The notes under the pieces were generated by a model. The model was not told the DNA's origin and did no database searches. It was given only the letters and a program-made list of their open reading frames with translations. Made by a program: the position numbers and the translations under genes. This document shows, in pieces, positions 1-64,000 of a stretch of 64,000 bases of DNA (within the stretch, counting starts at the first letter, position 1; each line of letters begins with the position of its first letter). The stretch is taken from NCBI GenBank assembly GCA_029008005.1, contig JAQXIX010000014.1:1-64000 (forward strand), given 5' to 3'. This DNA comes from Bacillota bacterium (GTDB lineage: Bacteria; Bacillota; Clostridia; Peptostreptococcales; Anaerovoracaceae).

Positions 1-2
1 AA

Positions 3-140
3 GATGACGTGAAGCTTGTAACAGATGCAATATCACTGGTAATCGACAATCCTGAAAACGAAGAGAAGATGGCAGAAGCGAGAGAAATCGTAAAGAGCCT
101 GACAGACAAATATCCTCTTCACAAGAATTTCCCTTATTAA
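3..140 (+). CDS. glyA: C-terminal fragment of a probable serine hydroxymethyltransferase (5' end outside window)
   Basis: Open frame from window edge: ...DDVKLVTDAISLVIDNPENEEKMAEAREIVKSLTDKYPLHKNFPY*; resembles the SHMT C-terminus; next to a folate cyclodeaminase gene. Confidence 0.55.
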   Translation, partial: DDVKLVTDAISLVIDNPENEEKMAEAREIVKSLTDKYPLHKNFPY

Positions 141-178
141 TTAACTATCTTGCTATTTAAAGAAAGGATGCATAAAAA

Positions 179-805
179 ATGAAACTGATTGAAATGTCCG
201 TAAACCAGTATCTCGAGACACTCATTTCTGATGCTCCGGCACCGGGCGGCGGAAGCGTAAGCGCACTGGCAGGAGCACAGGGAGCTGCACTGATTGCAAT
301 GGTTTGCGACCTTACTACAGCAAAGAAAAAATACGAAAGTGACCACGATTTATGCAGAGAAATAAAGGCTGAAGCAACAGCACTCTATGACGAACTACGC
401 AAATCCGTCGACCTTGATACAGATGCGTACAATCTTGTTGCAGACGCATTCAAAATGCCAAAATCCACCGACGAAGAAAAGGCTGCCAGAAAAGCCGCTA
501 TCGCTGCCGGAACACTGGAAGCCACAAAGGTTCCGTACAACGTTATGCGCATGGCCGGCAAGGGACTGGATCTGGCAAAGAAACTAAACGGTCATTTCAA
601 CACAAACTGTGCCAGCGATTTCGGTGTTGGCGTACTGAACTTCCTGGCATGTATGCAGGGAGCTTGGCTAAATGTTAAAATCAACCTTCCGGGAGTAAAA
701 GATGAGGATTTCAAGGCAGAATGCACAGAGACATGCTCGTCGCTTATCTCCGAATACGTGAAAACAGCCAACGACCTGTACTCAGAAATCAGCAATTCAC
801 TCTGA
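179..805 (+). CDS. fchA: Cyclodeaminase/cyclohydrolase family protein (methenyl-THF cyclohydrolase, FchA/FtcD C-terminal type)
   Basis: APGGGSVSALAGAQGAAL motif and overall length typical of the family. Confidence 0.85.
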   Translation: MKLIEMSVNQYLETLISDAPAPGGGSVSALAGAQGAALIAMVCDLTTAKKKYESDHDLCREIKAEATALYDELRKSVDLDTDAYNLVADAFKMPKSTDEEKAARKAAIAAGTLEATKVPYNVMRMAGKGLDLAKKLNGHFNTNCASDFGVGVLNFLACMQGAWLNVKINLPGVKDEDFKAECTETCSSLISEYVKTANDLYSEISNSL

Positions 806-844
806 TAAATGTAATAATACCATCTCAAGGCATTATATTGCCGT

Positions 845-879
845 AAAAGCCTCTGCAAATTGCGTGCAGAGGCTTTTTT
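845..879 (+). terminator. Intrinsic (bidirectional) terminator between convergent genes
   Basis: AAAAGCCTCTGCA / TGCAGAGGCTTTTTT stem with 7 nt loop and T-run. Confidence 0.85.
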
Positions 880-913
880 CTTCGCATTATGCCGGAATAT
901 CCCGGTTCAAAGG

Positions 914-1444
914 CTATCTTCTTTCTTTAGCCATCAGCAGTGCCGCCATGGTTTTGGCGTCAGCTATTTCTCCGTTTACAGCCTTTGCATACACTTCATC
1001 AAAAGGCAGCTCCAGCACCTCAAGAGCTTCATCTTCGTCAGGCTCCTGTTCTCCTGCCGTAAGCCCTTTCATGAGATATATATGTATTACCTCTTCGGAA
1101 TATCCGCAGCTCGGATTAACATCTCCCAGATGTGTTACGGACGAAGCACTGTAGCCTGTTTCTTCTTTTAATTCCCTATGAGCTACGTCTACCGGATCTT
1201 TTTCACCGGGATCTATTTTACCGGCAGGAATCTCCAGTACGGCTCTGCCGCAGGCGTATCTGTACTGGCGCACCATTATTATCTTATCGTCTTCTGTTAC
1301 GGCAACCATAGCCACCGCTCCGCCGTGTTCGACAATTTCCCTGTACGCCTGTCCGTTCACAGCAGTTACCAGATCTTTTCTGACACTTAATATTTTGCCC
1401 TGATAAATTCTCTCTCCGCTTATTTTTTTCTCTTCAAAAATCAC
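914..1444 (-). CDS. Nudix hydrolase (ADP-ribose pyrophosphatase-like)
   Basis: Nudix box-like GKIDPGEKDPVDVAHRELKEETGYSA. Confidence 0.88.
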   Translation of the reverse strand: MIFEEKKISGERIYQGKILSVRKDLVTAVNGQAYREIVEHGGAVAMVAVTEDDKIIMVRQYRYACGRAVLEIPAGKIDPGEKDPVDVAHRELKEETGYSASSVTHLGDVNPSCGYSEEVIHIYLMKGLTAGEQEPDEDEALEVLELPFDEVYAKAVNGEIADAKTMAALLMAKERR

Positions 1445-2259
1445 TTTTTCGTGCCTCCCGTCATTTCTATGGATCTGTTTACTGCCGCTTCAAAGGCTTC
1501 TCTGACTATTTTCTCGAAATCGTTGTCTATCAGGCTGTTTACCGCCTCAATCGTAGTGCCGCCCGGCGAGCATACGTTAATTCTCAGCTGCTCCGGGCTC
1601 TCACTGCTCTGCAAAACCATTTCAGCTGCTCCCAGAACCGATTGAGCCGCAAAGATACGAGCCGCTTCAGCCTCCATGCCTCTTGCTTCCGCAGCTTTTG
1701 CCAGGGCATCAATATACATGTACGTATATGCCGGACTGCTGCCGCTGACACCTATTACACAGTCAATCATGTGTTCCGGAACGACTTCTGCCCTGCCGAT
1801 TGAATCAAATATGACCTTTACGGCCTCAAGCTCCGATTCGGAAACATACTCACAAGGCGATAATGAAGTCATGGCCTTTCCTACCATGGCGGGAGTATTA
1901 GGCATTATTCTGATTATGCCGGTTTTTTCTCCCAGATACTTCTTGATTGCAGCTATGGAGACACCTGCTGCCATAGATACAAACACTTTCCCTTCGGATA
2001 CTTCCGGGGCTATTTCTTTAAGGAGTTCCTCCATACCCTGAGGCTTCACGCCTATTATCACTATGTCACAGGCTCTTACAAGTTCTCTCGCATCCTGACA
2101 TACCGTTACCGGTCCGGACAGCTCTGAGACGATTCTATCGCTTCTCTCGCGTGTTCTGTTGCATATGTACAGACTGTTGCCGCCGCTCTTGCCGGAATTC
2201 ACATAACCTCTCAATATGGCACCGCCCATATTTCCCGTTCCTATAAAACCTGTTTTCAT
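1441..2259 (-). CDS. proC: Pyrroline-5-carboxylate reductase
   Basis: MKTGFIGTGNMGGAILRGY Rossmann start; IIRIMPNTPAMVGKAM; SPAYTYMYIDAL. Confidence 0.93.
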   Translation of the reverse strand: MKTGFIGTGNMGGAILRGYVNSGKSGGNSLYICNRTRERSDRIVSELSGPVTVCQDARELVRACDIVIIGVKPQGMEELLKEIAPEVSEGKVFVSMAAGVSIAAIKKYLGEKTGIIRIMPNTPAMVGKAMTSLSPCEYVSESELEAVKVIFDSIGRAEVVPEHMIDCVIGVSGSSPAYTYMYIDALAKAAEARGMEAEAARIFAAQSVLGAAEMVLQSSESPEQLRINVCSPGGTTIEAVNSLIDNDFEKIVREAFEAAVNRSIEMTGGTKK

Positions 2260-3266
2260 ACTGCGCTCCTTATTACTTCTTTCACAAGGTGATTTATTTC
2301 CCTGTATTTAAGTCCTGATTTGTCCTCTACGACAATAAAACCTTCTTCGCATAGAGGGTATTTCATAAATTTCTCTTCATCGAGTCCTTCAAGTGCACGG
2401 ATATCCGCTGCGGCAATTCCATTACGTCTCATTACGGGAACCCGTATTCTGAAGCTTTTATCTGCCGAGCAGAATTCTGTTTCCGCACTCATCTCCCCAA
2501 ACGGAAAACTTCTATATTCCACAGGTTTCCTGTCTTTTCTGACAAGCTGTCTGCCTGATGCAACTATACAGTCCGCATAAATGCGGATTTTCTGTACATT
2601 CATCAGGGAGGCTTCAGGATTGCCGGGGTTCACCGGAAATCCAAGACCGTACATTGCCCTGTGAAAATCACATTTCCTCAGCACTTCAGTCAGTCTTGTA
2701 AGCTGTCTGACGTCATCATTATTGTGAAGAAGAATCTTGCGTTCAAGCTGACCGTCCCCTGTCTTCTCATACATGTTGTACAGTTCAACACTTTCAGCTC
2801 CCGAAATTTCATCTTCTCTGTTCATCCAGAAGCCCATGTAGTTTTCGAGAGTTTTCTGCTTAAGATTGGGAACCAGCTTCCTGATTGGAGAATAGCCGTT
2901 TACCGCCAGATAAACATCGAGATTATAAGGCATATAAACGTCATCATATCCGTATTTCTTAAGTCTTTTCTCGATAAAAGGTATGTCGAAATGCCTTCCG
3001 TTATACGTTACGACAACATCAAGTTCCGAAACCTTATTCATGTATTCATCCAGAGCTTCACCTTCTTCCATCCGGTTTTCGGCCAGCATCTGATACAGCT
3101 GCCCTTCCCGGTCATCTGTAATGCATCCGAGGATGAACTTGTTTCTCTCCGGATTGAGTCCGGTTGTTTCTATATCAAGAACACCTGCTTTCATTCCTCC
3201 AAAGTAGAAATTCCACAATGTGCTCCCGGTTATTTTTTCATTTATTTTTTCACAAATAGTCTTCAT
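2256..3266 (-). CDS. RNase H-like / YprB-type exonuclease domain protein
   Basis: VLDIETTGLNP, VVTYNGRHFDIPFIEKR, HNNDDVRQL: DEDD-type exonuclease motifs. Confidence 0.8.
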   Translation of the reverse strand: MKTICEKINEKITGSTLWNFYFGGMKAGVLDIETTGLNPERNKFILGCITDDREGQLYQMLAENRMEEGEALDEYMNKVSELDVVVTYNGRHFDIPFIEKRLKKYGYDDVYMPYNLDVYLAVNGYSPIRKLVPNLKQKTLENYMGFWMNREDEISGAESVELYNMYEKTGDGQLERKILLHNNDDVRQLTRLTEVLRKCDFHRAMYGLGFPVNPGNPEASLMNVQKIRIYADCIVASGRQLVRKDRKPVEYRSFPFGEMSAETEFCSADKSFRIRVPVMRRNGIAAADIRALEGLDEEKFMKYPLCEEGFIVVEDKSGLKYREINHLVKEVIRSAV

Positions 3267-3298
3267 GATTTAATTCTATATGATTTTTCAGCACAAAA

Positions 3299-3326
3299 CA
3301 AGAGAGACCCTTGCGGATCTCTCTTG
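3299..3326 (-). terminator. Intrinsic terminator of the aminotransferase gene
   Basis: CAAGAGAGA(T)CC/GG(T)CTCTCTTG hairpin followed on the minus strand by TTTTGTGC. Confidence 0.75.
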
Positions 3327-3447
3327 TTAAAAGGGGTATTGGGATTAGAGATTAATGAGGTTATCAGGGGGATAACCACATATGAATTTTACAATGTTTC
3401 ACGTAAAATTGCAAGAGTTTTTCTCGTTTCCCTTGATATTAACCTTT

Positions 3448-4809
3448 TTATTTAGCTGTTTCTTCAGCCAGAGCACTTTCAATGATTTCCAGACCAGCCT
3501 TCATCTGTTCGTCAGTTACGCACAGTGGAGCCAGAATTCTGATAACGTTGTTGTAAGTTCCTGCTGCTTCAAGCATGAGTCCCTTGTTCATAGCGTTCTG
3601 AACGATTCTGCTAACCAGGTCAGCATCTGGTTCCTTAGTTACAGGATCCTTAACGAGTTCAACACCCATCATAGCGCCTGTTCCTCTTACATCACCGATG
3701 CAAGGATACTTCTTCTGCAGTTCTCTGAGTCCGCTTCCGATTACGTCAGCAACGTGGAGAGCCTTTGCAGGATAGTCATCTCTTTCCATAACTTCGATAA
3801 CCTTAAGAGCTGAAACTGCTGCCAGAGCGTTAGCACCGTAAGTTCCGCCGATAGTACCGCCGTTAATCTTGTCCATGATTTCCTTTCTTGCAACGATTGC
3901 TGAGAGAGGAATTCCGCCTGCGATTGACTTAGCTGTAGTCATGATGTCAGGAGCGCATCCTGCATCCTTGTAGTACTGTGATGCGAACATCTTACCTGAA
4001 CGTGCCCATCCGCACTGTACTTCGTCACATACCATGAGGATTCCGTGTTCGTCACAAATCTTTCTAACTGCCTTAACCCATTCGATAGGTGCAGGAATGA
4101 ATCCGCCTTCGCCCTGTACAGGTTCGAATACGATTGCTGCGCACTGATCATATGGAGTAGCTTCGATAAATACGTCTTCCAGCTTCTTTACATAGTAGTC
4201 GATAGCAGCCTGTCCTTCCAGGTTACCAGGAGCTCTGTAAAGGTTAGGGAATTCAGCTCTGTATACACCATCAGGGAATGGACCCATACCTACTGCGTAA
4301 GCTTTCTTAGCTGTCATTGTCATTGTCAGTGCAGTTCTTCCGTGGAATGCGCCTGTGAATACGATGATGTTAGGTCTTCCAGTGTAGTTTCTGGCAACCT
4401 TAACAGCGTTTTCGTCTGCTTCTGAACCTGAGCATACGAAGAATGCCTGCTTTTCGTCTCCCTTAACAGGAGTAATTCTAGCCATTTCTTCAGCCAACTT
4501 TACATATGGTTCGTGAGTTGTGATGTTGAACATTGAGTGGAAGTACTTTTCTGACTGAGCCTTTACAGCTTCGATAAGTTCAGGATGGCTGTAACCGATG
4601 TTCAGTACGCCTACGCCTGCAATCCAGTCGAGGAATACGTTTCCGTCAACGTCTTCGAACATTGCGCCTTCACCTCTTTCGATAACTGCTTTGTATGCAG
4701 TACCGATTGCCTTAGGTGTAGCCTTTGCTCTTCTTTCGATGAGCGCCTGTGCCTTAGGGCCAGGAAGTGCAGTTTTAATGTTTGGTAATGCTGTTCTTAA
4801 TTCTGACAT
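3448..4809 (-). CDS. gabT: Class III PLP aminotransferase, 4-aminobutyrate aminotransferase-like
   Basis: FEPVQGEGGFIPAP, DEVQCGWARSGKMFA, MTTAKSIAGGIPLSA motifs. Confidence 0.88.
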   Translation of the reverse strand: MSELRTALPNIKTALPGPKAQALIERRAKATPKAIGTAYKAVIERGEGAMFEDVDGNVFLDWIAGVGVLNIGYSHPELIEAVKAQSEKYFHSMFNITTHEPYVKLAEEMARITPVKGDEKQAFFVCSGSEADENAVKVARNYTGRPNIIVFTGAFHGRTALTMTMTAKKAYAVGMGPFPDGVYRAEFPNLYRAPGNLEGQAAIDYYVKKLEDVFIEATPYDQCAAIVFEPVQGEGGFIPAPIEWVKAVRKICDEHGILMVCDEVQCGWARSGKMFASQYYKDAGCAPDIMTTAKSIAGGIPLSAIVARKEIMDKINGGTIGGTYGANALAAVSALKVIEVMERDDYPAKALHVADVIGSGLRELQKKYPCIGDVRGTGAMMGVELVKDPVTKEPDADLVSRIVQNAMNKGLMLEAAGTYNNVIRILAPLCVTDEQMKAGLEIIESALAEETAK

Positions 4810-4852
4810 AATTTTCCTCCTTGAAATTTTATGTTTTATATTATTAGCTTTG

Positions 4853-5887
4853 CTAATCTATATCAAGCTCTGCGAGCTTTCTATACAGTGTTGCTCTTGA
4901 GAGTCCGAGTTCTCTCGCGACCGTTTCCTTAACTCCACCGCACTGTTTCATTTTCCTGATTATTACTTCTCTTTCAAAGTCCTTAACCTGTTCCGAAAGG
5001 GTTTTGTTCATGTCACAGTGGTTCGAAATAAGCTGTTCTCTTTCTTTGCCGTTTTCTTCGGATTCCGTTCCGGCCGCCGGTTTATTTGCCTCCGTAACAT
5101 CTCTGAATGAAACTACAATTCCCTGTATTTCATCACCTTTCATATAAGGCTTAACGGCGATGATGAAATGAAGATTATCTCTGCCTACTCTCAGAACCTC
5201 TTCGTTCTCAGTGTATCCGACTCCTGTTTTAAGAACTTTTGCTGCCGGACTGTCCGGCATAAGCTTGCTTATGTGTGTTCCGACAAGTTCTCTCTTGGTA
5301 GTCTTCAAAAGTGCAGCCGCAGCGGCGTTACAGTGCTTAACGTATCCGGTCTGATCCAGCGCGAATATTCCTTCATGAGCCGTTTCAAGAACCGTCGTCA
5401 TTTCGTCTCTTGATTCTTCGGCATTTTCCAGAGTTTCCTGCTGATCTGCCTTTGCCGCCAGAAGTTCCGCCATCCTTTCAACGAAACCGATCATATTTCG
5501 GTTTGTATCCGAAAGAATTTCCTTCTGTTCTTCACTAAATGCAACAAGCCCTATGATTCCTATGGGTCTGCCTTTGAGGATAATCGGCGTACAGATTTCC
5601 GCACGTTCTCCGTAAACTGTCCCTCCGGCACCTTTCTCGTCATAGTTTCTGTCTGCCAGAGCATCGGCAACATATTGAGTCTTACCGACTCTCAATGTAC
5701 GGGCATAGAGATAGTTCCCCCTCAGGTTTCCTTTCTCTTCTTTCATGCCGAGCATGTCCTGGTAAACTCCGGTTCCTCCAACGATATTCAGTTTGTTATC
5801 GACTATTTCAACCTCAACCTTCAGTGCTATTCCTATTGCTTCCGCAACCTGCTGAACACTAGTCTTGATTCCTCTTAAATCTGCCAT
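4853..5887 (-). CDS. PAS-domain regulator with Fis-type HTH, no AAA+ domain
   Basis: CdaR/GAF-like N-terminus (IDIV...GIIGLVAFS), PAS core (AHEGIFALDQTGYVKHCNAAAAALL), C-terminal VKETVARELGLSRATLYRKLAEL. Confidence 0.75.
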   Translation of the reverse strand: MADLRGIKTSVQQVAEAIGIALKVEVEIVDNKLNIVGGTGVYQDMLGMKEEKGNLRGNYLYARTLRVGKTQYVADALADRNYDEKGAGGTVYGERAEICTPIILKGRPIGIIGLVAFSEEQKEILSDTNRNMIGFVERMAELLAAKADQQETLENAEESRDEMTTVLETAHEGIFALDQTGYVKHCNAAAAALLKTTKRELVGTHISKLMPDSPAAKVLKTGVGYTENEEVLRVGRDNLHFIIAVKPYMKGDEIQGIVVSFRDVTEANKPAAGTESEENGKEREQLISNHCDMNKTLSEQVKDFEREVIIRKMKQCGGVKETVARELGLSRATLYRKLAELDID

Positions 5888-6034
5888 GATAACGCCCTGT
5901 CTTCATAAGATATATTACATTCAATAACATTTTAACATACTGTCACTGAAGTCATAGAATGCATTTTCTCATTATCGGCACATTTCTGCCCACCTTAACA
6001 TAACTAGTTTGCTATGTTTTCATTGCTTATTTTG

Positions 6035-7768
6035 TTACGAATTTATTTTTCTCTTTTCACGTTCCTCTCTCACAGCTTTTATTTCTTCCGGTGAAAGATT
6101 AATATTCTTGTCGGCTTCATCACTGTCCGCCAGAACAGACGCCAGATTAATCGCCGACTTCTCCAGTTCCTGAATTATGTTGTTGATTTTAACAAGCTTG
6201 TCTGTGGATGTATTCTTGTTCAGGTTCAGATTAGCGTTATAAACTATATCCTCCAGCCTGCGGCGGACATCGTAGAGATCCTCTCTCGCTCCGTTTATTT
6301 TCTGTTCATCCATCTCATCAGCCTTTGCCTGCTCCATTGTGACTACTTCTCCCGACGCAAGCTGAAGTTCATATTCGGAATTCCTGAGAACAGGTTCAAC
6401 ATCCAGTGCCGTCTCCGTTCTTACGAGTTCTGCAAAATCCATTTTAGCATCATGTTCGCCGTGAACAAGAAATACCTTTGACGGTTTCTTAACAAATCCC
6501 TTAAGCCATGTTATCAGTCCGTCTCTGTCCGCATGTCCCGAGAAGCCCTCGAGATTGTGTATCCGGGCATTTACCTGCACCTTCTCTCCGAAGAGAGTCA
6601 CTTCTTTCTGTCCTTCAACCAGAGCTCTGCCCAGGGTTCCTTCGGCCTGATATCCGACAAAGACAATGCTGGATCTGCTGTCATAAAGATTATGCTTCAG
6701 GTGATGACGTATTCTTCCGGCCTCGCACATTCCGCTGGCGGAAATAATCACCTTAGGTTCTTTGTCAATATTCAGCCACTGTGATTCTTCACTTGTCCTT
6801 GTGAACTTCAGTCCCTCAAAATCAAGAGGATTGTCTCCGCGACTTATGTATTCCTTAGTATCCTCGTCAAAAACCTGAGCATTGTTCTTAAACACTTCCG
6901 TTGCCGTTGTTGCCATAGGACTGTCAACGTAAACCTTTAAGCCGGCAAAATCTTTTCTGTACTCGCTGTCACTGTCTATTACACGATTAAGCTCATAAAT
7001 CAGTTCCTGTGTTCTTCCTACGGCAAAAGACGGGATGACTGTATTTCCGCCTCGTTTCACCGTATCTCTGATAATATCCATCAGCTTCCTTACGTCCAGG
7101 GAGTTCTTCGGGTGAAGGCGGTTTCCGTATGTCGTCTCCATTATTACGAAATCGGCTTTTTTAATAATGGTCGGGTTTCTGAGAATCGGCCTGTCCATTA
7201 CTCCCAGGTCTCCGGAAAAGACGATTTTTGATACTGCATCTCCTTCCTTGACCCATATTTCTGTAATTGCAGAGCCGAGTATATGACCTGCATCATTAAA
7301 TACAACGCTGATTTCATCGTTCAGTTCAATAAGCTGGTCGTACAATACAGGTTTAATAAACTTGAGTGCGTCCTCAGCATCTCTCTGAGTATAGAGAGGT
7401 TCCGTTTCCGGTCTTCCTGCTCTTCTGTTCTTTCTGTTCTGCCATTCTGCCTCCTGCTCATGAATATGACCACTGTCTATTAGCATTACTTTCAGCAAGT
7501 CCGCTGTTGCATCAGTACAATAGATTTTGCCCTTGAACCCTCTCTTGACGAGAAGCGGAATTCTTCCGCAGTGATCGATATGCGCATGGCTGAGAATCAT
7601 ATATTCCACTTCTGACGGATCAAAAGGAAACTCCTCGTAATTCATTTCCTCCTGTGCCTTGCCGCCCTGAAACTGACCGCAATCCAGAAGGAGGCTGTGA
7701 TTTTCCGTAGTGATAAGATGACATGATCCCGTTACGCCTGTTGTAGCTCCGCAAAATTGAACCTTCAT
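6035..7768 (-). CDS. MBL-fold metallo-hydrolase with beta-CASP/RNA-specificity domain
   Basis: LSHAHIDHCGRIPLL, FSGDLG, SASGMCEAGRIRHHL, VHGEHDAK motifs. Confidence 0.9.
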   Translation of the reverse strand: MKVQFCGATTGVTGSCHLITTENHSLLLDCGQFQGGKAQEEMNYEEFPFDPSEVEYMILSHAHIDHCGRIPLLVKRGFKGKIYCTDATADLLKVMLIDSGHIHEQEAEWQNRKNRRAGRPETEPLYTQRDAEDALKFIKPVLYDQLIELNDEISVVFNDAGHILGSAITEIWVKEGDAVSKIVFSGDLGVMDRPILRNPTIIKKADFVIMETTYGNRLHPKNSLDVRKLMDIIRDTVKRGGNTVIPSFAVGRTQELIYELNRVIDSDSEYRKDFAGLKVYVDSPMATTATEVFKNNAQVFDEDTKEYISRGDNPLDFEGLKFTRTSEESQWLNIDKEPKVIISASGMCEAGRIRHHLKHNLYDSRSSIVFVGYQAEGTLGRALVEGQKEVTLFGEKVQVNARIHNLEGFSGHADRDGLITWLKGFVKKPSKVFLVHGEHDAKMDFAELVRTETALDVEPVLRNSEYELQLASGEVVTMEQAKADEMDEQKINGAREDLYDVRRRLEDIVYNANLNLNKNTSTDKLVKINNIIQELEKSAINLASVLADSDEADKNINLSPEEIKAVREEREKRKINS

Positions 7769-7771
7769 TTC

Positions 7772-9076
7772 CTACCTCCCAATAATGTCCTTTATCAACT
7801 GCCTTTCACATGGTTTTTCTTTTTCTATCTCAAAGGCTTCAGCACAGATTGATGCCGCCGCCTCAAGCTTTTCTTCGGAATCCCCGTATACTCTGCACAA
7901 AACATCTCCCTTTTTCACCATGTCTGTGCGTTTCTTTTCCAGTAGAACACCTGCATTCAGATTTATCGAATCGCCTTTTTTCTCTCTTCCGGCACCTGTA
8001 TGTCTTGATGCAATTCCGATTTTCATAGCATCAATTTCACTGACGTATCCATCGGAATCAGCTGTTATATTTCTGCACAGCATAGCTTTTCCCATTAATT
8101 CCGGATTATCTGCCACTTCAGGATTTCCTCCCTGCATCCTGACAAATTCACGGAATTTCTCAAGAGCACTGCCCCTTTGTATTGCATTCTTCGCTCTGCT
8201 GATTCCTTCTTCACTGCTGACGTTCAGGCTCATTGAAATCATCATTCCTGCCAGGAAAACCGAAAGCTCAGTTATATCTTCCGGTCCTTTTCCCTTAAGG
8301 ACTTCTATTGCTTCCGCAACTTCAAGACTGTTTCCTACAGCCTTTCCTAGAGGCTGGTTCATGTCGGTAATTACTGCCATCGTCTTCTTGCCTGCTTTAT
8401 TGCCGATATCCACCATCCATTGTGCCAGCTCCGCAGCTTCTTCTTCGGTTTTCATAAATGCGCCTTTGCCCCATTTGACATCAAGCAGTATTCCGTCGGA
8501 ACCCGAAGCAAGTTTCTTGCTCATAATGCTGGATGTAATCAGACCTGTATTCTCAACGGTTCCGGTCACATCACGAAGCGCATATATTTTTTTATCTGCA
8601 ATTGCGATTTTTTCGGATTGTCCGATGACGGCTATACCGGCAGTGTTTACCTGATTCGCAAAATCCTCTCTCGAAAGGGAAATTCTGAATCCGGGTATGG
8701 CCTCAAGTTTATCTACGGTTCCTCCTGTGAAACCCAGTCCCCTGCCGCTCATCTTAGCAACAGGAACTCCGCACGCCGAAGCCACAGGTGCTGCAATCAA
8801 TGTCGTTTTATCGCCTACACCACCTGTGCTGTGCTTGTCCACCTTGAAGCCCTTAACATCGGATAGATCTGCAATTTCCCCTGAATCACGCATTGCCTCG
8901 GTAAGCACCACAGTCTCCTCAACGCTAAGCTTCCTGAAGAAGACTGCCATTAGAAATGCAGCCATCTGATAATCAGGAATCGTTCCTTCAGAATATCCTT
9001 TAATGAGAAATTTTATTTCTTCTGCAGACAGCTCTTCGCCGTCTCTTTTTTTTCTTATTATATCCAGTATATCCAT
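7772..9076 (-). CDS. pdp: Pyrimidine-nucleoside (thymidine) phosphorylase
   Basis: DKHSTGGVGDKTTLIAAPVASACGVPVAKMSGRGLGFTGGTVDKLEAIPGF. Confidence 0.95.
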   Translation of the reverse strand: MDILDIIRKKRDGEELSAEEIKFLIKGYSEGTIPDYQMAAFLMAVFFRKLSVEETVVLTEAMRDSGEIADLSDVKGFKVDKHSTGGVGDKTTLIAAPVASACGVPVAKMSGRGLGFTGGTVDKLEAIPGFRISLSREDFANQVNTAGIAVIGQSEKIAIADKKIYALRDVTGTVENTGLITSSIMSKKLASGSDGILLDVKWGKGAFMKTEEEAAELAQWMVDIGNKAGKKTMAVITDMNQPLGKAVGNSLEVAEAIEVLKGKGPEDITELSVFLAGMMISMSLNVSSEEGISRAKNAIQRGSALEKFREFVRMQGGNPEVADNPELMGKAMLCRNITADSDGYVSEIDAMKIGIASRHTGAGREKKGDSINLNAGVLLEKKRTDMVKKGDVLCRVYGDSEEKLEAAASICAEAFEIEKEKPCERQLIKDIIGR

Positions 9077-9130
9077 ACTGCTATTATATCACCTGAAAAA
9101 ACATTGGGGTATCCAAAAAACGAAAACCAA

Positions 9131-9170
9131 TTGAAAAATCCGAAGCCCAACGGTACTCCGGATTTTTCAA
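9131..9170 (-). terminator. Intrinsic terminator after the decarboxylase beta subunit gene
   Basis: TTGAAAAATCCG / CGGATTTTTCAA inverted repeat. Confidence 0.75.
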
Positions 9171-9200
9171 TAGTGTATAAAAATGATTTTAGAGAATTTC

Positions 9201-10367
9201 TTAGAAACCACCGAACATGCAGAGCATTACTCCGCAGGCAACTCCCGATCCGATTACGCCGGCAACGTTAGGTCCCATAGCGTGCATGAGAAGGAAGTTT
9301 GACGGATTAGCCTTCTGACCTTCAACCTGTGATACACGGGCTGCCATAGGTACCGCAGATACTCCTGCAGATCCGATAAGCGGGTTAATCGGCGTCTTTG
9401 AAACAGCATTCATCAGTTTAGCTATAAGCAGACCGCCTGCTGTTCCGAAGCAGAATGCCAGTACGCCGAGGATTACAATCTTGATTGTATCCCATGTGAT
9501 AAATGTATCACCTACAGCTGATGCACCTACGCAAGTTCCCAGTAAGATTACCAGAATGTTTGAAAGTGCATTGGAAGCTGTATCCGAAAGTCTCGTTGTA
9601 CGTCCGCATTCCTTGAAGAGGTTACCCAGCATGAGCATACCGATAAGCGGTGCAACTGACGGAAGAATCAGCGCGATTACTATAGTAACAGCAATCGGGA
9701 AGAGAATCTTTTCTCTCTGAGAAACCGTTCTCAGCTGTTCCATCTTTATCTTTCTTTCTTTCTCTGTAGTAAGCAATTTCATTATCGGCGGCTGAATTAC
9801 AGGTACAAGCGCCATGTACGAGTAAGCCGCAACGGCAATCGGTCCGAGCAGATGATCTGCCAGCTTGCCTGTCAGATATATAGCAGTAGGGCCGTCGGCT
9901 CCTCCGATGATACCGATGGATCCTGCTTCCTGTGCAGTAAATCCGAGGGCTATAGCCGAGAAGAATGCGAAGAATATTCCCAGCTGAGCCGCAGCTCCCA
10001 TAAGCAGTGACTTAGGGTTGGCAATAAGCGGACCAAAGTCTGTCATAGCACCTACACCCAGGAATATCAATGAAGGCAACACAGGCTTCAACAAGTAGAA
10101 TATACTGAATATGCCCGCATCCGATAACTGATTTGAATTAGTTACACCCTCATGAACAATGTCGTTAATGAATATACCTGTCATAGGCAGGTTTGACAGC
10201 AGCATACCGAAGGCAATCGGAACCAGCAGCAAAGGCTCGAACCCATGTTTAATCGCCAAATAGAGAAACAGTAATGCCACAACAATCATGATCCCGTTCT
10301 GATATCCGAAATTGGCTATGCCTGTAGAATCCCAGAACTTAAGTAAAGTATCGCCTATAGCGCCCAT
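9201..10367 (-). CDS. Sodium ion-translocating decarboxylase beta subunit (OadB/GcdB/MmdB family)
   Basis: GIFIND..., GIIGGADGPTAIYLT, many TM segments; start chosen at MGAIGDTLL because of upstream AAGGAG; ORF is open to 10412. Confidence 0.9.
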   Translation of the reverse strand: MGAIGDTLLKFWDSTGIANFGYQNGIMIVVALLFLYLAIKHGFEPLLLVPIAFGMLLSNLPMTGIFINDIVHEGVTNSNQLSDAGIFSIFYLLKPVLPSLIFLGVGAMTDFGPLIANPKSLLMGAAAQLGIFFAFFSAIALGFTAQEAGSIGIIGGADGPTAIYLTGKLADHLLGPIAVAAYSYMALVPVIQPPIMKLLTTEKERKIKMEQLRTVSQREKILFPIAVTIVIALILPSVAPLIGMLMLGNLFKECGRTTRLSDTASNALSNILVILLGTCVGASAVGDTFITWDTIKIVILGVLAFCFGTAGGLLIAKLMNAVSKTPINPLIGSAGVSAVPMAARVSQVEGQKANPSNFLLMHAMGPNVAGVIGSGVACGVMLCMFGGF

Positions 10368-10506
10368 AAGTTTGCATCTCCTTTTTAAATAATGACAATA
10401 TAGTGCTTTCACACCGATAAAATATTAACACAGCGTCTATATCAAAACAAGTTGTATTTAATAAATATAATGTATACAAGAGCCTCCGTGACACGCTGAT
10501 TATCAT

Positions 10507-12762
10507 CTACAATTTCATCGTCAGACCTATCTTCTGTTTATCGTAATCAATCTTAATAATACGCACTTTTACAGTATCTCCGACAGATACGACATCCATT
10601 GGATGGCTTATGTATTTTCGGCTCATTTCGGAAATGTGAACGAGGCCGTCATTCTTCACGCCTATGTCCACAAATGCCCCGAAATCCACTACATTTCTCA
10701 CTGTTCCTTCAAGTTCCATATCAAGCTTCAGATCTTCAAAAGCTCTCACATCATTTCTGAATACAACAGGAGGTGCATCCTCACGGGGATCTCTGCCGGG
10801 CTTTTTCATTTCACGGATTATATCGGTAATCGTAGGCACTCCGGCATCCAGATCTCCGGCCAGTTTTTCAACTGCTTTTTTCATATTGCGCACCGGTTTT
10901 TCGGCCGAAAGTTCAGCCAGTGCTTCGAGGCCTTTGCCTCTCCTCTTAGGCTTTTCCTTTTCACCGTACATATCCCATATTCTGTCATCGATATCGGAAA
11001 GCTTGCCCCCTGCCCTTCTCAGGTCATCGGATGAATATCCGAGTTTTTTCAGCATCTCCTCGGCAACCTGATAGGATTCCGGGTGAACCGCTGTGTTGTC
11101 GAGAGGATTATCGCCGTCGGATATTCTGATGAATCCCGCACACTGGCCGTAAGTTTTGTCTCCCAGCTTCGGAACCTTTTTAAGCTCTTTTCTGTTTCTG
11201 TAAACACCATTTTCCTCTCTGTAGGCAACGATATTTTTCGCGATACCCATATTGATGCCGGCAACGTGTGAAAGGAGAGACGGCGAAGCCGTATTCAGCT
11301 CGACTCCCACTCTGTTAACACAATCTTCCACAACATTGTCCAGAGCACCCTCAAGGAGCGTCTGATTTATATCATGCTGGTACTGCCCTACGCCTATGGA
11401 TTTGGTCGGAATCTTCACAAGCTCGGCGAGAGGATCCTGGAGACGTCTTCCCAGAGACATTGCTCCTCTGACCGTAACATCAAGATCAGGATATTCCTCT
11501 GCAGCCAGCTTTGATGCAGAATACACAGAGGCACCTGCCTCGTTGACAATTGTGTATCTTATGTCCTTGCCGATTTTCTTAATGAAATCCGCAACAACCT
11601 CTTCCGTTTCTCTCGATGCTGTGCCGTTCCCTATTACAATAGTGTTAATATCGTATTTATCCACAAGCTTCTTAAGTGTCGCTTCGGTTCCGCGAATATC
11701 CTTCTTCGGCTCTGTAGGAAAAACAGTCGTATAAGCTCTGAGCCTTCCTGTTTCATCTAATACGGCGACTTTGCAGCCTGTTCTGTATCCCGGGTCTATG
11801 CTGATGATTCTCGCGCCTTTAACCGGAGGCACCATGAGAAGCTTCTCCGTATTCTTCGCAAAGACCTTAATCGCTGACGCCTCTGCTCTCTCCGTGAGCA
11901 TGTTTCTCATTTCTCTTTCAACGGAAGGAGCCATAAGCCTCTTATATGCATCTTCTATTGTCCTGCGCAAAAGCTCCGTACAAGGAGATGACTCATCTGT
12001 TATTACGGCCTGCCCGATAAGCTCCTCCATTTTCACGCTGTCGGTTACGATTCTGACCTTCAGCTTCTTTTCCTTCTCGCCTCTGTTAATTGCCAGCACT
12101 CTGTGATCGGGAATTTTTGAAACAGCCTCACTGTGATCGTAGTACATTTCGTATACCGTCTTTTCTTCAGCATCCGCCGCTTCCGTTGAAATAACACCTT
12201 TTTCGAGAGTTGCGTTTCTGATTGTGTCGGTTATTTCCGCATCATCGGATATTCTCTCGGCAATAATATCGCAGGCACCGCCGATGGCGTCATCTACTGT
12301 TTCAACACCCTTATCCGTTCCCGTAGCACTGTCGATATAAGCCTTTGCTTCTTCTTCCGGATTACCTTTTCCCTGTGCGAGGATAACTTCCGCCAAAGGC
12401 TCAAGGCCTCTTTCCTTAGCTTTTGAAGCTCGTGTTGATTTTTTCTTTTTAAATGGTTTATACAGATCCTCGACACGTCTCAATATAGTCGCTTCGCGTA
12501 TCTGTGCCTCCAGTTCCTCAGTCAGCTTTTCCTGCTCGGCTATGAGCCTGATGACTTCTTCCTTTCTTTCTTCCAGGTTTCTGAGATATGTAAGTCTCTC
12601 ATCGAGATCTCTGAGCACTGTATCGCTCAGTCCCCCTGTGGCTTCCTTTCTGTAACGAGCGATGAAGGGAATTGTATTCCCTTCATCGATAAGCTTAACT
12701 GTATCTTCTACTTGTGTCTTTCTGATTCTGAATTCTTCTGCCAGTATTTCTGTTATGTTCAT
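10507..12762 (-). CDS. tex: Tex family S1 RNA-binding protein
   Basis: TIPFIARYRKEATGGLSDTVLRDLDERL; C-terminal S1 domain GFVDIGVKNDGLVHISEMS-like. Confidence 0.95.
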   Translation of the reverse strand: MNITEILAEEFRIRKTQVEDTVKLIDEGNTIPFIARYRKEATGGLSDTVLRDLDERLTYLRNLEERKEEVIRLIAEQEKLTEELEAQIREATILRRVEDLYKPFKKKKSTRASKAKERGLEPLAEVILAQGKGNPEEEAKAYIDSATGTDKGVETVDDAIGGACDIIAERISDDAEITDTIRNATLEKGVISTEAADAEEKTVYEMYYDHSEAVSKIPDHRVLAINRGEKEKKLKVRIVTDSVKMEELIGQAVITDESSPCTELLRRTIEDAYKRLMAPSVEREMRNMLTERAEASAIKVFAKNTEKLLMVPPVKGARIISIDPGYRTGCKVAVLDETGRLRAYTTVFPTEPKKDIRGTEATLKKLVDKYDINTIVIGNGTASRETEEVVADFIKKIGKDIRYTIVNEAGASVYSASKLAAEEYPDLDVTVRGAMSLGRRLQDPLAELVKIPTKSIGVGQYQHDINQTLLEGALDNVVEDCVNRVGVELNTASPSLLSHVAGINMGIAKNIVAYREENGVYRNRKELKKVPKLGDKTYGQCAGFIRISDGDNPLDNTAVHPESYQVAEEMLKKLGYSSDDLRRAGGKLSDIDDRIWDMYGEKEKPKRRGKGLEALAELSAEKPVRNMKKAVEKLAGDLDAGVPTITDIIREMKKPGRDPREDAPPVVFRNDVRAFEDLKLDMELEGTVRNVVDFGAFVDIGVKNDGLVHISEMSRKYISHPMDVVSVGDTVKVRIIKIDYDKQKIGLTMKL

Positions 12763-12763
12763 G

Positions 12764-13885
12764 TTAATCCTTCTGCTTAAGTTTTTCGTTAATAAAATAA
12801 TCGAGATCTCCGTCCATTACCGCCTGGACATTGCCTACCTCTGCCGATGTTCTGTGATCCTTTACCATGGTGTACGGCTGGAACACGTATGACCTGATCT
12901 GGCTTCCCCATGTTATCTGGTTATAGTCACCCTTCAGTTCATTGAGAGATTCTTTCTCCTCCTGTTCTTTCAGTTCTATGAGCTTCGACATGAGCATCTT
13001 CATAGCGTACTCTCTGTTCTGAATCTGGGATCTCTCATTCTGACATGTTACGACAATATGTGTCGGCAGATGAGTGATTCTTACTGCCGAATCCGTCATG
13101 TTAACGTGCTGACCGCCTGCACCGCTGGATCTGTAAGTATCGATTCTTATATCGTCAGGATTTATTTCTACCGTCTTGTCATATTCAATTTCGGGAGTTA
13201 CGTCAAGAGACGCGAAAGAAGTATGACGACGACCCGACGAATCAAAAGGCGATATTCTCACAAGTCTGTGAACACCTTTCTCGTTTTTCAGATATCCGTA
13301 AGCGTAATCACCTTCAACGAGAAGTGTGGCGCTTTTGATTCCGGCTTCCGTATCGTCATTCATTTCCATTATCTTATACTTGAAGCCTCTCTTCTCGCAC
13401 CATCTCGTATACATTCTCAAAAGCATCTCGGCCCAGTCCATAGCTTCTGTGCCACCGGATCCCGCATGTACGGAAATAATGGCATTATTCCTGTCATATT
13501 TACCGTCAAGCAAAGTCTTCAGCTTCAGATTTTCTATATCTGAAACAAGTTTTTCCTTTGCCTCACCGGCTTCTCCGGCCATTAGCTCCGCTTCATCGGA
13601 ATCTCCGCTCTTCTCTGCTTCCTCTGACATCTCGATCATAACCTCCAGATCGTCCATTCTTCCTGTCAGATCATCATATTCCTCAAGAGCAGCCTCGATA
13701 GACTTCTTCTCTTTCATGACTTTCTGGGCATTTTCCTGATCTTCCCAGAATCCCGGTACAGTTATTTTCTCGTCAAGCTCAGCCAGATCTTTTTTAAGCT
13801 TTTCCGGATTAAGTGCTTCTCCGGCCTCCACCAGTTCTCTCCGCAGTGAAGGCATTTCATTCTTTAATTCATCTGTAAGTATCAA
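12764..13885 (-). CDS. prfB: Peptide chain release factor 2
   Basis: SSGAGGQHVNMTDSAVRITHLPT; ORF open to 13975 but homologous region starts at TTG 13885 (LILTDELKNEMPSLRREL), just after secA stops. Confidence 0.93.
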   Translation of the reverse strand: MILTDELKNEMPSLRRELVEAGEALNPEKLKKDLAELDEKITVPGFWEDQENAQKVMKEKKSIEAALEEYDDLTGRMDDLEVMIEMSEEAEKSGDSDEAELMAGEAGEAKEKLVSDIENLKLKTLLDGKYDRNNAIISVHAGSGGTEAMDWAEMLLRMYTRWCEKRGFKYKIMEMNDDTEAGIKSATLLVEGDYAYGYLKNEKGVHRLVRISPFDSSGRRHTSFASLDVTPEIEYDKTVEINPDDIRIDTYRSSGAGGQHVNMTDSAVRITHLPTHIVVTCQNERSQIQNREYAMKMLMSKLIELKEQEEKESLNELKGDYNQITWGSQIRSYVFQPYTMVKDHRTSAEVGNVQAVMDGDLDYFINEKLKQKD

Positions 13886-13917
13886 TTTTTTCTCTCTTTT
13901 CTGCTTATATCTGTAAA

Positions 13918-16710
13918 TTACTGCTGATTTCTTCCGCAGCAGTGCTTGTATTTCTTGCCGCTTCCGCACGGACACGGATCGTTTCTGCCGATCTTAGGTG
14001 CATCGCGTCTCACTGTTTCCTGTTTGTGCTCACGATTAGGAACTGCAGCCTCTGCCGGCGCCTGTCCCATATCCACACTGCCTCCTGCTGCTTTTGCACG
14101 AGCTGCCTGGGCTCTCATCTCGCTGTCATCGAAATCATCCTTGTGAGATACTCCGGCACCGATTACGTTCTTTCTCTCTGTTGTCGTAGTAATCGTAACA
14201 TTGTAGCAGAACTTGACGAATTCCTCCTGAATCGAGGATACCATCAGTTCAAACATAGCGAAACCTTCATGTGCATATGCAGCTGCAGGATCCTGGCCTC
14301 CGAGACCTCTGAGTCCTATACCGCTTTTAAGCTGATCCATTGCGTCGATGTGATCCATCCACTTGTTATCAACAACACGGAGGAGGATCATACGCTCAAC
14401 TTCACGAAGTCTGTCAACTCCGATTTCCTTTTCCTTCTCGTCATATATCTCGCTGAATTCTTCGTAAAGACCATTTTTAAGTGATTCTTCATCCATATTG
14501 GACAGGTCTTCTCTATCGAATTCCAGAGGACTGAATTTATCGGTGAATTTGCAAAGTCCCTTGTTCATTGTTTCGAAGTCCCATTCTTCAGGGTACTTGG
14601 ATGCAACTGTAATCGGATCCACAATTTCGTCTATGAGCTTGTGCATCATCATATCTATATCTTCACGGAGATTTTCGCCGAAAAGAACTTTCTTACGCTC
14701 GCTGTATATTATCTCACGCTGCTTGTTCATTACGTTGTCGTACTGGAGAACGTATTTTCTGATTCCGAAGTTTCTGCCCTCGACTTTTTTCTGAGCATTC
14801 TCTATCTGCTTCGTAATCATCTTGGCTTCAATCGCCTCGTCTTCCTCTACTCCCAGCTTCGTTACTATATTCTGCATTCTGTCTCCTCCGAAGAGTCGCA
14901 TAAGTTCGTCTTCCATGGAGATACAGAATACTGTCTGTCCCGGGTCTCCCTGACGTCCGGAACGACCTCTAAGCTGGTTATCTATACGTCTGGATTCGTG
15001 CCTTTCCGTACCTATTATGCAAAGTCCTCCCAGTTCTCTGACTTTCTCCTGCTCAGGTTTTCTTTCTTCCTTAGCTTCCTCCAGAAGCTTTCTGAATACT
15101 TCTCTTGCCTTGAGAAGCTCTTCATCATCACTTCTCACAAAGCTTGTGGCAAAGGCAATCTGTTCCTCGTCATAGCCAAGCTTCTCCATTTCTTTTTTCG
15201 CCTGGAATTCCGGGTTTCCGCCAAGAATAATATCTGTACCACGACCGGCCATGTTTGTGGCGATTGTAATTGCTCCTTCTCTTCCGGCTTCGGCGATTAT
15301 CTGCGCTTCCTTCTCATGGTGCTTGGCATTCAGTATGTTAAATGACTTAATACCGCGCTTTCTAAGAAGATCTGCGATTATCTCGGATTTTTCAATTGAA
15401 ATCGTACCTACAAGCACAGGCTGTCCTGTTTTATGAGCTTCGACAACTCTGTCGGCAATTGCCTTGTATTTTCCTCTTTCTGTTGCATAAACCGCATCCT
15501 GCAGGTCTTTTCTCACTACAGGCTTGTTTGTCGGAATAACAACAACGTCCATGTTGTATATATCGGTAAATTCGCCTTCTTCTGTCTTTGCGGTACCTGT
15601 CATTCCGGCCAGCTTGCCGTACATTCTGAAGTAGTTCTGAAGAGTTATTGTCGCCAGAGTTTTTGATTCCGAACGTACGAGAACGCCTTCCTTGGCCTCT
15701 ATTGCCTGATGAAGTCCGTCGCTGTATCGTCTTCCGAACATCATACGTCCTGTGAATTCATCTACTATTATTACTTCACCGTCGCGTACAACATAGTCAA
15801 CGTCTCTCTTCATCATGTTGCGTGCTTTCAGAGCCTGCATAACGTGATGGTTGACTTCCATATTTTCCGGATCCGAGAAGTTTTCTATATTAAAATAGTT
15901 TTCGCATTTCTCGATACCTTCTTCTGTAAGAGCTATCTGCTCGTCCTTTTCTTCTATTGTAAAATCTGTTTCTTTAACAAGTCCTTTAACGAAGCTGTCG
16001 GCTCTTCTGTACATGTCGGTGGACTTGTCGCCGCGGCCCGAAATAATCAGCGGTGTTCTGGCTTCATCAATAAGGATCGAGTCAACTTCGTCTATGATTG
16101 CGTAATTCAGCTCTCTCTGCATCATCTGTTCACGATATGTCACCATATTGTCTCTCAGATAATCGAAGCCGTACTCGTTGTTTGTTCCATATGTAATGTC
16201 CGCTTCATAGGCAGCACGTCTTTCTTCTTCCGAAATTCCGTGGATAACGCATCCTACTGTAAGCCCCAGGAACGTATAGAGCTTGCCCATCCACTCCATA
16301 TCTCGCTTGGCCAGATAGTCGTTGACTGTTACAACGTGAACGCCTTTGCCTTCCAGTGCGTTAAGATACGCTGCGAGAGTTGCCACAAGTGTTTTACCTT
16401 CACCTGTTTTCATTTCGGCGATTCTTCCCTGGTGGAGTACAATTCCGCCGATTACCTGTACGTAGAAATGTTTCATTCCCAGTGAACGCCATGCTCCCTC
16501 TCTGCATACAGCAAAAGCTTCAGGCAGTATTTCGTCAAGTGTTTCCCCCTCTTTCAGCCTTTGCCTGAATTCATCTGTCTTGCCGCGAAGCTCTTCATCT
16601 GACAGCTTCTGCATCCCTTCATCAAGTGCCATTACTTTATCGGCAATCTTTGAGACTTTTTTTACTTCTTTCTCGTTAAGGTCGCCGAAGATTTTTTCCA
16701 TTAAACTCAT
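13918..16710 (-). CDS. secA: Preprotein translocase SecA
   Basis: [40 protein letters not shown]-terminal SEC-C motif [13 protein letters not shown]. Confidence 0.98.
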
Positions 16711-18008
16711 TTCAAATCCTCTTTCCTTTCGTTTGTATCTGTTTTATCATTTTCAAGCTCTTCGAGAACAAGATTTATCTCGAGGGCTTTTCTTTCGTCT
16801 GCTTTCGTTACTCTGACCTTGATCAGTTTGTCATCGATTTTCTGCTGAAATCTGTCATCTTTTTTCGGAATCCTGTCCAGAACCATTGATACCCATCCGT
16901 TGACCGTATTGACTTCCTGAATTTCCTCATGTATCTCCAGGTAGTCGAATACTTTGTACAGATTGGCACCGCATCTGATTCTGTAGCTGCCGTTCTGAAG
17001 AGGCATCACTTCCTTATTCTGTATTACGTCGTACTCGTCGTAGATTTCTCCGACCAGTTCTTCAATCATGTCCTCCATAGTAACGAGTCCGGCTGTCCCT
17101 CCGTATTCATCTATTACTATTGCCATATGGCTCTTGAGCTTTTGCATCTTCCGGAGCAGGTCAAAAATTTTTATTGTCTCCGTAACAAATACAACCGGCG
17201 TTACGAAATCGGCTATCGTTCTGTTTTTTCCCAGAACGTAATAGTGGAAGTCCTTCTGGTGTATTACTCCGATTATCTTATCGATTTCTTCTTCGTATAC
17301 AGGAAGTCTGGAGAAACCTGTTTCTCTGAAAATCCTTTCCAGTTCCTCTTCGCTGCAGTCGATATCTATGGCTTCCATTTCCGGACGAGGTGTCATAACA
17401 TCCTCTGCCGTAAGCTCATCGAATTCAATGGCGTTCTGTATCAGTTCGCTTCTCTCTCCGTCTATACTTCCGCCGGTTTCTGCTTCTTCAACCATTGTGA
17501 GTATTTCGTCATCTGTTATTGTATCCTCTTTATTCAGCTTGAAAACAATGCAGACGAGCTGCTTCCACTTGGTAAATACGAAGTTAACAGGTGTGAGTAT
17601 CGCCATGAAAAAGCTAATAAGAGGTGCGGAAAACATAGTGAAATTCTCTGCTTTTTCTTTAGCTATATTCTTAGGGGTGATTTCGCCGAAAATAAGTACT
17701 ATCACTGTAATTACAACTGTTGCTATTGTTGCACCGTATTCTCCGTAAAGGGACACGAACAGCACCGTAGCTATTGCGGTCATGGCTATATTAACAATGT
17801 TATTGCCTACAAGTATCGTTGTAAGCAGCTTGTCGTATGAATCCGACAGACGGAGAACTTTTTCGGCTCTTTTGTTTCCGTCGTTTGCCATGTTTTTAAT
17901 ACGGATTCTGTTAAGTGATGTGAATGCTGTTTCTGTCGCACTGAAGTATGCAGAAAAAATTACAAGAAAGGCAATGGCCAGAATTTCTGCTGTAATGTTT
18001 CCTTCCAT
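16707..18008 (-). CDS. CNNM/CBS-domain membrane protein (CorC/HlyC-like)
   Basis: N-terminal TMs, [15 protein letters not shown] pair, [15 protein letters not shown]. Confidence 0.92.
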
Positions 18009-18109
18009 GTTAATGCGGGAGCCTCCTTATGCTGATTTTTTGAAACATTTATACAGATTAAATTATATCGCAAAAACATGTGAATTGGCAATGAATTGTT
18101 GTCATGCGA

Positions 18110-18345
18110 CCGGTGTTAAGTTATTGCGGATTCGCCATGTGAGCTCCATGGACCTTTGCGATTAAAGGTATTATGGCTATTATTATGGGCGTAACTATTG
18201 CAGCCTTCCTTAAAAATGACCCGGATAATAAAAAAAGACTTCTCTCCGGAGAAGTTGTCGGTATGATTATTGCCGGTGCCTTTATGGTTGTCGGCTACTA
18301 TGCAGCTGAAGGAATAATGTACGGTAACTGGACTGTTACAAGTTC
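18110..18345 (+). pseudogene. Remnant of an ECF-transporter S component
   Basis: Frame reads YCGFAM*APWTFAIKGIMAIIMGVTIAAFLKNDPDNKKRLLSGEVVGMIIAGAFMVVGYYAAEGIMYGNW: family-like core with TGA at 18140 and both ends missing. Confidence 0.6.
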
Positions 18346-18358
18346 TGTTACAACACGA

Positions 18359-18404
18359 GGGCAGCACTGCCGGCCGGTTGAAAACCGGTTGGAGGTGCTG
18401 CCCC
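18359..18404. terminator. Large hairpin, likely terminator between convergent units
   Basis: GGGCAGCAC...CCGGTTGAAAACCGG...GTGCTGCCCC nested dyad. Confidence 0.65.
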
Positions 18405-18420
18405 TTTCCCATCTTTATTA

Positions 18421-19353
18421 TCAGGTATTACCCTGCTGTTTTTCGGAATTTGCAACATAAACGCCTATTAGAATTACCGCTGCACCTGCTAACTGAAGTG
18501 CGGTCAGGTTTTCTCTCATAAACAGTGCTCCGGAAATAATCGCCACGACTGTTGTAATTCCCACAAACGATGATGTTTTGTTAACACCGATTCGCGCAAT
18601 TGCCAGATTCGAAAGAAAAAAAGCAAATATGGAACAGCCTATTCCCTGATAGAGAATCGCTATCAGGAAAGAAGATTCTCTAAAAGGCAATGTCAACAGC
18701 TCATTTACGCTGCCCTTCGCAAAAGCTTCAGCCAGTGCATAAACAGCGAAAACCACTGCTCCCGCTATAATCATCACATATGTGATTTCCGCACCTGACA
18801 AGCCGGATGCTTTATCGACAAAAACACAATACATGGAATAAGAAATAACAGCAACGACAAGTGCCATATAGCCTATTACCGATAAACTTGACGTAATTCC
18901 CACTGCCACTACAGTCAGTATCACACCAAAGAGAGTAATGAGAATACCTGTAACCTGAAGCTTTGTCGGCACCTTTTTAAGAATGAGTGCTGATGCAATC
19001 AGTGACACAACAGGTATGCACGCTATGAATATTCCGCTTTCCGATGAAGTTGTATTGCTGATTCCGACAGTCTCTCCAACGAAATAAATACACGGACAAA
19101 AAATCGCCACTATAATAGCGGGCTTAAGATCTTTACCCTTTAAATCCACTTTCATAACTCCCGTAATAGCAAGCAGAGTCATAGCAATGAACGCCACTAA
19201 AAATCTCCATCCCAAAAGCGCAGACGTATCTGCAAGATTAGTTGCCTGCTTAGAAAACATGAAGCTCATTCCGTACAGAACTTCACATCCTACGGCACAG
19301 AGACAACCTATTAATACATAATTTTTCTTTTCCGTCATTTTCTCAGAACACAT
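18421..19353 (-). CDS. EamA/DMT family transporter
   Basis: Ten hydrophobic segments, C-terminal LTALQLAGAAVILIGVYVANS. Confidence 0.88.
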   Translation of the reverse strand: MCSEKMTEKKNYVLIGCLCAVGCEVLYGMSFMFSKQATNLADTSALLGWRFLVAFIAMTLLAITGVMKVDLKGKDLKPAIIVAIFCPCIYFVGETVGISNTTSSESGIFIACIPVVSLIASALILKKVPTKLQVTGILITLFGVILTVVAVGITSSLSVIGYMALVVAVISYSMYCVFVDKASGLSGAEITYVMIIAGAVVFAVYALAEAFAKGSVNELLTLPFRESSFLIAILYQGIGCSIFAFFLSNLAIARIGVNKTSSFVGITTVVAIISGALFMRENLTALQLAGAAVILIGVYVANSEKQQGNT

Positions 19354-20416
19354 CCCCTATTATCTCTTTTTCCGCAAAGAATACTGTCGTTCCTCCCGTA
19401 TGCAGGAACAGCACATCGGAGCCCTCGGGAATTCTGCCCGACTTAATATCGGCAATCATTCCCGCAAAGGCTTTTGCCGTATAAACAGGATCAACAAGTA
19501 TCCCCTCTTTTCGTGCCAGCAGCTTTATTGCTTCGCTTCCCTCGCTGCTTGGAACCTCGTATGCTTCTCCTGCGTGCGAGGCATCTACCACGAAGTCACA
19601 GACTGTGATTTCAGCCTTTGCGTCAATAAGCCTGAGTGCATCTTCTGCCAGTCTGAGACCGCCTTCTGTATATTTGCCTGTGTCTTCCATTGGAATAGTC
19701 AGCATGGAGTGAACCTCCGTATCCATACCCAGAAGCTTTTTGCCCGCAACGATTCCTGCCATTGTGCCGCCGGAACCCGTTGCATGATACAGGTATTCAG
19801 GCTCGAAGCTGATTCCGACATTTCTGTTGGCATCCAGCTGTTCTCTCAGTTCGACCATTGCGTTAATATACCCCAGACTGCCGTACGCGTTGGCTCCTCC
19901 CATTGGGATATCACAGCATTTACTGCCGGCTTTCTTCAGCCGGTCACAATGGTCCTTGCCCATGACGAAGGATCTCTTCTCGGTTTCTTCGAAGGTCTCG
20001 CCTTCTTCCGGATAAACTATGTGAAGTTCCGCTCCGAATATTCTGTCCAGAAGCATGTTCCCTTTCAGGTCGTTCATGTCAGGCTCCACCATGGCCGCCA
20101 GATATGCGACAGGCTTGATTCCGTTTTTTGCTGCAGCCCAGGCTGTCTGCATCACATGGTTTGACTGGGTAGCCCCGTATGTAATAACATATTCCGCACC
20201 TGTTTCCTTAGCGTGCCCTATAAGAAATTCAAGTTTCCTTGTTTTATTACCGCCGTATATGTTACTCCCTGTGAAGTCGTCTCTCTTAATCCACAAGTTA
20301 ACTCCCAGTTCCTCCGAAAGACTGTTAAGTCTGTACAGAGGTGTAGGGAAAAACCCCAGCTCTGTACGCGGAACTGCCGCTATAAGCTTTTTTAATTCTT
20401 CCGATGTATATATCAT
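19343..20416 (-). CDS. PLP-dependent D-cysteine desulfhydrase / ACC deaminase-like enzyme
   Basis: LWIKRDDFTGSNIYGGNKTRKLEFL; TYGATQSNHVMQTAWAA; LHTGG at C-terminus. Confidence 0.88.
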   Translation of the reverse strand: MIYTSEELKKLIAAVPRTELGFFPTPLYRLNSLSEELGVNLWIKRDDFTGSNIYGGNKTRKLEFLIGHAKETGAEYVITYGATQSNHVMQTAWAAAKNGIKPVAYLAAMVEPDMNDLKGNMLLDRIFGAELHIVYPEEGETFEETEKRSFVMGKDHCDRLKKAGSKCCDIPMGGANAYGSLGYINAMVELREQLDANRNVGISFEPEYLYHATGSGGTMAGIVAGKKLLGMDTEVHSMLTIPMEDTGKYTEGGLRLAEDALRLIDAKAEITVCDFVVDASHAGEAYEVPSSEGSEAIKLLARKEGILVDPVYTAKAFAGMIADIKSGRIPEGSDVLFLHTGGTTVFFAEKEIIGDVF

Positions 20417-20443
20417 AATCGCCTCCTGTCGTTTGTTATTTAA

Positions 20444-23389
20444 TTACAAAGGTTTTTGCAGTACTCTGCGCAGCTCGCTTACGAATTCGGCCATATCGAC
20501 AGGTTTTGAAATGAACCCGTCCATTCCGCTTTCTGCCGCAATTTTTCTGTCTTCGTCAAAAGCATTTGCGGTCATGGCAATAATAGGCACAGATGCAATC
20601 CTGCTGTCTGCCAGTCTGCGTATTTCATTGGTTGCTTCATATCCGTCCATCAAAGGCATCTGTATGTCCATAAGCACCACATCATAGTGTCCCGGCTGAG
20701 ATGATGAAAGCACGTTCACAGCTTCTCTTCCGTCAGAGGCTGTTGAAACGATGAAGCCGTGTGCTTTAAGTATTTCGACTGCTATCTCTCTGTTAAGGTC
20801 ATTGTCTTCTGCCAGAAGAATTCGTTTTCCTTCAAAACCATTGCCCTCATCAATATTAAGAAGATCGCAATCCTTAACTTTACCTTCTTTTCCGATGGAC
20901 GAAAGCAGAGCCTCTCTGAGATCTGACATGAACATAGGCTTGGAGCAGAATGCCGTAACGCCTGCCTCTCTTGCTTCGTCTGCAATATCAGACCAGTCGT
21001 AGGCAGTCAATATTATAATAGGAGTATCGTCTCCAAGGCTTCTTATCTGTCTTGTAACCTCTATTCCGTTCATATCAGGAAGTCTCCAGTCAATTATGTA
21101 CGCATGATATATATCATCAAGCTCAATTGCCTGCTTCGCGCGGAGTACCGCCTCCTTGCCGTAAAGAGTCCAATCCGATCTCATTCCTACTTTAACCAGC
21201 ATCTTCGTTATGCTGTCGCATGTATTGTAATCATCATCGACAACAAGGGCTTTCAGTCCTTTGAGAGCTTCAATTTCCGTTTCTTCCTTTATTCCGTTAC
21301 TGTTGATGCGCATAGGAATACGGATTGTGAATTCGGTTCCCTTGTTTCGCTCTGTCTCTAAGGTTATTGTACCTCCCATCATGTCAATAATGTTTTTGGA
21401 TATTGCCATTCCCAGGCCTGTTCCCTGTATTCTGCTTACGGTAGACGTCTTTTCTCTTTCGAAAGGCTCAAATATCTTCTCGGCGAACTCAGGGCTCATG
21501 CCTATTCCTGTATCCTTTATCTTTATCTCATATGTTCCCATGCCCTCTGTACTGTTTTCAAGCTGTCTGATGCGGATAGACACTATGCCGCCTGCCGGAG
21601 TAAACTTAATGGCATTTGACATGAAATTGAGAAGAACCTGATTAAGTCGCGTCCTATCGCAGAATACATCCTCGTCTGTAACATCGATTACATCCATAAA
21701 GAGTTCCAGCTGTTTACCCTGAATCTGTCCGCTGATAATAGTCTTAATGTCATGGAGCATATCCGACAGATTCGTTTCTGTCTCTTCAATATCGATCTTG
21801 CCGGTTTCTATTCTGCTCATATCAAGAATGTCATTGATAAGAGAAAGAAGATGGCTTCCCGAGGACAATATCTTCGAAAAATAGTCTTTTACTTTTATCT
21901 TGTCTTCGATTCCGGCAATACCAAGTGTCGCGAAACCTATTATTGCATTCAGAGGTGTTCTTATGTCATGAGACATATTGGAGAGGAACGTGCTCTTTGC
22001 CTTGTTGGCTGACTCTGCCATGGAAAGGGCATCCTCAGCTGCGCCAACAGCTTTTTCCAGTTCATCCCTGATGTTTTTATCTGCCGTACGATCCGACATT
22101 ACAACTATGAGTTTATCTGACTCCATGACTTCACTGCAATATACGGAAACGTGGAACCACTTCTTGTGTCCTGTCTTCTGATGGATGTACTGCCTGTCCA
22201 ATTCTTCCTGCTGTCCCGGTTTGATTTTTCTTAAAATATCCGGAACCTTGACTTCGTCTTCATCGTATACTATTTTGTCTATCTCACGGATATTTCTCCT
22301 TGCTTCCTCTTCATTTATTCCGATAAGCTTCTCAATATTCGGGCTTACGTAATCAACACTGAAATCACCGGAATCTATCATCATGAACAAGTCGTCAGAG
22401 CTGATTGAAAGCTTGTTGAACAGCTCGTCCCTGTACATAATTTCGGCATCCTTGGCCTGCAGACGACTTCTGTTTTTCATGTTTATATACATGAATATAA
22501 CAGCACCTATTGCCAGCATTATGAGAAATACAATGACAAAAGTGATTGTCTGCAGCTTGCTTACACCGGCATTTACCGTCTTATAAGGAACAACACTTAC
22601 GAGAATCCAGTCTTCGATTCCAACGGGCTCGTAAATCATGTAGCACTCCGTTCCCTTGAGCTTTATAAGACGATTTCCTTTTTTCTCCGCCATAAAATCA
22701 TCGCTTATCTCAGTGATGGTTTCCGCACTCATATCTGAATTCTTTCCGAATGCCGAAATCAGATTATATATAGGCTCGTGTTCAATCCGAGATGTGTCGA
22801 TGACAATTCTTCCGTCGGAATGAATCACGAAGCTGCTGGCTTCCCCATTAAACGACCGAATCTTAAGCTTTTCGACAAGTGCCTCATTGCTGTATCCCAC
22901 ACCTATGGCTTCATACTCAAAGCCTTCAAAAGATGATTTCTTCGCAGGTGTTGCGAACACCATAAGCTGCTCTTTGCCCGAATTTGCGGAGCTCATTGCT
23001 ATATCTTTATTGTCGATGATCAGATCCGAAAGCTCGGTTCTGAAATCCATATAACCTTTTTCCCCATTAAGGGACATGTATTTCCCTTCACGCGATATGA
23101 AATAAAATTCAGAGAATCCCGTTTCTTTTTTAACCTCGCTAAGTACCTCCTTAACTGCCTTTTCATCTTCTCTTACTTTAAGATAATCCGCCCAGATATG
23201 CATATTGCTGTATGTAGTATCTACAAACTGCTCCAGCGCTATATCGGACTGGTGAAAAAGTTCGGTAAGGTGGATCACACTTTCCGTATATACTGTTTTC
23301 GAAATCATTTTGTAGTATGCCACTCCCGAGAGAATCACACATACTGCAAGCACTGCCGTTATTATGACAGTCAAAGCCCTTTTGTTCAT
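20444..23389 (-). CDS. Hybrid sensor histidine kinase: extracellular Cache-like domain, PAS, HisKA, HATPase, two REC domains
   Basis: [39 protein letters not shown]; two receiver regions with LVVDDD / ILLAEDN and [15 protein letters not shown]. Confidence 0.92.
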
Positions 23390-23410
23390 CAGGGAAATTC
23401 TCCTTAATAG

Positions 23411-25255
23411 TTACAGGTTGAGAAATATGTAGTCTTCAGGTTCGGCAACCTTGCCGCCCTTTTTAATGTATTCAACCCAATGCTCAATAACTCTTCCTTC
23501 ATGCTTATTGAAATCAAAGCCTGTTTTCTCAATTAACGGATCCATGTACTCGGCAATATTGAGACATGTTACATTAAGCTTCTCGCTGTCATCAAGCTCT
23601 TTTCCGTCTTTGAGGACTTTGCTGAGAACAAAGCCTTTGTTACTCTGTTCGACTTCAATTGAAATTCCACTTACCGCAGGAAGCGAGCCCTTGTTAAACG
23701 GTGTGAAGCCTCCTTCAACTCCTTCGACTGAGTACTTAAGGTATTCCTTAAGCTGTGCGCCTGTCATTTTGCAGCTGAAAGCCTCAAGCGGATTAGGCAT
23801 AATCATGCCGCCGACCATCTTCTCATTGTAGTCGGCTTTTATTACTGTCTCAGTAAAGCTGCAGGCAGGTGCAACAATTACATCGCTTCCGTATAGTTCT
23901 TTAACAGCTCCTGCCATTGCCGATGATGACTCCCTTCCGCCCTCATCTTTGAAAATATTTGAATAGGTCTTGTCCTGACTCAGTAAAGCCTCTGTTTCAG
24001 GTTCCGATTTGTCCTCAAGCTGTCTGTTAAATTCTCTGTAAGCACCGTCAGCGTCAAGCTCACCCTTAATCATTTTCTGAACAACATCCAGTGAACCTGA
24101 GAAAAAGTCATTTGATGCTATTCTGATGAACATTCTGTTCTGCTCAATAAGCGGCTTGAGATTATCAAGGGATGGGGACATCTTAAGATTTACATTTCTG
24201 CTGTATGTGACTACATCCTCTCCTCCGGCCAGCGTATTCTGGGCGCCGTCCGATATCATAGTATCCAGCACTTTCAATACAGCTGCTTTCTTTGATTCGC
24301 TCTCTCCGGCATCCTTGTTTACCGCAACCTGGAACGCAGGATATGTCAGCAGCCACTGTTCGTCGTCACTGCAGAAATAAGGAAGGAAAACCGCTTCGAT
24401 GCCTTCTTCGTTCAGCTCCACTACTTTTGATCCGGCGGAACGCATAATTGCTATTTTGCCGGCCTTGAAGTCATTCATGACCATGTCATAATCCAGTCCT
24501 GTATCTTCCGGCTTGAGATTCACATCGTCGATAAACTGTTCCATTTTAGCAAAGGCACCCGGCCAGATTTTATCATCCAGACCTGTCACCTGCATATTGT
24601 CCGGATCCTCATATGCACTTCTCCATTTACGTCCCTCAAGCGAGTTGATTTCCGATATTGATAAGCCCTGGAGAACCTCCATGCAGGTGTAGTCATATGC
24701 AAAATCCGCTACAAAGCCTCTGATTCCGTGTTTTTCAAATTCACTGCATGCCGAAACGAAGCTGTCATAGTCTGTAGGAAGAGGAATTCCGTACTCATCA
24801 AAAAGCTTTTTATTGGCAACTAGACCGTCAGCCTCTCCGCACAGCGGAATCCAGTTTACAGTTCCGTCTGTGTTTGTGAAGTTCTCGATGTATGTGTCGT
24901 ATACAGCACCTGCACCTTCAGTTGATGAGAGTTCCATAAGCTGGTCGCTGAGAGGAGCAGCATCGATAAGCGCGAATCTTCTGCACGTAATAATATCCGG
25001 AAGCTCACCGTTTTCCTTCAGAAATTTGTAGTAGTTAAGATCGTTGTTGCCTACAATGAACTGCACGTCCACATCGGGAAGCTGTTCCTGAATATACGGT
25101 GCATAGCTGTTATACAGAACAGAACTCCACATATATACAGTGACTGTCTCCTTGTCACCTTCCGATGACTGATCCGAACATCCTGTCGCAAGTGACATAA
25201 CCATCATAATAGCAGTTATTACAACTGCAATTCTTCTCAAACTGTTCTTTTTCAC
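23411..25255 (-). CDS. Lipoprotein: extracellular solute-binding domain fused to a 5'-nucleotidase C-terminal-like domain
   Basis: Lipobox LATGC; SBP-type TVYMWSSVLYNSYAPYIQEQ; C-terminal NPLEAFSCKMTGAQLKEYLKYSVEG...PAVSGISIEV resembles 5'-nucleotidase C domain. Confidence 0.72.
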   Translation of the reverse strand: MKKNSLRRIAVVITAIMMVMSLATGCSDQSSEGDKETVTVYMWSSVLYNSYAPYIQEQLPDVDVQFIVGNNDLNYYKFLKENGELPDIITCRRFALIDAAPLSDQLMELSSTEGAGAVYDTYIENFTNTDGTVNWIPLCGEADGLVANKKLFDEYGIPLPTDYDSFVSACSEFEKHGIRGFVADFAYDYTCMEVLQGLSISEINSLEGRKWRSAYEDPDNMQVTGLDDKIWPGAFAKMEQFIDDVNLKPEDTGLDYDMVMNDFKAGKIAIMRSAGSKVVELNEEGIEAVFLPYFCSDDEQWLLTYPAFQVAVNKDAGESESKKAAVLKVLDTMISDGAQNTLAGGEDVVTYSRNVNLKMSPSLDNLKPLIEQNRMFIRIASNDFFSGSLDVVQKMIKGELDADGAYREFNRQLEDKSEPETEALLSQDKTYSNIFKDEGGRESSSAMAGAVKELYGSDVIVAPACSFTETVIKADYNEKMVGGMIMPNPLEAFSCKMTGAQLKEYLKYSVEGVEGGFTPFNKGSLPAVSGISIEVEQSNKGFVLSKVLKDGKELDDSEKLNVTCLNIAEYMDPLIEKTGFDFNKHEGRVIEHWVEYIKKGGKVAEPEDYIFLNL

Positions 25256-25863
25256 TTTTTCCCTTCCTGTTTGTTTTCTTTTATTTTATCTATTACTTTC
25301 CTCAGCGCCTCTTCCTGTTCTGCCTTTTCTATTTCCCTCGCAGCGGCAATCGCGCTTCTGATATTGAGAACCAGGATGATTCCTATCGGAATAAGTATAA
25401 GCGGAATGAAAATCAGCGGATTCGCCGAAAGCCTCATTATTATCCCGGCTCCCGGAGAAACAAACACTACCTTTCCGATAACATCTTTGTCGAGAGCAGT
25501 GTATTCATCCTCAAAACCGTTAGCGTCACCTTTAGTTCTGAACTCATACCGGCCGTTGATGCTGATTATTTCCGATGTCCTGTGAGTCACGATAATGTCC
25601 TTTATTGATGGATCCTGAGAGTAAAAGGCTATGACATCACCCTTCCTGACTTCCTCAGGCTCTGCTTCCTTCACCAGCACGAGAGAGTTAACGGGAATCT
25701 CCGGCTCCATACTTCCGGAAACTACACACATTAATGAATACCCTCCGATTTTCGGAACATCCCCCGACTTAGTGAAAACTACCGAAATCATTATTACTGC
25801 AGCAAGTATTATTACGGCAACAGACACAACATCGATGACTATTGTAACTGCTTTTCTAATCAT
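25252..25863 (-). CDS. Signal peptidase I, ER/SipW-type (Ser/His)
   Basis: VVSGSMEPEIPVNSLVLV ... VRKGDVIAFYS ... IIVTHR ... TKGDAN; His rather than Lys. Confidence 0.85.
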   Translation of the reverse strand: MIRKAVTIVIDVVSVAVIILAAVIMISVVFTKSGDVPKIGGYSLMCVVSGSMEPEIPVNSLVLVKEAEPEEVRKGDVIAFYSQDPSIKDIIVTHRTSEIISINGRYEFRTKGDANGFEDEYTALDKDVIGKVVFVSPGAGIIMRLSANPLIFIPLILIPIGIILVLNIRSAIAAAREIEKAEQEEALRKVIDKIKENKQEGKK

Positions 25864-27565
25864 CTTTACTCTCTCTGCTCCTGAGCTTATTAAGGATATA
25901 TCTGCTCAGGCTGTTACCTTCTGCTCTGGCAACTGCCTTATCCCTTGTTTTTTCTGCGTCTTCAGCACGTTTCTCGGCCTTTTCAAGAGCCTTTTCCGCC
26001 TTTTTCACCGACTCCTGTGCCTCCTTTAACGCATTTCGCATTTCTTCAAGTTCCTTTTCTCTGCTCTTTACTTCTTCTGCCGCAAAAGCTCTGAACCTGC
26101 TGTATTCTTCAGCTACGCCGGCTTTTTCATTCGATATCTCCTCAAACCGGGCATCAGCTTCCGCCAGCTTCTTGTCAGCATCCCTCACTGTATTTCTCAG
26201 CTGTTCCTCCAGGGCTCTGCTGTTTGCCTTCTCCAGTTCTGTTTCCCGGGATATTTCCTTTATCTTATCTTCCAGTCTGCTTCTTATATGTACTGCGGCT
26301 TCTTCCTCGCTCTTCATTTCGAGAAGCAGCTCATCGACCTTCTGTTCTGCTTCCTCTTTAATTGCAATCATGCTGTTTAACTGTGAAACAGTTTCTTCCA
26401 GCTGCAGTTCTGCAATGTGTTTTTCTGCCTCAGCTTCTCTTACAGTATTCTCGGCAGCCTGTCTCCGTGCCGATTCCTCCTCAAGCTTCGCTTCAGCATC
26501 GAGCTGTGCCTGTGTCACTTCCTCTACGAAAATACGACGCACCTCAACATCCGGCAGATTGCAGTCGTCTACAAATTCCTCGCGGATCTCTTTAATGAAT
26601 TTCGGATCCACTTTCTGATGCTTCTCAACAGCATGAGAATCAATATCTCTGATATCATGCTCCGTTAATGTTTTGAATACCGTGTAATTCGTAATCAGAT
26701 TTGTATACATCTGAATCAGATATTCTTCATCGAATTCCACTGCCGTATCCTGAACATCAATCTTATATCCCACACTATCATATCTTTCAAGAAACTGCCA
26801 TAGTGCATAGCACTTTCTGTAGTGAGGGTCCTTCATCATAAGGTTTGTGCGCTGAATCGGACTTCTCACCTTGGCGCAGCCGTCCATTATACTGCAGAAA
26901 GAACTTTGCTGCAGTGATGTGACAATACGCTTTATGCGGTCGATTCGCATGAACACATCCATATTGTCCTCGTCATTTTCGGCCAGGCTCTGCTTGTTTT
27001 TAACGTTCATCTCCAGCTTGTACTCAATATCCTCATAAGCATCACTTATCTTGCTCTCCATCTTGAAGGTGCTTATTTTCTCATCGCCGGTCGCCCAGAA
27101 TATCACGTCTGTTCTCTTGTAAACAAAGGCAATAAGCCTTTGAATCAGATGGTAAATAAATCTGTTTTCATAAAGATCGTAGGTTTCCTCGGTAGTGACA
27201 TTGAGAATCTTTGACGGGTGTATATCCCCATCATCGGAAGCCGATATAAATTCAGTATGCCGGCTTAAATGCTTGACGCTGTCTGCGCTTATTTTTTTCG
27301 CCAGAGCTACCGGTACGAGTTCTTCTGATGAAGTCACAAATCTTCGCGGTTTATCGATAATTTCATTAATCGATTCGAGAGTATCTTCAATAATGTCAAT
27401 CCACTCTTCATCAACAACCTTGTGGAGAACGCGGTTTGTCTGCTGCAGCCTGTTATCTCCGGCCTGCACCATCTCGAAAAGATATTGGAAATACCTGTCC
27501 TCCTCCAGAGACATACTGACATTATCAATATATTTCAAATATAGCTCGTTAATGGAAGCTGTCAT
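25856..27565 (-). CDS. DUF2357-like protein with long C-terminal coiled coil (McrB-partner type)
   Basis: SADSVKHLSRHTEFISA...YDLYENRFIYHLIQRLIAFV region resembles DUF2357-type proteins found beside McrB-like ATPases; C-terminal third is heptad-rich. Confidence 0.6.
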   Translation of the reverse strand: MTASINELYLKYIDNVSMSLEEDRYFQYLFEMVQAGDNRLQQTNRVLHKVVDEEWIDIIEDTLESINEIIDKPRRFVTSSEELVPVALAKKISADSVKHLSRHTEFISASDDGDIHPSKILNVTTEETYDLYENRFIYHLIQRLIAFVYKRTDVIFWATGDEKISTFKMESKISDAYEDIEYKLEMNVKNKQSLAENDEDNMDVFMRIDRIKRIVTSLQQSSFCSIMDGCAKVRSPIQRTNLMMKDPHYRKCYALWQFLERYDSVGYKIDVQDTAVEFDEEYLIQMYTNLITNYTVFKTLTEHDIRDIDSHAVEKHQKVDPKFIKEIREEFVDDCNLPDVEVRRIFVEEVTQAQLDAEAKLEEESARRQAAENTVREAEAEKHIAELQLEETVSQLNSMIAIKEEAEQKVDELLLEMKSEEEAAVHIRSRLEDKIKEISRETELEKANSRALEEQLRNTVRDADKKLAEADARFEEISNEKAGVAEEYSRFRAFAAEEVKSREKELEEMRNALKEAQESVKKAEKALEKAEKRAEDAEKTRDKAVARAEGNSLSRYILNKLRSRESKDD

Positions 27566-27606
27566 TTTAATTCCTCCGTATTCTGCCGAATTTCACAGAA
27601 AACACA

Positions 27607-29154
27607 TTAATAAAAGTTCTGAATCTTATACAGGTAGTTAATGCTGTCTTCCATTTCACCTTCACCGAATATCTTTTCTATGTATTCAATAAGCTCTTTA
27701 ATTTCATCTCTTACGAACTGCACGTTCATACTTTCGAATTTCTTAAGAACTTTTCTGGCGATGATGTAATCCAGGCCTCCCAGCTCTGTTCCGCCGCAAG
27801 CGACGTAAACAGGAACGAAATCATACATCTGCTTCAGGATTCTGTGTCCGAATGCCAACTGAAAACGTGTCTGCAGATACTGATCCAGTTTGCTCATGAG
27901 CAGAATAACTTCATCGCTCATCGGATGTTCTTCCTTAGCCTGCTCAAAGAGTTTCTCAAGGTGTTCCGCAGTAATGTGCAAAGGCTCCTGCGGATCACAT
28001 TCAAAGGCTTCTGCCCTTTCGTTTATTTCAATAGGTATCGCTCTGTCGTAAACCTTGTCTGTTATTGTGAAAGTCGAATCGTCATTGTTGGCTGTTCCGA
28101 CAAACCAGATGTTTTCCGGTATTCTGATTTTACCGTTTTCCAGAAGAACAGGGTCTCCCTGCCATGCTGTCGGCACAAGATCCAGCTTCCATTCCTCATG
28201 ACTTGGCATTTCAAGAATTGACAGCATCTCGGCGAAGTAATACTCAATACGCGCCAGGTTCATTTCATCCAGCACTATGTAATTAGGTTCAGGCAGGTAA
28301 TTGGCTTCATATAAGGCCCTGAGAAATTCCGTTTCATTGAATTTCTTAGAAAACTCATTGAAGTATCCTATTATCTCGGTACGGTCTCTGAATACCGGCT
28401 GCACGGCAACCATTGTAGCAGGATTACTGAGATATCTGCTGAAGGAGTGCGGCAGACTTGTTTTACCTGTACCGGAGATACCCTCCAGAATAAGAAGCTT
28501 GCTTGCTGCCAGTCCTGCTATAAATCTCCTTACAACCTCAGGTGTGTAATAAAGCTTGAGGGTTCCGGCCGCATATGATCTGTACCCGTCGGCAAACTGC
28601 TGAAGTGTAACAGTATCATCGTATTCCGGATAAGTGAAATTCCTGTATTTAAAGTCAACCTCGCTGAGCTTAGGGAATCTGACCGCTCCGGATCCGTCAC
28701 TTGCGGCCGCTGAAGTCTGAACAGCACCTCCGTCCGGTCTGATGTTTCCGATAACGGCATTTCCGCCTGCATATCCTGTTCCGCCCATACTGCTGACCTT
28801 CATGTTCAGGATTTTGCTTTTTTCGTCCATCAGATCAAGAACCTGTTTATTCAGCTTGCCTATTTCCTTGTACAGTACATCGTTCTCCACTGTATCATTT
28901 TTAAGGTCACGCCTTAGCTTGATTTTCTTGACTGCCAGATAGATGATGAGTACCGGTATAGCTATCAGCACAAGCATAAGAAGTATTGACAATGCCTTTG
29001 CGAATATGCCCAGAGTCGGGAAATACGTAGTAAACACGAGTATGTAGTCAACCCATCCCGTAAAGAGCAGTTTAATCAGGGCTGCGAAAACAGCAGCTAT
29101 GTTATATACAATCGATGATATTTCTTCGAATGCAAATTTCAAAAATTCACTCAT
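27607..29154 (-). CDS. Membrane-anchored McrB-like AAA+ ATPase
   Basis: N-terminal TMs; Walker A LEGISGTGKTSLP, Walker B NYIVLDEMNLARIEYYFAEMLSILE, sensor WFVGTANNDDSTFTITDKVYDRA. Confidence 0.82.
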   Translation of the reverse strand: MSEFLKFAFEEISSIVYNIAAVFAALIKLLFTGWVDYILVFTTYFPTLGIFAKALSILLMLVLIAIPVLIIYLAVKKIKLRRDLKNDTVENDVLYKEIGKLNKQVLDLMDEKSKILNMKVSSMGGTGYAGGNAVIGNIRPDGGAVQTSAAASDGSGAVRFPKLSEVDFKYRNFTYPEYDDTVTLQQFADGYRSYAAGTLKLYYTPEVVRRFIAGLAASKLLILEGISGTGKTSLPHSFSRYLSNPATMVAVQPVFRDRTEIIGYFNEFSKKFNETEFLRALYEANYLPEPNYIVLDEMNLARIEYYFAEMLSILEMPSHEEWKLDLVPTAWQGDPVLLENGKIRIPENIWFVGTANNDDSTFTITDKVYDRAIPIEINERAEAFECDPQEPLHITAEHLEKLFEQAKEEHPMSDEVILLMSKLDQYLQTRFQLAFGHRILKQMYDFVPVYVACGGTELGGLDYIIARKVLKKFESMNVQFVRDEIKELIEYIEKIFGEGEMEDSINYLYKIQNFY

Positions 29155-29810
29155 TATCTGTTATCCTCTTCCTTTGCTTTCTCTGCTTTTGCAGCAGCCA
29201 GAGCACGCTCCGCTTCAATCAGTTTTTTCGTCTGTTCTTCAATTGCCTCAAGGGTTGATGCTTTCTTTAATTCAATAACTACTGAAATAAGGTGATACAG
29301 CTGATATGCCAGAAGAAGAAGCATCGGCAAGGCTATTACAAGCATAAATCCCAGGTTGCTCGACAGGAAAGTCATGAATTTGCCAAAACCCGGCAGGGTG
29401 GCCACCTGTCTGCCGACAATATCGCCGTCTGTAATAATGTGGTCGTCTGCGGCAATATTGTTGTCACCCTTCGTAACGTAACTTCTGTATCCGTTGCCCT
29501 CGTCATTTATCTCAGCAATTCTGTGTGTGTTCAGAGCAAGCTCATTATTTATAACAGTATGGAATGTGATTACATCACCTTCACGGAGCTCTGCCGTGTC
29601 ACACTTTTTAATAATAATCATGTCACCCCGGCCAAATGCGGGAACCATGGAATCCGATTCAACAACCATCGGTGTGAACCCTCCTACGCTTGCTACATCT
29701 TTCCCGTCTTTGTTTACAAGAACCGTTATTGAAAACAATACCGCAACAATGATTACAATCCACAATAATATACTGACCGCTATTGTGCCTGCTTTTTTCG
29801 ATGCATTCAT
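29154..29810 (-). CDS. Signal peptidase I, ER/SipW-type (Ser/His)
   Basis: MVVESDSMVPAFGRGDMIII ... REGDVITFHT ... LNTHRI ... TKGDNN; second C-terminal TM. Confidence 0.85.
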   Translation of the reverse strand: MNASKKAGTIAVSILLWIVIIVAVLFSITVLVNKDGKDVASVGGFTPMVVESDSMVPAFGRGDMIIIKKCDTAELREGDVITFHTVINNELALNTHRIAEINDEGNGYRSYVTKGDNNIAADDHIITDGDIVGRQVATLPGFGKFMTFLSSNLGFMLVIALPMLLLLAYQLYHLISVVIELKKASTLEAIEEQTKKLIEAERALAAAKAEKAKEEDNR

Positions 29811-29831
29811 ACGCTGTGAAACCTCTTTCTT

Positions 29832-30557
29832 TTATTCCTCAATAACTTTACCGTTTTCATCTGTTCCTACGAACCTCATGCTTATGGAGTAGTCGGAACC
29901 CTGTATGTCACTCGTGCAGTTTTCATCCGTTCCTTCGAGCCAGATTCGGACGATAACTTCTTTATCCTTCTCCTGTTCAAGAGAAAACAGCTTCATTTCC
30001 GCAGTTTTACCGGGGTCGTATATATAAGTTCTTCCGTCTGCGGTAAATGATATTCTCATGGCACCGGCCAGCTTCGGATTCTTCGATGTTATCTTCGTTC
30101 CCTGCTTACCGTTCCTTCCGTCTTTGCCGGTCAGATGCACATCCATGTCCGACATTGCCATAAAGTGCAGTCTGAACTCAAGATATGCACCGCTTCGGAC
30201 GCTTACTGCACTTCCGTCTTCAAATCTGAAGTTCTGTCCGTTTCCGGTTGTAACCGGCTCCAGCGGTACTGTCTTCATGTTGAATCCGTGTTCTGCCTGT
30301 ATCCTGCCGGCTATCTGCTGAAATTGAAGAGTTTCTGTATATTCCTCGAATTCATCATGGCTGTCTAAATCAAACCTCAGTGAGGTTCCTGCTGTCACAT
30401 CCATATTCATGGAATCGACTCTTCCCCTGTCTGCTATTGTGAACCATGCCACCGTTGCCGCAGTCATTGCGACAAATGCCAGCAGAAGAAGCATCAGCGA
30501 AATATACAGCCTCTGCCTTCGCTTGTGTTTTTCTCTGATTTCTTTATATCTGTTCAA
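29832..30557 (-). CDS. Membrane-tethered secreted protein (SipW-cognate-like TM, WLEG motif)
   Basis: TM ending ATVAWF; C-terminal VIVRIWLEGTDENCTSDIQ...SMRFVG. Confidence 0.7.
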   Translation of the reverse strand: MNRYKEIREKHKRRQRLYISLMLLLLAFVAMTAATVAWFTIADRGRVDSMNMDVTAGTSLRFDLDSHDEFEEYTETLQFQQIAGRIQAEHGFNMKTVPLEPVTTGNGQNFRFEDGSAVSVRSGAYLEFRLHFMAMSDMDVHLTGKDGRNGKQGTKITSKNPKLAGAMRISFTADGRTYIYDPGKTAEMKLFSLEQEKDKEVIVRIWLEGTDENCTSDIQGSDYSISMRFVGTDENGKVIEE

Positions 30558-30568
30558 TCAAGTCACCT

Positions 30569-31438
30569 TTATTCCCTAACTGTCCCGAAAAAAGCCAGAT
30601 GCATTGACGATGCATCGAAGGCGGCTGCGTCCGAACAGTCCGGATCGCATCCTTCAAGATAAAAGTACACGTCTGCCTGATAAATCTTATTCATTTCCAT
30701 TGTCATAAGCGGCTTCTCAGGCAGCGTATATCCTCCTCCCGATTCCGAAACCGCCCTGCTGTCTGCCGGCAGTGCCGGATCATCTGCAGCTTTGATTGTT
30801 CCCGAAGAACCGTCAAGCACCTTCCCGCTGCCCAGTATCTGCCCGTTGATTTTCGTGTTATACACCTGTTCACCGGCAGGATTGTTTTTATCGCTAAGGT
30901 AAAATATCGTTCCCGATTCTTTACCGTCCCCGGAAATAATCAGCCCGAGTCTCGATGCATTGAGAATATTTTGCTCTGCCTTTACCAGATTTCCGCCTGA
31001 ATCTCCCGTTCTGTCGAGATAGAGGTCCATGCGCAGATTACCGCTGTCTCCTCCGGTCTTTGCTCTCATGTATATTCTTCCATGATAAATGCTGTCTTCA
31101 TTTCTTACGACACTGAAGTTACCGGCAATACCGCCGTCGGTGTGTCTGTTTGTAACAAAGGTCTTGAGATCCGCTGTGGAAACGGGCATAAGTTCCGTCT
31201 TATCGGCACTGTTTACCTGTGTTATCGCCACAGCTTCTTCCGGTGAAAAACTGCTTCCTCCCCGGGAGCTTAACTCAAGTATTACACTTTCATTTCCGGA
31301 TTTCGCCGTTGCTTTCCCCGTATCCACGTTCCTGTTGTGCTGAAACCAGGCGAAGGTTGCCAGTACAAGGGCGAATAATGCCACTGTTATGCTTATGACC
31401 GCAAACCAGCTAATCTTTAATCTGTCTGCTTTATTCAT
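30569..31438 (-). CDS. Membrane-tethered secreted protein (SipW-cognate-like TM, YLEG motif)
   Basis: TM ending ATFAWF; C-terminal ADVYFYLEGCDPDCSDAAAF...LAFFG. Confidence 0.7.
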   Translation of the reverse strand: MNKADRLKISWFAVISITVALFALVLATFAWFQHNRNVDTGKATAKSGNESVILELSSRGGSSFSPEEAVAITQVNSADKTELMPVSTADLKTFVTNRHTDGGIAGNFSVVRNEDSIYHGRIYMRAKTGGDSGNLRMDLYLDRTGDSGGNLVKAEQNILNASRLGLIISGDGKESGTIFYLSDKNNPAGEQVYNTKINGQILGSGKVLDGSSGTIKAADDPALPADSRAVSESGGGYTLPEKPLMTMEMNKIYQADVYFYLEGCDPDCSDAAAFDASSMHLAFFGTVRE

Positions 31439-32271
31439 TTTTTATCTCCCCTGCCTATACCTGCGAATCCGAACTGCAGCGTAATGTTTTTATTCTGTAC
31501 GGGATTGCTGCAGTTATCATCACAGCCTTCAAGGTACAGCCAGTATTCAACGACTGCAATTTCGTCAGCCTTTAATGTACATATTCTCTTTTTTCCTGCT
31601 TTGGGATTTTTATCATTTCCGCCGGCATAATAACCGTCGAAGTGCGCAGCGGGGTCAGTAACATAGGAAGCCTCTCCGCCGCTGCCGACAGAGGAAACCA
31701 CCAGGTTTTTCCCGGGTACCGTTCTTCTCGATGACGCACCCTTTGTGTCACCCATACTGTCCAGCTTGAAAATCCGTACACTTTCACCGTTTCTTGTTCC
31801 GATACGCATTCCGAGTCTGCCGGCACTGAGCATCTGCGCATCTCCCGTTATTTTCATTTTATTTCTGTCAAGGTATACATCACAGTCTCCGTCGCTTTTA
31901 AGATACAGAAATCCGTGTATTGCCTTTGAATTAATATTCTTTGTGTCATCGGCATAAAGAACCGCTATTCCGTTGGCATCCTGCATAGTCGTTCTGTAGA
32001 ATCTCGACAGATTCCCTGTGCTGACCGGTGACAGGACATCAAGCTCTTTATTGTAGCTTAAGGGACAGCTTGTGTCATATTTACCCTTTCGGGAATCGGA
32101 AATGAGCAGATTCATTTCCCCGTCACTTACAGTGCTTCCCATAGGTTCAACATTTGTCGCATTGTTAAATGAAAACCACGCAAAAGCCGCTGCCCCGGCA
32201 GCCAGGACAATAAGAACCATCCACAGTGCCATAATCACCAGTTGTCTCTTTGCTCTTTTCTTCTCGTTCAT
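31435..32271 (-). CDS. Membrane-tethered secreted protein (SipW-cognate-like TM, YLEG motif)
   Basis: TM ending AAFAWF; C-terminal VEYWLYLEGCDDNCSNPVQNKNITLQFGF. Confidence 0.7.
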   Translation of the reverse strand: MNEKKRAKRQLVIMALWMVLIVLAAGAAAFAWFSFNNATNVEPMGSTVSDGEMNLLISDSRKGKYDTSCPLSYNKELDVLSPVSTGNLSRFYRTTMQDANGIAVLYADDTKNINSKAIHGFLYLKSDGDCDVYLDRNKMKITGDAQMLSAGRLGMRIGTRNGESVRIFKLDSMGDTKGASSRRTVPGKNLVVSSVGSGGEASYVTDPAAHFDGYYAGGNDKNPKAGKKRICTLKADEIAVVEYWLYLEGCDDNCSNPVQNKNITLQFGFAGIGRGDKK

Positions 32272-32280
32272 ACCTGTCTC

Positions 32281-33153
32281 CTAGCGGCTGCATGCGAACG
32301 AAATCGCTATATTTTCAAGCCGTGAATCTGCCAGATTAGATGTGCAGTCACTGTCACAGCCCTCCAGCCAGATATACACATCAATCTGAACCGGTGTCCC
32401 CATCTTGCCGTCATTTCCCGAAAGTGTAACAATCTTTCTGGAATCAGGCCTCAATGTTGTTTCTCCGCTTTCGCTGCTGTAAATGCAGTAATTACTTTCT
32501 GTCAGCTGCCTGAAGGGTACTGTTGCCCCGTCTGTTCTGCTGCTGTCGATTACATATCCGTCGCGGCCGGTGGCCGTATTGTACATTGCCATCGGATTAT
32601 TGCCGCTGCTGATTTCGAAAATGAACTCTTCACTGACAAGCTTGTCTTTCCCTGCCTGATGTACTGCCAGTCCCACGCGTACTGCCGTAGACACAGGTCT
32701 GCTGCTGTCAGCATCCGTAAACCCTATATCCGAAACATACACGTCGGCTTCATCGGAGTTCGACCTTAAGTAAAGAGATGTACTGTAATAATCCGAAGAC
32801 TTTGCCGGCTCGAATGTCTTGGCATACAAATCATTCTTCGAATTGCCTCTGCGCTCGAAATCCTTTGCTCTCTGAAAGCCTCCCGTTATCCTGTCCGTCG
32901 ATACAGGGGTCAGCTTGCCTATGTACGTTTTCATTTCAACAGCCGAACTGTATCCTCGGTCATACTCTTTGCTTATGTATACCGATTCACCGGTGCCTGC
33001 CGCCATATTTACATCAGTGGTGAACTCTCTTGTGTTGTTCACATACCATGCAAAGGCCGCAATCCCGGCTGCTGCCAGTACAATCAGAAACAGTATCAGC
33101 GTTCTGAAAAATTTTCTGTTCAGTTGTCTCCTTGATTTTCTCTTTGAATCCAA
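32281..33153 (-). CDS. Membrane-tethered secreted protein (SipW-cognate-like TM, WLEG motif)
   Basis: TM ending AAFAWY; C-terminal IDVYIWLEGCDSDCTSNLADSRLENIAISFACS. Confidence 0.7.
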   Translation of the reverse strand: MDSKRKSRRQLNRKFFRTLILFLIVLAAAGIAAFAWYVNNTREFTTDVNMAAGTGESVYISKEYDRGYSSAVEMKTYIGKLTPVSTDRITGGFQRAKDFERRGNSKNDLYAKTFEPAKSSDYYSTSLYLRSNSDEADVYVSDIGFTDADSSRPVSTAVRVGLAVHQAGKDKLVSEEFIFEISSGNNPMAMYNTATGRDGYVIDSSRTDGATVPFRQLTESNYCIYSSESGETTLRPDSRKIVTLSGNDGKMGTPVQIDVYIWLEGCDSDCTSNLADSRLENIAISFACSR

Positions 33154-33162
33154 TTTGTCGCC

Positions 33163-34077
33163 TTATAATCTCTTTACTTTTATACCTAAATCCGTCCAGA
33201 ATAACGGACGATTGTCACCTTTTCTGTAAAACTGAATAATCTGTGTTCCTATGTCAAAATGAAGCTCCGCTTCTCCTTTGCTGTTGTCAATACCATGTTC
33301 CGCAGCGAATAACGGATCAATCTCAACATAGTCTGTATCCCACGAGAGCTTAACGTCAGAGGCATTGCCCCCTACGGTAATCTCGTAATTAAATGCATCG
33401 TAATCGTCTATATTGCCTGACTCCATCAGCCTGCCCTCAACACTTGGCAATGCAACCTGTGAGCGAATGCTTGGTGCCAGCACGGCTGCAAGACAGTATA
33501 TGTTCGTCCCCGTGCTTCCTCCGGATGTTGCTTTTACTGTTGCTACTGCATTAAACTGAGCGTAGTCAAGATCTCTTCCCGGCATTGTAACCACATATTT
33601 ATGTGTCGTGCTCTTCCTTCCTTTTATGGTCACGTTGCCCGATGTGAAGGAAGCACTCGAATTTCCTGCCGTCATTGTTCTCCCGTCAACCTTGTAGCCA
33701 GAATAATCGTTACCCTGAGCCCCTGTCGCCACAAGCTCCAGTTCATATGTGACATCGCTTGGATTGACCAGGTTATCGTCCTGTTTATGATGGTTGTAAA
33801 TTGTTATTGTGAAACTGACTGTCCCGTCACTGTTATCAAACTCTATGGAGTTTCTCGCTATGGATGTCGGATAACTTCGATATCCGTAGAGATAATTGGA
33901 GTTAAACAGAGACTCGTTTTCGTTTGTGGATGCAACTGCCTTCATGTTGCTTACCGAAATATATGCAGCCATTGCCTGCCATACACCTGCTGCTATGGCA
34001 ATGCAGCACAGGACTGCAATAATAAGATGTTTCCTGTTTATCTTCAAATCCTTGCTCCTGTTACTTGTTCTTCGCAA
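33163..34077 (-). CDS. Secreted/membrane-tethered protein of the same cluster, unknown function
   Basis: Single N-terminal TM (LIIAVLCCIAIAAGVWQAMAAY), beta-rich ectodomain, overlaps neighbour by 17 nt. Confidence 0.6.
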   Translation of the reverse strand: MRRTSNRSKDLKINRKHLIIAVLCCIAIAAGVWQAMAAYISVSNMKAVASTNENESLFNSNYLYGYRSYPTSIARNSIEFDNSDGTVSFTITIYNHHKQDDNLVNPSDVTYELELVATGAQGNDYSGYKVDGRTMTAGNSSASFTSGNVTIKGRKSTTHKYVVTMPGRDLDYAQFNAVATVKATSGGSTGTNIYCLAAVLAPSIRSQVALPSVEGRLMESGNIDDYDAFNYEITVGGNASDVKLSWDTDYVEIDPLFAAEHGIDNSKGEAELHFDIGTQIIQFYRKGDNRPLFWTDLGIKVKRL

Positions 34078-34759
34078 TAAGATATATTATATCGGTTTCT
34101 TTAACTCTTTCGGTCCAGCTCAGCACCAGGACGTAATTTCCCACGTAATTGCCCTCACTGTTCTGTTTAGGTGCCGTTATCTCCCGGTACCAGTAAAGGG
34201 GCTCCGAATTTTCCTGAACTTTTGAATACTCTCCGAATGTTGCTGAATGATACTCTCCGGATTCCTCTGCCAGCTTGTCCTCTACCTGCTTCTTATTCAG
34301 ATAGCCGTCATCAGAGAACATGTTGGAAATCTTTTCCCAGGTGTACGGATTTCCCTTTGAATCGATTCCCTTGATGATATTGTCTCCCGAAGCATCCTGT
34401 AATCTCTCTGCTGCTTCATATAGTTTGATATCCAGATCATCAATATTAGTTGTATGAGCCAGAAACAGATCGAATTTTTCCGAAGGACTGCTGACACAGA
34501 AAGGTCTCTCAAGAGTAACCACTCCGTCCTTTACTTCCGATTTATCGTAGCTCAAATCAATCTGTTCCATATATGTCTCGTTCGGACCCAGAATCGATAT
34601 TTCCGCAGGAGCTTTAACACGGCCTACTGTTGATGCCGACAGGCCTCCGAAAAACCAAGCGAGAGCCAGTCCGATAATAAGAATCAGTAAAGCAAAGGCC
34701 GCGAAACCCATCAATAGCTCATTCTTATATTTTTCATACCAGCGCAGCTGTTCCGCCAT
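34061..34759 (-). CDS. Membrane-tethered protein of the same cluster, unknown function
   Basis: N-terminal TM ending LALAWFFGG; tightly coupled with neighbours. Confidence 0.6.
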   Translation of the reverse strand: MAEQLRWYEKYKNELLMGFAAFALLILIIGLALAWFFGGLSASTVGRVKAPAEISILGPNETYMEQIDLSYDKSEVKDGVVTLERPFCVSSPSEKFDLFLAHTTNIDDLDIKLYEAAERLQDASGDNIIKGIDSKGNPYTWEKISNMFSDDGYLNKKQVEDKLAEESGEYHSATFGEYSKVQENSEPLYWYREITAPKQNSEGNYVGNYVLVLSWTERVKETDIIYLIAKNK

Positions 34760-35643
34760 TATTTTCCTCCTGTTTCATTGGTCCTGAACCTTACCTGAAC
34801 GAACTCTATTTCTTCTCCGATCAGCTGATCCGCATTATTATATCCTTCAGTGCAGATATCATAGTCGCTGCCGCTCATGTTTGAACTGATATCATCAACT
34901 CCCGATACATCACCGGCAAAATACCTGCTGCTGTTTTTCATCATGTCGTCGATCAGTTCACTGTATCCATCGTCGCTTTCGGATTCGAATACATTTCTGT
35001 AATATGTTCCTCCGCCGGTATATACATAGTTGTGAAACTGCTGAGGCCATACCCAGTAAACAGTTCTGGTTACATCTACTGTAGTTCTGGAGTTTTCATC
35101 CATAAAGGCAGATGCCGGTATGGTAAAACCGTAGTTACCGCTGTCATCCGGTCCGATCCAGCCGTGATAGTATCTTCCCGTCTTTCCCGTGAAGAACAGA
35201 ATGTGACCTGTTATATATCTGTTCATATTGGCGTAGTCAGTATTACTGTCATTTCTCATCTTTAGGTTTGTCTCAATTGTCACTTCTATATTTCCGAGAT
35301 CCTCGGCAATAGGACTCACCGTGAATGTCAGTTCTCCGAAGGAACCGGGAGCAAGCTTCGAAGTTTCTGCAGTGTTCTTGAAATTGCTTTCTGAATTGAC
35401 ATACATGGAATCGGAAGTATCAAAGTCGAAGTCAGCATCGTGACTTCCTCTCTCCCATATGCCAACCTTATCGCCTTCTTTGCCTGTAACAATGGCATAT
35501 CTGCTGCTCAGAGCAGAAATCAGCGAGGATTCTCCTTCCACTCTGTTGTTCAGTACAAACCATGCCAGGACAGCAAGGATGAACACTGCCAGCGAAAGAA
35601 TCACAAGCAGCACTGATTTAATTAGTTTTTTTCTGCTTTTCAC
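34759..35643 (-). CDS. Membrane-tethered secreted protein of the same cluster, unknown function
   Basis: N-terminal TM ending AVLAWFVLNN; 1 nt overlap with next gene. Confidence 0.6.
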   Translation of the reverse strand: MKSRKKLIKSVLLVILSLAVFILAVLAWFVLNNRVEGESSLISALSSRYAIVTGKEGDKVGIWERGSHDADFDFDTSDSMYVNSESNFKNTAETSKLAPGSFGELTFTVSPIAEDLGNIEVTIETNLKMRNDSNTDYANMNRYITGHILFFTGKTGRYYHGWIGPDDSGNYGFTIPASAFMDENSRTTVDVTRTVYWVWPQQFHNYVYTGGGTYYRNVFESESDDGYSELIDDMMKNSSRYFAGDVSGVDDISSNMSGSDYDICTEGYNNADQLIGEEIEFVQVRFRTNETGGK

Positions 35644-35644
35644 C

Positions 35645-38600
35645 TTATTGTCCTACTTTCGTATTAATCATTCCGTCTGTTGAAATTCTCGTAAGTGTGT
35701 ACGTTATATAGTCTGAATGGTCATCGAGGGCTCCCGTATCGCTGTCGACCCCGTTCACTCTGCTGTTAAACGGATAGTCAATCCTCGTATCGCCTTTGTA
35801 CATCTCCGCTGTCAGAACAAGTCTGTAATTTGAGTAGAAATGATTGAGGTTTTCCACATTATCTGTTCTGACTTCAACAGGTATGCTTACAGTAAACCTC
35901 CTGTTTGTAGGGCTTACTGTATCCGCCGTTGCGAAGCCTCCGTCTGAACTTTTCCTGTCAGTCCATCTGAAGCAACTGTTACCATTTGAGTCAGCAGCTG
36001 AAGAAGGTGTTCCCAGCTGTGCACAGCTTACATTAATGTATTTGTCCGGATTGCTGATTATTTCATATTCTCCCTGAGGGTTCTTTCTCTTCATAAGTCT
36101 GAGAGAATATACGATTCTGTCAGACTGATCCAGCTTTTCATCTGCATTAATTACATTTTCAAGAGAATATACACCTGTGGTTGCTATATTTCCGTCAGCC
36201 GTATCAAGCTCCGAACAGTTGATTCCCAGCTGCTTAATGTCATTAGCCGAATATGTGATATCCGACGAACCCCATTCTGCACGGTAGTATCCCACTATTC
36301 CTGTTGCAGACGCCGAAGTGCTGCTGTAACTGAGGCTGTCTTCTCTTACGGCAAGTACAGCCTTGTAATTCAGCTTAGTGTATTCTGTCTTCCCATTATT
36401 CATGGAACCCATAATGGACTGTCTGAAAGCAGGGTCTGACATATGCAGATCCATGCCGGTGGTAATGGTGAATCCCGTACCTCCTGAATCTGCCGCTATC
36501 TTTCTTATTCCCGAAAGGTCTATGGCATTTCCGCTGCTGTCTTTAAGAACAAGGCTCAGCTCACCTTTATTCTCGGCAGTGCTTTCCCACCTTACCTGTG
36601 ATACGGCCTTTTTTTCATCAGAAGCCGTCCAGCTGCCATCGCTGTATGTATAATACTTGTCACCTGCCATTACATAGAAGTATGCGGTTCCCTCGGTTCC
36701 CGTGGCGAAATAGCTGGCAGTCTGACCTGACGTATCATACTGGTGCAGATTAATATCCAGCTTGTAGTAAAGCCTGTCATTGCTGTTATATGTCTGGCTG
36801 CTGTTGAATGTAACAGTATCGGTTACGTCGATATCAATATATCTTCCCGATTCTCCCTCTCTCTTGACAGGTATCATTTTATTACCTGTTCCCGCTTTAT
36901 CCTTGTCGCTGCTGTTGTCGGCAAGACTCTGGGTATATCCGCTGAGGAAGCTGTATGTACTGGCAGTATTCTGGTGGCTGTCTTTTGTTTTATCAGGTCT
37001 CAAAGTGTAGTTGAGATTTACCGGAACGTTTCCGGAACTTACACTGCCGCTCAGATATCCGTTGGCACTCAGATTCTCTGTAGTTTCATTCAGAGGAACA
37101 TTGATAACCAGATAGAAGCTTTCCTCAGGCTGTATTTCTCTGCCGTATACATCTCTTCCGACAGCCAGTGTGTACTTTTCTGCATCCGTATCATTGTCAC
37201 CTGCAAGTCTGTACTTTTTACCGTCCTTGTCCATTGCTGAAGCTTCTGATATATCTGCTTCCGTGCATTCAACCCATCTGCCGTCAGAGGATTTATATGC
37301 CTGAACCTGCATCAGGCTGCTCATCCATCTGTTACTGTATGACTTACCGTCACTGTCTTTGAAGGTGCTCAGGGAAACGGACTCTTCTCCGTCGTGAATG
37401 GCTGTGTACACCCTTCCCGTTTCGCAGTCAACCAGGGACAGCTTAGTTCCCTCAGGCAATCTGCCGTTAATAAACTGTATGGACTTATCCGCAGCCATCA
37501 TGCTTCCGCCTGCTGCAAGATAGGAATCCCAGCCATACTCTGTATCCTGACCGTATGCATTGTTATATCTGTAGGTAAGCAGTGCCGTAACAGGGTTTCC
37601 GAAGCTCTCAAGCACATGGGCATTTTCTCCCAGTGACATATATTCACTCTTTTTGAAAACTGTTCCGTAATTGAGTGTGGCTGTGAAATCCACCTCGAGA
37701 ATACGGCGAACCAGCACAGGCACCTGAACTTTGTATTCTCCTCCTGCTTCTCTGAAGGTTACTGTCAGGAGGGAGAACCTGCTTCTGTCATTGTCGTATT
37801 CTGTGGTGGCTCTGATTTTCATATCTTTAGTGCCGTTTTTGTTTACCATAACAGATGGCCTGCTTCCTGCCGCCTTCACGTATGAACCACTATTGCCGTC
37901 CCACTCAAATACAGTGATTTCTGCCTTTACATGAGCGATATCGGAATCCTGTTCATCGTTTAGGGCCAGTGCAGAAGCATACCCGCCGTTTGTAATTATG
38001 TTCAGATACTCCTCAACTCCCGAAGTGTCACCTCCCGAAACCTTCAGAACGGGTATATCCTTCGATGATTTCAGAGAATCTGCGTCATTGTTTCTGTTAA
38101 ATGTCGATACCTGCCTTTCGAAATCAAATTCTGCGGACTCACCGTAGGAGTACTTGAATCTTCTGCTGACGGCAGTTGCCTTCGACTCATCAACAATTGC
38201 CTTTGCAGTAACGACAGGTTCTCCGTCGATTATCTTTCCGACGCCGTCTCCGTACAGATACTTTTCTTCCGGTATCTTAACTGTGTACTCACTGACAGGC
38301 GAAGTGGCAGGGTAAGGCTCTGTCTGATCGGCTCCCAGTAGAGCCTTTGATTTTTCTTCATCAGAAAGTCCGGCGGCTGAAGTGTTTGTATAATCCGCAA
38401 AGGCAATATACGACAATCTGCTGTCTGAAACATTAGTCCCGTACAGGGCCTCTACAGAACCGCCTTCCATTAATCTTATACTCAGTCCTGCAATTCTTGT
38501 ATATGCATTCTGAGGCAGATTTCCGGCAACAAGTCCCGGCGTCCTGCATGCCTCAAGATTGTTATCCCTGAGAAGAATATTGCATCCCTCAATGCCGCCG

Positions 38601-41600
38601 TTGGCTTTGGCGATAAATGACGAGGAGCTTGTTCCCACAAGGGTGTTGTCCGATGCTTCGAAGTTTCTGAATGTGGATTTCATGTCCGCATCCTCTATGG
38701 CACCTATAGCTGCACCGGATGTGAATTCTCTGATTGCGGATACTCCCTCAGTGAAGCTGCAGCCTGTCACTTTGGCGTCCGTAACTGTGAGGCGTGCATT
38801 TTCCGAAGTATTGTTTCTCAGGTTACCTATTATTCCTCCCGAGTATGTGTCAGTAAGAGACAGTTCAACATTATCCACTGCGATATTGTTAAATGTAAGC
38901 TCTGCTGCTGAGCTGTTATTTCCTGTTCTTCCCAGAATTCCGCCGGTTCTGTCTGCCTTTATTACCGGCTTTAAGTCACCTGTTCCCTTAATGTCCGTGT
39001 CAAATACACGGACGCTGTCCGCAACCTCTCCTGCGCAGCCTCCTGCGGCAGATTTCGCCGTAACATTAACATTGCTTAAGGTCACAGGTTTGAGGGCAGC
39101 GGAATCCGTAGTATAGTATGCAGTTGTACCACCATTCTTTAATGCCTTGTAGTCAGGGTCGTTAACTGCCAGCTGACCGGTCTGACAGCCTATTATTCCT
39201 CCGCACATACTGCCTGAATTAAGTCCTGTAATCTTGCTGTTCGAGCCTGCAGCTGCTCCGCCGGTTTTCATTTCAATACCGTTCTTTGTTGAGGCTATGG
39301 TTGAGCTGGTGTAGGAATTACATCTTCCAATGAAACCGCCTGCGTATGCTGCTGCAGTAATATCCACACCTGAATAGCTGCAGTCTGTCAGGTGATAGGA
39401 CAACCTGATACCACTGGAGTTGCTGCCTATTGTGTGTCTGGAATTATCGTAGTTCCTGGTTTTGTATCCTATCTGTCCTGCGACCGAACCTGCGGAATAA
39501 GTGCTGTACAGATTTGTATTATTCCTGACGTTAATGTTCTCAAAGAGAGCCGTAGGGTAATTTGTCGAGGTGCTTACCGGCACCAGGTTTCCGACAATTC
39601 CTCCTACACCTGCATTCGCACCGTTGTCAGCCTTAACCTCCTTGCCCTCTGGGTCGTAGTAGTGAATAGCAATACTCGAGTCTGTCAAAGTCAGATTCCT
39701 GAAGGCATTGTAACCGTTGTTTTTCAGCGCATCCTCCGCTGAAGAACTTGTGTAGTACCAGTATGCTGTGGAGAACAGTGCTCCTGCACCGGCACAGTTG
39801 TAGTTGTCTGAGCTGTACTCTCTGACATTCATATCAACGCTTATTGTTGCGTTGTTTCCGTCCACGCATATTAGATACGGTACAGTTCTGTCTATATGGT
39901 CATTCAGAGAAGAAGCCAGCGCCGCCGCATTTGACTTGTACCGGCCCGTCATTCCCACATAGGCTGAGCCGTAGCCTCTCATGTCAAAATCTACACCCTC
40001 TTTCAGTATCAGCTTCATCAGAGATACGTTGGATGCGCAGACAAACTCAGTCTGTTTTGTGGCATACTTCCTCACAAGGTATGGAGAGTTGACAAATTCT
40101 GTTGTATTAACAGCGTTGATGTTTGCATCTGTACCCTTTCCGAAATGGGATGGATCCTCATCGCTTAGTCCCGGTGCATACATGTCATCTGCCAGAGACG
40201 TTACGCGGTCGGCTTTGCCGGCTTCACTTCCGGGCTGACCCACATATTCGTAGGAAGCGTTTCTCACCTTCCCCAGCTTCTCGTTACCGAATCTGTATCC
40301 GTCAGTAACGGCGGCATTCTTTCCGTAATATGGATTAGTGCCTGAGAGAGCTCCCGTACTCTCGCTGATATGTCCTGCACCTGCTCCGCTCTGAATAACT
40401 GCTGAAAGCAGCATAAGTCCCTGAGGAGAATTAACAGTTGTCTCTACAGCTTTTACCCTGGCAATGGTGCCGGTACTGATGCTCTGAATTTCTGTTCCGT
40501 TGGCGTCAGTTTCCTTAGCTATCCTGTTAATCTTGTAATTCTTATCTGTGTTTTCTACATTACATCCTTCGGAAAAAGCATATCCCGATATCACTCGTCC
40601 GATAATGTGATTTGTATAGAGACTCTTGTATGCATCCTCGGCAGTGCTTAAATCAGTTCCCTCAGCAAACCATCCGTCACGGAAGCCTTTGTATTCATCT
40701 CCCGTTCCCATGTTTCTGAAAATGACTCCTCCGCCTGAAACAGCTCCCACATATCCTCCTGTCGGTATCAGGTTTTTGCTTTTGTCATAGGAAAGACTGA
40801 AGACATCTTCCCCTTCTGTCTGTGCCGTTACCTGAACATTATCGATAATATTGTCTCCCCCGAGAATAAGTCCGATTACTCCGCCGAAGAAGCTCTTAGG
40901 TGAAAAATCATCGCTGCTCATGGCTTCATAGGCTATGGCATTTGCTCCGCTGTACTTTAAAACCAGATCCTTAACAACAGAGCCGTAGCTGTAAGGTATG
41001 AAGCCCTTTATGGATGACGCTTTTATCGTCACTGTGTTCACTTCGCCGCTGCTTCCCAGCCGTCCCGTTACCACACCTCTGAACGGATTGTTGGTATTTC
41101 CGAGACCTGGGAAGGTATCATCCAGCTCAATGTTTTCGGCAATGTAATAGTATGCACTCTGGATATACCTGTGCATCGTATTGTTTACAATAGTATCCCC
41201 ATTTTGGCTGACCCAGCTGTCGCCGCTCTTCTGATATGTAACATGTTCGGACACGCTTCCATCTCCAAGCCTGCTGCATTCCTTATCCTGCTCTCTGGCA
41301 ATTGTAATGCTCAGTCCCGCACTGCCGTTAGGGTTGTTGATAAAATCAGCAACAGAGCACAGCTGCTGTGAGCTGCGTATTACATATGGATCTGAATATG
41401 TGCCGCAGCCTTCGGTTATGTCGCTGCTCTTCCTGTTAACGGCGATTTCATGGTATCCTGTATCGGAATTGAATGCCGTATACACATAAGGCAGATAGTC
41501 TGCAAAGGCAGGATTATCTGTATTTGCTTCCTGCTGCCCGTCCGGGGTTTTGACGAGTTCTTCTTTGTCAAAATACCATAACTGCCGGCCCTCATATTCC

Positions 41601-44600
41601 ACTGAGCCGTCGATTTCTTTACCGTATGTAATCATGTCGGCAGCCCTGTCAGCAGTTGTAAAGTTGTATGTGCCGCTGCCTACTCCGCCGTTTACGCTGT
41701 ATCTGAAGCTATGCAGAAGTGAAGCCCTGGTGAATACTGAATTATCTGCCGCCGGCAGAAGAATCCTGTTAAAGGAAACGGAAACCTGTGTGGCATTCTC
41801 CGAGCCTATTGTACCTATCAGGCTTGTTGCCGCCGGCTTCCTGCCTTCAGCCTCCTGATATGTAAGTTCATCTACGATTATTGCAGAATAACTGTCGGAC
41901 CTGTTAATCAGCAGCGGACCATAAGATGTCCCCGTATCCACTCCATTTACTGCGAGCCCGTTAAGTGTGCAGTTCTTTAGGCTAACCGTATACATGTTTG
42001 AAATCAGAGTATATTCAAAACCGGATACGGTGCCGCTTATGAGGGCTCCCGATGTTCCTCCGTAAATGCCTGTGGTTCCTCTAAGTTCCATACCGCTGCA
42101 GGCAATTTTATAGTTTCCGAGATTTGAATTGTTTTTGCTTCTTGTTCCGAAATCACGGAAAAGACCGCAGTGCATAGCATAGTGCTGTGTTCCGGTACTC
42201 GTCCTCTTATTGCTGTTTGATGTTTCCGATGACTCGATTTTATCGTTGCAGAAGGTAATCCGCGCATTTCTGATGTCTATGTTCCTGTTGTTTACAGTTA
42301 CGGGATAATAGCTGAAGCCTGTCATGTCAAGCTCTGCCATGCTGTCGCCGCCGCTTCCGATTGTTGTCCTGTTTCCCGTTATCCCGGCGTCGTTATAATC
42401 AAAGTGTTTCTTGATATTGGTTCCGGCATATGTGTTGACACTCCAAACAAGCAGCTCCTCAGGGGTGTCAATAACAGAGTTGTCGGCGTTATCGCCATAT
42501 CCCAGACTGTCAATGGCAGTATCCAGGTTGTAGTAATACCTGGTCATATCGTTTGTCGTCTTCGATTTTCCGTAGGCTGTCCTGTTAACGTAAGTGTTGA
42601 TGCCGCTTCCGTCCATTACTACCTTTTCGCCGGAAGTTTTCAGGGATACAACACCGTAAACATCGTTTGTGAAAGAACCTGCGCCGGTCATGGTGAAGGC
42701 TACAAATTCGTCAAAAACTGCCGGTGAACAACTGATATCTATACTGTCCTCCGAAATAGGGTATGCATCATCCCAGTCTGCAATAACGCTGAGATAAAGG
42801 GCTCCTGCAGAGGAGTTTACGCCTCCTATCATCTCCCCACCGTTGGCACCTCTGCATACGAGTATTCCGAAGGAATTCCGGATTCCCGAGAATTTGAGTC
42901 CCTCCGGATTGATGCCTTTGCTTCCGATTGTCCACTTGCCGTCGGCTCTGTATACAAGTCCTCCTGCAGTGTTTGTATCTGCGTTTAACTGTGTTTTCAC
43001 ATCAGTCGTATCGTTTACATACAATCCATATTTTCCTTCGTCTCCGATGAATCTCACATCTGTGTCGGACCACATGTATCCCAGCAAACCTCCTGTGGCG
43101 CTGCCGGCCTTGAGGCTTACCCTGTGTCCGTCCATGGCTGTATTTCTGAATTCTATTCTGACGCTGTCTGATCTGACTCTCTTCTTGTTTGCGTCAATCT
43201 CCGAAGGCTGAATAATGCCTATATATCCTCCGGCAAGAGATGTGGTATATGTATTGCTGCTGTTGCTGATGTCGGCGCTGAGAACCGCTCCGTCTCCGTA
43301 AACTTGTGCCGGGCACTTGCCGCTTATGTACCCAATGGCTCCGCCTGTAATATCAACGCCTTTGCCGGTCACAGCATCTATTGCTATTGTCGGCGCCAGC
43401 TTCGTTCCCTGAGTGAATCTGACAGTATTTTCCGCAGGTTCATCCAGCATCCCGAAGGCTCCTCCCACATAGCAGACCTTCTCGTTCGTTTTATAGTTAA
43501 TAGACGATTTGAATGTGCATCCGCATATCGTCTTGTCTCCGCCTGTTGAGCATGCGGAATAAGCACCCGCCGCAATTCCGGCATCAAGTGCTTCGAACTT
43601 TATTGTTCCGGCAACTGTCAGCTTATCTGCGCTGCCGTTTGAAACTGAGAAAAGCCCCAGTCTGTTGTGTCTGTAGATTATTCCGTTTCCGACTGTTGAG
43701 TCATCCGCTTCCTTCTCGGTCAAAAGACCTTTGCACATTCCGTAGGTTTCTCCCACGGCAAGACGTATTTCGTGGCTGTTTCCCTGAATACTGCCTGTAA
43801 ATGCAGGGGCAGTTTCACTGTCTGCCTTGCTGTCTCTTGTAATTCCCGTTACACCTGTACCTGCCAGGTTTATGTCTCCTTCCAGGCTGATAGTGTCATC
43901 CAGAAGGCTTTCCCAGTTGGTTGTGTCTATATTGTTAAATCCGCTGAAGTGACCTTTTGTCTGAATCGTAACGGCAAGACGCGCCAGGTCATCCTTATCC
44001 GATATGCTTACCGTACCGTCGGAATAGTCTTTTTTGACGGTGAAGCCCTCCGGTGCTATGAGATTTTCTGAAAGTCCGCCGCTGTGAAGCCTGTACACCT
44101 GTCCGTAGTTGCCGATATCGTCAAAGGCGGCGCTGCCGTTTCTTATGTATTTCCAGGTGTCATCGCTACCGCTGCCTTCTGCAAATATCAGGGCACTTTC
44201 CTGCCCTCCCGCCAACTGACCGATTCTGCTGCCTGATGAGGCATATGTCACTTCCGAAAGATCTGTTTTTCCTCTAAGTCTGATGGCACTTCCTTCATCT
44301 ACAAAACCTGCAACCCCGCCGCCGGCTTTGATTGTTCCTGTAGTGATTTTGACCGTTCCTGCTGAAGACAGTACGCTGCCTTTACTTACCACTGCCGCCA
44401 GGCCTCCGTAATAGCCTGTTGACACGTTGGATATTCCTCCGCTGACAGTTTTAACCTCAAGGTTATTTACTCTGAGTATTCCGGAATTGTTATTGTCTCC
44501 AACCATGGCTGCTATTCCCGAATTGTAAAGACATTTTCCTGCATCGTCGGCTTCTACAACCATGTTCTTCACCAGCATGCTGCCGCTGCCAGTTATCTTC

Positions 44601-46141
44601 CCCACTGCTCCGCCGTATGCCTTAACATCTGCAGTATCCCTGAGCTGAGACTTAATTGTTACACTGTCATCGGGATTCAGCGAAAGAGTTCCTGCTCCGT
44701 TTATTGTTACGGAGCCTGCGAATCCGCCGACAATTCCCTCTGAGCTGCCTCCTGCCAGCACAGGTACCTTACTTAAATCGAATCCTTCCATTGGGAAAAG
44801 CATTTCTGAAGAAGTCTCAAAAACTCCAAAAAGTCCACCTGCATATTGTGAACTGATTTTCTCATCTCCCGTCAGTGTGGCACTTATTGCGCCCACCGTT
44901 TTAGATGGTGTTATCGTTTTGTTGTCCGCAACGGTGAATACAGTGTCATCGGCACTTCCTGCCAATCCCCCGGAAATATAGCCTCTGACTGCAGCCGATG
45001 AAAGATCTGCTGTTTCATTCACCTGTATTACTGCATCTTCTGTGCATCCTATAAGTCCGCCTGCAGATTCACGCGCCATTATTGTAATCTTGTCAGCCCG
45101 GCTGCAGTCGATTCCGGAATTAATTACTGCAGTCGTTTCTCTGCCGTCGCCGGGACTTCTGTATATTTTCCCGACAAGTAATCCTGCATTGGCCGTAAGA
45201 GATGTTACATCAACCTCTCCGTATACAAGCCTGTTAAATGTCAGTTCCAGTTTGCCGTCTCTAAAGGTATTTACGATTATTCCCGAGTTGCCTTCCTGAC
45301 TGATATTTACTAAATCCGAAGTTCCGTAGCTTACTTCGAGGTTCAGGTCCCCATTTACCTCTCCCAATGCGGGAGCATTCAAAGTCGTTATCTTAGTTGA
45401 TAAATTGTTTTCAGGTGTAATATCAAGCTTCAGCCTGCTTCCCGCATCTGCAGCCGCTGCTGTTACATGAGACGCGAAAATTCCGTCACAGTTTTCCTCC
45501 GACTTCCATTTCAGCTTGTATTTATATGTTTTACCGCTTTCCAGTGTGACGGAGTTAAACAGCGGTCTCGAAAGGGCTACAACGCTGTCGTTCAGATCCA
45601 GTTCTCCCCTGAAGCTCACATCCGAGCTTCCAAGTCCCCTGTATTCCAAAGTGCTTGAATCCAGAGTCACCGCACCTCTAAGATCCGCCTCACCCGTAAC
45701 ATTGAATTTAATAAATGCGTTTTCATAGAGCTGCGGATTGCTGTTCGAAAGAATAATCAGTGATCTGCTCGGGTCATTCATTACTATGTTTGTTACGGTG
45801 CCGTCGGCGCCGATCGTAACTGATGCTTTATCTCCGGACTCCATGGTCTCCTTTAATGCCTGTACGTCAGAAGTAAAATCCCCTGACGTTCTCGTCTGCC
45901 GGTCTGCGGAGGGTTCTTCCTCACCCTGAGTTTCCGCAGGCTGTTCCGGTTCCTGTTCTTCTGTTACGGTTTCGCCGCCTGCCTGCTCCTCAACAACCTG
46001 TGTTTCCGTTTCGCCTTCTGCCCCGAAGGATACAGACGTTGCAAAAGGCACAGCAAAAGAGAGCACAATCACAATAAAGAGAATTGATGCTGCCGAAAGG
46101 ACTCTATTCATTTTTGAAAAAATCTGTTCCTGTTTCTTCAT
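35645..46141 (-). CDS. Giant secreted repeat protein (about 3,500 aa, GLUG-like solenoid), adhesin/matrix candidate
   Basis: Single uninterrupted ORF (open to 46198); signal peptide VLSAASILFIVIVLSFAVPFATSVSFGAEGE; many GG(L/A/F)xGxxxxG repeats such as GGLIGCTEDAV, GGLAGSADDTV, GGFAGSVTING; start codon uncertain. Confidence 0.8.
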   Translation of the reverse strand: MKKQEQIFSKMNRVLSAASILFIVIVLSFAVPFATSVSFGAEGETETQVVEEQAGGETVTEEQEPEQPAETQGEEEPSADRQTRTSGDFTSDVQALKETMESGDKASVTIGADGTVTNIVMNDPSRSLIILSNSNPQLYENAFIKFNVTGEADLRGAVTLDSSTLEYRGLGSSDVSFRGELDLNDSVVALSRPLFNSVTLESGKTYKYKLKWKSEENCDGIFASHVTAAAADAGSRLKLDITPENNLSTKITTLNAPALGEVNGDLNLEVSYGTSDLVNISQEGNSGIIVNTFRDGKLELTFNRLVYGEVDVTSLTANAGLLVGKIYRSPGDGRETTAVINSGIDCSRADKITIMARESAGGLIGCTEDAVIQVNETADLSSAAVRGYISGGLAGSADDTVFTVADNKTITPSKTVGAISATLTGDEKISSQYAGGLFGVFETSSEMLFPMEGFDLSKVPVLAGGSSEGIVGGFAGSVTINGAGTLSLNPDDSVTIKSQLRDTADVKAYGGAVGKITGSGSMLVKNMVVEADDAGKCLYNSGIAAMVGDNNNSGILRVNNLEVKTVSGGISNVSTGYYGGLAAVVSKGSVLSSAGTVKITTGTIKAGGGVAGFVDEGSAIRLRGKTDLSEVTYASSGSRIGQLAGGQESALIFAEGSGSDDTWKYIRNGSAAFDDIGNYGQVYRLHSGGLSENLIAPEGFTVKKDYSDGTVSISDKDDLARLAVTIQTKGHFSGFNNIDTTNWESLLDDTISLEGDINLAGTGVTGITRDSKADSETAPAFTGSIQGNSHEIRLAVGETYGMCKGLLTEKEADDSTVGNGIIYRHNRLGLFSVSNGSADKLTVAGTIKFEALDAGIAAGAYSACSTGGDKTICGCTFKSSINYKTNEKVCYVGGAFGMLDEPAENTVRFTQGTKLAPTIAIDAVTGKGVDITGGAIGYISGKCPAQVYGDGAVLSADISNSSNTYTTSLAGGYIGIIQPSEIDANKKRVRSDSVRIEFRNTAMDGHRVSLKAGSATGGLLGYMWSDTDVRFIGDEGKYGLYVNDTTDVKTQLNADTNTAGGLVYRADGKWTIGSKGINPEGLKFSGIRNSFGILVCRGANGGEMIGGVNSSAGALYLSVIADWDDAYPISEDSIDISCSPAVFDEFVAFTMTGAGSFTNDVYGVVSLKTSGEKVVMDGSGINTYVNRTAYGKSKTTNDMTRYYYNLDTAIDSLGYGDNADNSVIDTPEELLVWSVNTYAGTNIKKHFDYNDAGITGNRTTIGSGGDSMAELDMTGFSYYPVTVNNRNIDIRNARITFCNDKIESSETSNSNKRTSTGTQHYAMHCGLFRDFGTRSKNNSNLGNYKIACSGMELRGTTGIYGGTSGALISGTVSGFEYTLISNMYTVSLKNCTLNGLAVNGVDTGTSYGPLLINRSDSYSAIIVDELTYQEAEGRKPAATSLIGTIGSENATQVSVSFNRILLPAADNSVFTRASLLHSFRYSVNGGVGSGTYNFTTADRAADMITYGKEIDGSVEYEGRQLWYFDKEELVKTPDGQQEANTDNPAFADYLPYVYTAFNSDTGYHEIAVNRKSSDITEGCGTYSDPYVIRSSQQLCSVADFINNPNGSAGLSITIAREQDKECSRLGDGSVSEHVTYQKSGDSWVSQNGDTIVNNTMHRYIQSAYYYIAENIELDDTFPGLGNTNNPFRGVVTGRLGSSGEVNTVTIKASSIKGFIPYSYGSVVKDLVLKYSGANAIAYEAMSSDDFSPKSFFGGVIGLILGGDNIIDNVQVTAQTEGEDVFSLSYDKSKNLIPTGGYVGAVSGGGVIFRNMGTGDEYKGFRDGWFAEGTDLSTAEDAYKSLYTNHIIGRVISGYAFSEGCNVENTDKNYKINRIAKETDANGTEIQSISTGTIARVKAVETTVNSPQGLMLLSAVIQSGAGAGHISESTGALSGTNPYYGKNAAVTDGYRFGNEKLGKVRNASYEYVGQPGSEAGKADRVTSLADDMYAPGLSDEDPSHFGKGTDANINAVNTTEFVNSPYLVRKYATKQTEFVCASNVSLMKLILKEGVDFDMRGYGSAYVGMTGRYKSNAAALASSLNDHIDRTVPYLICVDGNNATISVDMNVREYSSDNYNCAGAGALFSTAYWYYTSSSAEDALKNNGYNAFRNLTLTDSSIAIHYYDPEGKEVKADNGANAGVGGIVGNLVPVSTSTNYPTALFENINVRNNTNLYSTYSAGSVAGQIGYKTRNYDNSRHTIGSNSSGIRLSYHLTDCSYSGVDITAAAYAGGFIGRCNSYTSSTIASTKNGIEMKTGGAAAGSNSKITGLNSGSMCGGIIGCQTGQLAVNDPDYKALKNGGTTAYYTTDSAALKPVTLSNVNVTAKSAAGGCAGEVADSVRVFDTDIKGTGDLKPVIKADRTGGILGRTGNNSSAAELTFNNIAVDNVELSLTDTYSGGIIGNLRNNTSENARLTVTDAKVTGCSFTEGVSAIREFTSGAAIGAIEDADMKSTFRNFEASDNTLVGTSSSSFIAKANGGIEGCNILLRDNNLEACRTPGLVAGNLPQNAYTRIAGLSIRLMEGGSVEALYGTNVSDSRLSYIAFADYTNTSAAGLSDEEKSKALLGADQTEPYPATSPVSEYTVKIPEEKYLYGDGVGKIIDGEPVVTAKAIVDESKATAVSRRFKYSYGESAEFDFERQVSTFNRNNDADSLKSSKDIPVLKVSGGDTSGVEEYLNIITNGGYASALALNDEQDSDIAHVKAEITVFEWDGNSGSYVKAAGSRPSVMVNKNGTKDMKIRATTEYDNDRSRFSLLTVTFREAGGEYKVQVPVLVRRILEVDFTATLNYGTVFKKSEYMSLGENAHVLESFGNPVTALLTYRYNNAYGQDTEYGWDSYLAAGGSMMAADKSIQFINGRLPEGTKLSLVDCETGRVYTAIHDGEESVSLSTFKDSDGKSYSNRWMSSLMQVQAYKSSDGRWVECTEADISEASAMDKDGKKYRLAGDNDTDAEKYTLAVGRDVYGREIQPEESFYLVINVPLNETTENLSANGYLSGSVSSGNVPVNLNYTLRPDKTKDSHQNTASTYSFLSGYTQSLADNSSDKDKAGTGNKMIPVKREGESGRYIDIDVTDTVTFNSSQTYNSNDRLYYKLDINLHQYDTSGQTASYFATGTEGTAYFYVMAGDKYYTYSDGSWTASDEKKAVSQVRWESTAENKGELSLVLKDSSGNAIDLSGIRKIAADSGGTGFTITTGMDLHMSDPAFRQSIMGSMNNGKTEYTKLNYKAVLAVREDSLSYSSTSASATGIVGYYRAEWGSSDITYSANDIKQLGINCSELDTADGNIATTGVYSLENVINADEKLDQSDRIVYSLRLMKRKNPQGEYEIISNPDKYINVSCAQLGTPSSAADSNGNSCFRWTDRKSSDGGFATADTVSPTNRRFTVSIPVEVRTDNVENLNHFYSNYRLVLTAEMYKGDTRIDYPFNSRVNGVDSDTGALDDHSDYITYTLTRISTDGMINTKVGQ

Positions 46142-46236
46142 GTCCCTTATTTCTTTTGCTGCTTTACTGCCGTAAAAGCATCTCAAAAAACACATCAAAA
46201 GATAGAAGCTTTATCCCTTCTACCCTTTGAAATGTT

Positions 46237-46256
46237 CCCCGCATGAAGATGCGGGG
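46237..46256 (-). promoter_or_regulatory. GC-rich hairpin between the subunit gene and the giant protein gene (attenuator or 3'-stabiliser candidate)
   Basis: Perfect CCCCGCAT-GAAG-ATGCGGGG, no strong T-run after it on the minus strand. Confidence 0.6.
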
Positions 46257-46289
46257 ATATGAATTATGCTGATGGCATTCTGTAATGTT

Positions 46290-47066
46290 TTATTTAAACT
46301 CTGTAGGAGTTGCTTCGAAAGTTACTGTAACACCGCAATCCTTCAGATTTTCAAGGTTAGTTGTGTATACATTACTGTCAGCGCCGTCATAGTATACATA
46401 TACTTTTACAGTCGCATCTTTACCTTTAGTGATGCCGCTTTCTTGAATGATGCCGTCTGCAGTACTGCTGGTCTTGTGGCTTCCGCTCTCGATACCTGCA
46501 TTGCTCCAGACAGTCCATTCTGAACCGCAAGTAACAAGAACACGCATTGCACCCTCTAACTGAGAGTTTGTGGTGTTATTTACAGTTACGCCGGTAACCT
46601 TCAGATTAGTAAAAGTACCGTCATATGTACCTGTACCGATATAGAAGGTATTGGCTAATGTGTAATCTTTGCTTGCTGCAGTGTCAGGATCTCCTACTGC
46701 AAAACGGGTTCCGCTCTTTTCTGTTCCCGCATCTTTAGCGGAAGCGTACGCAGACTCGAACTGCCAGGTATTGGTATCAACAGTGTTCTTCCACTGTGCC
46801 GGATAAAGCTTGGTATCCGGGCTAAAAGTTTCGCTTGCAGTTGCTGCTGATGTGGACGTTGTCTTTGTTGATCCGGCTGCCGCATTATCAATTACCAGAT
46901 AAGCCGAGTTAGACTGTGCGCTTACCTTTGTGGTGGTTGCTGTTACATTGTTGTTGCTTACGAACCATGCGTAGGTTGCCGTTCCTAAAGCAAGCAGAGT
47001 CACCAGCAGCATTGCGATGGCTGTCATCATCTGCTTCTTTAATGATTTAGTGTTAGTTTCGTTCAT
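46290..47066 (-). CDS. TasA/CalY (camelysin)-like fibre subunit candidate
   Basis: Strong SD (AAAGGAG) before MNETNTKSLKKQMMTAIAMLLVTLLALGTATYAWFVSNNNVTATTTKVSAQ; low-Cys, Thr/Ser/Ala-rich beta protein of about 259 aa. Confidence 0.65.
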   Translation of the reverse strand: MNETNTKSLKKQMMTAIAMLLVTLLALGTATYAWFVSNNNVTATTTKVSAQSNSAYLVIDNAAAGSTKTTSTSAATASETFSPDTKLYPAQWKNTVDTNTWQFESAYASAKDAGTEKSGTRFAVGDPDTAASKDYTLANTFYIGTGTYDGTFTNLKVTGVTVNNTTNSQLEGAMRVLVTCGSEWTVWSNAGIESGSHKTSSTADGIIQESGITKGKDATVKVYVYYDGADSNVYTTNLENLKDCGVTVTFEATPTEFK

Positions 47067-47090
47067 TTCTTCTTCTCCTTTCACGTTATC

Positions 47091-48050
47091 CTACTGATTT
47101 CTTCTTGTTTCCCACGTGACATTTCTGTTTTTGTAGTAGTCCGGGGCATCGTTTCCGGCTGCGCCGATTGCATCGTCACCGGTCAGGGTATCTCTGATGT
47201 CCTGTATTAACTTTGACAGCAACCCTGTTTTGTTTTCTTCAATGGCGTCAATTCGCATGCTGAATTCCAAGGCTCCGCCTATTATCTTGTCCACACATTC
47301 CGGATCGTCCCCTTCAAGCCATATTGCCACTGTATACTTGTCAACGTTCCCCAGAAGAAAGTCCGGTTCTCTTATCCTGCATACCACTTCATCAGACTTA
47401 AAATTAACACAGCCCTTTTCGGGTTTGCCGTTTTTGCTCGGAGCTGCATATACAACCCGTTCGCCGTTGTGCCACACTGCAACTCTAACAGCTTCTTCCG
47501 CTCCCTTGGCACTTTTATCAAGGGTAATGGTTGCCTCGTAGCCCAAATCTTCCTTGCCTGCGTTTCGCACGAAATAGGTGTACGCCATATAGTCTCTCCC
47601 GTTATGGTCACCCTGAACGGAATCGATATCCTTAGGCAGGTCGTTTATGGAAATATTCGTGGCATTTTCTACGGAGGCGGCTTTAAGCTTCGCCGTAGGA
47701 TTTTCGAATTCACCGGTTTCGCTTATGCTGACGCCTTTGCGAAACATTTCCAGCCTGTCCAGGTTAATCGTGAAGTTTCCCATTTTCTCCTGCATAAAGG
47801 CGAAAATGAACAGTATCATAACGAGTGCTATAAGGCCGTATACAAGCATATGCACTTTGTCAAGCCGCAGTGCATCCCTCGCCATACGCCGTATATTCCT
47901 TCGCGGAACATACATGCTGACAAGGGTATCCTCATCTATTTCTCCGCCGTTTTTCTCTATTAACTCCTGCAGATCCTCAACTCGGATAATCGTCTGCCCG
48001 GATTTAGGCCTGATATTATTCTTTTCTTTTCTGCCGGTCCTTAATTTCAT
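47091..48050 (-). CDS. Single-pass membrane protein with cytosolic N-terminal segment and WLEGDDPEC ectodomain
   Basis: About 70 aa charged N-terminus, TM HMLVYGLIALVMILFIFAFMQ, C-terminal KYTVAIWLEGDDPECVDKIIGGALEFSMRI. Confidence 0.65.
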   Translation of the reverse strand: MKLRTGRKEKNNIRPKSGQTIIRVEDLQELIEKNGGEIDEDTLVSMYVPRRNIRRMARDALRLDKVHMLVYGLIALVMILFIFAFMQEKMGNFTINLDRLEMFRKGVSISETGEFENPTAKLKAASVENATNISINDLPKDIDSVQGDHNGRDYMAYTYFVRNAGKEDLGYEATITLDKSAKGAEEAVRVAVWHNGERVVYAAPSKNGKPEKGCVNFKSDEVVCRIREPDFLLGNVDKYTVAIWLEGDDPECVDKIIGGALEFSMRIDAIEENKTGLLSKLIQDIRDTLTGDDAIGAAGNDAPDYYKNRNVTWETRRNQ

Positions 48051-48052
48051 AA

Positions 48053-48736
48053 TTACAATTTGAATTTCTTCTTGATGTATTCAACGTATTCCTGCATACG
48101 TTCCCGCTCCGAGCCGTCGCTGTATTTAAACTGGATTCCGCAGACGTTCCTGTAGAGACTTCCTTTCGGGGCTTCTCTGTTCCAGCATACAACTCCGACT
48201 ACATCATCTATTGCTCCCCCTTCAGGATCCGTTCCGACTCTAGGCAGATTTATCTCACAGAACTCGCCGACATCGAAATGTCTGTTCAGATACAGCGCTA
48301 TACCTCCTGCGGAAATATCAAGTGACATTCCCTCGTTTCCGTGTATTCTGCCATCGGAATCCGGCTCCCATGTGTTCTGCTTATATTCGACTTTCAGAGC
48401 TGCCTTAATACGTTTGTCGGCTCTCTGATAAAAACGTCTCTGATCGTTGACGCGTCTTATTTTCCAGTAGGTTCTTATTCCCTCTTTGACTTCGTCATCG
48501 GCATAACCGGCAAAGCTCTTTAATTCACCGCCTGCCTCGTATTTGAAATAAATCTTGCGGTTCTCATCCAGATCTAAAGGTTTGCCGTCTTTAAGCGGAA
48601 TCGATACAAGTACCGCCGCTTCATTTATTTCTTTACCGAAAGTGCAGAACATTGTAAACTCCACTCCCTTGCCGAAGCCCTGGTCAAATCCAAGCTGTAA
48701 ACGCGTTCCTCTCCTGATATTCAAAGCTTCAGCCAT
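48053..48736 (-). CDS. PilZ-domain protein (YcgR-like, putative c-di-GMP receptor)
   Basis: RRFYQRADKRIKAALKVEY (RxxxR) and GMSLDISAGGIALYL (DxSxxG) PilZ signature. Confidence 0.82.
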   Translation of the reverse strand: MAEALNIRRGTRLQLGFDQGFGKGVEFTMFCTFGKEINEAAVLVSIPLKDGKPLDLDENRKIYFKYEAGGELKSFAGYADDEVKEGIRTYWKIRRVNDQRRFYQRADKRIKAALKVEYKQNTWEPDSDGRIHGNEGMSLDISAGGIALYLNRHFDVGEFCEINLPRVGTDPEGGAIDDVVGVVCWNREAPKGSLYRNVCGIQFKYSDGSERERMQEYVEYIKKKFKL

Positions 48737-48776
48737 TACCTTCCCCCTAAAAAACTAATTATGCCAAAATTTTACT

Positions 48777-48796
48777 TATACTTTTACTCAAGTATA
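48777..48796. promoter_or_regulatory. Dyad overlapping the predicted -10 region of the PilZ operon promoter
   Basis: TATACTT-TTACTC-AAGTATA perfect 7 bp arms. Confidence 0.5.
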
Positions 48797-48822
48797 ATAC
48801 TATTTTTTGAAAAACAATTCAA
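48794..48822 (-). promoter_or_regulatory. Predicted sigma-A promoter for the PilZ/fibre operon
   Basis: Minus strand TTGAAT-N17-TATTAT, in the only sizeable gap upstream of the PilZ gene. Confidence 0.55.
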
Positions 48823-48882
48823 CTTATGTGTGAAAATTGATTCACTAACCATTTTTATAAATAAGACTGTCCCGCCGCACTC

Positions 48883-49533
48883 CTATTTCTTCAGACGGTT
48901 TTCGTAATCTTCATCCAGCTTTTTTCTCCACTTTCTATCCACAGGCATTGAAGCCCTGACGCTGCATATTGCTTCGCAGGCTGCATCGTATACTGCTCCC
49001 GTTCCCTGATGATCAGCGTGGTAATTAGCAGCGAAATCCTCACTTATGCCGAATCTCTTCGCTTCTGTAACAGCATCGATATTAGCTCCCAGAAATATAA
49101 ACTGCCAGCCGTATTTTTCCTTCTGTCTCTCAATCATTTTCTTCACTTTATCATAGCTGTACTTGTGGCTTGCGTTTTCCATGCCATCTGTTGTAATAAC
49201 AAAAACAGTGTTTTCCGGCACGTCCTCATCGCGTGCATATTTATGAATATTTCCGATATGGTGAATAGCTGATCCGACAGCATCAAGAAGTGCTGTGCAT
49301 CCGCGAACATAATACTGTTTCTCAGTCATCGGTTCTATCTCTTTAATATCTGCGCGATCGTGTATAACTTCGCTGAAATTGTCAAAGAGCACCGTTGAAA
49401 CATATGCCTCGCCCTCCTCCTGCTTTTGCTTGGCAATCATGGAATTGAATCCTCCGACCGTGTCTTTCTCGAGACCTGACATTGAGCCGCTGCGATCAAG
49501 TATAAATACGATTTCTGTTAAATTCTTTTTCAT
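48883..49533 (-). CDS. von Willebrand factor A domain protein
   Basis: MIDAS FILDRSGSMSG; VITTDGMENAS. Confidence 0.9.
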   Translation of the reverse strand: MKKNLTEIVFILDRSGSMSGLEKDTVGGFNSMIAKQKQEEGEAYVSTVLFDNFSEVIHDRADIKEIEPMTEKQYYVRGCTALLDAVGSAIHHIGNIHKYARDEDVPENTVFVITTDGMENASHKYSYDKVKKMIERQKEKYGWQFIFLGANIDAVTEAKRFGISEDFAANYHADHQGTGAVYDAACEAICSVRASMPVDRKWRKKLDEDYENRLKK

Positions 49534-49537
49534 AATA

Positions 49538-49591
49538 AAACCTCCTGTTAATACGGTTTGTTTAAGCTTATATCCGTATTATAGGAGGTTT
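49538..49591 (-). promoter_or_regulatory. Shine-Dalgarno-sequestering inverted repeat upstream of the vWA gene
   Basis: AAACCTCCT..AATACGG / CCGTATT..AGGAGGTTT; the minus-strand AGGAGG is 7 nt before the vWA ATG. Confidence 0.7.
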
Positions 49592-49624
49592 CTTTTTATT
49601 TTCGGTCAACTGCCGGTGGACATT

Positions 49625-50611
49625 TTATGCTCCGAGCAAAGGCTGGTCAAAATCATACAACGCCATATTGATTTCGATTATGTTAAACTGCCTGTGTTCG
49701 ATGAAATACTTTATTATCAGATCAAAGGTGCTGCTGTTTGTCAGTGTGAACCCTGCTCTCCCGATTAAATCGCATGTGTCATCCACATCAAGCTCCAGCG
49801 CCAGGGCCAGAGCAATGGCTGTCTGCTTCGAAGGTCTGGCATCCGGGTCATTCATCAGCTTCGAAAAGTGCTGTTTCGAAATATTCGCCTTCTTGTAAAC
49901 CTGAGAGTTTTTAAGGTCTCTTTCGGCGATTATGTCAAGCAACGTTTCCATAAATCCCGCATCTTTTTTCTCCAGATACTCCGACAGACTCGGGCTGCAG
50001 ATTTCTTTCGTCGGGCAGAACTCATCTGACTCGTAACTGTACCGTCTTTTGACGATACTGCTCTCCATTATAGCTTCATGGGTAATTACGTAGTTATCAT
50101 CAATATACTGTTTAACGTTATCAAAGAGCTTTTGGGAAAGCATCAAACATTCTCTGCCGAAGACAACCAGATATATATCCATATCATGCTTAAGGAGAAA
50201 TTCGCTGAAAGCACTTACGGCAGTCTGCATAGCCGTGCTCTTTGGAAATCCGTTGTTTCCCGATGCGAGCAAAGGGAAGGCGACAGAATCGCATCCATAC
50301 TCAAGTGCCAGTTCCAGGCTTCTGTCATAAGCCGCCCGCAGGGTTTCGGTTTCTCCGTGGCATCCGTCTGTCCAGACAGGCGTTGCAGCATGTATCACGT
50401 AATCGGCTCCAAGATCAAAAGCCGGAGTAATTGCCGCATCGCCGGCAGATATATACCCGACTTTCTTTCGTTCTTCAAACAATGCGGGACCTGCTTTCTC
50501 ATGTATTGCAGCCTCTACCCCGGAATTTACACAGGGGTAGCGATCAGACGCATTAACGATGGCTCCGACCTGCATATCTGTAATATCGTTACGTACAATT
50601 TCAAACGACAT
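49625..50611 (-). CDS. Macro domain protein with C-terminal HTH (XRE-like) region
   Basis: Macro: [23 protein letters not shown]...VIHAATP...[55 protein letters not shown]. Confidence 0.85.
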
Positions 50612-53045
50612 AATTGTTAAAAATCTTTCCCATTTCTTTCATAAGTTCGCGAGTATCTATTGGTTTCGCCAGATGGCCGTTCATGCCGCAGCTGAACGCT
50701 TCTCTTTTGTCTTCTTCAAAGGCATTGGCAGTCATGGCGAGGATCGGAATATTAGCCTTTGCGGGATCCTCCAGGCTTCTAATTGCCTTTGCTGCATCGT
50801 AGCCGTTCATATTCGGCATCTGTATATCCATAAGAATCAGATTGTAATATCCCTGTGAAGCGTTTTGCAGCATTTCCACGCACTGTTGTCCGTCCTCGGC
50901 CCGTTCTGCCATCAGCCCCATTTCTTTAAGAATCTCTATGGCAATCTCGGCATTCAGCTCGTTATCTTCGGCCAGCAAAATGCGTTTATCCCGGAACTGC
51001 TCCGGATCACACTCAAAATTCACAGTTGAAATAAGGTCGGATTTCTCGGCAATTCTGTGAGGCAGTGTTACCTCAACCGACGTTCCGACACCTTCTCTGC
51101 TGTGCACTTCTATTGTACCGTCAAGAAACTCAACAAGGCGCTTAACTATAGGCATTCCCAGTCCCGTTCCTTCGATTTTATTGTCTGTAGTATTGTGCTC
51201 TCTTGTGAATTCCTCGAAAATATGCGGTAGGAATTCCTCACTCATTCCTATTCCCGTATCGGTGATTGTAGTCTTGTACAGGGCGTATCCATCTCTGTCA
51301 CAAGGGATTTCTTCAAGGCGCATGTTGACTTTACCGCCGGATTCTGTATATTTGTACGCGTTGGACAGTATGTTCAGGAATATTTCTCTGAGTTTAATCG
51401 GGTCGCAGAACACATATCGATTATTCACGATAACCTGTCTCGTGAAGTCTATTCCCTTCTGGATCATCATTTCATGGAAAACCGAATACAATGTGTCATT
51501 AAACTGTTCCGCACTCCATGCCGTTTCGTCAAGAATGAGGGTTCCCTTCTCAATTCTGGTCATTTCCAGCACGTTATTGATAATTGAAAGAAGCACGTTG
51601 CTGGCATCATTGATTTTTCTCAGGTAATCGGCTCTCTTCCCGGGGTCTTCCTGATTCTTTTCCAAAAGATCTCTGAAGCCTATTATGGCGTTCATCGGTG
51701 TTCGAATGTCATGGGACATATTGGAAAGAAATTCGGTCTTTGCTCTGCTGGCAGCCTCCGCCGCTTCATACGCTTCAAGAAGGGACTTTTCCTGCTGTCT
51801 TTCTCTCTTAATCAGATCATCCACGTCTCGTATACCGATTACAACAGAATTATATCCGTTCTCTTCTCTGACGAAAGCTACTCTGGCCTGGAGATATACA
51901 ATTCCGTCTTCCGTCATCTTCTCATATGTCACGGAGTAGTCTTTACCGGTTTTTCTGAAAAAATCTATTGATGTTTTTTCGATAAATTCTTCACGGCTTT
52001 TTTTCGTAACATAATCCTCCGCATAGCTGCGTATACTTGCCGACCAGCACCCTCCGAATCTGCGAAAATATTCGTTTATTGTATCATTTGAGCGGAAAAG
52101 GGTCATCCTGTCCGTTTCTGTGTCTACCAGTGCAACAGAGTTGTATTCCGATCCGAGTCCTTCGATTATTTCTCTGTTTTTTCGTTCTTCCTCCACAATT
52201 GCATCGACACATCTGAATCCCAGAATTATCTGTTCCTCTGCCTGACTCTGTGAATAAATGCGTATGAAAGAAGCCTGATAATAGTGCATCCCCGTATTAT
52301 CTGCCACAACGCGATAGCTGCATGAATACTCATCGTTATTTTCCAGAGCGCTGCGAACCTTTTCTACTGAGATGGCGCTGTAAAGCGTCTTTTTATCTTC
52401 TTCGACAACGTATTTCTCAATATAATATGTCCAGGTATCATTATATGATCTGCGTACCGTACGACAATCCTCCGGTATTGTTACTCCGTTTCTCTTAATT
52501 GTCTGTGCCGTATCATCGATAAGGTCAAGAAGCACAACATCCGGGTAATCCCTGCTCAATGCCTCTGCTATAGCCATTTCATCCTGTATTTTTTTGATGT
52601 ACTCCAGTTCCCTGATTTTGTCATCGTGAATCGTGCGAGTTGTGAAAACAATGTGTGAGAGCCTTCCGTCATACATGCGGTCTCCTTCAATAAAGGAACA
52701 TTCTGCCCATATGGGTTTCCCTCTGTGCTCGGGAGACACTCCCACAGTGCTCAAATATTGCTTCGTTATGATATTGCAGTTTTTAAGCCTTTCATCAAGT
52801 GTGGACAAATCAAGAAACTCAAGCATTTCATCTCTGTATGAAGGCTCTACCATATTATTGCAGAAGTACTGTATCACTGTCTGCGCATCTCCGGCCTCTC
52901 CTATTTGATCGTGAATGCGTTTCGCAGATGACAGCTCCACAAATTTTTTCGATGATAAATCAACATAATATACGGATGTATAAATTTCACTCATTGATTG
53001 AATGATTCTATCTTTATTAATCGTGTCTTGTCTGTTCAAACTCAT
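50601..53045 (-). CDS. Hybrid sensor histidine kinase (PAS-like regions, HisKA, HATPase, REC)
   Basis: [56 protein letters not shown]...[16 protein letters not shown]; start at [10 protein letters not shown] with GGAGG SD (ORF open to 53129). Confidence 0.9.
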
Positions 53046-53085
53046 TTCCAACCTCCGCAACTTGAGATTTGCGTTTCTGTAACAC

Positions 53086-55968
53086 TTAGTTGTCCTTATC
53101 CGATAAAAATACTGCCAGCATTCCGGCAAGCTTCGGAATCTCTACAGGTTTCGAAAGATGTCCGTCCATTCCTGCCGCCAGTGCATTCTTTCTGTCTTCG
53201 TCAAAAGCATTGGCGGTCATTGCTACAATAGGTATTGTGGATTTAGCATTGTCATCCAGGTTCCGTATTATTCTCGTTGCTTCATAGCCATCTACATTCG
53301 GCATCTGGATATCCATCAGTATCATGTCATAGTAACCGGCTTCTCTCCGAATCAGCATCTCAGTACAACAGGCACCGTCTTTCGCATGGTCTACCGAGAT
53401 ACCGAAATCTTCAAGTATGGCAACTGCAATCTCTGCATTGATTTCATTATCCTCTGCCAGAAGAATACGTTTACCGGAAAGATCCGGCATCTCCGGAGCT
53501 TCCGATTCTTTCTTTCTCTGCAAATAAGGTTCCGGGTCATTCACTATCCTGTGCATTGTTTTAACTGTAAAACAGCTGCTTTTACCCTGCTCGCTTTCGA
53601 CCTCCACCGTACCGCCCATTAAATCAACAAGTCTCTTAACAATCGCCATACCGAGTCCCGTTCCCGCTACACGGCTCTGAGTAGTGTTGCGTTCTCTTGC
53701 AAAGGACTCAAAAATCACTTCCTGGAATTCTTTGCTCATTCCTATTCCCGTGTCTTTCACAGAATATGCAAAGGCAGCAAACCCTTCTTTTTCACATGGC
53801 AATTCTTCCAGAGCAACTGAAATTCTGCCGCCTTCCGGTGTGTATTTAATGGCATTTGACAGAAGGTTCATCATTATTTCTCTTGTCTTCTGAGCATCTG
53901 CGAATATATATCTGTGTTCTACGTTTATTTCGTTTGTAACCGTCAGATTTTTGTTCCTGATATCGTTCTCGAACATTGGAATTACAGAATGCTTCTTATC
54001 GCACAGATCCGTGAAATCCTCATTCAAATCTTCTTTGCCGCTGTCGATTTTGGCAACCTCCAGCATATTGTTAATAAGATTCAGCAGGTATTCACCTGAC
54101 TCCCGGACTTTGCGCAATTCTTCCTTTAGTACTTCTGGCCGCTCAAGATTTTTCTCCATCAGGCTGCTGAATCCCAGAATCGCGTTCATCGGCGTTCGAA
54201 TATCGTGGGACATGTCCAGCAGAAATGTAGTTTTAGCTGCATTTGCGCTGTCTGCCTTTCGGCGCAATTCCTCAAGTTCTTCGTTCAGTGCATCTACCTG
54301 ACTTATGTGCGCTTCTTTTTCTCCTACCTGCAGTGCTTTTCGATGCAGACTGACAACCAGCAGAAGTATTATTACTCCCACAACGATAATCAGCCCCGCC
54401 AGAACAATCTTAAAATTATCGCGGAGGTAATCCCAGAATGTATGCATATAGAAGCTCTCCATGTACTTATATGAGCTTTCGATTCCGAAGGATGAACCGA
54501 TGGTTCTGAGCCCTCGGTTAAGAATTATCAGCAGCGCCGTGTTGTTCTCGGCCACGCCGAAGCACCTGTTGTCATCGCCCTTAAGCTGTATGAAGGAAAG
54601 CTTCTCATATTTTGAATTTCCTGTTACCAGTTCCGTACGAAGGGTATTGATTATTGTTCCGTCCGCTTTTCCTTTCATTACTTTTTCAAGGCATTCATCG
54701 ATTGAATCGCAATAAACCATCTTCACTTCAGGGAAATTTTTCTTACAGTATGCGATCTGCATCTGATTATTTTTGTTTACTGCTATTGTATTTACATTGC
54801 TGCTGTCATATGTGCCTTTGAATACTAGAGATTCACTGCCCTGTACTACAGGTGATGACGCATCGATGTCATTCTGCTCCAGCTCCCAAAGGTTGCCGTA
54901 AACAGGAAAGGCCACGTCAACTTTACCCTCCTTCAGATCCTCAGCCATATGGTCGAAGCTTTTGTACGGAACATATTTTACCGAAATTTCATCTTTCATA
55001 CCAAGTGATTCAAAAATCGCGTCTAATGTATCCGTCATAAGGCCTGTAGCCTCACCATTTTCATCTGTGTCCGAATAAGGCAGATAGTTTTCCATGTATG
55101 CCACCGTAAGCCGTGAATGACTATTAATCCACAGCTTTTCCTCATCGGTCAGTGTCTTGCTGATAAGGGTCGCGCCGTAGTTTGAATACTGCAGATTCTG
55201 CAAAATAAACGGATCTATAGAAAGCATCGTGTTCAATGATTCGTTCAGTTCCGCAAGTAAATCGCTCTTTTCTTTGTTTACGGCCAGATAAAATGGGTCT
55301 TCCCCTATTTTCGCGGTTACGGCAATTCCGTCCATACGCAGCACATTATTTATCGTCTGTGCCAGGAGATCTACTTCACCTCTTTCGAAAGCTTCTTTCT
55401 GTTCTTCGAAGCTGTCAAAATACACAGGTTTCATATTAACTCCCTTTTCCTCAATCCACTTCAGGGTAAAGGTGGCAATCTGATTATTCCTGATCACTCC
55501 GACTTTTTTACCTGAAAATGTGGAAATATCAGAAGATGAAATTGAAACGTCTCCTGATTTTTTATACAGATAGTACTGGTCCGTTCCCATGGCCGAATCA
55601 GGAAACAACATTGTTCCTATTCGTTCTTCCGTAATCGAAACACCTGCGAGAAAATCAATATTCCCATCCTGCAGCATTTGGAATAATTCGTTCCAGTTGC
55701 CGTATACGTACTCGTACTCCCAGCCTGTATAGTCCGCAACCTTCTGCAGATAGTCATAACAATATCCGGTCTTAATCAGACCGTCTTTCATGCCTTCCTG
55801 GAACATATCGCTCTGATACCATCCCACTCTGACAGTTTTTCCCTCTTTACTCTCGTTTTTGTCCTGTGCATATGCGTCAGGCACAGCAAAAGCCGAAAAC
55901 ATCAAAAGCATCGCAAGCAGCACTGTCAATATTCTAATGTATATTTTCCCGGTTCTTTTCTTTTTCAT
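53086..55968 (-). CDS. Hybrid sensor histidine kinase with two periplasmic-binding (SBP_bac_3-type) sensor domains (BvgS/EvgS-like)
   Basis: [14 protein letters not shown]...[22 protein letters not shown]; second [54 protein letters not shown] with [14 protein letters not shown]. Confidence 0.92.
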
Positions 55969-56146
55969 AACATCTTATTATACCTTCTTTTCCCAACCAA
56001 CACAAAAATTAATTTTATTAGTTTTAATGGTACCCTTTTGATTACCCTTTTTTGTAATATTACCCCCCATTGGCTAATTCAAAAAACCTCTGACAAATTG
56101 TATAATGAACACAGGTTTATTGTTAAGGAACAAAGGAGACCGGACT

Positions 56147-56869
56147 ATGGGAATATTTAAAACGACACACAAAGTGACAGACGATGAAAGAAATTTTCAG
56201 AAGGAGAATCTCAAGAGACTGGAAAGCGAATTTGACATGACCAAGGCCATGGGAGTAAAAAAATTCCGGGATGCAATGCAGTTCATCTATGACAAAGACC
56301 GAAGATGTTTCGTTGTTGTCGAGGGGCCTGAAGAGACTTTCAAGTTAAAGAACCCGTATATCATTGATTTCGATCAGGTGAAAGATGCCTATGTGGAAGT
56401 TGAAGAATTCTGGACAGAAAAAATGGGAAAATTCGAAATCAAGGCACCAATGCAGAACAGCCTGAAGATGGGAGATTTTGATAAAGTGTTCTGGAGATAC
56501 AATATCATCATGCACTTCGAAACAACTCATCCATATGCGAAGCACATAGAGTATCAGATGAACTACAACACAATAATAACAAGAGTCTCAGGACTGAGAC
56601 TTATATCCAAGAGAGGTCTGGAACTTAACGGGGAATACCGAGGCGAAGAAATCAAAAAGCAGTCCGAGAGAATTGCAGAGTTTGCAGAACAGCAGCAGGA
56701 AGCAGTAGGCAAAGAAAAGATGCTGGACATCGTAACAGGTAACCGTCCCGACAGCATACTGGATAAAATGACCGTGGACTATTTCGAGCAAAAGTTCGTT
56801 GACAGAATGAACAACATCTCAAAGCATCTTGACAGAGCATACCGCATCTGCAAAGTTCTGGGAAAATAA
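56147..56869 (+). CDS. Conserved-looking protein of unknown function
   Basis: Strong SD (AAAGGAG) before MGIFKTTHKVTDDERNFQKENL; TATAAT at 56101; no recognised family. Confidence 0.65.
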   Translation: MGIFKTTHKVTDDERNFQKENLKRLESEFDMTKAMGVKKFRDAMQFIYDKDRRCFVVVEGPEETFKLKNPYIIDFDQVKDAYVEVEEFWTEKMGKFEIKAPMQNSLKMGDFDKVFWRYNIIMHFETTHPYAKHIEYQMNYNTIITRVSGLRLISKRGLELNGEYRGEEIKKQSERIAEFAEQQQEAVGKEKMLDIVTGNRPDSILDKMTVDYFEQKFVDRMNNISKHLDRAYRICKVLGK

Positions 56870-56964
56870 GAATACGAACATGAATACAGCCATGTGAATA
56901 GATGACGGCCAAGCCATCAAATAAGAGCGGAATAGCCGTCAGGTTTCATCTCGAATCCCGGCGG

Positions 56965-57288
56965 CTAAAGATTTTGCACTATTATCATGTATAAAATCGT
57001 GCTGGTTCCGATACTGAGCAGTGTGTTTCGTTTCCAGCCGTGAAGTATCATCGCAACTGCCACGCATATCAGTTCCGGAATTCCGTGGGTTCCTTCAAAT
57101 ATGCTGATGTTTCTCAGACAGAATACGAGAAGCATGCTCATTATTGCCGGCGGCAGAACTTTCCCCAGGTATGTAATCCATTTCGGCGTTCGCTCACCAT
57201 GGTCAAACAGTATAAACGGCATTGCTCTGAGCAGCAGGGTTACAACTGCCATTACTGCAGTCAGCATTATTATGTATTTATCTATCAT
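56965..57288 (-). CDS. azlD: AzlD-type branched-chain amino acid exporter small subunit
   Basis: About 107 aa, LRAMPFILF, VLPPAIMSMLLVFCL; overlaps azlC. Confidence 0.85.
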   Translation of the reverse strand: MIDKYIIMLTAVMAVVTLLLRAMPFILFDHGERTPKWITYLGKVLPPAIMSMLLVFCLRNISIFEGTHGIPELICVAVAMILHGWKRNTLLSIGTSTILYMIIVQNL

Positions 57289-57973
57289 CGATTTCCTCCC
57301 TGCTTAAAAAGTCTTTCATACAAAGCAGCACGACCGACATAGCGATCAGCGTCGGTATGAGGAAATTGTCAGCTCCGAAAATAATAAGCGCCGCAATAGT
57401 TATAGCAAAACCCATTAACGCCGGTAAATGTTTTTTATCGGATTTCCACTGTTCAACAACAAGAACTGCGAACAGTGCAGTCATTACAAAATCAATACCG
57501 GTTGTATCGAATGGTATCAGGCTTCCTGCCACGGCTCCGATTACAGAACCGCATATCCAGTAGCAGTGATGCATTACCGTTATAGCAAAATAAAATGTTT
57601 TATCGCTCATGTTTTCCGGCGTTTTGTAACCGGTTAAAAGCGCATAGGTTTCATCAGTCAGTCCGAAAACCAGATAAAACTTCCTGATTCCCATTCCCTT
57701 ATATTTTTCTATCATAGACAGACCGTAAAACAGATGCCTGAAGTTAATAAGAAATGTGAGCAGTGCTACCTGGACAAGTGTCGCACCTGCAGCCAGAAGC
57801 TCTACTGCCAGAAACTGCGCCGATCCGGCATATATAAACAGACTCATAATAAATGCCCATCCAGGTCCGTATCCTATTGATTGCAAAAGCAGGCCAAAGC
57901 CGATTCCCAAAGACAGATACCCTGCCAGAACCGGTATCGTCTTAGGGAAGACTTGTTTAATAATTTGTCTCAT
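57278..57973 (-). CDS. azlC: AzlC family branched-chain amino acid exporter
   Basis: FPKTIPVLAGYLSLGIGFGLLL, YAGSAQFLAVELL, NFRHLFYGLSM, LTDETYAL motifs. Confidence 0.92.
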   Translation of the reverse strand: MRQIIKQVFPKTIPVLAGYLSLGIGFGLLLQSIGYGPGWAFIMSLFIYAGSAQFLAVELLAAGATLVQVALLTFLINFRHLFYGLSMIEKYKGMGIRKFYLVFGLTDETYALLTGYKTPENMSDKTFYFAITVMHHCYWICGSVIGAVAGSLIPFDTTGIDFVMTALFAVLVVEQWKSDKKHLPALMGFAITIAALIIFGADNFLIPTLIAMSVVLLCMKDFLSREEIDDR

Positions 57974-58045
57974 TAATTAGTTACTCCCGTAAATTTATAA
58001 CCTATTTATTATAAACCTATTTGTGACATTTGTGGAAAAAAATTT

Positions 58046-58238
58046 GGTTTCACTTTATTCCCATCTCGGTTTCACCGTGCCAAGCGCTGTAACCGTTGAT
58101 TATTCGTTGCCTGCGGTGAAAGTAGCAGGCTGTATCGATACTTTTAGATTCAGCCGAAATACTTTGTCCCGTTTCAGGCTCTGACTTTCACCGCAGGACA
58201 TCTGTTTTCAATGCTTTCCGGAATCGTTACGGTGAAAC
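58046..58238. repeat. Cluster of five (C)GGTGAAA / TTTCACC(G) motifs in both orientations, including an exact 14 nt inverted pair
   Basis: Copies at 58046, 58068, 58114, 58186, 58230; CCTGCGGTGAAAGT at 58110-58123 and its reverse complement at 58184-58197. Confidence 0.55.
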
Positions 58239-58256
58239 ACAATAAAAGCGGGACTG

Positions 58257-58293
58257 TAAAAAAGCTGCTGCACTAATTACTTAGCGCAGCAGC
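58257..58293 (-). terminator. Intrinsic terminator of the giant surface protein gene
   Basis: GCTGCTGCGCTAAGTAATTAGTGCAGCAGC followed by TTTTTT on the minus strand. Confidence 0.88.
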
Positions 58294-58300
58294 CCCTTAA

Positions 58301-61300
58301 TTATTTATTTCTTCTGCTTGCGTATACCGTCGTCGCTGCACCGGTCAGTGCCAGTATTGCGGCAATCAGCCAAATCATTACATTGAAATCGTCTCCTGTA
58401 CGAGTTCCGTTTCCGTTACCGGACGTCTCTCCGGCATTGCCGGAATTGCTGTTCTTGTCCGAATTACCGGAGCCTCCGGGTTTGTCTCCGGAATTTCCTC
58501 CCGGACTATCCGGGTTATCATTATTCGATTCTTTTTCATATACATTGAATCTGACAGTTCTCAATTCTTTGTAATAATTTCGCGTATCTTCCGGTGTATA
58601 AACTGCGTATCCGCCTACTCTGCCCACATTGAGTTCTTCATCCGGATTAATCCATGCCCAGCCCGAAGGAAGCTTCTGATCTCCAAGCTTGAGACCATCC
58701 TTCATTTCCATGTCCGGCACCTTCGGAGTTTCAACATCGCAGCGTGCCTTTCTGATCGTGAATGTTACTGCCTTTGCAGCGCTGTTGTAGTAATCATCCT
58801 CATCTACATAAGCACTTGCTATGTAGTTTCCCGAATCCTTCGGTGCAGATGACAGTTCTTTCATTCCCGGGGTTTCAGCCATTCTGTATAATGCAAAGGC
58901 CGGAATATTCGGATCGCTGCTGCTGTCTTCTTCTGTCAGTTCAAAATATCTGATTTTAACTTTCTGACATGGTTCAAGCTTTTCTGCCGGAAGCTCCGCA
59001 ACAGGAACTGCCGAAAGTTCCGAAGGCTCTATTGCCTCGCCGTCGTAAACCTTTGATTTTATTTCCACGGTAACAAACACATCCGCTTTTTTGACTGTGA
59101 GTTTTCCCGGTTTTACTGTCGATGTCCCGTCATTGCTGCTGAAAGCATAATTTGAATTGCTGCTCTTCGTCTCAACAACAATCGCATCCTCGTGTTCACC
59201 CGGTTTGTAAGATTCATATGACTTTTTGGTTCCCACGGACATGATTACATCTTCAGGTTTGTCCCATGGCATAAGTCCCTGTTTACCGTCTTCGTCGCCA
59301 AAGCTGTATGTGTAGTCAGGTTCCGTCCCGTATGTTCCAGTCTTGTCGTCGGCGGTAATCCGGAGGATTGCCGGAGTAATCTTCACCTTTCCCGGCTTCA
59401 GGTCAAGCTTATAATTTCTCGATATAAACGGATTGCCTTTCTTGACAATTTCTATCGTCGCATCGCCGGCGGGTACAGTCTCGTTGAGAGGCGCCGCCTC
59501 CAGAGTTCCATTGGCGAAATTGCCTGCATCATCACTAAGCTTAAATCCCTCATATTCCAGACCATACTTAACATTGCTGTCTGCAGAACCGTAAGCTATT
59601 TCATCAACTCTGTTACCGGCAGTATTTTCACCTCTGTACGCATAGGAAGTGACCTTAAGATCAGCTCTTGAAATCTTAATGACAGAATATGCTACAGCCT
59701 CTTCATAGGCATCGTTGCTGACTTTAACCTTAACAACGGCAACACCGGCATTCTTGTATGTTACGTGCCCTGTTTCGTCAACCTCTGCTGTTTCAACAAG
59801 CCTGTTATCCTCGCTCTCATCATAAATCAGGCTGTAAGATACTTTGTCTCCCGTGAGTTTCCCTGTTTCGCCGTAGTCTACGCTGATATCTCCACCGGCA
59901 GACCAGTCCTCTCCACCGTATGATGCCGAAATATTATTTACCCTTGCAGACGATCTCTCCGCCCTGTTCTTATAGAATTTTTTCGTCGGACTGTTTGTGC
60001 ATATGTAATTAGAGCTTTCGGTAAGCTTGGCACTTACTGTATATTCAGTGTCTCCCTGTACACCCTTAAAACCGAAATCTTCGGTACAAATACCGTCATC
60101 ACCGGCAGCATTCAGCTTCACATTCTCTCTTTCGTCTCCGTTAATAAATACAGATACACGTCCCGGCGAATCTCCGGCAATAACACCTGCGACCGCCACA
60201 TAGACCGTTGCATCACCGCCGTCTTCCCTGGCGGTCAGATCCATGACAATAGATCGTTTGTGGATTTTGAAAGACTTCTCTGCCGTTGCTCCCGTGAAAC
60301 CGCTTGTTTCTTCAATCGATGCCTGAACGATATACTCTCCCGCATTAACCGGCGCTCCGCTGAGTTCACTTCCCTTCACGCCATCGGAAGCCTCGAAATA
60401 TTTATATGTGATATTTCCGTAACTGTTTGATGAAACAGCAGGATTTTCAACTGCTTTACCGTCATATACTTTTGTCGGATCCTCGACAATATCGATAGTA
60501 CCCTTATCTTTTGTTACTCTGCCTTTATACGTTCCTTTTGCACTCCAGTACATTTCGGTTTCGTTTTCGGCATTTGCTGTAATGGCGTATTCCGTACGTT
60601 TCTCAGCATTAAGCACTACCTTGGCCCCCGGCATTGTCGGTACTGTTTCTTCTTCGACTATCTTAATATACGGATTACCGGCCAGAGTAAACTTTATCTT
60701 GGTTCCATCAGAAAGTCCCGCATCGCTCTTTACCGATACCGCAAAATCATCTCCCACTGCCGGTTCCGTTTCAGGACCTTCGAGAGTCAGCTTGCCGTCC
60801 ATCTTAATCCATGCGTTGCTGTCATCAGTGGTTTTGCCGTAGTAATGGCGTGATTCGCCGTTGTATGTATAATCTGCAGTTGATCCGCTGCTGCTGTCAG
60901 TTGTCGGAAGATACAGGTAGATTCTGCCGTTATCTGCGGAGAAAATATCTGTGGTGCCGTAATCTCCAAGGGACACCTTAAAGTCTTTTGGTTTGAAATA
61001 GTTTTCGCCCGTCTGCAGCTTTGTCTGATACACTTGCGTTCCGTCAGTTCGCTCCGCCTTAGTCGTATGGCACGAAACAGAGCCGCCATCGATTTTGATA
61101 TCAAACTCATCACTGAGATCGCCAATCAGTGTTCCTCCCAATATCTTCGCATCTCCGTCCTTCAGAATCGGTTTCGGGTCGTATCCTCCGCCGTATCCCA
61201 TATCGTTTCCTGCATGGTCGCTGCTCAGAGGAGTGCCTGAATGAGCTACGATAAAGCCGCCGGTTACAACAAGCTCCTCGAGACGGCCGCCTCTTCCGCC

Positions 61301-64000
61301 GCCTCCGATTCCGGCTCCGCAGCCTGCATAGTCGCCTTTATCCTCATCTCCGCCGTGAGCGTATACGTATCCTCCGTTAATCCGGATGGAGTCCGCACCG
61401 TGGCCCGCTGTGCCAAAAGGAATATCATCGTAAACTTCTCCGTGCTCTCCGCCGCCGCCAAGTCCGGCTCCGCCTTTTCCTCCCACAGCATTGACGTAGT
61501 ATTTCCAGGAATCTGTCTTGCTGTCGTAGGTCGTTTCGTCCAGATCAATCAGGATAGTATCGGCACCGCCGCCGTATCCTCCACCGATTCCGGCACCTCC
61601 GTCGCCGCCTTTCGCATCAACCTTTGATCTACCTATTATATTGATGTCACAAGCTTCACCACCGGATCCGCCTGAACCGTTGGAACCTGCTCCTATACCT
61701 GCAGCCTTCTCGCCGCCTGTGGCCTTAACGGTGGAGTCATCTATCTCTAATGATGAGAATACACCAAATTGAGCACCGCAGCCTGTACCGATTCCTGCCG
61801 ACCTTGTTCCTCCTGTGGCAGTTACATCAGACGAGCTGATCACTATAGACAGACAGGTAGTATCCCACCAGAATGTTGCCATTGTGTCAATTCCGCCGCA
61901 TCCTATTCCAGCCGAATATCCAGTACCCACAGCTTCCACTTCTGATTTCTTTATCATGATGACGCCTGAACTTTCAGCGTAACCACCGCCTATTCCGGCT
62001 CCTCCCTGTTTGCCGTGTCTCGGGTCTCCCGCTTTTGCCTTTACCTTGGAATTAACAATGGTTACATCATCGACACTTGTGCCCCAGCCGCCGCCGATTC
62101 CTGCGCCGCCATCATTGCCGAAAGCAGTAATTTCACTTCCCTCTATATTAACGTCGCCGCAGCTTCCACCTGTCCATCTGACAGCATCTCCTTTGCTGTC
62201 AGACTCATATCCGCCGCTTCCGATTCCGGCTCCTGATGCAGAGTATGCATAAATTTTTGAATCTCTGATATTTATTTCTGTTACGACTGTATTCTGACCG
62301 GAACCTATCGCAGCCTTTATCTGTTTAGATGTATTGGAAGCATGAATATCCGAGTCCTCGATTGTAATGCCGTCAACCTTAACCTCGTTAATAAGCTCAC
62401 CGCTGTAGGAAGCTCCGATTGTACCGCCAACGAAATCAGTTTTCTTTATTGTTATGCTTCCCACATCAGCGCACCAGCCTGCACCGATCGAAGAGCCATG
62501 CCTTTCTGTACCCTGTTTGTCCTCTATGTCGCAGTTTTCAATCAGGATATCTCCCATAGCTCCGGTGTTATGGCCGTTGCCTATACCGGAACTGTGAAAC
62601 TGCGGATCAAGAACTTTAGTTTTATTCTCAAGAGTAATTTTCGCATTGGCAAGAGTGATGTCCTCCCCGCAGGAGTCTGCTCCACCTATAACAGCAGTTG
62701 AGAAGGTTTCCTCAGAAATTGCTTTTATTACAAGCTCTCTTCCTCCTTCATTGCCTTTGATTGTAATGTTGCCGCCGTCTTCGCCTTCTCCGGCACCAAT
62801 CCCGGCTCCCTCATTTTTTCCGACAGCTTCGATGTTTCCTTTTCCGTAAATATTAATATTCTTCACGGATGTGTTGCCGCCGCCGATTCCGGCTCCCTGG
62901 TATCCTCCTACAGCTTTAATGCTGCCGCCGTCAAGGGTAATCTTGATTGTATCGATATTGTGGCTTTCAACTTCTCCTGTCGCGCTGCCGATTCCTGCAC
63001 CCCATTTACCACCATAAGCAGTAATCTCAAGATGGCTGTTCTCCTTTATTTCAAGGCTGCCGACTTCGCCGCCGTCTCCGCCGCCGATTCCGGCACCGCC
63101 TTCGCCGTTGCTCTCGTCTTTACCGCCACCGCCGTAGGCTGTAATCTTGCCACCTGCAATATAGATATCTCCAACATCTCCTCCGTCTCCGCTGCCTTTA
63201 GCATTACCGCCGCCGATTCCGGCTGCGTTCTTTCCTCCGGTAGCATTGACAGTTCCGCCCTCAATCGTAATCTTTGAGACATATCCCTCGAGACCTCCAC
63301 CGATTCCGGCTCCTTCCTCGCCGCCGGCAGCAGTTACAGTTCCCCCGGAAATTCTGATTGTACCGTTAAGATCTCCGCCGTCACTTCCTCCGATTCCGGC
63401 TGCGCCGCTTCCACCGGTTGCTTTAATGTTACCACCGGAAATTGTAATGTTGTTACCGTTGCCGCCGTCTCCTGAGCCTACTGAATCTCCGCATCCGATT
63501 CCGGCTGCGCCGCTTCCACCGGTTGCTTTAATGTTACCACCGGAAATTGTAATGTCTCCGGCAACCTCGTCACAGCCGCCTCCAATGCCTGCAGCCTTAA
63601 CTGCACCGTAAGCCTCTATCGTCAGATTGTCATTTATTGTAAGGCTTCCCATGTCACAATCGGCATTGCTTCCGATTGCAGCGGCTCCTTCCTCAGAACC
63701 GCCGTAGTTACCACCTCCGTACACAATGAGCTTATCGTCGGAATCGCCTTTGATTGTCAGACTCGCACCCTTCTCAATATTAATTCCGGCATATCCCCAG
63801 TTAGCACCGATTCCGGTATTGTTTCCACCATAAAGACTGCAGTTTCCGTCAACTATTAAAGTCACGCTGCAGCCTTTTTTTATGCTTATAGGAGCTGCTT
63901 CAACACTTTTACCGTCGTCCGCCTCGTCGCAAAGATCTATTTCCAGATTCTTAATCGTTATTGTCGGATTTCCCTTCTCAACAGTAATATGATTTTTCGC
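58301..64000 (-). CDS. Giant cell-surface protein: glycine-rich beta-helix repeats, MBG/YDG-like domains, C-terminal TM anchor (5' end outside window)
   Basis: Repeats of type ITISGGNIKATGGSGAAGIGG; KVYDGKAVENP / KVYDGEAIEPSEL domains; C-terminus GTRTGDDFNVMIWLIAAILALTGAATTVYASRRNK; frame stays open upstream of 63865 to the window edge. Confidence 0.85.
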   Translation of the reverse strand, partial: AKNHITVEKGNPTITIKNLEIDLCDEADDGKSVEAAPISIKKGCSVTLIVDGNCSLYGGNNTGIGANWGYAGINIEKGASLTIKGDSDDKLIVYGGGNYGGSEEGAAAIGSNADCDMGSLTINDNLTIEAYGAVKAAGIGGGCDEVAGDITISGGNIKATGGSGAAGIGCGDSVGSGDGGNGNNITISGGNIKATGGSGAAGIGGSDGGDLNGTIRISGGTVTAAGGEEGAGIGGGLEGYVSKITIEGGTVNATGGKNAAGIGGGNAKGSGDGGDVGDIYIAGGKITAYGGGGKDESNGEGGAGIGGGDGGEVGSLEIKENSHLEITAYGGKWGAGIGSATGEVESHNIDTIKITLDGGSIKAVGGYQGAGIGGGNTSVKNINIYGKGNIEAVGKNEGAGIGAGEGEDGGNITIKGNEGGRELVIKAISEETFSTAVIGGADSCGEDITLANAKITLENKTKVLDPQFHSSGIGNGHNTGAMGDILIENCDIEDKQGTERHGSSIGAGWCADVGSITIKKTDFVGGTIGASYSGELINEVKVDGITIEDSDIHASNTSKQIKAAIGSGQNTVVTEINIRDSKIYAYSASGAGIGSGGYESDSKGDAVRWTGGSCGDVNIEGSEITAFGNDGGAGIGGGWGTSVDDVTIVNSKVKAKAGDPRHGKQGGAGIGGGYAESSGVIMIKKSEVEAVGTGYSAGIGCGGIDTMATFWWDTTCLSIVISSSDVTATGGTRSAGIGTGCGAQFGVFSSLEIDDSTVKATGGEKAAGIGAGSNGSGGSGGEACDINIIGRSKVDAKGGDGGAGIGGGYGGGADTILIDLDETTYDSKTDSWKYYVNAVGGKGGAGLGGGGEHGEVYDDIPFGTAGHGADSIRINGGYVYAHGGDEDKGDYAGCGAGIGGGGRGGRLEELVVTGGFIVAHSGTPLSSDHAGNDMGYGGGYDPKPILKDGDAKILGGTLIGDLSDEFDIKIDGGSVSCHTTKAERTDGTQVYQTKLQTGENYFKPKDFKVSLGDYGTTDIFSADNGRIYLYLPTTDSSSGSTADYTYNGESRHYYGKTTDDSNAWIKMDGKLTLEGPETEPAVGDDFAVSVKSDAGLSDGTKIKFTLAGNPYIKIVEEETVPTMPGAKVVLNAEKRTEYAITANAENETEMYWSAKGTYKGRVTKDKGTIDIVEDPTKVYDGKAVENPAVSSNSYGNITYKYFEASDGVKGSELSGAPVNAGEYIVQASIEETSGFTGATAEKSFKIHKRSIVMDLTAREDGGDATVYVAVAGVIAGDSPGRVSVFINGDERENVKLNAAGDDGICTEDFGFKGVQGDTEYTVSAKLTESSNYICTNSPTKKFYKNRAERSSARVNNISASYGGEDWSAGGDISVDYGETGKLTGDKVSYSLIYDESEDNRLVETAEVDETGHVTYKNAGVAVVKVKVSNDAYEEAVAYSVIKISRADLKVTSYAYRGENTAGNRVDEIAYGSADSNVKYGLEYEGFKLSDDAGNFANGTLEAAPLNETVPAGDATIEIVKKGNPFISRNYKLDLKPGKVKITPAILRITADDKTGTYGTEPDYTYSFGDEDGKQGLMPWDKPEDVIMSVGTKKSYESYKPGEHEDAIVVETKSSNSNYAFSSNDGTSTVKPGKLTVKKADVFVTVEIKSKVYDGEAIEPSELSAVPVAELPAEKLEPCQKVKIRYFELTEEDSSSDPNIPAFALYRMAETPGMKELSSAPKDSGNYIASAYVDEDDYYNSAAKAVTFTIRKARCDVETPKVPDMEMKDGLKLGDQKLPSGWAWINPDEELNVGRVGGYAVYTPEDTRNYYKELRTVRFNVYEKESNNDNPDSPGGNSGDKPGGSGNSDKNSNSGNAGETSGNGNGTRTGDDFNVMIWLIAAILALTGAATTVYASRRNK
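63389..63555 (-). repeat. Exact 62 bp direct repeat with 105 bp period inside the giant surface protein
   Basis: TCCGATTCCGGCTGCGCCGCTTCCACCGGTTGCTTTAATGTTACCACCGGAAATTGTAATGT at 63389-63450 and 63494-63555. Confidence 0.85.

Follow-up and report, generated by a model that had tools for sequence, protein, structure and literature searches.

The six proteins that carry a WLEGxDxxC-like motif in the 64 kb window, by which we mean the whole stretch of DNA analysed, form a paralogous family, and the motif is likely the signature of this family of pilin-like subunits, which would be the exported cargo of a CoCoPALM-type system. We infer that the six proteins are donor-strand pilins with an uncut membrane base. 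The gene set (Table 1) recurs in many gut bacteria and may encode a hair-like surface fibre of a kind that has been little studied.

Table 1. Genes of the module in the window, with predicted features of their products
Feature	Coordinates	Strand	Remarks
Second SipW-type signal peptidase	25252..25863	-	
McrC-like protein	25856..27565	-	DUF2357 domain and coiled-coil tail
McrB-type NTPase	27607..29154	-	Two N-terminal membrane helices; Walker A GISGTGKT; Walker B VLDEMN; NxD GTANNDDS
SipW/archaeal-type signal peptidase	29154..29810	-	TIGR02228, above curated cut-off
Pilin-like, slot 4	29832..30557	-	241 aa; WLEGTDENC at 29916-29942; ATVAWF site
Pilin-like, slot 3	30569..31438	-	289 aa; YLEGCDPDC at 30635-30661; ATFAWF site
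Pilin-like, slot 2	31435..32271	-	278 aa; YLEGCDDNC at 31510-31536; AFAWF site
Pilin-like, slot 1	32281..33153	-	290 aa; WLEGCDSDC at 32344-32370; AFAWY site
Secreted-type protein without motif, trio last	33163..34077	-	Trio order fixed in 9 loci
Secreted-type protein without motif, trio middle	34061..34759	-	LALAWFF site
Secreted-type protein without motif, trio first	34759..35643	-	LAWF site; match to TasA-like subunit profile over 26 columns only
Giant repeat-rich protein	35645..46198	-	3517 aa; N-terminal hydrophobic helix
TasA-like subunit	46290..47084	-	264 aa; ATYAWF site; YYDGADSNV at 46368-46394
Anchor subunit	47091..48050	-	319 aa; motif WLEGDDPEC at 47295-47321

All six motif strings, listed by the low-end coordinates of their ORFs, were confirmed, and every one of these ORFs lies on the minus strand. 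When the window was scanned in six frames for two hydrophobic residues followed by [DE]GxD, exactly six places were found, those of the named proteins. The LEGxDxxC motif is real and far from chance: the corresponding DNA pattern occurs five times in the window, compared with an average of 0.01, and never more than 1, in shuffled sequences. Lone matches to this pattern in two genomes of the order sample (G088 and G108, one each) are probably due to chance. Three of the five LEGxDxxC proteins have a CDxxC pair, in agreement with the sequence-only reading.

We compared 151 non-redundant motifs, a set that included 4 spurious antisense matches removed after counting. The Gly is invariant and the following Asp is present in 145/151, but the aromatic start, the E/D and the G were imposed by the search pattern, and independent evidence comes from the later positions alone. 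The last Cys was found in 135 motifs and the first in 58; both are present in 56, the last only in 79, the first only in 2 and neither in 14. A variant with Ser replacing Asp, W[IL]EGESxxC, occurs in five Ruminococcus-type loci (L059, L067, L071, L080 and L098).

The motif had been taken to define a paralogous family despite little other similarity and to suggest a common subunit fold. The family relationship is supported by homology that extends past the motif and by the motif Gly, which falls in a single alignment column in 158/158 orthologues. The supposed lack of other similarity was overstated, since profile-profile alignments over 100-240 columns gave a probability of 95-99.9% for 12 of the 15 pairs among the six proteins; the remaining pairs join the anchor to slot 1 (86%), slot 3 (73%) and slot 2 (40%). 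In a tree of 158 mature sequences, five of the six groups are single clades with support of 0.99-1.0, and the TasA-like group is mixed.

The common fold gains support from the same homology and Gly column, and also from AlphaFold2 models of the slot 4 (pLDDT 86) and TasA-like (pLDDT 77) proteins. In both models the motif lies at the end of the penultimate strand, and a loop or short helix connects it to the last strand; the placement is equivalent, whereas non-equivalent positions would have spoken against a shared fold. The N-terminus is of low confidence in both, which fits a free donor strand. Donor-strand filaments ranked first in Foldseek searches, with E values of 5.7e-4 to 2.5e-2 and low TM-scores of 0.25-0.43: the top matches were AbpA (7ueg), the archaeal Saci_0406 thread (7pnb; PMC9715654) and TasA (8aur) for the TasA-like model, and FimA (5lp9 and 6erj) for the slot 4 model. 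These weak matches between models and known structures suggest that the closest folds are donor-strand pilins. The Pfam M73 family (TasA/camelysin, PF12389) matched none of the six proteins, Pfam and NCBIfam together assigned them to no family, and searches of PDB sequences with the slot 4 and TasA-like profiles gave no matches. Profile comparison against 23 M73/TasA sequences was not significant except, weakly, for the anchor (E=0.0015, probability 17%), in whose alignment WLEGDDPEC is placed against TasA QFKDDKTK.

A SipW-type A-W-[F/Y] cleavage site is predicted in five of the six proteins and in nearly all of their orthologues, and the second residue after the predicted cut is aromatic, as described for TasA (PMC10269814). 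The earlier description of the motif proteins as secreted applies to these five but not to the anchor: its N-terminus is cytoplasmic, a single membrane helix covers residues 68-86, and an A-W-F cleavage site is lacking. The anchor has 58 orthologues among the loci examined, and those inspected have the same uncut layout with a membrane helix. It probably keeps this helix as the base of the filament. The TasA-like subunit is the candidate major pilin. Its motif had been called degenerate, and we rejected this reading: its relatives in seven loci (L021, L024, L062, L066, L072, L078 and L082) also have Y-[Y/F/W]-DG without Cys, so that the form is an inherited, conserved clade variant recurring in other genera and not a product of decay. 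Other TasA-like proteins have WxEGxDxxC.

The genes next to the subunits relate the locus to a known class of systems. The NTPase has McrB homology (E=1.9e-6) and could be aligned to E. coli McrB; its two hydrophobic helices are followed by a charged helical stretch, and the NxD motif is present in 80/81 NTPase orthologues. In the McrC-like protein, the DUF2357 match is to PF09823 (E=1.1e-10), the tail weakly resembles coiled-coil families, and no nuclease domain was recognised. The pair is flanked by two SipW-type peptidases here and in most loci with enough flanking sequence. CoCoPALM systems were named in 2024 in a paper that defers their fuller description (PMC11090510, eLife); its passages on them describe an NxD, not NxxD, McrB-type NTPase fused to an FtsB-like membrane and coiled-coil region, a McrC homologue with DUF2357 and a coiled coil, and neighbouring signal peptidases with a predicted part in pilus assembly. 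The literature searched contained no later paper on CoCoPALM. The window shares with these systems, as outlined there, the NxD McrB-type NTPase, the DUF2357 coiled-coil protein and the signal peptidase genes, and our module, with its predicted SipW peptidases, membrane NxD NTPase and coiled-coil DUF2357 protein, appears to fit CoCoPALM. The same passages do not describe exported subunits; the pilin family, its signature, the slot order and the uncut anchor are additions of the present analysis.

Two further sets of genes lie between the slot 1 and TasA-like genes. The trio of SipW-type proteins (33163-35643) resembles the motif family only at the N-terminus where this was tested. The giant protein has no Pfam match and has partial homologues in several related loci; it is possibly a tip or surface adhesin of the module.

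The subunits and the NTPase travel together. Among 292 Clostridia genomes, 12 matched the motif profile, all 12 contained the NTPase, and among the matches listed 11 of them have both on one contig; one genome (G742) has a partial NTPase copy on the motif contig and a full-length copy on another. In three further genomes of this set the NTPase matches were all weaker and incomplete at the N-terminus. With the NTPase as query, more than 530 candidates yielded 80 loci, most of them with motif proteins, in Lachnospiraceae, Ruminococcus (including R. albus and R. flavefaciens), Oscillospiraceae, Erysipelotrichaceae and others. About 20 loci have the fixed order slot1-slot2-slot3-slot4-SipW-NTPase-DUF2357, in which the form of the motif is specific to each slot: Y-x-WLEGCDxDC in slot 1, [W/Y]LYLEGCDxxC in slot 2, YFYLEGCDPDC in slot 3 and [R/H]xWLEGTDxxC in slot 4. 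The form in the anchor is VIW[LM]EG[DEN]DP[ED]C.

Closer to the window organism, the module is rare. Among 100 relatives in its own family, the motif was found in only one other genome (G248), at a syntenic locus with an anchor (45% identical), a TasA-like protein, slot 4, SipW (44%), the NTPase (54%) and the DUF2357 protein (58%, 371 residues). Within the genus, the NTPase is present in 1/49 genomes, being absent from 48/48 congeners. Contamination was judged an unlikely source of the module: the same contig encodes a SecA with 76-88% identity to the SecA of 10/12 congeners, the other two giving short C-terminal matches. As the congeners share SecA but lack the NTPase, gain of the module by transfer or its repeated loss is likelier. 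The module is patchy and, over evolutionary time, probably mobile.

For the likely reading of the family as exported pilin-like subunits, we propose the following mechanism. SipW would cut the five subunits with an A-W-[F/Y] site and free their N-terminal strands, each of which would insert into a neighbouring subunit by donor-strand exchange as in TasA. The uncut anchor would remain embedded in the membrane and serve as base or as first subunit, the TasA-like subunit would form the shaft, and the four fixed-order paralogues would build a specialised portion, for example a tip or adaptor. On the cytoplasmic side, the NTPase and its DUF2357 partner may drive or gate assembly. The roles of tip, shaft and base were guessed from the order of the genes and from the cleavage site. 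More tentatively, the locus could encode a multi-subunit Gram-positive donor-strand pilus that draws the energy for its assembly from a membrane-bound NTPase of McrB type, recruited from restriction systems; we put this no higher than a reasonable possibility.

The six proteins might instead be separate surface or envelope proteins, such as adhesins or matrix proteins, which are processed by SipW and never join in one filament. The slots diverged anciently into distinct clades, Ruminococcus-type loci often have only the anchor beside SipW, and Bacillus SipW also processes proteins of other roles, e.g. TapA (PMC10151520). However, the constant order of the genes and the membrane NTPase that they share argue for one machine, and the nearest folds are those of filament subunits; we regard separate proteins as unlikely.

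Several known donor-strand and SipW-dependent fibres were compared with the proposed pilus. Like the TasA-SipW-TapA system of Bacillus subtilis (PMC9674648, PMC10151520), the window has a SipW-type peptidase and a putative beta-sandwich subunit; the penultimate strand and loop lie at the matching place, with the weak fold match to 8aur, but there is no significant match of sequence families. The tapA-sipW-tasA operon has neither the four to six paralogous subunits of the window system, nor its membrane-anchored subunit that stays uncut, nor its dedicated NTPase. AbpA and the Saci_0406 thread are archaeal, and the passages drawn on here report no McrB-type NTPase for them. The BsaA-SipW pellicle fibres of Clostridium perfringens (PMC7395162) are also a clostridial SipW-dependent extracellular polymer, and the description of their sipW-bsaABCRSD operon, in the part consulted for this comparison, mentions no McrB-type NTPase. 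If assembly is indeed powered by the NTPase, this would provide an energised pathway for a class of fibres otherwise thought to assemble without nucleotide hydrolysis. CoCoPALM was named from its cytoplasmic genes, with pilus assembly guessed from the peptidase; the motif identifies likely pilus subunits, serves as a simple signature for finding more of them and points to the cultured carriers Ruminococcus albus and R. flavefaciens.

The role of the motif Cys may depend on the subunit. In slot 3 of the window all Cys residues are inside the motif, and the CDxxC pair provides the only Cys residues in 12/20 slot 3 proteins. The sole Cys of the slot 4 protein is the motif Cys, and the mature chain of 17/27 slot 4 proteins contains just one Cys, so that no intramolecular disulfide is possible in most of them. 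Slot 2 has five Cys in 14/22 proteins, and 34/39 anchor orthologues have a second one, 38 residues N-terminal to the motif Cys. The pairing Cys differs by subunit type. A disulfide is likely in some subunits, and one with changing partners is plausible, though not inside slot 4 alone. Where a partner exists (the first Cys of CDxxC in slots 1-3 or the conserved second Cys in the anchor), the motif Cys would probably lock the strand end, and the invariant Gly with the near-invariant Glu and Asp may shape the turn there.

Two other uses of the Cys were weighed against this one. The motif Glu/Asp and Cys might coordinate a metal ion and so stabilise the subunit or a subunit interface: Gly is invariant, Glu/Asp and Asp are nearly so and Cys is present in 135/151, with the Glu/Asp and the aromatic start imposed by the search pattern, and the TasA fibre map shows density that is perhaps a cation held by two Asp (PMC9674648). 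Nevertheless, the clade of the TasA-like subunit lacks the Cys yet has the same fold, and a Cys partner that varies with subunit type is a better fit to disulfides; a metal site is doubtful. It is more improbable still that inter-subunit disulfides link slot 4, by its lone Cys, to the odd Cys of slot 2, for although the Cys numbers of these two slots and the disulfide dimers given by TapA constructs with odd Cys numbers (PMC10151520) are in its favour, Cys counts vary from locus to locus.

Several other genes were noted. A PilZ-domain gene (48053-48736) is located immediately upstream of the anchor gene and in the same orientation, a possible link to c-di-GMP. A separate M73-type locus of the same genome (G000:C13, 250-5760; L001, L002) matches PF12389, has another signal peptidase and adjoins a probable sortase-type pilin gene. 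The window also encodes, at 58301-63865, a protein of 1854 aa with beta-helix repeats (PF18889).
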